Origin: Nitrospinaceae bacterium
GTDB taxonomy: Bacteria; Nitrospinota; Nitrospinia; Nitrospinales; Nitrospinaceae
Assembly: GCA_029261395.1 (NCBI GenBank)
Contig: JAJDBJ010000001.1
Coordinates: forward strand, 1 to 35,383
Length of the DNA: 35,383 bases
Reading direction: 5' to 3'
Under the pieces are notes generated by a model. That model ran no database searches and was not told where the DNA came from. It saw only the letters and a list, made by a program, of their open reading frames with translations. The stretch's first letter is position 1. The number at the start of each line of letters is the position of its first letter. Positions 1 to 35,383 of the stretch are shown here, one piece after another. Position numbers and translations under genes: made by a program.

Positions 1-197
1 GTCTGTTTGAAAGTGTCGTGCGGGATATCCAGGGTGATAGGAAGCGTCCAGAGCGTGTGATCGCTCAACATCATCTGATCGACTACATTATGGTAATCGA
101 GTGAAGTCATGAATCCGTCGAGAGGGGAGTACAGCCCCATGCGAATGTTAATCAGATCCTGGAGAGTTTCGGCGTTTATTTCGTGAGTGACTTTCAT
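1..197 (-). CDS. sat: Sulfate adenylyltransferase (ATP sulfurylase), N-terminal part, cut by window edge
   Basis: ATP sulfurylase makes adenosine 5'-phosphosulfate (APS) and pyrophosphate from ATP and sulfate. Only the first 65 codons lie in the window. The ATG is at 197-195 and forms an ATGA overlap with the stop of the upstream APS kinase gene, which points to translational coupling. The visible protein contains GLYSPLDGFM followed by SLDYHNVV and LWTLPITLDI, which match the N-terminal PUA-like domain of ATP sulfurylases (G-x-YSPL-x-GFM, then W-x-x-P-I-x-L-D). The catalytic HxGH region lies outside the window, so activity cannot be judged. Its place at the end of a glycan export locus suggests sulfate activation for glycan sulfation rather than general assimilation, but that is inference. 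Confidence 0.85.
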   Translation of the reverse strand, partial: MKVTHEINAETLQDLINIRMGLYSPLDGFMTSLDYHNVVDQMMLSDHTLWTLPITLDIPHDTFKQ

Positions 198-709
198 TGG
201 AACTTTTCCGGGAACTTTTGCCGCAAGTAAGCTTTAATTTTTTGGAAGGATTCCTTTACCGTTTCGTTCTCGACATCAAGAACGAGATCGTTGTTTTGCG
301 GTTCGTCAAACTGTAGATCCACACCGACTACCGGTGTTTTGCCAACGTGGTTCTTGTAAATTTCTTTTACGTCATTTCGACGGCTCGTCTCCAGATCCTT
401 TTTGAGATAGATCTGGTGGTAATTTTTAATTTTTTTCCGGGCAAACTGCCTCAATTCCTCAAACGGGGAAATGTTGCACACGATGGCGATGGTGCCGTTT
501 TCAGACAGCACGTGGGCGGCAAGCAGGATGCGTTTGATGTTTTGCACCCGATCTTCCTGCTCGAATCCGAGGTCATTATCAAAAAAATCACGGATCGAAT
601 CGCCATCGATAATCCAGGATGGATTGTTTGATTGATCGCAATATTCTTTGAGTTTGTTTCCCAGGGTGGATTTTCCAGCCCCGGAAATTCCCAGCAACCA
701 TAGCACCAT
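194..709 (-). CDS. cysC: Adenylylsulfate kinase (APS kinase)
   Basis: APS kinase phosphorylates APS to PAPS, the sulfate donor for sulfotransferases and for PAPS reductase. The 171-residue protein opens directly with a Walker A loop, GISGAGKST (residues 7-15), followed by the family DGD motif (35-37) and the LGF...DR..NI.R stretch (about 47-60). The length is typical of a stand-alone CysC. It lacks the fused N-terminal GTPase of NodQ/CysN-C. It overlaps the downstream sat start by four bases and follows the GT2 gene by 51 bases in the same direction. The pair sat-cysC inside a Wzm/Wzt locus resembles sulfation cassettes of surface polysaccharides. No sulfotransferase is visible in this window; one may lie beyond base 1. 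Confidence 0.92.
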   Translation of the reverse strand: MVLWLLGISGAGKSTLGNKLKEYCDQSNNPSWIIDGDSIRDFFDNDLGFEQEDRVQNIKRILLAAHVLSENGTIAIVCNISPFEELRQFARKKIKNYHQIYLKKDLETSRRNDVKEIYKNHVGKTPVVGVDLQFDEPQNNDLVLDVENETVKESFQKIKAYLRQKFPEKFQ

Positions 710-760
710 ATTTGTATCTCAATCCAAAAGTTTTCGTTTTACTCGATGGTAGTCAAATTT

Positions 761-2698
761 TTATTCACGGGTAAGGAATACTTCCATAAGGGTTTCAGGA
801 ACTCCATAAAACCGGTTTTGGTATCTTGCGAGGTTGTATCCATTGAGTTCCTCAAAAAATTCAGGAAGTATAGTTTTATTCATGGGTGCATCGATTTTGT
901 GCCTCACACCTTCAATGCGTTGTTGCGGGGGCACTGTGGTTTGATCCTCAACAAGATCTTTTAAGGTTTTCAGGGATGACCCGGATAAAACCGAATGATG
1001 ATTCAAATCCTCAATCGTAATCCGGAAAACTTCTCCACTAGGTTCTGGCGATTGAATGAATTGATCGATCAAGACTTTTAAATGGTCCACGGTGCTTGCC
1101 TTGGGGAACAGGGAACCCTCCTGGCTTTTTATAATGGTTTGATCGACTGGACCGTAGAAATGGGGTACGGCGTACAGCAACGCTCCCCATTTGATGATAT
1201 TGTAGCTTTGATATTCTTCAATCATCTGTCCTTCAGGCATGTTCTTCAGCTGGTCGATTAAAGATTTTAAGGCTTTTGGGGAGAGGGCCACCACAATTTC
1301 TTCCGGGAGGTCATTTATATTCTGCGTGGTTAAATCGAATTCCCCCAATGTAAAGGGTATGCCGTAGGACTTCGCCCCGTATTTCACCAGATTATATCCC
1401 CGGTGAGAATCCATCAAAGCCGGCGCGAGGCCGTCGCTAGAAATGTTGGGTTTCAGGATGTTTCGGAGGCGGCGGACTTGATTGAATAGCCGCGAACGGA
1501 GTGAGTTTCTTGCTTGATACTCATTGCCTCCATGCCTAAGAAAATTTTGTTCAATCAAGTCTCTGATTTTCTCATGAGAGTCAGTCACCAATATATCTGG
1601 ATGTTCGCGCTCTTCCTTTTTGTTTAAATCTATAGCGCCCAAGGCCTGGGGAAGTCCGTAAAAAAATCCTCTATGCCTGATGATGTTGTAATGGAAAAGG
1701 GACTCCACCAGCTCGGCTGTTTCCCACATATAAAATGATGAGGATTCAGACATGGTTTGGTAGGTCCACTTTTCAAAGCAAGAGGGATCAATTAATTGCG
1801 GAATTAAATTTTTAGACTTCTGTGCAGGATCCTCCTGCAACGCTCGGATGGCTTTATTCATAAGGAGTGGCTGGGTCCGGCCGGATTTGGCCGCTTCCAA
1901 TGCAGTGGATGACATGTGCATGCCATCGTGAGGGCCTACATAATTGCCATTGCCTGCCTGTCCGGGGTGCCAGACGTGGTAAAGCAATTCCGACGGATGC
2001 CAGAACTCCTTTCTGCCAAAATTTTTCAATCGGAATGTCAGCTCATACGGTCCGCAGATATGTCCCAGATAATCCAGATGCTCATCTGAGCCTCCAATGG
2101 CAAACAAGTCGTCCCGTCGAGCGCACAAACAGGCCCCGTAATTGAGAGTGTGAAGCGGGTCCACTGTATCGATTAATCCTGAGGTTGTTCCATCTTTAAA
2201 ATTAATCGCTCCCTCACCCTCCACTTCATCAAAAGAAGGATAATTGAATGGATAAAACCTTTGGTCGTTATTGCGGACTTCATCCATGTGCAACGCAATG
2301 TTGGGATCTTCCTCAAATGATTTGATAATGGTTTCAACAAACGTCGGGCGAACCATGGCATCCGAGTCGCAAATGGTCACAATCCTCCCCTTGCTCAAAA
2401 CGGTCCCGATGTTGTACATGAGATGTTTGTGGTAATAGAGAGTATCCGGCATGTCCATGACAATCCACTGGTCCAGCGGGGGAGGCTTTGATTGACTCGC
2501 GCAGTCCTCAAGCAGTTTACGGATTTCTGGAGATCGGCGATTGTAATATTCAATCCATATGATTTCGTAGTTGTCTCGAGGGACATTCTGCTGGCTCAGG
2601 TAATGAAGCATATGGAAACTTTCGCGGCAGGACCAGTCCAAAAGAATAAAGCTGACTTTTGGTTTTTCAGTCAAACCGCTTTCGAACAGAATTTCCAT
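761..2698 (-). CDS. GT2-type glycosyltransferase with four C-terminal 'YN..Y..P' repeats
   Basis: The N-terminal 250 residues look like a GT-A fold family 2 glycosyltransferase: VSFILLDWS near residue 15, an acidic DSD metal/nucleotide site at 111-113 (VTICDSDA), and a later ELTFRLKNFG region with W/H-rich segments near 230-250. The remainder (about 330-645) holds four copies of a roughly 55-residue unit. Each begins YN(I/L)-x-(R/K)-x-G-x-x-Y-(G/A)-(L/I/V)-P, continues with an LG-x-x-D type segment, and in full copies ends in an amphipathic helix with LIDQ-like text. Copies start near residues 337, 435, 499 and 621; the last is truncated. I do not recognise this repeat as a named family. A diverged copy occurs in the next gene upstream. 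The protein is cytoplasmic (no signal peptide) and probably assembles the exported glycan; donor and acceptor are unknown. Confidence 0.8.
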   Translation of the reverse strand: MEILFESGLTEKPKVSFILLDWSCRESFHMLHYLSQQNVPRDNYEIIWIEYYNRRSPEIRKLLEDCASQSKPPPLDQWIVMDMPDTLYYHKHLMYNIGTVLSKGRIVTICDSDAMVRPTFVETIIKSFEEDPNIALHMDEVRNNDQRFYPFNYPSFDEVEGEGAINFKDGTTSGLIDTVDPLHTLNYGACLCARRDDLFAIGGSDEHLDYLGHICGPYELTFRLKNFGRKEFWHPSELLYHVWHPGQAGNGNYVGPHDGMHMSSTALEAAKSGRTQPLLMNKAIRALQEDPAQKSKNLIPQLIDPSCFEKWTYQTMSESSSFYMWETAELVESLFHYNIIRHRGFFYGLPQALGAIDLNKKEEREHPDILVTDSHEKIRDLIEQNFLRHGGNEYQARNSLRSRLFNQVRRLRNILKPNISSDGLAPALMDSHRGYNLVKYGAKSYGIPFTLGEFDLTTQNINDLPEEIVVALSPKALKSLIDQLKNMPEGQMIEEYQSYNIIKWGALLYAVPHFYGPVDQTIIKSQEGSLFPKASTVDHLKVLIDQFIQSPEPSGEVFRITIEDLNHHSVLSGSSLKTLKDLVEDQTTVPPQQRIEGVRHKIDAPMNKTILPEFFEELNGYNLARYQNRFYGVPETLMEVFLTRE

Positions 2699-2727
2699 TG
2701 TTGGCTACCTTGTTGCTTAGAGTAAAG

Positions 2728-4866
2728 TTATTTGATTAATCGATATAAAAATGATGATTTTATCTTTTTCAACTCATGACTGAAGTCCGCATTTTGATTT
2801 GCGGTGCTCCTGTATTTTTCACGTAAAAGCTGTATCCATTTCTCCCTCAACCTCAATTCTCCGGATAAAGCATCAATTTTCTTTTCCAAGAAATCGATTT
2901 GAGAAGTTTTGTCCTCACTGGTATTCGATAAGGTTTCAATTGTTAAATGGTTGCTTTGTTCTTCTGTTTGCAGGGTTTCGATTCTGATTTCACCGTCTGT
3001 CACTTCTTGCTTTAACACCATTAATTCTTGGTGCATTTCTTCGCGTTCTTTCGATAGGGTATTTACTTTCTTGTTGAGGTTGCTCACTTCAGTTGTCACC
3101 TGATCGAGTAAGCCCGCTTTTTCCTCCAGTTTACTCGTCAGGGCCTTTTCGCTCTGTTCCTTGATAACGATTATATTTTTTAAGCTATTTATTTCGAGTT
3201 TTTGAGTTTCTGATTCGGCAAGTAATTTCTTGGAGTTGGTCAGCCAGTCAACATAACTTTTGACTTCGGATTTGGATAAGCCAACAAAAAAATTCAAATT
3301 ATTATCCATCTCGCACAAATTCACATTTTCTAGGTTGATGCTACCCAGTTCCTGGGATAATGCGAAATATTTTTTGTTGAAATAGACAATATTAAACCCA
3401 CTGTAACCCTCTTCAATTAATTGAGGTGGTATTGGTTTGACTTTAAGGTATGTCCAGTCCTCATGTTTTTGATCGTTTAAAATGAATTTAATATTTTCTA
3501 CAAAATAATCCTCAGAGTGCCCCAGGTTGTAAATCAAAGAATCCCTGTATTTTTTTATTTTAACTTTGAAGCCATTGTCTTTTTTGAGAAGCGACTTGAT
3601 TTGTTTTACCAATTCTTCAGTATTTTGAGCCACCGCGCCCACTTTGTTTCGATCCTGGATGTAATGATACCCTTCAAAAGCTTTTTGAAATTCAGATTCA
3701 TTGTGTGAGAAAAACACAACCGGCCTCAGTGTGGTGAATGCGTAAGTAAAAGCCGTTCCTGAAAAATCTGTCACCATCAATGCAGACTTGGCATAGTTGC
3801 TCATATAAAAACTGGCATTGTCATCGAACATGAATCGGGGTTCGTCGTGGTGTTTGTCAGCGATGCGGCTGACGGCTTGAGTCTTCAGGGTGTGGGGATG
3901 AGGTCTGAAAATGACTTTGTAATCCGGGAAATTATCCAAGAGGGTATCAATTATTAGTTCACTGTGTTGTGGAAGGCAAGCGTAATGCTCTACGTCCGGA
4001 TCAACTACCGTCGGAGCATGAATTAAGATTTTTTCTTCTTTTTTATATTTTTTAAATAACCGGATGTTTTGATCCAATTTGCTGTATCCACCTTGAATAA
4101 GCCCAATTTCCTTTTTCTCGTTCAGATAACCTTCGTCTCTCGCTTGACTGATTTGTTTTTTAACTCTGTCCAATACCGAATGGGAGGGCACAAAGTGATA
4201 ATCGTATTCCAATATCATTTTCAAAACATCATCCTCTTTTGAAACCGGGCTGTCGTGGATGTCATGCATGAAGTACACCTTTTTAGCATTTGCCGGTAGG
4301 TCATGGGCGTAAGTGGCGCATATAAAGAGATCGACAAAAGTCATTTGCTCTATAATTCCATGCCCTCCGTAATAAACATGCTCTCCCTGTTCATGCTTGT
4401 CGTTGCAGATGGTTCCCACAAAAACTATTGCGTTATAGTTCGCTTTTATTAATTTATTTAAGATGCCCCCCACTTGCTCCCTATAAGCACTATCGGGGAA
4501 ATATACAGCGATGATTTTATTTTTGGGATCCATGCGCTCTTTGATTTTGTATTCCTGTAACTCCAATAAAGCATCAAAAGTATTTTTATCGTCGATGAAT
4601 TTGTTGCCATAGGAAACTTGTGAAGCCGCGGATAAGAGGGATTCGATTAATTCGCTTTCTCTTGGGCGATTCTTGAGGTCGATAGCATCCAAAATTCTTT
4701 TGGCAAGATTAGTGTTGTTGTTTTGTTTGTATAAAGAGCGGAGTATGAACGCCACGAGTTCGTTCTCCAGTAATGCCGCTATAAGAGACTCGGTCGTGTT
4801 TTCAGTTGTCCTTATGGGGGGCTTTTCGGGGTGGAGTAGATTTGGATTTTTGATATGTGGAGTCAT
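2728..4866 (-). CDS. CDP-glycerol glycerophosphotransferase (TagF/TagB)-like protein with coiled-coil tail
   Basis: Residues about 115-460 resemble the Glyphos_transf (TagB/TagF) GT-B fold: IFRPHPH at about 319-325 and MVTDFSGTAFTYAFTTLRPVVFF at about 364-386 are the two characteristic segments (RPHP and D-[YF]-S-[SG] before a 'rPvvf' strand). These enzymes transfer polyol-phosphate units from CDP-activated donors in teichoic-acid or capsule synthesis. Residues about 487-545 carry one diverged copy of the YN..Y repeat seen four times in the neighbouring glycosyltransferase (GFNIVYFNKKYFALSQELG). Residues about 550-680 are a long coiled coil rich in E, K, L and Q heptads. The N-terminal 110 residues are unassigned. 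The gene lies 29 bases upstream of the GT2 gene and 99 bases downstream of wzt. The tail could set chain length or tether the enzyme, as coiled coils do in some O-antigen terminators, but this is speculation. Confidence 0.78.
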   Translation of the reverse strand: MTPHIKNPNLLHPEKPPIRTTENTTESLIAALLENELVAFILRSLYKQNNNTNLAKRILDAIDLKNRPRESELIESLLSAASQVSYGNKFIDDKNTFDALLELQEYKIKERMDPKNKIIAVYFPDSAYREQVGGILNKLIKANYNAIVFVGTICNDKHEQGEHVYYGGHGIIEQMTFVDLFICATYAHDLPANAKKVYFMHDIHDSPVSKEDDVLKMILEYDYHFVPSHSVLDRVKKQISQARDEGYLNEKKEIGLIQGGYSKLDQNIRLFKKYKKEEKILIHAPTVVDPDVEHYACLPQHSELIIDTLLDNFPDYKVIFRPHPHTLKTQAVSRIADKHHDEPRFMFDDNASFYMSNYAKSALMVTDFSGTAFTYAFTTLRPVVFFSHNESEFQKAFEGYHYIQDRNKVGAVAQNTEELVKQIKSLLKKDNGFKVKIKKYRDSLIYNLGHSEDYFVENIKFILNDQKHEDWTYLKVKPIPPQLIEEGYSGFNIVYFNKKYFALSQELGSINLENVNLCEMDNNLNFFVGLSKSEVKSYVDWLTNSKKLLAESETQKLEINSLKNIIVIKEQSEKALTSKLEEKAGLLDQVTTEVSNLNKKVNTLSKEREEMHQELMVLKQEVTDGEIRIETLQTEEQSNHLTIETLSNTSEDKTSQIDFLEKKIDALSGELRLREKWIQLLREKYRSTANQNADFSHELKKIKSSFLYRLIK

Positions 4867-4965
4867 AGTTGTTGTCTCTAAAACATCCTTAAGCGAGTAG
4901 AAAACCTCAGCTAAAGGGCAGGCTCAATTGTAATATTCATTCTAAGTGTTGGCGTTATTGTGTTA

Positions 4966-6315
4966 TCAAAGAATAATTTGATCAAAGTCAGCTTCAAAAT
5001 CGGCCAAGCCGGAAAATTGATTTCGTTCAAATACCTTTAGATGCACTGCGGCACATCTTCTATCTAGGTTTACATACTTGTTGGATTCTTCTGCTTCCTT
5101 CAAGTCCACACCTAAATCAAAAAAATAGTCGCCCGGACTTAGTCTCAATTTAAGTGAAAATTTACCGATTACGGTATCTCCTTTTTGTGCGGCGGAAATT
5201 TTATTCTTTGTGTGAAAAGAATTGAAGCCGTAAATTAGAACCCCCTCGACTGTTTTAATGGCAACTCCCATTAATGGGAAATCCACAGCCTCATGTAATT
5301 TTACTTTGATATAGATGTCAATCCATTCTCCAGAGTGGATATGCTCGGGGTCGAATGTATTGTTGCAGGTGATCAGGTAGTCGACGATTTCCGCTTGATC
5401 GAACCCTTCCCGCTTTTCGTTTTTGTTGTAACTCTTTCGGGAAGGGCAATTGTCCTGAGGAGGAGTGTGGTGGAGAAACCTGTGTAATACGGATTGATCT
5501 CCTTTTGAGGAAGCAACGGAAGTTTGGCTATTTCCAGAGTTTGCATTTCCAGTTCTTCCTTGTGATTTTTCCGGGCTTTTCTCTTCCAGGATATTTAGAT
5601 AACGGGTTATTACATCCTTGGGTTTTCCCGCTTCAATTAGTGATCCTTTATTTAAAAGCAAGGCATGGTCGCAATGCCTCAGAATAGTGCCGGTATCGTG
5701 TGTAGTTAGCAGGATAGTTTTCCCAGACTCTTGATACTCCTGGAATTTTTGAAAACATTTTTGCCTGAACTTGGCATCCCCGACAGCAATGACCTCATCA
5801 ATCACGAGAATTTCCGGGTCCACATTGATGGCAATGGCAAAAGCCAGGCGAAGCATCATTCCGGAGGAGTAAATTTGTAGCGGTTGATTGAAAAATTCGC
5901 CAATGTCCGCAAAGGCCTCGATGTCTCCCATCCTCCGTTTTAGTTCGTTCGATGGAATTCCCATCAGGGATCCCTTAAACAAGACATTGTCGTGACCGGT
6001 GAACTTGGGGTTGAGCCCGGCGCCCAGTGACAGGAGCGCCGAGATGTCTCCATTTACCTGCAGGGAACCGGTGGTCGGTTTTAAAATGGAGCAAATGATT
6101 TTAAGGAGGGTGCTTTTCCCTGAGCCGTTTTGGCCTACTATCCCAACCGTGGCTCCTTTGGGAATTTGAAAATCAATTTCCTTTAAAGCCCAAAACTCGC
6201 GATGGTATTTTTTGTTAAAAGGGTGAAGGGTTTCCCATAAGCGCTCTTTGGGCGAATTGAATAGCCGGTATTTTTTCGAAACGTTTTGTACTGATATAGC
6301 AATAGAATCACCCAC
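4966..6315 (-). CDS. wzt: Polysaccharide ABC exporter ATP-binding subunit (Wzt type, with C-terminal glycan-binding-like domain)
   Basis: This subunit powers export of a lipid-linked polysaccharide across the inner membrane. Visible motifs are Walker A GQNGSGKST (61-69), the signature YSSGM (149-153), Walker B ILVIDE (169-174) and the H-loop His at about 206. The Q-loop region is short and the N-terminus has 'NVSKKYRLF', as in the Wzt/TagH/KpsT group. Beyond residue 240 there is a Ser/Gly/Asn-rich linker, then an extra domain of about 150 residues. It matches the Wzt C-terminal domain, which in O-antigen exporters binds the capped end of the chain, so the glycan may have a terminal modification. 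The start is GTG at 6315, just 3 bases after the permease stop, so the two are co-translated. Confidence 0.92.
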   Translation of the reverse strand: MGDSIAISVQNVSKKYRLFNSPKERLWETLHPFNKKYHREFWALKEIDFQIPKGATVGIVGQNGSGKSTLLKIICSILKPTTGSLQVNGDISALLSLGAGLNPKFTGHDNVLFKGSLMGIPSNELKRRMGDIEAFADIGEFFNQPLQIYSSGMMLRLAFAIAINVDPEILVIDEVIAVGDAKFRQKCFQKFQEYQESGKTILLTTHDTGTILRHCDHALLLNKGSLIEAGKPKDVITRYLNILEEKSPEKSQGRTGNANSGNSQTSVASSKGDQSVLHRFLHHTPPQDNCPSRKSYNKNEKREGFDQAEIVDYLITCNNTFDPEHIHSGEWIDIYIKVKLHEAVDFPLMGVAIKTVEGVLIYGFNSFHTKNKISAAQKGDTVIGKFSLKLRLSPGDYFFDLGVDLKEAEESNKYVNLDRRCAAVHLKVFERNQFSGLADFEADFDQIIL

Positions 6316-6318
6316 GGC

Positions 6319-7137
6319 TTATAAGACCTCCGCAAATTCAGGTTTTAATTTCCTGAAGACCAATCCCCCGATGACAATCGCCACAAGCCCTACACTCCAA
6401 AAATAGATGGCCGAAGGAAGGTCTTCCCAGAATGGGGAATGGTAAATAAAAGATTTTTTATAGCCCTCCACAATATAAACCAGCGGATTCAAGTTGATAA
6501 GCCATTGGTATTCTTGGGGGATCATTTCCTTAAACCATACGATGGGCGTCAGCCAGAACCATAACGGAAGAAGGGCTTGTAATATGTGGGCTGTGTCACG
6601 GAAAAATAAGTTTATTGATGCGAATAGCCAGCTGAGGCCCAAGGTCAAAAAGGTGAGTGCGAATAGGTAATAAATAAACTGTAAATTATAAATTGAAAAA
6701 GAAACGTCAGATATAAATATGATAATCAGTAGAACAGACAGCATGACAAAATGATTTATCAGTGATGCCAGTATCCTTACCACAGGAAGGATTTCCGTCG
6801 GGAAAACAGTTTTGGTTGCCAGGTGAGAGTTGGCTTGGATGATGTTGGCATTGGCCAGGATGGTTTCGTTGAAAAAAATCCAGGGGATGAACCCAGACAA
6901 GAACACCAGAATAAAAGGGGCTCCGCCTGGTGGTGTGATTTTAAAACCCACCGAAAATACAAACCAGTAGACCAGGATAATCAGCAAGGGATGAATTACA
7001 GCCCAAATTAAACCTCCGGTCGTATCTATATACTTGGACCGAATTTCAGTGAGCGCCATTATCTTGATCGTACCCCCGTGCATACGGAATTTTTTGATCA
7101 AATTGACAAGGATGATATAAAAATCAAAAAATTTCAT
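6319..7137 (-). CDS. wzm: Polysaccharide ABC exporter permease (Wzm/TagG type, ABC-2 family)
   Basis: This 272-residue integral membrane protein has about six hydrophobic segments (roughly 43-65, 75-95, 117-142, 152-178, 186-201, 240-262). It carries the ABC-2 exporter features SKYIDTTGGLIWAVIHP before the first membrane segment and LNPLVYIVEGYK near 216-227. Length and topology are typical of Wzm and TagG, which form the channel for lipid-linked O-antigen or teichoic-acid-like polymers. It is the first gene of the leftward glycan operon, with about 470 bases of non-coding DNA upstream, so the operon promoter should lie there. It partners with the Wzt-type ATPase encoded immediately downstream. 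Confidence 0.92.
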   Translation of the reverse strand: MKFFDFYIILVNLIKKFRMHGGTIKIMALTEIRSKYIDTTGGLIWAVIHPLLIILVYWFVFSVGFKITPPGGAPFILVFLSGFIPWIFFNETILANANIIQANSHLATKTVFPTEILPVVRILASLINHFVMLSVLLIIIFISDVSFSIYNLQFIYYLFALTFLTLGLSWLFASINLFFRDTAHILQALLPLWFWLTPIVWFKEMIPQEYQWLINLNPLVYIVEGYKKSFIYHSPFWEDLPSAIYFWSVGLVAIVIGGLVFRKLKPEFAEVL

Positions 7138-7604
7138 GTTTTCTAAACTCTTTGGTAAGCGGATATTAATGGGGCGCCGGTTTCATCAGGTATTTTTCTT
7201 TTGGATCCCTCCCCTTGGATGCCTTGGCAGTGGAATGCTAAATGTGCTCCCCTATTTTTCACAATCTTATGGGAAAACCCCCACATGGGCAAGCATTTTG
7301 ATCCTTTAGGAAATTTGGCTAAGATAGCTTTGGTGTCGCGTAAAACTCTATAAATTCAATATGTTACTGAGGGCTTACTGTGGAAAAGAGAGGAGGTCGA
7401 AGAGATTAAGGGGAGAGGCACTACTATCAATAGCAGATCAAGTAGAAAACCCAGCGAACGACGAATGATTATCGACCAACCAATAAGGTGCCTTAGGCGA
7501 TTGCTACAGCCACCATTATCTGTAAAGCAACTTTCCATCCTCTCAGTAAAAGGGTTCTCCGTGGGTCTGCCTGCTCAAAAACAGGGGAGGGGTGTTGCAA
7601 AAAA
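7138..7604. other. Intergenic stretch, no supported gene
   Basis: This 467-base gap separates the 5' end of the glycan operon (leftward) from the 3' end of the DUF2235 gene (also leftward). Short open frames exist on both strands but none has a convincing ribosome-binding site or family motif. A promoter for the glycan operon is expected near 7140-7300, but I do not see a clear -35/-10 pair. No strong terminator for the DUF2235 gene is obvious. Confidence 0.5.
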
Positions 7605-8657
7605 TCAGTTGAAGTCGATTCCGTTCTTTTTGCAGTATTCGATTAGATTATCCGGGGAGTATCCTTCATGTTTTTTCTGAAGTCTTTTGATTGCCGTCGG
7701 GTCCACTGTTTCATTGCCATTGGCTGCTTCACCTATGGGACGGCCGTACTTGCCCAGAAAAAGATACTTGCCTGTCATCGTATTCCTTAATTCATCCTTA
7801 TAATAAGGGCGATAATGATTGAGGAACTTGTCATCGCATTCCAATCCCAAATCAGCCGCTTTATCTTTAAGCCAGTGCAATGGGATGTTGGCGAGTCCGT
7901 CATGTTCGTAACCGCCGCCAATGTTGGAGTGGACACCGGCAAACCAGCGCTGTTCGAATTTATCGATCGGTTGAGGTGTGTCAGGACTCCATAACGCCGG
8001 TTTGAAGGCTTTGCGTCGTTCGTCGATAGCCAGTGCGTGGTAAGAACCGGTAACCGATGGCGACAGACTTACTTTGTGGAAGGCATATCGTTGGTTGAGT
8101 CCGCTGAAGAAACCAATCGGTATGCCAAGCGCACCTACCGTATCCCATACTCCCAGGAATTGAATGGGGATAGGAGAACTTTGATGCTCCTCGCGAAATT
8201 CCCGGGCTCGGTGTTGAAACGCTTCCTCTTCCGTATCGTTTTCCACTTCCCGATGACTTCTGTACAGCTCATAAGCTTCCTTCATATAGAAGATTTCACT
8301 TTTGGGTAACAGCCCGGCAGTATCGATGAGACCTACAAGACTTCTCGCCGTATAAGCGCCGCGGCTGAAACCAAACAGAAACACCTGGTCGCCGGGAACG
8401 TAATTGTTGGACAAGAATTCATACGACTCGATGATATTTTCCGATAACCCCAGCCCGGTCCCTCCGCCCAGCCATTTGTCCGAACCTCTTCCCGTGCCAA
8501 CACCGATTTGGTAATACGCAACCTGCACGGTGCCATCCGCAGTGAGAGGTTTGATGCCACGAACCATCTTGACGACATTGGAAGGTTTTCTTTTTCCATG
8601 ATCGGTCTGGTCTGGTTTGTTCCAGGTTCCATCACAGCAAATTACGATTCGTTTCAT
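7605..8657 (-). CDS. DUF2235 alpha/beta-hydrolase (Tle1-like phospholipase family)
   Basis: The protein starts KRIVICCDGTWN, the hallmark opening of DUF2235, and has the nucleophile elbow GFSRGA at 96-101 (Ser98). Further on, VWDTVGALG supplies the likely catalytic Asp and GVHSNIGGGY the likely His region. The family includes type VI secretion lipase effectors (Tle1) and many stand-alone cytoplasmic hydrolases. At 350 residues this is the compact form, without the large C-terminal extension of Tle1 effectors, and it has no signal peptide. No VgrG, PAAR or immunity-like gene is next to it, so an effector role is not supported by context. A GGGAGGGAG ribosome-binding site precedes the ATG. It is separated from the glycan operon by 467 bases and is probably monocistronic. 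Confidence 0.88.
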   Translation of the reverse strand: MKRIVICCDGTWNKPDQTDHGKRKPSNVVKMVRGIKPLTADGTVQVAYYQIGVGTGRGSDKWLGGGTGLGLSENIIESYEFLSNNYVPGDQVFLFGFSRGAYTARSLVGLIDTAGLLPKSEIFYMKEAYELYRSHREVENDTEEEAFQHRAREFREEHQSSPIPIQFLGVWDTVGALGIPIGFFSGLNQRYAFHKVSLSPSVTGSYHALAIDERRKAFKPALWSPDTPQPIDKFEQRWFAGVHSNIGGGYEHDGLANIPLHWLKDKAADLGLECDDKFLNHYRPYYKDELRNTMTGKYLFLGKYGRPIGEAANGNETVDPTAIKRLQKKHEGYSPDNLIEYCKKNGIDFN

Positions 8658-8930
8658 GGTTCTCCCTCCCTGGGATTATTTGCAGAACTTGTCAGTGGCA
8701 ACCTCTCGAGTCACACTATGGCGATTGCAGTGCCTGCGAAAATTATAATGTGCCTGGCAGGGTATTAAAAGGTGAAAGCCCTGCAGGGTAATCCGGTAAG
8801 CCTTGTTTTATTATGGTATGCCGTGTGGATTTGTATCTTCGGTCAGCGATCTGTCATTTTTATGTATTCCCTGTTACCCTGATTATCTAAAGGGAGGATA
8901 ACTTTGATATGAATTCTCTGAGGCAAGACC

Positions 8931-9782
8931 ATGAAGTGCCCTAAATGTGGATATTCCCAGCCCGCTGGACGCGAGTGCGCTGAGTGCGGAATCATTTTTG
9001 AGAAATTTCATGCCACCCAGAGAAGACATAAAGAGCGGGCTCATCAGAAGCAACATCCCGAAGAAACAGCTGAAGCGGCGAGGGCACTGACTGAGGAGTC
9101 CCTGAAACATCCGGAAGGTTTCCTGCAAACTTATTTTTGGGACACATTTAGGACGCCTTGGAATACCGTCCCGAAATACGGCGTCATTGCTCTGACTTTG
9201 TTTTTTGGATATTTATTTCTTCTCTTGTTCCACGAACCTCTTTATCAACTCTATCCTCCCTCCAATGCGGGCAACTCCTTTCTGTTGGGCATGGTCTCCA
9301 AAGTGAATCTGGTGTTTCATGAAGGAGGGCATTTGATATTCGGGGTATTCGGGAATCGAACTCTGGCGATACTGGGAGGCAGTCTCAATCAGGTACTCAT
9401 ACCTTTTATTGTTACTATGACTTTTTGGGTTCGCCGGGATGCTTCGGGTTTCGCCTTCGGGGCGGTGTGGATGTTTGTCAACTTCCTGGGCGTGGCTATC
9501 TATATGGCGGATGCGCGTGAACCTTTTCTCCCTCTGATAGCAAACTTGGATCCCTACGAAAGCCATGACTGGAGAAATTTATTCAACATTTGGGACTTGT
9601 GGTCGGTCGACACACTCATCGCCAAAACTACCTATAGCCTGGGATGGATCGGAATGATAGGCTTCGCTCTCTGGTATGCTTGGACCGGTTTCACCCACCT
9701 CTCCAAAGGCGACGATTCCTCAGCCCGGTATTTAAACCGCAACAAGAGAAATGAAAAAGACCACCGCCCGCTCGAGTTTTAA
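8931..9782 (+). CDS. Zinc-ribbon membrane protein with HEGGH motif (putative M50-like metallopeptidase)
   Basis: Residues 3-19 form a zinc ribbon (CPKCG...CAECG). After a charged linker there are several membrane segments (about 84-104, 116-133, 143-166, 172-192, 233-252). The sequence FHEGGHLIFGVFG places an HExxH metal motif (130-134) in or beside a hydrophobic segment, followed by LGGSLNQVLIPF, which resembles the arrangement in membrane site-2-type proteases. A later ESHDWRNLF (about 210-218) could give the third metal ligand. I know of similar uncharacterised proteins but no defined function. The gene runs opposite to its left neighbour, with about 270 bases between their starts, and ends 11 bases before a recombinase stub, which may mark a recombination junction. 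Substrate and activity are unknown. Confidence 0.72.
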   Translation: MKCPKCGYSQPAGRECAECGIIFEKFHATQRRHKERAHQKQHPEETAEAARALTEESLKHPEGFLQTYFWDTFRTPWNTVPKYGVIALTLFFGYLFLLLFHEPLYQLYPPSNAGNSFLLGMVSKVNLVFHEGGHLIFGVFGNRTLAILGGSLNQVLIPFIVTMTFWVRRDASGFAFGAVWMFVNFLGVAIYMADAREPFLPLIANLDPYESHDWRNLFNIWDLWSVDTLIAKTTYSLGWIGMIGFALWYAWTGFTHLSKGDDSSARYLNRNKRNEKDHRPLEF

Positions 9783-9793
9783 CTTAATGAAGG

Positions 9794-10117
9794 TTGCCTG
9801 TTTCCAAAAAGAAAAAAGGCCTGTCGGGTAATCCCGCACGGACGGTAGATGATTTAAAGTACAATAAGGGAGTCAAAGACCCACGCGATAAAGTGGTAGC
9901 CCATACTTGGAGGCACACTTTTGCAAGCTGGTTGGTTATGGAAGGGGTGCCTTTGCCGACGGTTCAAAAGCTAATGGGGCATCAGACCCTTGAAATGACC
10001 CTGCGATACGCTCACTTGGCCCCCAGCCATGAGCGGGAAGCGGTGGAGAAAATCTCAATAGGGCTTTCGGAGCCCAAGGTTATCCCAATCAAGAAGAAGA
10101 AACGGAAGCGGAAGTAA
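9794..10117 (+). pseudogene. Tyrosine recombinase (phage-type integrase), C-terminal remnant
   Basis: The translated stretch contains DPRDKVVAHTWRHTFASWLV, then KLMGHQTLEMTLRYAHLAP. These are the C-terminal catalytic boxes of tyrosine recombinases: HxxR, GH about 24 residues later, and the nucleophile Tyr in RYAH. The first catalytic Arg, the core-binding domain and the arm-binding domain are missing. The frame only opens with a TTG just after a stop codon, directly behind the HEGGH gene. A full integrase is 300-400 residues; about 107 remain, so this is a truncated, presumably inactive, relic. It lies at the left edge of the large metal-responsive gene block and suggests that block arrived by site-specific integration. 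The Lys/Arg-rich tail (KKKKRKRK) is unusual. Confidence 0.85.
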
Positions 10118-10423
10118 TTTCCAGCCGACAAAACGGAACCCTTACAACCTTACGAAATAAACGAATTTAACGAAATAAGGTCATTCCTCTGCATTTCTCC
10201 TGCTGTCTGAAAGAAAGCCCTCTACCATAGCCGAAATTCTAATAAGTTGCTTCTATCATTTATTGTTTTCTAATGTGCCGAAAATAATAAATGTCTGCTT
10301 ATGGCCGGTTCCTGCCGATCGAAGCTGCTTGGCGAACGTATGCTTTATTTCCGTGAAGCTGATACAGCCACAGCATAAGGGTAGAGCGTTTAAGAGGCCA
10401 GCGAAGGGGCAGTCTCGGATGAA
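10118..10423. other. Intergenic stretch between integrase remnant and LRR gene, nothing recognised
   Basis: About 305 bases without a supported gene. It is AT-rich in its first half and lies at the likely left boundary of the leftward mer-like block. I looked for a copy of the tRNA-Arg 3' end that would act as an attachment-site duplication and did not see one. No clear intrinsic terminator for the leftward operon was found. Confidence 0.45.
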
Positions 10424-11488
10424 TTAATGAAATCCGAAAATGGTTTTTTTTAAATTTTGAAGAAATTTAGATGATTTAAGTTTTTTTTCACCAGTTGATC
10501 CTATTGAGTTCTCCTCCAATTGAAGAATTTCCAACTTCGCCAAATAGGGAGATTTGGCCAAAGCTTCTGCGCCTTCATCTCCAATGAAATTATAGTTTAA
10601 AACAAGTTCCGTTAGATTCTTCAGCTTATCTGATCTGGCAATGGTCAATGCTCCGTGATTGGTGATGTGATTTCTGGTTAAATTGAGGGACTTCAAACTC
10701 AACAGTTTTTGGGAATTAAAAATGTATTGAACTGCGGCGTCACTGAGATTATTTTCAGTCAGGTCCAACTCCGTTATCTGAGAAACAAACGGGGTTTTCA
10801 ATAAGGCCAAAACGCCCTGATCCCCAATATAATTGCCTGTTAAATTATTTAAGGCTCCTTTCTGATGCAATTTTTTGAATTGTTGCCGGAATTCAAATCG
10901 AATACATGCATCCTTTCCCTTTTGAGTCAGAGAATTATCCGTCATATACAATTTTTCCAGATTGGGAAGATTTGAAGTTTTGGTGATGGAAAAAGCTCCT
11001 GGATCTTCCACGCGGTTAAAACTGAGATTTAAACTTTTCAAATGGGCCAGGTTTTTGGAACGAGCCAGGGCGAAGGCACCGTCATTGCTGATTTTATTTC
11101 GGTATAAACTTAAATTTTCCAAAACGGGAAATGAGGTGGACTCTGCAAGAAATTGTGCGCCTTGGTTCCCTATTTGATTATGGCCAAGGTCCAGTGTTTT
11201 GAGGTTTTTTAAAAATACTGATTGGGATAAAGCGCGGATACCCTGATCGCTTATTCCGGTTTCGTATAGAACCAGGGTGTGAACTTTTTGAAGCAGAGGG
11301 GATTGGGACAGAAACTGCACCCCAGCATCACCGATGGTTCTGGACCTGATCTGGAGGACCTCTCCGTTCCTTTTAATCTTTTTTTGGACGTAATCGTGTA
11401 GCTGATCCAGGTTTGAAAAAGGCCTCGCGCTCACCGATATCAGGCAAACCAAAGACAAATAGAACGTCAATCTTAAAAATCTTTTCAT
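10424..11488 (-). CDS. Exported leucine-rich repeat (RNI-like) protein
   Basis: An N-terminal signal peptide (KRFLRLTFYLSLVCLISVSA) is followed by about a dozen 24- to 26-residue leucine-rich repeats. The pattern is L-x-x-L-x-L-x-x-N-x-I-x-x-x-G-A-x-x-[LI]-[AS]-x-S, for example LKTLDLGHNQIGNQGAQFLAES. This is the ribonuclease-inhibitor-like subclass, a curved protein-binding scaffold. One repeat near the middle is disturbed (KGKDACIRFEFRQQFKKLHQKG). It is the last gene of the leftward block, 39 bases after a DUF1566 gene. Related LRR genes occur at 19825 and 29531. It probably acts in the periplasm or at the surface as an interaction scaffold; partner unknown. Confidence 0.85.
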   Translation of the reverse strand: MKRFLRLTFYLSLVCLISVSARPFSNLDQLHDYVQKKIKRNGEVLQIRSRTIGDAGVQFLSQSPLLQKVHTLVLYETGISDQGIRALSQSVFLKNLKTLDLGHNQIGNQGAQFLAESTSFPVLENLSLYRNKISNDGAFALARSKNLAHLKSLNLSFNRVEDPGAFSITKTSNLPNLEKLYMTDNSLTQKGKDACIRFEFRQQFKKLHQKGALNNLTGNYIGDQGVLALLKTPFVSQITELDLTENNLSDAAVQYIFNSQKLLSLKSLNLTRNHITNHGALTIARSDKLKNLTELVLNYNFIGDEGAEALAKSPYLAKLEILQLEENSIGSTGEKKLKSSKFLQNLKKTIFGFH

Positions 11489-11527
11489 AATTTAAAATCT
11501 TATAATCTCTGATTATTTTTGAGAGTT

Positions 11528-12094
11528 TTACCGATTTCTATGAGTTTTACTCTCACCAACAGGACCACGAACGAGTCGAACGAAAGCATCTTGGCCTGTT
11601 AATTTATCCTGAAAAAATTTTCCGCCTTCATTCTTGAAGGAGACGGTCACCGCCTGATTCCCTTTTTCAAAACTGGTCCACGTAGACCAACCGGCTCCCT
11701 TGGGGAAAACCGGGTCCATAAAAACCTTATCCTGATCTTTATCAAAATTACGTTTTCTTGGATTATACAAGCTTTTCCCTTCCGCCGGTGTAGGCAGACG
11801 CCAATCGGAATAACCACTGAAATTTCTATTGTTCATACTTTTGGAAAATTCCTGCGCCGAGTACCAATTGACCCATTCTCTATTCAATTGCCAATAATCC
11901 AGTTTCATCCACATGAGGCGGGTCTGGGTATCCAGAATGGTCCCATCCCCCATATCCACCAATTGATTTCCTGAGGAGCTACCGGGGGCTTTCTTGTAGG
12001 CAACCTCATTCGCGAAACTCAATGAAGATCCAATGATGGAAAGAAAAATTATGACCATCAGGGAGGATATGAATTTTGAATGCATCATTCTCAT
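11528..12094 (-). CDS. Exported DUF1566 (Lcl C-terminal-like) protein
   Basis: After a signal peptide (FISSLMVIIFLSIIGSSLSFA) the protein reads DMGDGTILDTQTRLMWMKLD, then a WYSAQEF segment and YSDWRLPTPAEGKSLY. This is the typical DUF1566 order: 'D.GTV.D..TgLmW', then 'W..A..y', then 'g..DWRLPt..El'. DUF1566 is an extracellular or periplasmic domain related in fold to the C-type-lectin/FGE superfamily; its molecular role is not established. The ATG at 12094 is preferred over a TTG at 12100, although neither has a strong ribosome-binding site. It lies 22 bases after the cytochrome gene and is a diverged paralogue of the DUF1566 protein on the other side of that gene, so the pair may cap or accompany the cytochrome. 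Confidence 0.82.
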   Translation of the reverse strand: MRMMHSKFISSLMVIIFLSIIGSSLSFANEVAYKKAPGSSSGNQLVDMGDGTILDTQTRLMWMKLDYWQLNREWVNWYSAQEFSKSMNNRNFSGYSDWRLPTPAEGKSLYNPRKRNFDKDQDKVFMDPVFPKGAGWSTWTSFEKGNQAVTVSFKNEGGKFFQDKLTGQDAFVRLVRGPVGESKTHRNR

Positions 12095-12116
12095 AATCAA
12101 TTTATAAGTTTTGAAA

Positions 12117-13907
12117 CTATTTTTTTGAAAGGAGGTTCAATCGCTGCCAAACGCTGACTACCTTGCGTCCATTCCGGTCCTCTTTGTCACCATCCCAGAC
12201 GGCCAAAGCCACCAAAGCGGGTTCCTTCCTGTTCTGTAATCGGGCGTCCCAGTTCCCGGTATTTTTCAAGGAACGGATAAACACCACGGTCCATATCCCG
12301 TCCTCCCATTCTCCTTTGCCTTGCACATTTTGCAACTCAGGAAGCTGAGGGGTGATTGTTCCGAACCCTTCCGCGTTAAGTTCATCCACAGAGTTTTCTT
12401 GGTTTGATTGGAGGCGAACCATAGGGCTTGACATCACACCCCCGTAAACCAGGGCATCCATATCCACCCCACCTGTAGAATATTCATTATCTTCTAACGC
12501 CTCCAGCGTCTTCTCCAAACCGGCTTTCCAATGCCAGATATTTACCGGCTTGCCTCGGTTACCCATGCCAAAGAAAGGTTCGTTGTGTCCATGGGTGTGC
12601 AGGGTGACGCCGCCCAGCGCGATTTGAACGGCCACCCCGTCCTGATACACATCTCCCCGGTTTTCGACAAACCCATTCCTGGTGGGGTCTTCCCAACGTA
12701 AACGGATGGCGATATCCTCTCCGTTATTCACCGATGCGAAATTGATCGTTTCCACGGCTCCCCGGCGTGCCGAAAGCGGTCTCAAGTGCAGGTCCGTACT
12801 TCTCACTCCTTCCCAGACCGGGCTGTTGGGATCGGTCGTTAATTCAGATTCCTTCAAATAGGAAAACAGGTCGGTTTCATATTTGGCTTCTTTGTATTCT
12901 TTATTGAATCGGGATCGAATGAAATGGACCAGGGCCCATCGATCTTTTTCCGGAAGCATGGCGTAAGATTCCATCGGTGTACCATCCAGGCCCGTAGTGA
13001 TAGTCTGGTAAAGGTCGTTGGGTTGGTGTCCCGATTTCAAATAGTTTGGATTGGTGATGTCATGCACGAACACGGCATGCTTCCACGCATCCATCAGTGA
13101 ATTAGCGACCTTCCCGTCCCCTTTTAAGGATTCACCGTGGCAGTTAACGCATTTGTGTTTATTGAACAATTGCTTACCTCGTTTAATAAGATCGGGAGAG
13201 GAAGCGAGGGGATTTATGGTAATAGGTTTCCCTGGAGGTTCTTCGCGAAAACGTGTGGAAAAACTTTTAATCAAGTTCACCAGAGCCCACGTGTCCTGCT
13301 GAGAAAGAGCGGCCTCCCAGGCCGGCATGGACGTTCCGGGAACCCCTCGGACGATGGTGCGGTAGAGGTCCTCATCGCGGGGCAGGGTGCCCGTGGGAGT
13401 CGAGCGGAACTTAAAAATACCCTTCCGGAAATCCCGGGGCCAGGGGTAAAGATAGTCAGTGGCGCTCCCACCGCCGTTGCCGTCCTTGCCATGACAGAAA
13501 GAGCACATATGCTGGAAAATATTTTGGCCCCGAGCGAGGAGCGCTTGCCCCTGGGTCAGAGAAGGGGACGGACTCATCAAATCATGGGCACCCCGTGTGA
13601 AAAAAGCTTTCCCTGAATCATGGGCCTGTCCATGCTGCATGTGGTCTGAATGCGTCATTTCATGAGGCTCCTTCCGGGTAGGGACGGGTTCCTCATATTC
13701 GGACCCGGGAGACACCGGCTGATCCCCTTTATACTCGATCATGCCCTTAGGTTTGGGTTCCAGTTTTTCCAAATCATGTTTACTTCCTCCAGCACCGTGG
13801 GAACGCACGGAGGAAGGGGCGGCTATGATCCAAATCCCCATCAGCAGGATTGTAAATGAGATTTTTAAAATTCCGAAGCCGAAGTTATTTTTTTGATCGA
13901 AGTACAT
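12117..13907 (-). CDS. Exported diheme cytochrome c fused to a heme-b-binding EB_dh-type domain (NxrC/EbdC-like)
   Basis: From the ATG at 13907 (preceded by AAAGGA) the 596-residue product has a signal peptide ending near SSVRSHG. Two class-I cytochrome c domains follow, with CSFCH at about 134-138 and CVNCH at about 252-256. Candidate distal Met ligands are in TSMPAW (about 193) and GTPMESY (about 311). From about residue 365 the protein matches the gamma subunit of ethylbenzene/dimethylsulfide dehydrogenases and nitrite-oxidoreductase NxrC: RLRWEDPTRNG, VYQDGVAVQIAL, FFGMGN, IWHWKAG and a final VVFIRSL region. The Met of FFGMGN and Lys of WHWKAG, 13 apart, are plausible axial heme-b ligands, as in EbdC. 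The open frame extends further upstream, but into the preceding gene. No catalytic molybdenum or Fe-S subunit lies nearby, so it may act as a stand-alone periplasmic electron carrier. Confidence 0.87.
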   Translation of the reverse strand: MYFDQKNNFGFGILKISFTILLMGIWIIAAPSSVRSHGAGGSKHDLEKLEPKPKGMIEYKGDQPVSPGSEYEEPVPTRKEPHEMTHSDHMQHGQAHDSGKAFFTRGAHDLMSPSPSLTQGQALLARGQNIFQHMCSFCHGKDGNGGGSATDYLYPWPRDFRKGIFKFRSTPTGTLPRDEDLYRTIVRGVPGTSMPAWEAALSQQDTWALVNLIKSFSTRFREEPPGKPITINPLASSPDLIKRGKQLFNKHKCVNCHGESLKGDGKVANSLMDAWKHAVFVHDITNPNYLKSGHQPNDLYQTITTGLDGTPMESYAMLPEKDRWALVHFIRSRFNKEYKEAKYETDLFSYLKESELTTDPNSPVWEGVRSTDLHLRPLSARRGAVETINFASVNNGEDIAIRLRWEDPTRNGFVENRGDVYQDGVAVQIALGGVTLHTHGHNEPFFGMGNRGKPVNIWHWKAGLEKTLEALEDNEYSTGGVDMDALVYGGVMSSPMVRLQSNQENSVDELNAEGFGTITPQLPELQNVQGKGEWEDGIWTVVFIRSLKNTGNWDARLQNRKEPALVALAVWDGDKEDRNGRKVVSVWQRLNLLSKK

Positions 13908-13941
13908 GGCATATTCCTTTTTGTTTAACAACCCCACAGGA

Positions 13942-14454
13942 TTATTGGATTTTCCTGACCATTTTGACCCCTTGATCAAGATCACCCGTTTCCTTGAGGT
14001 TGAAATAATCTTCCTTTTGTCCCAATCCAAAATACCAGGCGTGATCCAAATTGCGTTCGTTGGAAGTCCACAGGTAATAGCATCCACCATCGGCAAACAC
14101 AGTGGGGAGTCCGATGGGTTCCCCATCTTTACTTTTGAGAGGCAGATTGGAGTCCCATATCCCGTGGAGTTCATCTAGGGTGGGGAGGCGCCAATCGTTA
14201 TAGCCAGCGAATCTCTCGCCATTTTTTTTATCCACGTATTCCCAAGCCTGGTACCAGGAAAGCCCTCTTTGAATATGCCTGAAGGAATCCCCTTTTTGCC
14301 ACATGAGACCGGTTTGCAGGTCGGATACCGTGCCATTGCCGTTATCTTGGAAACGCACGGTTTCTGGCATCCCAACTACAGGAATGAGGAGGGCGCACAG
14401 CAACCCTCCAAAAACACTTATAGCTTTGAAGTACCCAGGAATCGAACGTCGCAT
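13942..14454 (-). CDS. Exported DUF1566 (Lcl C-terminal-like) protein
   Basis: A signal peptide (residues about 1-30) precedes a single DUF1566 domain: NGNGTVSDLQTGLMWQKGD, SWYQAWEYVD, FAGYNDWRLPTLDELHGIWD, then a W-T-S-N segment near the end. The domain is complete at 170 residues. The start lies only 4 bases after the stop of the upstream unknown gene, with AGG in between, and the stop is 34 bases before the cytochrome ATG, so all are co-transcribed. It shares the domain but little exact sequence with the copy at 11528-12094. No catalytic residues are known for this family; a structural or ligand-binding role is likely. Confidence 0.82.
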   Translation of the reverse strand: MRRSIPGYFKAISVFGGLLCALLIPVVGMPETVRFQDNGNGTVSDLQTGLMWQKGDSFRHIQRGLSWYQAWEYVDKKNGERFAGYNDWRLPTLDELHGIWDSNLPLKSKDGEPIGLPTVFADGGCYYLWTSNERNLDHAWYFGLGQKEDYFNLKETGDLDQGVKMVRKIQ

Positions 14455-14458
14455 AAGC

Positions 14459-14911
14459 CTAAAGCTCTTTCAGTAATTGATCCAGATTGTTGCTCAAATG
14501 ATCCAAACTCAACTGAATCTTTTTTATAGGAGTCCGTCCGGGAACCCTATTTTTAATGGCTCGCGCCTCGCCGAATCTTTGCTGGATCCGATCAAAAAGT
14601 TCCAATTGGGATTTCCCTGGAGGATTTCCGTTGCATGAAGATTCAAAAGCAACGACGGCACGTTGCAGTTTGGTATCCAGCTGGAAGCCCAAGGTAGAAT
14701 TTTTTTGGAGAGTAGTCGTTTGTTCCATATATCCCCACAATCCGCCATTTTGTTGAATCAACTCATAATCCGCTCTTAGTTGTCTGGTCTTCTCCGCGCA
14801 GGAACTGCCTGCCTGAACAGGAAGAACAAAAGCCCACGCAAAAAACACTGAAAAAATCACGGTTGCAAATACAACCATGTAAAGGTTGCGATTATCAATA
14901 TTAGAAGTCAT
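14459..14911 (-). CDS. Small exported protein of unknown function
   Basis: I do not recognise this family. From the ATG at 14911, which has a good AGAAAGGA site, the 150-residue product has a signal peptide or N-terminal membrane segment (LYMVVFATVIFSVFFAWAFVLPVQA). A mostly helical, Gln/Leu-rich mature part follows, with two cysteines about 55 residues apart (SSCAEK and SSCNGN) that could form a disulfide. The open frame continues upstream to 15010, but that part overlaps the metal-binding gene and has no better start. The real ATG overlaps the preceding gene by 11 bases, and the next gene starts 4 bases after its stop. This indicates tight co-translation and a role with its neighbours. The length and helical pattern would suit a small periplasmic sensor or chaperone, but there is no direct evidence. 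Confidence 0.65.
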   Translation of the reverse strand: MTSNIDNRNLYMVVFATVIFSVFFAWAFVLPVQAGSSCAEKTRQLRADYELIQQNGGLWGYMEQTTTLQKNSTLGFQLDTKLQRAVVAFESSCNGNPPGKSQLELFDRIQQRFGEARAIKNRVPGRTPIKKIQLSLDHLSNNLDQLLKEL

Positions 14912-15257
14912 GTTCAATTCCTTTCTGTATAAGGCTTTCCAACGACACTGGTGAATTTTTAAAATCGTTGATACAGCAGGGACAACGGCAAAAATAAATC
15001 GATTCACCATTGATGCTGATGCACAATGTCTGCCCTCTTGTCTTTTCCCCCAAGCAGGTGGGACAAATCACCATATCTTTGATTTCCTCCAAATAAAGTT
15101 GGGGGTTTTCCAAAAAGGGAATGACGCATCCCTCACAGCAGAAGCGATACTCCTGGCCCTGATAGTCGGTACTGGGGGCTGTCAATGGGTCGATCCCCAG
15201 CCGGACAAGGGCAACATCCACAAGTAGGGCATAAATATCCCTGATTTTGTCTAACAA
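14901..15257 (-). CDS. TRASH/YHS-type metal-binding protein, probably frameshifted near its N-terminus
   Basis: The 118-residue frame contains YQGQEYRFCCEGCVIPFLENPQLYL, matching the TRASH/YHS pattern (Y-x-F-C-C-x-x-C-x-x-x-F-x-x-N-P), then a CPTC pair and a second Cys cluster, IYFCRCPCCINDF. Such modules bind soft metals and occur in copper and mercury resistance proteins. The frame starts only at a TTG (15257). A better start exists in another frame: ATG at 15264 with an AGAGGG ribosome-binding site, encoding GYLCPTCGCCPCPAG. That supplies the missing N-terminal CxxC of the YHS motif before running off frame at a GGGG run (plus strand 15195-15198). Losing one G would join the two into a single cysteine-rich protein of about 120 residues. 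So this is either a real frameshift mutation, a sequencing error, or programmed slippage. Confidence 0.72.
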   Translation of the reverse strand: MLDKIRDIYALLVDVALVRLGIDPLTAPSTDYQGQEYRFCCEGCVIPFLENPQLYLEEIKDMVICPTCLGEKTRGQTLCISINGESIYFCRCPCCINDFKNSPVSLESLIQKGIEHDF

Positions 15258-15286
15258 GACTCATGAGACCCTCTTTCAAAATTTCA

Positions 15287-15350
15287 AAATCCCCCAACGC
15301 GATTCATTTAGGGAGGGAGACCAACCCTTCATAAAAGGGTTGGGGGATTT
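15287..15350 (-). promoter_or_regulatory. Intra-operon RNA hairpin with two mutually exclusive folds
   Basis: A perfect 12-base inverted repeat (AAATCCCCCAAC at 15287-15298 against its complement at 15339-15350, plus-strand view) encloses 40 bases. Inside, CCAACCCTT at 15321-15329 pairs with AAGGGTTGG at 15335-15343, sharing bases with the outer stem, so only one fold can form at a time. It sits in the gap between the FGE-like gene and the metal-binding gene. There is only a weak U-rich tail (ATTTTGAAATTTTG), so it could be an attenuator, an mRNA processing or stability site, or a leaky terminator. Confidence 0.5.
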
Positions 15351-16614
15351 ATTTCAAATCGGCGGCACAGCGAAATCCCACACCTTCGATACGATAATCA
15401 GGTTGAAATCCCTTACGGTTAGCGGACCGGATCGCGAACCCATCATTTTCCCAGGCCCCGCCCCGGACCACTTTCCATTCTCCATATCCGGGCCCTTTGG
15501 GGTTGTTTTTAGGACTCACTCTGTAATAGCCTTCCATCATCCAATCCGACACCCACTCGCTGACATTACCGGACATGTCATAAAGTCCAAACGGGTTGGG
15601 AGCAAAGGAGCCGATCGGAGCGGTGTGTTTAAAACCATCTGAAACATCCACGAGCCTTAAATTGAGTTCGCAGTAACTGTCACAAAAGTTAGCTTGCTTC
15701 GAACCGACTTTATCGCCCCAGTAATATTCCGTCGAAGTCCCCCCACGTACCGCGTATTCCCACTCCGCTTCCGTTGGAAGACGCCTACCCTGTTTTTTGC
15801 AATAGGCATCCGCTTCCACCCAGGTGACACTATCCACAGGAAGTAACGGCCCCCTGAAGCGTGAGGGGTTATCACCTGTACTCAATAGAAAATTCCGTTG
15901 TGAAACCTCATACCGGTCAATTTTAAAGGGAGAGATGCAAACTTCATGCATGGGAGCTTCATCGACTTCTCCCTTGTTACTTCCCATCAGGAAACAGCCT
16001 CCTTTAAGTTCGGCCATTTCCCCTGACTCGCCAGATACAGTAGCGACCAATTTATTTTCCACTTGGGCCTTCAATTTCACTACTTCGTCATAGATGGGTC
16101 GGGGTAAAGTTAAATATTTGATGCGGGTTTGACTTTTAGGAACCAGTTTTATCTCCCCCGACTCAAAAAAGAACAGGCGATATTGCTCCACCGGTTTCGT
16201 ATCCGCCGGATCCAAATAATTTCTCATATTATTTTTTCCTGTTTCGGACGAGACGACCACTTCATCAATCAACTCAGCTCCCAGAGGTTCCGGTTGTCCG
16301 TTCAAATAAACCAGAACTTTCCTTCGGGAGGAAACCTCCATCTCAAGAGCCCGGTCGATCAATGATTTAGCTTCTTTATATTTTCCTAATCGCATTTTGA
16401 CTTCCAAGAGAGGTTTCAAGACCCTGTAGTCATTTGTATTCTGTTTTAAAATCTCTGTAAGAATTTTTTCCGCCTTTGGAAGATCGCTTTTCGTGACGGC
16501 CTCGTTGGCCTGATCTATCTTTTGAGCGGTACTCCCAAAAACCACGCCATGCCCGGAAAAAACCAATGACAGGAAAATGATCAACCCATACTTATAGACC
16601 CTTGTTTGAAACAT
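15349..16614 (-). CDS. Exported TPR/FGE-sulfatase-like (SUMF1-fold) protein
   Basis: The order is a signal peptide, a short TPR-like helical region (about 30-95), a linker domain (about 100-190) with SQTRIKYLTLPRP, and a C-terminal FGE-sulfatase domain (about 203-421). The last shows MGSNKGEVDEAPMHEV, LPVDSVTWVEADAYCKKQGRRLPTEAEWEYAVRGG, GLYDMSGNVSEWV and VVRGGAW...GFRCAADLK. This is the SUMF1 fold, but the two catalytic cysteines of formylglycine-generating enzyme, expected just after GG-x-W, are absent, so it is unlikely to oxidise sulfatase cysteines. It may bind ligand or protein instead. ATG 16614 is chosen over an upstream TTG (16629); neither has a clear ribosome-binding site. It is a tandem paralogue of the next gene. 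Confidence 0.87.
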   Translation of the reverse strand: MFQTRVYKYGLIIFLSLVFSGHGVVFGSTAQKIDQANEAVTKSDLPKAEKILTEILKQNTNDYRVLKPLLEVKMRLGKYKEAKSLIDRALEMEVSSRRKVLVYLNGQPEPLGAELIDEVVVSSETGKNNMRNYLDPADTKPVEQYRLFFFESGEIKLVPKSQTRIKYLTLPRPIYDEVVKLKAQVENKLVATVSGESGEMAELKGGCFLMGSNKGEVDEAPMHEVCISPFKIDRYEVSQRNFLLSTGDNPSRFRGPLLPVDSVTWVEADAYCKKQGRRLPTEAEWEYAVRGGTSTEYYWGDKVGSKQANFCDSYCELNLRLVDVSDGFKHTAPIGSFAPNPFGLYDMSGNVSEWVSDWMMEGYYRVSPKNNPKGPGYGEWKVVRGGAWENDGFAIRSANRKGFQPDYRIEGVGFRCAADLK

Positions 16615-16686
16615 CGATGGCACTATCAAGATACGGCTCCAAAAAAGTTGAAAATACGATCCATTCTTAACGGCAGCCGGTAAATT

Positions 16687-18027
16687 TCATTTCACATCGG
16701 CGGCACACCGAAATCCAACTCCCTCAATCCGGTAACCGGGGTAAAACACCTTACGGCTGGAGGGACGAAGCATAAAGGCTGTTGTCTCCCACGCCCCTCC
16801 CCGCACCACTTTACGGCTGGCCGATCGTTCAGCCAGAAACAAACTGTCGGGCTCACCTTGCCCGGGTTTCTGGGAAATTTGAAGAAGAGCGCCTTTCGGG
16901 TTTTCTTTGGGGCTGATGATGTAATAACCTTCATGATAGGAATCAAACACCCACTCGCTGACATTACCAGCCATGTCATGGAGTCCGAACGGATTAGGAG
17001 AGAAAGATCCTATCGGCGCTGTATTTTTGAACCCATCCGAAATCTCCGGAGAGCGTACATTGAGAGCGCATTCCCGGTCGCAAAAATTGGCTTTTCCAGA
17101 TTCTATCTGTTCTCCCCAGTAGAATTCGGAAGTGGTGTTCCCCCGCGCCGCATACTCCCATTCCGCCTCCGTAGGCAGTCGCTTCCCGGACTTCTGGCAG
17201 TACTCGCTGGCCTCCATCCATGTCACGCTGTCTGCCGGAAGATTGGCCCCAGGAAATAACGAGGGGTTGCCATCCATTTTGGCCTGAAAATCTTTTTGTG
17301 TTACCTCGTACTTATCCATGGTGAATGAAGAAACACATACTTCATGCGCAGGTCTTTCGAGAGGACTGCCCTGGTCGCTTCCCATTTTAAAACAGCCCCC
17401 TTTGATGACGACCATTTCCACCGGCTTTCCAGCTTGAGCACTGGCAATCATCTTCTTTTTGACTTTTTCCCGTAATTCGACCACACGTTCCCGGATAATG
17501 CGGGGTATGCCGACATACTTGATACTGACCTGGCTTTTCGGGAAAAGTTTGACTTTTCCGTCATTCGACAGAAAGATGCGGTAATATTCCGTAGGCATTA
17601 ACATTTGATTTTTTATATAGGGGCTTGAGCTTTCTTCGCTGATTTCCATCTTCACCACGGTTTCGTCTACCAGCTCCCCTGAAATGGGCTCCGTTTTATC
17701 TTTCAAATAAATTAGAACCTGGCGTCCTCCTGTTACCTTCAACGCCAACAAACGATCTATCAAGTTATTTGCTTCCTTCACCTTTCCCAATTCGAATTTG
17801 ATTTCCGCAAGGGCTTTCATGGCTCTATAACCTTCCGGATTGGCCGCCGCCGCCTGGGTGAAGAAATTTTCCGCTAAAACTAATTTGCCTTTGGCCCGGG
17901 CTTGCTCACCCTTTGCTATAAGGTTTTCGCCTGCCCCAAATGCAGAAATCGGGGATACACTCACAGCCAACACAAACAAACAAAAGGTAACTATGTGAAT
18001 ACGGTGAGACTCAGGATAATTTTTCAT
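16687..18027 (-). CDS. Exported TPR/FGE-sulfatase-like (SUMF1-fold) protein, tandem paralogue
   Basis: It has the same architecture as the downstream neighbour: a signal peptide (HIVTFCLFVLAVSVSPISAFG), TPR-like helices (about 35-95: KGKLVLAENFFTQAAAANPEGYRAMKAL region), a linker with SQVSIKYVGIPR (about 165-176), then the SUMF1-fold domain from about 205 to 446. The latter contains MGSDQGSPLERPAHEV, RLPTEAEWEYAARG, GLHDMAGNVSEWVF, VVRGGAWETTAF and EGVGFRCAADVK. The FGE catalytic Cys pair is missing here too. Extra cysteines in NFCDRECALN are shared with the paralogue and may form a disulfide. Compared with that paralogue, an insertion of about 18 residues precedes VVRGGAW. The gap to the upstream gene is 45 bases. 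The duplication implies that two related binding surfaces are useful to the system. Confidence 0.87.
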   Translation of the reverse strand: MKNYPESHRIHIVTFCLFVLAVSVSPISAFGAGENLIAKGEQARAKGKLVLAENFFTQAAAANPEGYRAMKALAEIKFELGKVKEANNLIDRLLALKVTGGRQVLIYLKDKTEPISGELVDETVVKMEISEESSSPYIKNQMLMPTEYYRIFLSNDGKVKLFPKSQVSIKYVGIPRIIRERVVELREKVKKKMIASAQAGKPVEMVVIKGGCFKMGSDQGSPLERPAHEVCVSSFTMDKYEVTQKDFQAKMDGNPSLFPGANLPADSVTWMEASEYCQKSGKRLPTEAEWEYAARGNTTSEFYWGEQIESGKANFCDRECALNVRSPEISDGFKNTAPIGSFSPNPFGLHDMAGNVSEWVFDSYHEGYYIISPKENPKGALLQISQKPGQGEPDSLFLAERSASRKVVRGGAWETTAFMLRPSSRKVFYPGYRIEGVGFRCAADVK

Positions 18028-18072
18028 AGTTCGGTTCCCTATGTTTAAAAAAACTCAATAACTCTAACTCCT

Positions 18073-18405
18073 TCATTCACAACAAGACCCTTTCGTTTTG
18101 GCCTGGGCTAAGGCATTACGTATTAATGACTCCGGCGGAACCCCTTTTGGAGCCCCATCCACAGAATAAATTCTGCATTTCCGCCCATAACCCTGCTCGG
18201 CAATACCCTTTGCTTCAATATCCTGATTGTTGATCCTGATCGAAGGGGATCCCGCAAACCGAACTTCCTGGGCCATTGAATCCGAGACTACGTCGGTTTT
18301 TTTAACCGGCACGGTGATCCCTTCTTTTTCCATCATTTTTTCCAGAAGTTGAAGGGCGGGCTCATGATGGGGACAGCCTTCAAAATAAAGAAATTCGACT
18401 TCCAT
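18073..18405 (-). CDS. Thioredoxin-like 'DF' family protein with CPHH and C-terminal Cys-Cys
   Basis: The 110-residue protein opens EVEFLYFEGCPHHEPAL, a thioredoxin-fold start with Cys11 where a CxxC first cysteine (or selenocysteine in relatives) sits. RFAGSPSIRINNQDIE follows (the cis-Pro strand, 'GSPSIRI'), then YGRKCRIY (Cys77), and it ends with GSCCE. This matches small cytoplasmic proteins annotated as DF-family (seleno)proteins or alkylmercury-lyase-like thioredoxins, often near metal or metalloid genes. There is no signal peptide. The C-terminal vicinal cysteines would suit thiol-based metal transfer. A GGAG site precedes the ATG. Its place two genes below merP-like fits a cytoplasmic thiol partner of MerT, but that is inference. 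Confidence 0.75.
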   Translation of the reverse strand: MEVEFLYFEGCPHHEPALQLLEKMMEKEGITVPVKKTDVVSDSMAQEVRFAGSPSIRINNQDIEAKGIAEQGYGRKCRIYSVDGAPKGVPPESLIRNALAQAKTKGSCCE

Positions 18406-18464
18406 TTTTTATCTCCATCCAAATTATTTAAATTCACAAATGTTGCATTCGCTTCGTTGGCTAT

Positions 18465-19016
18465 TCAATAGGCCGCATAAACATCTGCGTGTTCCATCAA
18501 TTCGATCATTTCTATAAGGTCGATCGGGTCGAGGTTGGAGTCAATTTCTTCCGGTTCAATTTTATAAAGAAGCATCATGGTCCGGTTGATATACAGCTTG
18601 ACACCCAACTCTTTTAAAAAACCCAGATACTCCCCATAATTGTGAGGGATTTGTTCGAGCGGATAATCAAACTGTTGGGATAAAGCTTTTCTCTCCCGTT
18701 CCGGTAATTTGGCACGATCCATATCTGTTTTCGTTGAATCCCAGAACCCTTTCTTTTTTACCGAGGTCACCGCGCTACCATCAAACATCAGGATGACTTC
18801 ATGTCCTTTACTCAAAGCGGCCCAGGCCACGTTCGGAACCACGCAAATTTGAGCATCGTCCTCATCCAGAGAAGTTTTGACATGAAAGAGAAATGTTTGA
18901 GTTTTTGGGGAAGAAATGCCGTTATCCCCAAAAGAATTCTCCTCGGCCCCGACGGAGGAGGAAATAAGAAGGACCAAAAACAAAAAATTAAATATCTTTA
19001 CAATTAAGTGTTTCAT
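18465..19016 (-). CDS. Exported DsrE-family-like protein
   Basis: The start is taken at ATG 19016 behind a GAGAGAG site; an upstream TTG (19037) is less likely. A signal peptide (FNFLFLVLLISSSVGA) precedes a domain with FLFHVKTSLDEDDAQICVVPNVAWAALSKGHEVILMFDGSAV. This resembles DsrE/DsrF-like proteins (TusBCD fold), where a Cys after the first helix handles sulfur. The later YGEYLGFLKELGVKLYINRTMMLLYKI matches the 'elg.kly.c..s' region, although here the usual second Cys is Asn (YINR). DsrE-like proteins carry persulfide sulfur in sulfur relay or oxidation. A periplasmic copy next to mercury-transport genes could act on sulfide or thiols that bind metal. Function unproven. Confidence 0.72.
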   Translation of the reverse strand: MKHLIVKIFNFLFLVLLISSSVGAEENSFGDNGISSPKTQTFLFHVKTSLDEDDAQICVVPNVAWAALSKGHEVILMFDGSAVTSVKKKGFWDSTKTDMDRAKLPERERKALSQQFDYPLEQIPHNYGEYLGFLKELGVKLYINRTMMLLYKIEPEEIDSNLDPIDLIEMIELMEHADVYAAY

Positions 19017-19074
19017 ACAGTAACTCTCTCTCTTCAATCAAAATAATTTGTAAACATGAGTGATTATCCTCATC

Positions 19075-19473
19075 CTAGTTAAATAAACCAAAGAAACTAA
19101 AGCCAGCATCCGTGAGCAAAATCACCTCCCGGGGCTCGCCGACAGATAAAATCACCGCTCGAAATCCATCGCTTTTAAGAGCCGATACCAACTGAGCTCC
19201 TTCCACCTTTCCAGGAATGGTTTCAACTATCGTATGACTGCCCGCTTTATCAAACTGAGTCACCCGAGCGTCACGCACTCCCGGTAAATTTTTTAATGCT
19301 TTCCGGACATCCGGAATGCAAGTTCTGCATTTGAGACCTGTTACTTTAAGTTGATATTGCTGGAGCTTTTCCATTTTTAAGTTTTCCGCTGGTTCCGCTT
19401 GCAGGGGCCAGGGGTAAGAAAACAAAATCACAGCCGACAAAACGGCAATTTTATATTTTAAAAAGGTCTTCAT
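19075..19473 (-). CDS. merP: MerP-like periplasmic heavy-metal-binding (HMA) protein
   Basis: A signal peptide (about 1-26) leads into an HMA domain. QLKVTGLKCRTCIPDVRKALKNLPGV carries the metal-binding CxxC at 49-52 in the classic loop, and the ferredoxin-like fold continues to about residue 108 (LVSALKSDGFRAVI). MerP delivers Hg(II) from the periplasm to MerT. This protein is longer than MerP (132 against about 91) because of a 20-residue hydrophobic tail (ILLTDAGFSFFGLF) that might interact with the membrane. It is 6 bases downstream of merT, the standard merTP order. The symbol is given by context; Cu or other soft-metal binding is possible. Confidence 0.83.
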   Translation of the reverse strand: MKTFLKYKIAVLSAVILFSYPWPLQAEPAENLKMEKLQQYQLKVTGLKCRTCIPDVRKALKNLPGVRDARVTQFDKAGSHTIVETIPGKVEGAQLVSALKSDGFRAVILSVGEPREVILLTDAGFSFFGLFN

Positions 19474-19479
19474 TTTATT

Positions 19480-19809
19480 TCACCGAAGGTAGGGATAAAT
19501 AAAAAGAATGAGGGCAAGTCCCGTCGCGATCCAAAGGAATGTACCGTTTCTTTTCCGTTTCCTGGGCACCACCTCACAAGCGAGGGAGTTTTCTTTGTTT
19601 CCTTTTCGATAACGGATATAAAACGCTGTCCCCAACAACAGGAATGCCAGAACCATCATCGGCAAATGGAGAAAACCAAAGTCCCGGGCAAAACTGATGG
19701 CACCCACCCCAAATCCCAGTCCACCCAGAATAACGGGACCCACACAACAAACGGATCCCAGGACCGCCGCTGTAATGCCACCCAAACCTGTCAATTTTTC
19801 TTTGTTCAT
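19480..19809 (-). CDS. merT: MerT-like mercuric ion transporter
   Basis: MerT moves Hg(II) through the inner membrane from MerP to cytoplasmic thiols. The 109-residue protein has three membrane segments (about 8-40, 47-66, 90-107). The first contains the vicinal cysteines Cys21-Cys22 in GSVCCVGPVILGGLG, exactly the MerT TM1 motif. MerT normally has a second Cys pair in its cytoplasmic loop; here only one loop Cys (SLACEV, 78) remains. It is followed after 6 bases by the MerP-like gene. No MerA reductase is in the window, so the fate of imported metal is unclear. The start has an AGGA site. Confidence 0.88.
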   Translation of the reverse strand: MNKEKLTGLGGITAAVLGSVCCVGPVILGGLGFGVGAISFARDFGFLHLPMMVLAFLLLGTAFYIRYRKGNKENSLACEVVPRKRKRNGTFLWIATGLALILFIYPYLR

Positions 19810-19824
19810 ACTGCATTTTCCTGG

Positions 19825-20829
19825 TTAGAAAGGTTGTGGTCCACCCTCCATGCCATAGTGAGGATCCGTTTTTTCATACCGTTCAATCGTGTTGGTCAGA
19901 TTTTTCAAATTTTCCGATTTGTTCAATGCCTTGGCTCCAGATGCTCCAATATTATTTCCCCAAATATTCAAAATCCTCAGTTGGCTCAACATTGAAGACC
20001 CAGCAATGTCCAAAGCTCCTTGGGCCGTGATTTGATTCCAATCCAAATTTAACTCCTTCAGGTGAAGCAAAGCAGGTGATTGAGCCAAAAGCTTAGCTCC
20101 TGTATCCCCTATTCGGTTTCGCTTGAGGATTAATATTTTCAATGAGGTTTCCGTCGATATTTTATTAAGGACTTTCATGGCTTTCGGGCCGATGTTATTT
20201 CCCTGTAAGTTCAGGTGGACAAGATTTTTCATATATGGGGATCGAATAATGGCGATGAAGCCGTCATCCCCGATATTATTATTGGTCAGCTTAAGTTGCT
20301 TTAAGTTTTTGAAATTTTCCGATTGTGCCAATACCTGGGCTCCCTCCGGACCAATCTGGTTTTGAGAGAGATCCAAATATTTCAAATTACGTATGAATGG
20401 GGACGCCGCGAGCGCACTGATTCCTTCCGGCCCAATATGGTTTCCCCACAATTGCAATGAGGTGATAGATTTGAAGTTTTCAGATTGAGCAATGGCTTGA
20501 ATGCCTTTGGGGCCAACTTTATTGTGGTTTAAGCTGAATACTTTTAAGTTCTTTAGAAATTTAGATTCGGCCAGCGCCTTTGCCCCCTCATCTGTAATGT
20601 CATGAATCTCCAGGATCAATGTTTCCACTTTCCTAATCATGCGGGATTTGGCCAGTTTTTTAATGCCTTCATCACCTAAAACCCCACTGCGTTTCATGTT
20701 TAAATACTTACCCCCCTGCTTCAGGTCGCTGAAAATTGAAGGGTTGATGTCATAGGCCCAGGTGCAGGAAATCCCAGGCACCAGACTGCAAAACAAGATA
20801 AATAACAACTGGATTGATTTATTTTTCAT
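19825..20829 (-). CDS. Exported leucine-rich repeat (RNI-like) protein
   Basis: The start is set at ATG 20829, 13 bases after the stop of the NHL gene; a TTG at 20862 in the same frame would overlap that gene. A signal peptide (about 1-25, ending near GISC or TWA) may be lipoprotein-like but lacks a perfect lipobox. About ten 24-residue RNI-type repeats follow, such as LQLWGNHIGPEGISALAASPFIRNL. The consensus has L-x-L-x-x-N-x-I-G-x-x-G-A-x-x-[LI]-A-x-S, shared with the LRR proteins at 10424 and 29531. It lies directly before merT. Such arrays are protein-binding scaffolds; here it may organise the exported parts of the system. Confidence 0.85.
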   Translation of the reverse strand: MKNKSIQLLFILFCSLVPGISCTWAYDINPSIFSDLKQGGKYLNMKRSGVLGDEGIKKLAKSRMIRKVETLILEIHDITDEGAKALAESKFLKNLKVFSLNHNKVGPKGIQAIAQSENFKSITSLQLWGNHIGPEGISALAASPFIRNLKYLDLSQNQIGPEGAQVLAQSENFKNLKQLKLTNNNIGDDGFIAIIRSPYMKNLVHLNLQGNNIGPKAMKVLNKISTETSLKILILKRNRIGDTGAKLLAQSPALLHLKELNLDWNQITAQGALDIAGSSMLSQLRILNIWGNNIGASGAKALNKSENLKNLTNTIERYEKTDPHYGMEGGPQPF

Positions 20830-20842
20830 AGCTTCAATTAAC

Positions 20843-23008
20843 TTAAGGGAAATTATGGACAATTAAATTAACCTCCAGGCCTTCATGCAAATATCCTTTG
20901 TGTTCCTGTCCGGCAATGGTGGTAATAATTCCATTAAGATCGATTTTTCGGATACGATTGTTCACCCGATCCGTAAAATACAAATTACCCTGGGAATCAA
21001 ATACCATACTGTGGGGACTGTTCAATTGTGCCTTCGTGGCCGGGCCGCCATCGCCGCTGAATCCCATGGTTCCCGTACCTGCAACCTGATGAATATTTCC
21101 ATCCTTGTCAATTTTTCGGATGCTGTGAGCCCGCTCTTCTGCGATGTATAGCTCACCTGAAGGGGAAAATGCCAGATCTCCGGGAGACCGGATTCCTGCC
21201 GACAAAGCCGACCCTCCATTTCCAGTATCTTCAAAATCGCCATTCCCAGCGATGATGACCACCTCACCGTTTTTTGTAATTTTTCTGACTTTACTGCTTC
21301 CTATATCGGAGACATAAATGTTTCCTGAGGGATCCAGAACAATGCCATTGGGGCGAATGCTCCCATCTGCCAGAGCGCTCCAGTTTTTTTCGGCAACCCG
21401 GGTGATGATTCCCTGAGGGTCAATTTTTCGGATAAAGGGATTGGATGCGTCCGCCACAAATAAATTCCCATGCGGGTCCACAGCGATATCGCGAATAGCA
21501 TAAAAAGAAGCCTCCCGGGCCGGGCCGCCATCTCCTTTAGAACCCAGTAAGCTGTCTCCAGCAAACCAGGTGATATTGCCTTGGGAATCAATTTTTCTGA
21601 TTTTCCAACCGTTGCCAGACCGTGTCACTACAAATACATTATTATTGCTGTCCAAGGTCATTGCGGAAGGCCAATACAAGTCGGCTTTCTTTGCGGGTCC
21701 GCCATCCCCACTGTTCCCCGGTTTGCCGGTTCCGGCGAAATTGGTGATGAAACCGCTCGAATTAATTTTTCGGATTTTGTTGTGCATTTGATCCGCCACG
21801 ATCAGATTCCCTTTCTTGTCCATAATTAAACCCGAAGGGATTTCCAGCGTGGCCCCCAAGGCATACCCCTGATCGCCCTTACTCAAACTTTTTCCGTTAC
21901 CGGCAATCGTTTCTATGCGTTGACTCTGGAAATTCAATTTACGTATACGAAAATTTGAGCGGTCCACAATATAGAGATTTTTTTCATCTGGCGACAAGGC
22001 CAAAGCAAACGGCAAGTGCAAATTGGTTTGGGTGGCTAATCCCTGGTCGCCATTAAAATGGGTCTTCCCGGTTCCAGCGATGCTGGAGATGATCCCCAGG
22101 GGTGTGACTTTGCGGACCAGGCTGTTGTTCCTGTCAGCTATATAGAGGTTGCCTTTTTTATCAACGACAACATTGGTGGGGTAAGCTAGGTTGGCTTGGG
22201 TGGCAGGTCCTTGGTCACCACGAGAGGCAAATAAGCCATCCCCGGCCACGGTTGTTATGATCCCGTCGTTATCTACTTTGCGGATCTGGTTGTTTCCTCT
22301 GTCGGCAATGTACAAATTGCCCTGCTGATCTAAGGTAATCCCAAAGGGAAATTTCAAAAAGGCATCCAAGGCCAGGTCATTGTCTCCGCCAAACCAAGGC
22401 ACACCGAGACCGGCAAACGTGGTGATGATTCCGTGGAAATCCACTTTGCGAATACGATGATTGGAGCGGTCGGAAATGTACAGGTTGCCCTTGGCGTCGC
22501 AGGCCACATCAGAGGGCAAATTTAAACTCGCTTTGATGGCAGGTCCATCATCCCCATCAAAATCAGCAACTCCAATTCCGGCCACTGTGGTGATGATCCC
22601 CTGTGGAGATACCTTGCGAATACGGTGATTATTTCGGTCAGCAATGTATAAATTTCCCTTTTTGTCGAAAGTCAAACCGGCGGGGTTGTTCAAGGAAGCT
22701 TCCAGGGCCGGGCCACCATCCCCGTTGAACCCCGCCCCACCGTTTCCGGCGACAGTAGTGATGATTCCCTTTTTATCAATTTTTCTTATACGGTTTTTTG
22801 ATCGATGGGAGATAAAGATATTACCTTCGGAATCCACGGCTATACCATCGACCAGGCTTAAAATTACCGAGGTGGCCGGTTTTCCGTCTCCAATTACTGG
22901 AAAAGGATTTAATTCTTTATTGGCAAATACCTTGCCAGGGATTAAACTCCCGACAAAATAAAGGGCAATTGAAATTAAAAATAATGTTTTAATTTTTTTA
23001 ATAAACAT
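20843..23008 (-). CDS. Exported NHL-repeat beta-propeller protein
   Basis: After a signal peptide (KTLFLISIALYFVGSLIPGKVFA) the 721-residue protein is almost entirely NHL repeats, each about 55-58 residues. The core reads G-I-I-T-T-V-A-G-x-G, then GDGGPA, then L-x-x-P-x-x-[IV]-x-x-D-x-x-G-N-[LI]-Y-[IV]-[AS]-D, then N-x-x-I-R-K-[IV]. I count twelve units, enough for two six-bladed propellers. NHL propellers bind peptides, RNA or, in enzymes, metals and lyase substrates; here the 'GDGGPA' type is the common extracytoplasmic version of unknown ligand. It is the first gene after merR (34-base gap, CGAGG ribosome-binding site). The DNA is internally repetitive, which favours copy-number changes and misassembly. 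Confidence 0.9.
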   Translation of the reverse strand: MFIKKIKTLFLISIALYFVGSLIPGKVFANKELNPFPVIGDGKPATSVILSLVDGIAVDSEGNIFISHRSKNRIRKIDKKGIITTVAGNGGAGFNGDGGPALEASLNNPAGLTFDKKGNLYIADRNNHRIRKVSPQGIITTVAGIGVADFDGDDGPAIKASLNLPSDVACDAKGNLYISDRSNHRIRKVDFHGIITTFAGLGVPWFGGDNDLALDAFLKFPFGITLDQQGNLYIADRGNNQIRKVDNDGIITTVAGDGLFASRGDQGPATQANLAYPTNVVVDKKGNLYIADRNNSLVRKVTPLGIISSIAGTGKTHFNGDQGLATQTNLHLPFALALSPDEKNLYIVDRSNFRIRKLNFQSQRIETIAGNGKSLSKGDQGYALGATLEIPSGLIMDKKGNLIVADQMHNKIRKINSSGFITNFAGTGKPGNSGDGGPAKKADLYWPSAMTLDSNNNVFVVTRSGNGWKIRKIDSQGNITWFAGDSLLGSKGDGGPAREASFYAIRDIAVDPHGNLFVADASNPFIRKIDPQGIITRVAEKNWSALADGSIRPNGIVLDPSGNIYVSDIGSSKVRKITKNGEVVIIAGNGDFEDTGNGGSALSAGIRSPGDLAFSPSGELYIAEERAHSIRKIDKDGNIHQVAGTGTMGFSGDGGPATKAQLNSPHSMVFDSQGNLYFTDRVNNRIRKIDLNGIITTIAGQEHKGYLHEGLEVNLIVHNFP

Positions 23009-23042
23009 TTTTACCTCGAACCAAATTCAAATCTCCCTTGAT

Positions 23043-23453
23043 TCAAAAACTATTTTGGGATTCAAACTTGGAAAGAATAGGACAATCGTTTGTTGGGATC
23101 GCTTCTTCGCACTGTTTTATCAGCTCTTTAAGTGATTTTTTTATAATCCTTAAAGTTTTTATTTTGATTTCAACATCCTCCAACTTTGCCTGAGCTTTTT
23201 TCATGGCCCCTTCACAACTTTTATTTTTGTAAATCCGTAACTTCAATAATTCAAGAATTTCATTTAAGCTGAACCCCAATGTCTGCGCATTTTTTATGAA
23301 TCGAATCCTGGTGATATCCTCCTCCGTATAAAGCCTATACCCCGCCTCTGAGCGTTTAGGAGGGTCGATGAGTTTTCTTTTTTCGTAATACCTGAGGGCC
23401 TCAACATTCACGTCACATTTTTTAGCCAATTCCCCTCGTGTCATAGTTTCCAT
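23043..23453 (-). CDS. merR: MerR-family transcriptional regulator with Hg(II)-type cysteine triad
   Basis: The N-terminal winged helix-turn-helix is clear (TRGELAKKCDVNVEALRYYEKRKLIDPPKRSEAGYRLY), followed by a dimerisation helix and a short metal-binding tail. Cysteines fall at 80, 115 and 124. The spacings of 35 and 9 equal those of the three Hg(II) ligands of Tn501/Tn21 MerR (82, 117, 126). The 136-residue length is close to MerR (144). It is the first gene of the leftward block, and a MerR-type promoter with a 20-base spacer lies just upstream, so it is probably autoregulated and controls the whole block. Unlike classical mer loci, the regulator is not divergent from merT but co-directional. 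Confidence 0.9.
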   Translation of the reverse strand: METMTRGELAKKCDVNVEALRYYEKRKLIDPPKRSEAGYRLYTEEDITRIRFIKNAQTLGFSLNEILELLKLRIYKNKSCEGAMKKAQAKLEDVEIKIKTLRIIKKSLKELIKQCEEAIPTNDCPILSKFESQNSF

Positions 23454-23478
23454 ATCACTCTCCTAAGAACTCTGTTAA

Positions 23479-23510
23479 AAGATACACCCTGTATCTTAGT
23501 ACAATGTCAA
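23479..23510 (-). promoter_or_regulatory. MerR-type promoter and operator upstream of merR
   Basis: Read leftward: TTGACA (23510-23505), a 20-base spacer, then TATCTT (23484-23479) as -10. The perfect dyad AAGATAC-AGGGT-GTATCTT (23497-23479) covers most of the spacer and the -10. Over-long 19-20 base spacers with a dyad between the hexamers are the hallmark of promoters activated by DNA distortion by MerR-family regulators. The ATG of merR lies 26 bases downstream of the -10, behind AGGAGAG. Confidence 0.85.
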
Positions 23511-23842
23511 TAGTCAGAACTACTTTTTTTGCTCCAAGCAAAAATTGAATTAACTCCTTATTATTAAATAGGTTATATTTTTGAGTTGTGACTTTTCTAA
23601 GCTCGGGCACACGAAAATAGACAGGTACCTCGCTGAAAAGCTGGAGGAAGCTGGAGATTGAAAAAATTTATTGATAGGCGGTTGTATCGCTGTCGAGTCG
23701 GGGGCCTGTTGCTCAGGGGGTTGGGGGGTACGTTTCGATCATTTTTGGTCGGGCAAGGATAAGTCATAGTGGAGAATATTTTGGTGTTTCTGCAATAAGT
23801 GGGGCTATTTTGGGACTATTTAGGGACCAGAAGCACATATAA
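23511..23842. other. Intergenic stretch between mer promoter and tRNA terminator
   Basis: No supported gene. A 26-codon open frame at 23581-23661 (plus strand) ends KLGHTKIDRYLAEKLEEAGD but has no good start and could be the tail of a lost gene. Two imperfect 11-base tandem copies (CTATTTTGGGA, CTATTTAGGGA) lie at 23805-23826. The position just 3' of a tRNA gene makes this a likely old integration junction, but no attachment-site duplicate was found. Confidence 0.4.
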
Positions 23843-23874
23843 ATAAAAAAGGCCTACAGGAAAACCTGTAAGCC
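23843..23874 (-). terminator. Rho-independent terminator after tRNA-Arg
   Basis: On the minus strand a 10-base-pair stem (GGCTTACAGG / CCTGTAGGCC, one G-U pair) with a TTTT loop is followed by TTTTTTATTT. It lies 11 bases beyond the CCA end of the tRNA and should end that transcript before it enters the mer-like block. Confidence 0.85.
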
Positions 23875-23885
23875 ATTGTTCTAAT

Positions 23886-23962
<77 letters not shown>

Positions 23963-23987
23963 ATGATTTGTTTCGAATGTGTGAAGC

Positions 23988-24314
23988 TTAAACTCCGTCT
24001 TCGGTATCTGGTGCGGCAATACTTCCCGTAGTCACTTTATCATCTTTGCCGAAATCCCGAATCATGTCGACGCGCAGTTTCCACCACTTAACTTCTTCCT
24101 TCAATTCTTGGGCAAGTTCGGGAGACGTAAACAGTTTGATTTCATATCCCGCTTCCAACCGTGCTTCGATGGTGTCAGGAAGTGAAAGGTTGCATTCCGC
24201 CATCACGGTGATGGGGTTCTTTGCCAGCTTCTTTCGGAAGTCGTCGTCGGTAACCGCCTTGGTCGCTATCTGCTTCCATTTGTCATTCAATTCTACTTTG
24301 CGTTTGTTCTTCAT
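23988..24314 (-). CDS. Small nitrile-hydratase-leader-like (NHLP-like) protein
   Basis: From ATG 24314 (AGAGG just upstream) the protein has 108 residues. KWKQIATKAVTDDDFRKKLAKNPITVMAE (about 12-40) matches the N-terminal segment of nitrile hydratase alpha and of NHLP/TOMM precursor leaders ('I..kA..D..F...L..dP...l.e..i.lP'). The LSLPDTIEARLEAGYEIKLF stretch follows, as in those leaders. The rest (about 63-108) has no Cys/Ser/Thr-rich core and no CTxC metal motif, so it is neither a nitrile hydratase nor an obvious RiPP precursor. No modifying enzyme is next to it. It may be a free-standing regulator or a degenerate precursor. It lies between tRNA-Arg and alaS, all leftward. Confidence 0.65.
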   Translation of the reverse strand: MKNKRKVELNDKWKQIATKAVTDDDFRKKLAKNPITVMAECNLSLPDTIEARLEAGYEIKLFTSPELAQELKEEVKWWKLRVDMIRDFGKDDKVTTGSIAAPDTEDGV

Positions 24315-24458
24315 AAGCCTCTCGTTCGGTTCACTTACGCCTGACGAGTCGGACTCTGAAGGCAAGTGAACATTTTATTTATAAGTATGCCCAAGGGTAT
24401 AATACAGCGGTGAGGAAGGCAAACATTAATCGCGGGGGCATTGGGATTCAGCCCTTTG

Positions 24459-27095
24459 TCACTTGAGCAGGGAAGGGACCATCTCCAACGCTTCGTCCAG
24501 TTTCTCGGGTTTGGAGCCCCCGGCCTGTGCCATATCCGGCCGCCCGCCGCCTTTTCCACCGACCATCGCCGCCACTTCCTTGAGCAGGTTGCCGGCATGA
24601 TAACGATCCTCTAAATCTTTGGTGACGCCTGCCGCCAGGATCACTTTACCGTTGTCCGCGGCACCAGCCACCACGACAACCGATTTCAACTGATTTTTGG
24701 CGTTGTCGATAAATGTCCGCAGGGTCTTGGCATCGACACCCTCCAGCTTTTTGACCAGCAGGGAGACGTCTCCGATTTTCTGCACGTCATCTTCCAGACT
24801 GGAGCCGTTGGCTTTGCCGCTCACCATTTTTTCCTTGAGTGACGCTACCTGCTTCTCCAACTCCTTGTTCTTCTCAATGAGTTTCTGGAGCTTCTTCAAT
24901 TCTTCATCCGGTTGAGCCTTGATGAGCGAACGGATGCTACCCAGATTATCGAACTCTTTTTGAATGCGCTCGTAGGCACCCGGACCCGTCACCGCTTCGA
25001 TGCGCCGCACGCCGGATGCGATCCCCGTTTCCTGGATAATCTTGAAGAACCCGATATTTCCCGTCGCGGATACATGGGTGCCGCCGCACAACTCCTTGCT
25101 GAAGCCGGGCACGGAAACTACCCGCACGCTGTCGCCATATTTTTCGCCGAACAACGCGACCGCGCCTTTCTCCAGCGCGGTTTCGATATCCATCTCGTCG
25201 GTATCCACCGCAATGTTCTCGCGGATCTTTTCGTTGACCAGCGCCTCGATGCGCGCCCGTTCTTTGTCGGTCAGTGGCGAGAAGTGCGTGTAGTCGAACC
25301 GCAACCGGTTCGGTCCCACCAGCGATCCTCCCTGCTTGACGTGCCCACCCAGTACTTCCTTCAGCGCGGCATGTAACAGATGCGTCGCCGAATGGTTGAG
25401 CGCAGTATCGTTGCGTTTCATTGCGTCCACTTCCAGTGTCAACGGATCGGAAGCCTTCACCGTGCCCTGCATGACCTTGGCGTGATGCACAATCAGATTC
25501 GGCAGGGGTTTGGTGGTGTTGATGATATCGAGCAACACGTGATCGTTGTACGCCCGCCCGATGTCGCCGATCTGTCCGCCGGACTCGCCGTAAAACGGAG
25601 TCTGGTCGACCAGCAGATCGCATTCGTCACCTTCATTCACCGAGTCTACGCGCTTGTTGTTTTTGATGAGGGTGACCACTGTGCCTTCGCCATGCGTGTT
25701 GCCGTAGCCTGTAAATTTTGACGCGCCGCTTTTCTGGAGCACTTCGTTGAAAATCGGGGAGACGGCGCTTTCGCCCGACCCTTTCCACGAGGCCATGGCT
25801 TTTTGCTTCTGCTCCTGCATGGCTTTGTTGAATCCGTCCATGTCGAGCGTGTAGCCAGTGTCCTTCGCGGTTTCCTCGACGAGGTCGACGGGAAAGCCGA
25901 ACGTGTCGTACAGTTTAAAAATTTCTTCGCCGGGGATGGTCGTGGACTTGTTCTTCTTCATGTTGTCGAGGATTTCGTCCAGCCGTTGCGTACCGACAGT
26001 GAGTGTCGTGTTGAAATTGTCTTCCTCGTTGGTGACGACCTTCTGGATGAAGTCGTGGTTCACCGCCAGGTCGGGATACACATCCTGAAACTTGGCGATG
26101 ACGTCTTCGGTGATGTGGTGGAAGAACGGGTCCTTGTGCTCCAGCAGTTTGCCGTGACGCAATGCCCGCCGCATGATCCGCCTCAGCACATAACCGCGCC
26201 CTTCGTTGGAAGGCAAAACGCCATCGTTAATAAGGAACGTACACGCCCGTGCATGATCGGCGATCACTCGCAGGGATACATCGGTCTCCGGGTTCTGGTT
26301 GTGCTTCTTGCCGGTGATCTTGCCGACGTGCTCAATGATGCTCATCAACAGGTCGGAATCGTAATTGCTCGGCTTGCCCTGAATGACCGCCGCCAGGCGT
26401 TCGAGGCCCATGCCGGTGTCGATGCACGGATTGGGCAGAGGTGTCATCTTGCCGGATTCGTCACGCTCGTACTGCATGAACACCAGGTTCCACACTTCGA
26501 GATAGCGGTCGCAGTCGCATCCGACCGTGCAGGTCGGCTTGCCGCATCCCAGTGCCTCGCCCTGGTCCACGAAGATCTCCGAGCAGGGACCGCACGGGCC
26601 GGTAGGGCCCATGGACCAGAAATTATCCTCGTCGCCGAATCGGAAAATCCGGTCGTCGGTCAGCTTGATTTCCGTCTTCCACAGCTCGAACGCCTCGTCG
26701 TCGTCCTTGTAAACCGAGGCGTACAGCTTATCGACGGGGATCTTCATCTCCTTGGTCAGGAAATCCCAGGCGTAGATGATGGCGTCCTTCTTGAAATAGT
26801 CGCCGAACGAGAAATTTCCCAGCATTTCGAAGAAGGTATGATGCCGCGCGGTGCGTCCGACCTGTTCGAGGTCGTTGTGCTTGCCCCCGGCGCGCACGCA
26901 TTTCTGGGACGATGCGGCGCGGGTGTAGCCCGGCTTCTCCTGCCCGAGGAACACGTTCTTGAACGGCACCATCCCCGCGTTGACGAACAACAGGGTCGGG
27001 TCGTTCTTCGGCACCAGCGAATCACTCGCCACCACCGTGTGGCCGCGTTCCGCGAAAAAGTCCAGAAATCGTTTGCGTATCTCGTTACCAGTCAT
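24459..27095 (-). CDS. alaS: Alanyl-tRNA synthetase
   Basis: It charges tRNA-Ala and clears mischarged Ser/Gly. All domains are present in the 878-residue protein. The class II core has motif 1 near residues 30-50 (NDPTLLFVNAGM) and motif 2 near 85-100 (RHHTFFEMLGNFSFGDYF), followed by the GPTGPCGPCSEI region (163-174). The editing-domain zinc ligands are HSATH (568-572) and CGGTH (670-674). The C-terminal C-Ala domain has GGKGGGRPDMAQAGG near the end. Length equals the usual bacterial enzyme (about 875). It is clearly GC-richer than the genes to its left and looks like native core genome. A long open frame on the opposite strand (25803-27260) is an antisense artefact. Confidence 0.98.
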   Translation of the reverse strand: MTGNEIRKRFLDFFAERGHTVVASDSLVPKNDPTLLFVNAGMVPFKNVFLGQEKPGYTRAASSQKCVRAGGKHNDLEQVGRTARHHTFFEMLGNFSFGDYFKKDAIIYAWDFLTKEMKIPVDKLYASVYKDDDEAFELWKTEIKLTDDRIFRFGDEDNFWSMGPTGPCGPCSEIFVDQGEALGCGKPTCTVGCDCDRYLEVWNLVFMQYERDESGKMTPLPNPCIDTGMGLERLAAVIQGKPSNYDSDLLMSIIEHVGKITGKKHNQNPETDVSLRVIADHARACTFLINDGVLPSNEGRGYVLRRIMRRALRHGKLLEHKDPFFHHITEDVIAKFQDVYPDLAVNHDFIQKVVTNEEDNFNTTLTVGTQRLDEILDNMKKNKSTTIPGEEIFKLYDTFGFPVDLVEETAKDTGYTLDMDGFNKAMQEQKQKAMASWKGSGESAVSPIFNEVLQKSGASKFTGYGNTHGEGTVVTLIKNNKRVDSVNEGDECDLLVDQTPFYGESGGQIGDIGRAYNDHVLLDIINTTKPLPNLIVHHAKVMQGTVKASDPLTLEVDAMKRNDTALNHSATHLLHAALKEVLGGHVKQGGSLVGPNRLRFDYTHFSPLTDKERARIEALVNEKIRENIAVDTDEMDIETALEKGAVALFGEKYGDSVRVVSVPGFSKELCGGTHVSATGNIGFFKIIQETGIASGVRRIEAVTGPGAYERIQKEFDNLGSIRSLIKAQPDEELKKLQKLIEKNKELEKQVASLKEKMVSGKANGSSLEDDVQKIGDVSLLVKKLEGVDAKTLRTFIDNAKNQLKSVVVVAGAADNGKVILAAGVTKDLEDRYHAGNLLKEVAAMVGGKGGGRPDMAQAGGSKPEKLDEALEMVPSLLK

Positions 27096-27252
27096 AGAAC
27101 CCTAGATTATATATTAATATTCCATAGATTATATACGGTATTTCCTGTTTGGATTCAACCGGTTCGGGGGAGGGGTAATGTCGCCCTTCGACAGGCTCAG
27201 GATGACATATTGGGTTTAGCATCACGATGGCGGAGGTTTCAGCTTATGAATA

Positions 27253-27276
27253 TGTTATAATGCTTTTCAATAGGAG
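27253..27276 (+). promoter_or_regulatory. Extended -10 promoter and ribosome-binding site of toxin-antitoxin operon
   Basis: TGTTATAAT at 27253-27261 is an extended -10 (TGn plus perfect TATAAT); the -35 is poor. AGGAG at 27272-27276 lies 9 bases before the antitoxin ATG at 27286. Confidence 0.6.
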
Positions 27277-27285
27277 TGACTGCAT

Positions 27286-27531
27286 ATGACTGAATCCAGT
27301 GGAAATGTTACCGTACGCCTGCAAGGGGAAACCCGCAAAAAACTCGACCATATAGCGACAGACCTCGACCGGTCCCGCAATTGGCTGATCAACGAGGCCA
27401 TTGAAAACTATCTGGACGTGTACGAGTGGCAGGAAAAGAAAATCCGGGAACGTCTCAATAAAGCCGAGAAAAAGGGAAAGTTCCGCACCGCGAAGCAGGT
27501 GAGCAAGGTCGTTGATTCCTTCAAGCCATGA
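27286..27531 (+). CDS. CopG/RHH-type antitoxin
   Basis: The 81-residue protein has an N-terminal ribbon-helix-helix: GNVTVRLQGETRKKLDHIATDLDRSRNWLINEAIENYLDVYEW. A strand (VTVRL), helix A and helix B with 'RSRNWLINEAIENYL' are typical of CopG/ParD-like antitoxins. A basic C-terminal tail probably wraps the toxin. The stop overlaps the toxin start (ATGA), the usual TA arrangement. It is preceded by an extended -10 and likely represses its own promoter. Confidence 0.9.
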   Translation: MTESSGNVTVRLQGETRKKLDHIATDLDRSRNWLINEAIENYLDVYEWQEKKIRERLNKAEKKGKFRTAKQVSKVVDSFKP

Positions 27532-27827
27532 TGGACGTGGTCTGGTTGGAGGAGGCGGTCAGCGATCTGAAAACGATTGGTGATTACATCGCGGAGGAAA
27601 ATAAAGAGGCCGCCTATCAAGTATTGATCCAGATCCAGGCCGCGGCGGATTCCCTTGCACATCACCCGGAGATCGGACGGCCCGGTCGGGTCAAAAAGAC
27701 TCGCGAGCTGGTCATTACCGGATTACCCTACATCCTTCCTTATTATATAAAGAATAACGAAGTCCGCATTCTCGCCGTAATGCACTCCGCTCGCAAATGG
27801 CCGGGTGATTTTACCGGCAAACCCTGA
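27528..27827 (+). CDS. ParE/RelE-superfamily toxin
   Basis: This 99-residue protein shows the ParE pattern: VVWLEEAVSDLKTIGDYIAEENKEAAYQVLIQIQAAADSLAHHPEIGRPGRVKKTRELVITGLPYILPYYIKNNEVRILAVMHSARKWP. The 'A..DL..I.dyia', 'L...P..GR.g...gtREl' and 'yviyY...v.il.vlH..r.wp' elements are all present, and the length is normal. ParE toxins poison DNA gyrase, while RelE relatives cut mRNA; the text fits ParE better. Its start overlaps the antitoxin stop by four bases. A 169-base inverted-repeat element begins 12 bases after its stop. Confidence 0.9.
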   Translation: MMDVVWLEEAVSDLKTIGDYIAEENKEAAYQVLIQIQAAADSLAHHPEIGRPGRVKKTRELVITGLPYILPYYIKNNEVRILAVMHSARKWPGDFTGKP

Positions 27828-27839
27828 CCAGAGCACCGA

Positions 27840-28008
27840 TTATCCACAGATGAACACAGATGAACACAGATGAACCCAAAAAATGTCATTCTGAGGGGAG
27901 CGAAGAATCTGGGTTTTTTGTCAGAATAAAAAGATAGAGGAGGAATCACCCCAGCCCCTCTTTACAAGAGGGGCTTATCGGTGTTTATCTGTGTTCATCT
28001 GTGGATAA
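27840..28008. repeat. Inverted-repeat element (28-base ends, one mismatch)
   Basis: TTATCCACAGATGAACACAG begins the left end (27840-27867) and its inverted copy forms the right end (27981-28008), with one mismatch in 28. The left end also contains three direct copies of CACAGATGAA (27845-27874). The 113-base middle has a CATTCTGAGGGGAGCGAAGA segment resembling dispersed intergenic repeats of many bacteria, and a small GCCCCTC/GAGGGGC hairpin (27954-27974). No coding capacity. It may be a MITE-like or REP-like repeat, or a bidirectional terminator between the toxin and cheW. Confidence 0.8.
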
Positions 28009-28138
28009 AATTGGGTCCAGCGTCACGCTGGCCTATCTCTTCTATTAGAAGGGTTTCCTTTTGCTTTGCAAGGTAAATCGCCAGGGAATATCACCTACCG
28101 AAATTCCGGCGCAGGCGCAAGTGCGTCTGTCTGGGGGG

Positions 28139-28594
28139 TCAGGAAGAAGAGGCCAGGCCTTCGGAGGTGGATACGTCGGCGGCTTTGGCGGCGTCGAGGA
28201 TCATCAACAGTTTCCCGTCGAGCTTGTAGACACCGGTGACCAGTTCGCGGGTGGAGTCGTCCACCGTACTCGGAGCTTCTTCGAATGTTTCTTCATCCAC
28301 TTCCAATACGTCGCCGATGGAATCAACCAGAAAGCTGATCACTTCGTCATTGGTTTGGACGACGACGTTCATGGGCTTTTGGTCTGCCTCGCGTGGCGGG
28401 AGTTGCATCCGGGTGCGGAGGTCAATGGCGGTGATGATCTGGCCGCGCAGATTGATCAGGCCTTTGATTTCCGGGGCGGCCAGGGGCACTTCGGTTATCT
28501 CCTGATAGCGCAGGACTTCCTGCACAGTGAGGACCTCGATGCCGAACAGGGTATCGTTGATATAAAACGTACAGAACTGTTTGGGGGCCGCCAT
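28139..28594 (-). CDS. cheW: Chemotaxis coupling protein CheW
   Basis: CheW links chemoreceptors to the CheA kinase. The 151-residue protein has the CheW SH3-like double-barrel signature: FCTFYINDTLFGIEVLTVQEVLRYQEITEVPLAAPEIKGLINLRGQIITAIDLRTRMQLP, then VVVQTNDEVISFLVDSIGDVLEV. The hallmark 'I.GliNLRG.i..viDl' is intact. Length is typical. It has a GAGGA site before the ATG and no adjacent che genes in the window, so it may serve an orphan receptor set or be an extra copy. Confidence 0.95.
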   Translation of the reverse strand: MAAPKQFCTFYINDTLFGIEVLTVQEVLRYQEITEVPLAAPEIKGLINLRGQIITAIDLRTRMQLPPREADQKPMNVVVQTNDEVISFLVDSIGDVLEVDEETFEEAPSTVDDSTRELVTGVYKLDGKLLMILDAAKAADVSTSEGLASSS

Positions 28595-28822
28595 AGGGGG
28601 ATTCCTCTTGATCGGTTAAACGTCATCCGCCTGAAAAGGGTACTCCTGCATTAAACACGATTTTTCAATATAAATCAAATTAACTGTGTATGTTATTTTA
28701 TTTATTTTTCTTCGGTATTCGATTAGACTGAGTTACGGGATTAAAATCAATACGATGCAAAATCTGTATGGATTCCGATTCCGGCAACTCAACAAATCAA
28801 TTTTTCTGTGGGAGAAAATCCA

Positions 28823-29518
28823 ATGGTGGCCAGGCAAACTATCGGGGGAACCCGAAGATTGGGATTGCAGATCGCAATCGGGATGCTTCTTTTAATACTT
28901 CCCATGCAGGCGCAGGCGGGCGTGGTGGGAATCGGGGTGACTGGTAAAGCGGGTACCACGGGTTTGGGAGTGGACGTGACCGTACCTCTGGTCAGCAATT
29001 GGCTGAACTTGAGGGGCGGGTACAATTTTGGAGAACTGCGGCCTTCCATAGCCCAGGCCGGAATCGATTATAAAAGCGACGTGCATTTTGAATCCGTGCC
29101 CATTCTGCTGGACCTGCATCCGTTCCATGGCAACTTCCGGGTCACCGGCGGCGTGTTCTACAACAGGAACGAATTGGATTTATCATCCACCGTGGATGCC
29201 AGCACCGTGGGTAATGGTAGTAGCTCGGGAACCGCAACGCTGAACGCCAATGTCGCGTGGTCCAAGGACTTTGCGCCTTACCTCGGAATCGGCTGGGGCA
29301 ATGCGGCGGATGACAATACGCTGGATTTGCCGATTGCTGTGGGATTTTCGCTGGATATCGGCGCGTTTTACCAGGGCAGTCCAAGTGTTTTATTATCCGA
29401 CAGCTCCGGTTCGGTAAACCCGGCGGATTTGGAGGCGGAACGACAACAACTCGAAGATGATTTGAGCGGCTTTAAATTTTACCCGGTCGTCACGGTAGGG
29501 ATTCACATCCGCTTCTGA
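28823..29518 (+). CDS. Putative outer-membrane beta-barrel protein
   Basis: The start is set at ATG 28823, behind GGGAG, rather than the upstream GTG (28808). A signal peptide (about 10-34: IAIGMLLLILPMQAQA) leads into a glycine-rich mature part with alternating hydrophobic strands: VVGIGVTGKAGTTGLGVDVTVPL, WLNLRGGYNFGEL, FRVTGGVFYNRNELDL, APYLGIGWGNA. It ends in ...VGIHIRF, and a C-terminal Phe is the classical BAM recognition signal. The size (about 231 residues) fits an 8-stranded barrel. A related family of porin-like proteins has 'aPYlGiGwgn' before the last strands. Ligand unknown. Downstream genes run in the opposite direction. Confidence 0.82.
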   Translation: MVARQTIGGTRRLGLQIAIGMLLLILPMQAQAGVVGIGVTGKAGTTGLGVDVTVPLVSNWLNLRGGYNFGELRPSIAQAGIDYKSDVHFESVPILLDLHPFHGNFRVTGGVFYNRNELDLSSTVDASTVGNGSSSGTATLNANVAWSKDFAPYLGIGWGNAADDNTLDLPIAVGFSLDIGAFYQGSPSVLLSDSSGSVNPADLEAERQQLEDDLSGFKFYPVVTVGIHIRF

Positions 29519-29530
29519 TTCAGAAATTCC

Positions 29531-30271
29531 CTACTGAATAATCAACACCTTGAGGTTGGGCAGGTCTGACATTTTTTCGAGGAACGGAATCTGTTCAGGC
29601 TCCACCGCGCTGGCGGTGAGATCCAGATATTCCAGGTTCGGCAGATGCTTGGAACGGATCAGGGCTTCGATCCCCTTTGAAGTGATTTGATTGCGGAACA
29701 GGTCCAGCCGCTTGAGGTTCCCCAGGTGCGGCGAATTGGCAATGGCGATGGCTCCCTCGTCTCCGACTTCATTCGCCCCCAGGTCCAGCAGAGTGACTTG
29801 CGCCATCTTCTCCGATTGCACCAACAGTATCACCCCTTCGTCCCCCAACTGATTTTTCATCAGGTTGAGCTCCGTGAGGTTATTGAAGTGCGCCGAACCG
29901 ATCAGGCTTTTGATGCCATCGGCTGTGACTTTGTTGTCCCATAGAAATAATTTATCGACGTGTTGAAACGTCGGCGACTCCGACAGGATAGCCACGCCGT
30001 CATCCCCCAGTCTGTTCGTTTTCAACGCCAGCGACCGGACGTTTTTAACCTTTTCCGTTTTCGCCAGAAGCCGCATGCCTTTGACGCCGATCCTTTTATT
30101 CTGCAGACTGACACTCAGGCCGTCTTCACTGGTACCCTTCGCGATGATCTTGGGCAGATCTTGCGCTTTAGTGCTGGCCCCGGTGGTGCCATCGTAGCCG
30201 GAGCGGCAGGCGGGCAGGAGCAGTCCCAGCAATAATACGAGCAGGCCGAAGTGTTTGCAGAATTTCATCAT
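29531..30271 (-). CDS. Leucine-rich repeat (RNI-like) lipoprotein
   Basis: A lipoprotein signal (LLVLLLGLLLPACRSG, Cys at about 22) is followed by seven or eight RNI-type repeats of about 24 residues, e.g. LFLWDNKVTADGIKSLIGSAHFNNL and LDLGANEVGDEGAIAIANSPHLGNL. The consensus equals that of the LRR proteins at 10424 and 19825 (L-x-L-x-x-N-x-[IVL]-x-x-x-G-x-x-x-[LI]-x-x-S). The protein is probably anchored in a membrane leaflet facing the periplasm. It is 44 bases downstream of an FGE-like gene, repeating the LRR/FGE-like association seen in the mer-like block. ATG 30271 or the adjacent 30268 are equally possible starts. Confidence 0.87.
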   Translation of the reverse strand: MMKFCKHFGLLVLLLGLLLPACRSGYDGTTGASTKAQDLPKIIAKGTSEDGLSVSLQNKRIGVKGMRLLAKTEKVKNVRSLALKTNRLGDDGVAILSESPTFQHVDKLFLWDNKVTADGIKSLIGSAHFNNLTELNLMKNQLGDEGVILLVQSEKMAQVTLLDLGANEVGDEGAIAIANSPHLGNLKRLDLFRNQITSKGIEALIRSKHLPNLEYLDLTASAVEPEQIPFLEKMSDLPNLKVLIIQ

Positions 30272-30315
30272 GACGTTACCTCTATGAGTTCGGTTGTTGA
30301 AAGGTCCACACTAAA

Positions 30316-31092
30316 CTATTTTGCGCACCGGAAGCCGAGATAATTATTGCGGCGATTCGGCAGGTTTTTGCCTCGCACCGCGATCCGTGCCAGATCCATG
30401 TTGGAAAACCACGAGCCGCCCTTGATCACTCGAAACTGTTTTCCGTAAAAATCGTTGGGATGAGTGTTCCCCGGGTGCGGCTGATACCAGTCCGCCGTCC
30501 ATTCCCAGACATTGCCGGCCATATCACGAATGCCGTAAGGGCTGGCACCGTACGGGTCGCGTCCGACTGGCGCGGAATAGCGGTAGCCGTCAATTTTACC
30601 ACGAACGTTGGCCTTGGTTTTGTCGGGTTCGTTGCCCCAGGGATAAGCCCGGCCGTCGGTGCCCCGCGCCGCCTTTTCCCACTCCGCCTCGGTGGGCAGC
30701 CGTTTCCCCACCGTTGCGCAGTAGTCCACCGCTTCCTGCCAGGTGACGCCCACCACCGGTTGATGGTCCTGATTGAATCGTTCGTTGTCTATGAACTTGG
30801 GAGCGGGCGCACCAGTTTGTTGTATATACAATCGGTACTGACCCATGGTCACTTCGGTTTTATCTATCTTGTAAGCCTTCAAATGAACGGTGTGTGCCGG
30901 GGTTTCGTCGCGGTAATAGTCCAGGGACTCAGAGAAGAAAGTTTTCGCCGCCCACTCGATATCTTTATCAGAGCTTCCCATGGTGAACTCGCCGGAAGCA
31001 ATGGTGATCATTTCCGTGGGTGGGATGGGCGGCGTGGCCCCCAGTGGCAGGGGAGTGATGAGCACTAGAATCAGCCCGAGGATTCCCTTCAT
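30316..31092 (-). CDS. Exported FGE-sulfatase-like (SUMF1-fold) protein
   Basis: A signal peptide (KGILGLILVLITPLPLGA) is followed at once by a single FGE-sulfatase domain: MITIASGEFTMGSSDKD, ETPAHTVHLKAYKIDKTEVT, VVGVTWQEAVDYCATVGKRLPTEAEWEKAARG, YGIRDMAGNVWEWTADW and VIKGGSWFSN...YLGFRCAK. Compared with formylglycine-generating enzyme, the two catalytic cysteines after GGSW are missing, so catalysis by that mechanism is unlikely. It lacks the TPR-like front part of the two copies at 15349 and 16687. It starts 10 bases after the leuD stop, so it may be transcribed from the leuCD promoter, an odd partner for leucine synthesis. Confidence 0.88.
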   Translation of the reverse strand: MKGILGLILVLITPLPLGATPPIPPTEMITIASGEFTMGSSDKDIEWAAKTFFSESLDYYRDETPAHTVHLKAYKIDKTEVTMGQYRLYIQQTGAPAPKFIDNERFNQDHQPVVGVTWQEAVDYCATVGKRLPTEAEWEKAARGTDGRAYPWGNEPDKTKANVRGKIDGYRYSAPVGRDPYGASPYGIRDMAGNVWEWTADWYQPHPGNTHPNDFYGKQFRVIKGGSWFSNMDLARIAVRGKNLPNRRNNYLGFRCAK

Positions 31093-31102
31093 AAGGTCCG
31101 CC

Positions 31103-31666
31103 TCAGCTGGGACTCAGGCCCGCTTTTTTGGCGTATTCGAAAATATTTCCGGCTTCAATGATTTCGATTACGTCGCCGAGAGAATTCAGAGAATAGGTTT
31201 TGTTCTGCGTCTCGTTGGTGAGGGTGTAGTTTTCCAGGTCAATGGTGAGCTCGTCCCCGGTTTGGATTTCGTCCGTCAATTTTTGCTTCGCTTCCAGCGG
31301 GATGAAGAATCCGCCGTCGATTGAGTTGCGGTAAAAGATGCGAGCATAACTTTCCGCCACCACCGCCTGAACGCCGGCGATTTCCATGCAGGCGGGGGCG
31401 TGTTCGCGCGAGGAGCCGCACCCGAAATTGGACCCGCCGATGATAATTTTGAATTCGGACTGGTATTGCCCGTCCTTCACGAACGGAATGTTTCCCTTCG
31501 GCAGGCCGGAGTCTTCCACCGGTACACCGGACAACGCGAACTTGCCGTAGTTTTTGCTTTCCTCCGGATCGCTCAAGCTGTACACCAGATGCTCGGCGGG
31601 GATGATCTGGTCGGTGTCGATGTTGTTGCCTAATACGAAAGCGCGTCCCTGGATTTTCTTTTTCAT
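31103..31666 (-). CDS. leuD: 3-isopropylmalate dehydratase small subunit
   Basis: LeuD and LeuC isomerise 2-isopropylmalate to 3-isopropylmalate in leucine synthesis. The 187-residue protein has the swivel domain of the aconitase superfamily: GRAFVLGNNIDTDQIIPAEHLVY near the start and IIGGSNFGCGSSREHAP (about 77-93), the substrate-binding GSSREH motif. Length suits the bacterial/archaeal short LeuD type, about 160-200. It follows leuC by 36 bases in the same direction. The related homoaconitase small subunit is a possible alternative, but the pairing and size favour LeuD. Confidence 0.93.
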   Translation of the reverse strand: MKKKIQGRAFVLGNNIDTDQIIPAEHLVYSLSDPEESKNYGKFALSGVPVEDSGLPKGNIPFVKDGQYQSEFKIIIGGSNFGCGSSREHAPACMEIAGVQAVVAESYARIFYRNSIDGGFFIPLEAKQKLTDEIQTGDELTIDLENYTLTNETQNKTYSLNSLGDVIEIIEAGNIFEYAKKAGLSPS

Positions 31667-31702
31667 GGATCAATGGTTCCTTCAAAAAAACTTCGATAAG
31701 AA

Positions 31703-33010
31703 TTATACGCGTGCCGGAATGAATTCCCGTGGATCAGTCACGTACCCGGTCAGTGCCGATGCCGCGGCGGTGTAGGGCGACGCGAGGTAAACGGCGGACT
31801 GTTTCGATCCCATGCGCCCCGGAAAATTCCGATTGGTGGTCGAGATCACCACTTCCGTGCCATGGGTCCGGCCAAACGTGTCCTTGGGTCCGCCGAGACA
31901 GGCGGCGCAGGACGGCTCGCCGATGCGCGCGCCGGCATCCTCAAAAATCTGCGCCAGGCTTTTGCCGTCGATGGTTTCAGTTTGCAGAGCTTTTTCCACA
32001 TCCACAGTAGCCGGTACGATGTAAGTATCGATCTTCACCTTTTCGCCGTTCAAAATTTCAGCGGCGGCGATGAAGTCGGTGATCTTGCCACCGGTGCACG
32101 AGCCGATGTACGACCGGTCCAGCTTGACGTTCTTGCATTCCCGCGCCAGTGCCCGGTTGTCCGGCGAGTGCGGCTGAGCCACCACCGGTTCCAACTCGTC
32201 GGCCTTGTAAGTTTTGTTGAAACAGTATTTGGCGTCGGCGTCGGAATGATGCACCGTACCTTTTTTATCGGTGCGGCCTTTCAGGTACTCAAAGGTGGTG
32301 TTGTCCGCTTCGATCACGGCATTTTTGCCGCCCGCTTCGATGGCCATGTTGCACAGCGTCATGCGTTCTTCCATTGAAAATTGATACACCGCGTCGCCCG
32401 CCCATTCCATGGTGCGGTAGGTGGCGCCGTCGCATCCGATGTCGCCGATCACGTGCAGAAGAATATCCTTCGCCATGATGTAGGGCGCAAAGGTGCCGGT
32501 CCATTCGAAACGCATGGTTTCAGGAATCTTGACCCACAGTTTGCCGGTGCCGAGGATGAATGCGGCGTCGGTGTTGCCGATACCGGTGGAGAACATGCCG
32601 AACGCGCCGGAGGTGCAGGTATGCGAATCGGTGCCGAACAGTACTTCGCCGGGACGGTTGTGTCCTTCTTCAGCCAGTGCGACATGACAAACGCCCTTGT
32701 AATTCTCGGTGCCGACATCATAATAATAAGGAAGGTTTTGCTCCTTCGCGAATTCGCGGATGATATCGATGTTGCGATTGGCGTGGGGATCGGCGGTGAA
32801 AATATAATGATCGGGGATGATCACGACTTTTTCCCGGTCCCAGACCTTGGCGTTCTGGCCGAATTGTTTTTTGAAGATGCCGATGGTGCCCGGTCCGCAC
32901 ACGTCATGGGTCATCAGTACATCGACATCGACCCAGACGTTGTCGCCGGGGGAGACGGATGTTTTACCGGCGTGTTGCGCCAGGATTTTTTCGGTAATGG
33001 TCATTCCCAT
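31703..33010 (-). CDS. leuC: 3-isopropylmalate dehydratase large subunit
   Basis: This is the Fe-S large subunit partnering LeuD. Motifs are MTITEKILAQHAGK at the N-terminus, VFGTDSHTCTSGAFGMF-type text (LFGTDSHTCTSGAFG), and the cluster ligands in YIGSCTGGKITDF and EPSCAACLGG. The C-terminus carries NRNFPGRMGSK, as in all aconitase relatives. Length 435 fits the 420-residue prokaryotic subclass (shared by LeuC2 and homoaconitase). The ATG at 33010 is chosen because GGAG lies 7 bases upstream; a TTG (33016) and another ATG (33004) are in frame. About 260 bases separate it from the divergent transporter gene. Confidence 0.94.
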   Translation of the reverse strand: MGMTITEKILAQHAGKTSVSPGDNVWVDVDVLMTHDVCGPGTIGIFKKQFGQNAKVWDREKVVIIPDHYIFTADPHANRNIDIIREFAKEQNLPYYYDVGTENYKGVCHVALAEEGHNRPGEVLFGTDSHTCTSGAFGMFSTGIGNTDAAFILGTGKLWVKIPETMRFEWTGTFAPYIMAKDILLHVIGDIGCDGATYRTMEWAGDAVYQFSMEERMTLCNMAIEAGGKNAVIEADNTTFEYLKGRTDKKGTVHHSDADAKYCFNKTYKADELEPVVAQPHSPDNRALARECKNVKLDRSYIGSCTGGKITDFIAAAEILNGEKVKIDTYIVPATVDVEKALQTETIDGKSLAQIFEDAGARIGEPSCAACLGGPKDTFGRTHGTEVVISTTNRNFPGRMGSKQSAVYLASPYTAAASALTGYVTDPREFIPARV

Positions 33011-33274
33011 ATACAATCTCCGTAGGGAGGGGGTTGCAGTTCAGTTTTCGAGGTGGTTAGACGAAAAGCCCTCAAGTGTAATACTAAATTAACATTTTAA
33101 GGTTTCTGAGCGAACAAAAATTTTTTGAAAAGGCGAAGTAATCTCCAAATCAACAGGTTTTTATCCAAAATTGAGCCATAAACAGCTTCCTACCCGTCGG
33201 TGGCGGTTATAATATTGAAACGAACCCGTGATTAAGGTAGCTTGAAACCCTTTTAAACTCTTGAATTTAATCCA

Positions 33275-34741
33275 ATGACAGTGAGCAACGAATCCGAAAA
33301 AGACGAATCCCGGCAAGTGGTTTTTGACCGTCGCCCCCTGTGGATGGTGATCCTTGACCGCATGCGGCGGGGTATTGTAGTGGCGGTGCTCGTGATCGGC
33401 TTTTTCATCCTGCTGGGCCGGGACGCTCCTGAAGGACTCTCCCCCGAGGGGTACAAGGTTCTGTGTCTGTTTTTCCTGTGCGTCTGCCTGTGGGCGAGTA
33501 ACGTGATTCCCCTGTCAGCGACCAGCCTGTTGGTGATTGGCGCAGTGCCGCTGATGGGCATTATGGATGCCTCCCAGGTGTATTCCTTTTTTGGCAATCG
33601 GGCGGTATTTTTCATTTTGGGAGCGTTTGTGCTGTCCGGGTCGATGATTGCCTGTGGATTGAGCGGGCGAATGTCTTTGTGGGTCATCGAAAAATGGGGC
33701 CATAAGCCGCGTACGCTGATGACGTCCATCTATGTTTTCGGAGCGATCAGTTCCTGTTTCATGTCGGAGCATGCCGTGGCGGCGATGCTGTTCCCCATCG
33801 TCACGGAAATTGTTTCTGCCCTGAAACTGCCGAAAGGCAAATCTCCCTTTGCCAAGTCGCTGTATCTGGCGTTGGCCTGGGGATGTATCATCGGTGGCGC
33901 CACTACGGTGCTGGGTGGGGGACGTGTGCCGCTGGCGGTCGAGATGCTGGAAAAGGGAACCGATGGGCAGAGCACTCTCGGGATTCTGCAATACAGCCAG
34001 CTCACTTTTCCGATGATCGTGCTTCTGCTGGTCTGCGGATGGGCTCTGCTCAATTTATTGTTTAAGCCGGAAATCGAAGACGTCAAACCCGCGCTGGTGG
34101 ATTTGCATGCAAAATCCCTGGCTCAGGGCAAGGTGACGTATCAGGAAATGGGGGTGGGTGCGGTGATGGGCCTGACCTTGATTTTCTGGTTTGGGTTTGG
34201 TGAGCAGTTGGGGATCGCCAACATTTCCATCATGGCGATCGTGTTGTTGTTCACTCTCAACCTGATTAGCTGGAAAGCGGTGGAACCGCACGTCAACTGG
34301 GCGATTATTCTCATGTATGGCGGAGCAATCGCCCTCGGGCAGGTGATGGCTTCTTCCGGCGCGGCATTGTGGCTGGCGCAGAAAGCGTTTCAGGGATCGG
34401 TCACCTCTCCTGTCGCGTTTCTATTGACCCTGGCGGTACTGTCCACCTTGTTCACCACGTTTATGAGCAATTCGGCGGTCATCGCAATTTTATTGCCACC
34501 CGCTTTGAGTCTTTGCCTTGATTACGGAATCTCCCCGGAAGTGGCGACGATGACGGTGATTTTGCCCAGTAACTTTGCATTTATACTGCCGATTGCCACA
34601 CCCGCTTCGGCTTTGGCCTTCGCCTCCCGTCATATTTCGCTTCGGGAGATGATAGTTTCAGGAACTTTGCTGAGCCTGTTGGGTATGGTCTGTTTTCTGG
34701 TTTTACTGTTCATATTTTGGCCCTGGATGGGATTTCAATAG
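33275..34741 (+). CDS. DASS/SLC13-family sodium:anion (dicarboxylate-like) symporter
   Basis: This 488-residue integral membrane protein has about 11-13 hydrophobic segments. It shows the paired hairpin motifs of the divalent anion:sodium symporter family: the N-terminal half has SATSLLVIGAVPLMGIMDASQ and the C-terminal half has TTFMSNSAVIAILLPPALSL (an S-N-[TS] motif), followed by LPSNFAFILPIATPASALAFAS. Related transporters carry citrate, succinate, sulfate or tartrate; the substrate cannot be read from sequence. The first 40 residues are cytoplasmic and charged. It is divergent from leuC, with 264 bases between the starts, and has only a weak ribosome-binding site. Confidence 0.9.
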   Translation: MTVSNESEKDESRQVVFDRRPLWMVILDRMRRGIVVAVLVIGFFILLGRDAPEGLSPEGYKVLCLFFLCVCLWASNVIPLSATSLLVIGAVPLMGIMDASQVYSFFGNRAVFFILGAFVLSGSMIACGLSGRMSLWVIEKWGHKPRTLMTSIYVFGAISSCFMSEHAVAAMLFPIVTEIVSALKLPKGKSPFAKSLYLALAWGCIIGGATTVLGGGRVPLAVEMLEKGTDGQSTLGILQYSQLTFPMIVLLLVCGWALLNLLFKPEIEDVKPALVDLHAKSLAQGKVTYQEMGVGAVMGLTLIFWFGFGEQLGIANISIMAIVLLFTLNLISWKAVEPHVNWAIILMYGGAIALGQVMASSGAALWLAQKAFQGSVTSPVAFLLTLAVLSTLFTTFMSNSAVIAILLPPALSLCLDYGISPEVATMTVILPSNFAFILPIATPASALAFASRHISLREMIVSGTLLSLLGMVCFLVLLFIFWPWMGFQ

Positions 34742-35113
34742 GGAAGTAACGAAGAAAAGGCTGAAAGACAGGCCCGAGAAAGGGCCGGGAGGGTTGGCCC
34801 AACTCGGAAAAAAAGTGCGTGACTTCCTTTTTTCGCTAACCTGTCTAACAAAAATGCCTGACTTTGGGAGAAGAAAAATAACCCACAATTCCGTGAGTTG
34901 TTATTATAAAAGCAAGAGACATGCCAAGCTCGCCCAATTGGTTTTCAATTAAGAAACTCGTTGTTTATGAAGGATTTTCATGGGTAAGATGTAAACGGTT
35001 TTTGGAACGGAATCAGATGCTTGTTGCCCAATTACGATTTTGTAACAGTGGATTTTCAAATTTGGAACACCTGTAAATAATCGATCGGGCGCCTGTCTTG
35101 AAAATGAGGAACT
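34742..35113. other. Intergenic stretch before the rhodanese gene
   Basis: About 370 bases without a supported gene. GGCCC-GAGAAA-GGGCC (34771-34786) is a short hairpin just after the transporter, without a T-run. An A-run/T-run pair around 34808-34834 could form a weak hairpin in either strand. The last 200 bases are AT-rich and probably hold the rhodanese promoter. Confidence 0.4.
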
Positions 35114-35383
35114 ATGACGGATTCAGTTGAACAGATAAATCCTATACAGCTCAAGGAACGGCTGGATGCCGGACAGGTGGGATTGCTTTTGGATGTCCGG
35201 GATGATTGGGAGCATTCCATGGCGGCGATTGCGGATTCGACCCATATCCCACTGGCCGAGTTGGTGGACCGTCTTCAGGAACTGGCTTTTGAGGAGGACA
35301 TTGTGGTGTATTGCCATGTCGGCCAGCGTTCCTATCAGGCGGGTTTGATCTTAAAGGAAGCCGGATTTAAAGATGTGTACAAC
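35114..35383 (+). CDS. Rhodanese-domain protein, cut by window edge
   Basis: The first 90 codons are visible. The text runs DSVEQINPIQLKERLDAG, LLLDVRDDWEHSMAAI (the rhodanese 'lDvR...E...g.I' motif), HIPLAEL, then IVVYCHVGQRSYQAG. The active-site loop starts with Cys in YCHVGQRS, as in single-domain rhodaneses that transfer persulfide sulfur or act in thiol chemistry. It starts at ATG 35114 behind GAGGA. The end of the domain and any fused part are outside the window, so a multi-domain protein (for example MoeB-rhodanese order reversed) cannot be excluded. Confidence 0.9.
   Translation, partial: MTDSVEQINPIQLKERLDAGQVGLLLDVRDDWEHSMAAIADSTHIPLAELVDRLQELAFEEDIVVYCHVGQRSYQAGLILKEAGFKDVYN

Follow-up and report, generated by a model that had tools for sequence, protein, structure and literature searches.

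A MerA-less, MerR-controlled row of fifteen genes with MerT- and MerP-like proteins and a nitrite-oxidiser-type cytochrome in a Nitrospinaceae genome

The window, that is, the whole stretch of 35,383 bases analysed here, is the entire contig C1 of a metagenome-assembled genome (G000; 2.94 Mb in 84 contigs, 97% complete) from a bacterium related to Nitrospina, which oxidises nitrite in the sea. This genome was compared with 76 other Nitrospinota genomes (77 phylum genomes including G000). Fifteen genes run along the minus strand between positions 10424 and 23453, behind a single MerR-type promoter at 23510-23479, as the original prediction had described. Their order is MerR, NHL, LRR1, MerT, MerP, DsrE-like, DF, FGE1, FGE2, YHS, HYP, DUF1566a, cytochrome, DUF1566b and LRR2. 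The genes are tightly packed, as predicted, although the spacing is somewhat wider ranging than the reported 11-base overlap to 84-base gap, with overlaps of 11 to 20 bases and gaps of up to 91 bases. Scans for internal promoters and terminators in the block gave results at chance level. By inspection, 11 of the 15 proteins carry export-type N-termini, MerT sits in the membrane, and the other three (MerR, DF and YHS) appear to be cytosolic. All of the listed genes are present, but three gene models needed revision: the starts of the cytochrome and HYP had probably been placed too far upstream, and the YHS gene appears frameshifted relative to its homologues.

The first gene (23043-23453) encodes a MerR family regulator whose Cys80, Cys115 and Cys124 line up with the cysteines of the mercury MerR structures 4ua1 and 5crl, in agreement with the Hg-type triad initially noticed. 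This triad is no proof of mercury, since CadR keeps similar cysteines. The protein scored 128.9 bits with TIGR02051 (equivalog cut-off 150.85) and nearly the same with the ZntR model, and it stayed under every equivalog cut-off. Upstream of it, the promoter/operator (23479-23510, minus strand) consists of TTGACA and TATCTT separated by 20 bp, which fits the 19-20 bp spacing of mer-type promoters, and the spacer holds a TGTAC..TACAGGGT dyad. When up to three mismatches were allowed, the element gave two matches in the 2.9 Mb of G000 and the reversed element, used as a control, gave none in 12 genomes; the match is therefore not a chance one. The second operator site in G000, on contig C67, has the textbook half-sites TCCGTAC..GTACGGA, and behind this canonical operator (C67, 2465-5500) lie genes for a MerR, a thioredoxin-like protein, an HMA protein, a porin-like protein, an NHL protein and a symporter-like protein. 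The promoter element of the fifteen-gene row also precedes merR in G007, G016, G017 and G019, and in G076, which has a classical mer locus: there, merT, merP, a histidine kinase gene and a MerA-like gene whose product ends in SCCAE come after merR. In G018 and G044 it is found ahead of a merR that belongs to an HgcA-like cluster.

The original domain calls for the metal-binding and thiol proteins also hold, with the DsrE and HMA domains just under the Pfam cut-offs. The MerT-like membrane metal carrier (19480-19809) exceeded the PF02411 cut-off (37.9 against 32.9 bits) while remaining under the NCBIfam equivalog cut-offs, and alignment with relatives places a CC pair in its first helix and one Cys in a loop. 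Next to it, the MerP-like periplasmic protein (19075-19473) has a signal-like N-terminus and an HMA domain with the motif GLKCxxC, and is 49-70% identical to MerP-like proteins in five Nitrospinota genomes; it reached only 22.7 bits with the MerP model TIGR02052 (cut-off 92.55), and CopZ models fit it better. The exported DsrE-like protein (18465-19037; 21.4 bits with Pfam DsrE, cut-off 22.7) occurs in two of the 77 phylum genomes, G000 and G005 (88% identical); no relative was found among plasmids or in the PDB, and its predicted structure is poor. The thioredoxin-like protein (18073-18405) belongs to the DF family, scoring 102.6 bits against a curated cut-off of 70 for the DF family (seleno)protein model NF049942. 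Finally, the YHS/TRASH metal-binding protein (14901-15257; PF04945) appears frameshifted near its start when compared with its homologues, with a CPTCGC start lying upstream in another frame, which may reflect a mutation or an assembly error.

Several of the remaining genes encode exported repeat or scaffold-like proteins. These include an NHL-repeat beta-propeller protein (20843-23008; Pfam NHL/TEN_NHL), with further NHL proteins at MerR loci on C67 of G000 and in G008 and G016, and two leucine-rich-repeat proteins, LRR1 (19825-20862) and LRR2 (10424-11488), both matching Pfam LRR_6. FGE1 (16687-18027; Pfam FGE-sulfatase) is an exported protein combining TPR and the FGE fold, with 87% identical proteins in G005 and G006. 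The second FGE-fold protein, FGE2 (15349-16629), is about 51% identical to the FGE1 orthologues and, when aligned with 2aft, has a Cys at neither place of the catalytic pair; by inspection, FGE1 also has no catalytic Cys in the same motif. HYP, an exported helical protein of 150 residues (14459-14911, the latter being the likelier start), belongs to a Nitrospinota-wide family with homologues in 62 of the 77 phylum genomes; its predicted structure is confident (pLDDT 85) and the fold gave no significant PDB match. A further pair of LRR and FGE-fold genes lies at 29531-31092, adjoining aconitase-family (leuC/leuD-type) genes, and both families are scattered in the genome.

Genes for two proteins with a Pfam Lcl_C/DUF1566 domain flank the cytochrome gene: DUF1566a (13942-14454), which is exported and paired with the cytochrome, and DUF1566b (11528-12100). 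The exported cytochrome itself (12117-13907, with 13907 as the likelier start) has two CxxCH haem c domains and a haem b domain of the ethylbenzene-dehydrogenase type (EB_dh), all with intact haem motifs, which confirms the diheme/heme-b assignment made earlier. It is alt_NxrC-like and matches subunit C of nitrite oxidoreductase (7b04_C) with an E value of 1.3e-26; no nxrAB genes are present within the block. Members of this cytochrome family were found in 74 of the 77 phylum genomes, whereas a search of viral contigs returned no relative. The DUF1566a-cytochrome pair has a paralogue at a separate core locus, on C54 of G000 and in four other genomes examined. In the cytochrome tree, the copy in the window forms an old separate branch inside the family, nearer to a sister genus than to the copies of its own genus (support 94/91), and this grouping with another genus of the family gives no support to a recent origin of the copy by duplication within its own genus's core cytochromes. 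Selenocysteine at an in-frame TGA of a cytochrome paralogue on contig C83 was considered and rejected, as the match ran through the terminal stop codon. In G001, three tandem identical GIY-YIG-like ORFs of 94 residues (9625-11033) are located just downstream of the core DUF1566-cytochrome pair.

The block is bordered by a tRNA-Arg(CCG) gene (23886-23962, minus strand) at the edge of a stretch of lower GC content, with 53.2% GC to the right of the tRNA gene and 45.6% within the block. On the opposite side lies a C-terminal fragment of a phage integrase (9794-10117, plus strand; PF00589). Although the GC shift and the integrase fragment would fit the integration of an island at tRNA-Arg, we do not claim this, as no att repeat was found and the sequence left of the tRNA gene has no word of at least 11 bases in common with it. 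Elsewhere in the window, the product of a gene at 7605-8657 has a phospholipase catalytic domain resembling that of T6SS Tle1; this gene lies in a low-GC stretch that also holds ABC-transporter genes of the polysaccharide-export type.

No MerA is encoded in the window, as originally reported, and the same holds genome-wide. Six proteins of G000 matched the MerA model, the best with 410.7 bits (cut-off 454.45), and none of the six exceeded the cut-off or carried the C-terminal vicinal Cys pair; reduction by MerA is excluded by this absence. The HgcA model gave no match in G000 and matched in eight other genomes, in every case under the HgcA cut-off. A merB gene, proposed to be sought elsewhere in the genome together with merA, was likewise not found, although this absence is weak because the MerB search matched no control genome either. 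With its Hg-type MerR cysteines, MerR-spaced operator and MerT- and MerP-like proteins, the locus resembles a mer operon. It differs in that it lacks MerA, the gene that defines mer; in that its MerP-like protein fits CopZ models better; in that MerR comes first in a co-directional row; and in that NHL, LRR, FGE, DUF1566, cytochrome and TRASH proteins are added. The view that this is not an ordinary mer operon is well founded: the block is a metal locus under MerR control that has no MerA and probably serves Hg or another soft metal. In a survey of 272 mer operons, the TRASH protein was never found in bacteria (PMC3466566). The mer locus of Sulfolobus shares a TRASH-type protein with our locus, but it is archaeal, has MerA, and lacks MerT and MerP (PMC3466566).

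Comparison with relatives did not bear out the proposal that the fifteen genes form one conserved periplasmic redox system, since the part that recurs is a core of roughly six genes: MerR, MerT, MerP, DF, DsrE-like and FGE1, usually beside ahcY. FGE2, YHS, HYP, DUF1566, the cytochrome and LRR2 are joined to this core in G000 only. G005, G006, G007, G016 and G028 have metal genes from these same families in the interval from a haloalkane-dehalogenase-like gene to ahcY, or by whichever of these two the contig reaches. The arrangements are DsrE-DF-FGE1-DF in G005, MerT-MerP-DF-FGE1 in G006 (a genome of the same genus as G000), MerR-DF-Trx in G007, MerR-MerT-MerP-CopZ-Trx-HMA-porin-NHL in G016, and porin-HMA-NHL-DF in G028, followed there by a cupredoxin and an FGE gene on the opposite strand. 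At the corresponding site of G000 only a DF gene is left. FGE1, DF and DsrE are 87-88% identical to their counterparts in G005, where AhcY is 97% identical, and the neighbouring hydrolase is 83-85% identical to those of G007 and G010; given these values, the core has the appearance of a locus at the level of the genus, found at a different site in G000. The predicted synteny across genomes thus holds for the core and fails for the cytochrome half. The same split applies to the idea of a single system for a soft metal, which stands as regards the MerR-controlled core and falls short as regards the cytochrome part; NHL, FGE and HMA proteins, for their part, are found again at related loci with MerR or DF.

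These comparisons put at about even odds a reading in which a metal core of MerR, MerT, MerP, DsrE, DF and FGE1 was joined by rearrangement to the cytochrome, DUF1566, HYP and LRR genes, which would be passengers merely sharing a transcript. The occurrence of the core without the cytochrome half in relatives, the core paralogue of the DUF1566a-cytochrome pair elsewhere in G000, and the scattering of LRR and FGE families, as seen beside the aconitase-family genes, all argue for it, and the lower GC content, the flanking tRNA gene and the integrase fragment suggest a rearranged region. Against this, gaps are short all along the row, several genomes have NHL and FGE proteins at their metal loci too, and the comparison with G005 and G006 is partial, as their core contigs are broken off and it leaves out NHL and LRR1. 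This reading is compatible with the metal-handling operon that we favour below and narrows its extent.

A working role for the cytochrome is possible, with co-location as its only basis and without synteny support. The alt_NxrC proteins of Nitrospina gracilis, which are proposed electron carriers, are likewise exported and combine haem c sites with a haem b domain of the DMSO-reductase type (PMC3578206), whereas the cytochrome described here sits in a metal operon, off the usual core locus. It might take an active part as an electron link between a metal site in the periplasm and the respiratory chain of nitrite oxidation, for example reducing Hg(II). We regard this as very unlikely: although the precedent of the alt_NxrC-type proteins, the old separate branch and the intact haem motifs are in its favour, the cytochrome is joined to the metal core in no other genome examined, and our literature search found no precedent for a cytochrome acting in such a metal system.

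To which metal the locus responds is best addressed through the contexts of its MerR, YHS and DF families. HgcA-like clusters were seen in G018, G019, G027, G029, G037 and G044, and in Nitrospinota they comprise MerR, DUF169, sometimes a thioredoxin-like protein, a CpaM methyltransferase, the HgcA-like protein and a YHS/TRASH protein, the last occupying the place expected for HgcB. In G018, G019 and G044 these clusters have a MerR clade and an operator of the window's type, whereas in G024, G027 and G029 the merR gene is divergently placed, its product belongs to another clade and the operator differs. G019 carries a single row of MerR-DUF169-MerT-MerP-CpaM-HgcA-like genes, and G044 a row of MerR-DUF169-CpaM-HgcA-like-YHS (4392-7854). 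The window shares the YHS/TRASH protein with these clusters, the MerR clade and operator with those of G018, G019 and G044, and MerT-MerP with that of G019, but it lacks DUF169, CpaM and HgcA-like genes, and the genome of G000 has no HgcA-like gene. The HgcA-like proteins have a hydrophobic C-terminus and no ferredoxin motif, and the motif is NVWCAAA or NVWCAAC in the two whose full sequences were read; methylation by these proteins is unproven, as they fall under the HgcA cut-off and lack that motif. Our literature search found no paper on MerR with HgcA-like, DUF169 or CpaM clusters in Nitrospinota.

Homologues of the YHS protein (E <1e-20) were present in six other phylum genomes, all six of which have an HgcA-like gene, adjoining in five; the overlap with the seven genomes having strong HgcA-like matches has a P value of 3e-8, a figure that ignores shared ancestry. 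On the mercury-resistance plasmid pMR68 of Pseudomonas K-62 (PMC3737084), a YHS/TRASH homologue 43% identical to the G044 protein directly follows merB2, in a region that has no NHL, FGE or cytochrome genes. This 119-residue ORF (NC_019309, 4727-5086) is missing from the record's gene table. On the Streptomyces plasmid NZ_CP108626 (3501-4487), a protein annotated as alkylmercury lyase family has a DF-like region as its N-terminal part, and its gene adjoins that of a heavy-metal-responsive regulator. A short contig of G069 (438-3577) carries DF, ArsR, MerB-like, methyltransferase and HgcA-like genes, and other DF copies adjoin Cd, Cu and As genes. Because the MerR, YHS and DF contexts tie to HgcA-like and merB genes, mercury is favoured as the metal, short of proof.

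The operon could instead sense Cd, Pb or Zn and export or buffer that metal, which would be consistent with a MerR triad like that of CadR, with the nearly equal scores of the ZntR and MerR models, and with DF in Cd, Cu and As loci. We consider this rather unlikely, as the block has no P-type ATPase or CDF exporter, a MerT family protein is present, and MerR and YHS are repeatedly linked to HgcA-like and MerB genes. In addition, by the rule derived from CueR-type sensors, the Cys80 equivalent counts against sensing of Cu(I) or Ag(I).

The same contexts raise the question of decay. The nearest relative of the window's MerR (G044, 70% identical, same operator) heads an HgcA-like cluster, and in a tree placement without strong support the regulator is nearer to the MerR of such clusters than to that of its own genus. 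YHS, elsewhere always found with HgcA-like genes, is here alone and frameshifted. The locus might accordingly be the decaying remnant of a former HgcA-like-cluster locus, with MerR and YHS left over and other genes filling the gap, but this seems improbable to us: MerT, MerP, DF, DsrE, FGE1 and the haem motifs of the cytochrome are intact, and the frameshift could be an assembly error. Partial decay, on the other hand, is a live alternative, as the YHS gene appears frameshifted.

On balance, we lean towards a MerA-less, MerR-controlled operon that would handle a divalent soft metal, most likely Hg(II), a view built on the sequence evidence above. Judging by protein families and gene context, metal-bound MerR would open the promoter and switch on the whole row, and the MerP-like and MerT-like proteins would bring periplasmic metal across the membrane. 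The small thiol proteins (DF, and the TRASH protein if functional) could buffer it and hand it on, while the exported NHL, LRR, FGE-fold and DUF1566 proteins may bind or shield metal at the envelope. Sequestration would be a likelier outcome here than MerA reduction. A more ambitious version, to which we assign little probability, has MerR-controlled Hg(II) capture coupled to the nitrite-oxidation electron chain through the alt_NxrC-type triheme cytochrome, which would replace MerA in metal redox; the locus would then represent one of two forms of a broader mercury regulon in Nitrospinota, the other ending in an HgcA-like protein.

Metagenomic evidence has pointed to Nitrospina-like bacteria as possible methylators of mercury in seawater (PMC7347909, PMC8557936). 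From the sequences compared here, one MerR clade and its operator are common to MerA-less mercury-carrier loci and HgcA-like clusters in the phylum, which predicts that both kinds of locus share their inducing metal. Should this be Hg(II), the regulator would offer a direct handle on when the HgcA-like genes switch on. A metal operon with a copy of a nitrite-oxidiser cytochrome would, in turn, tie metal detoxification to nitrification in an unusual way.
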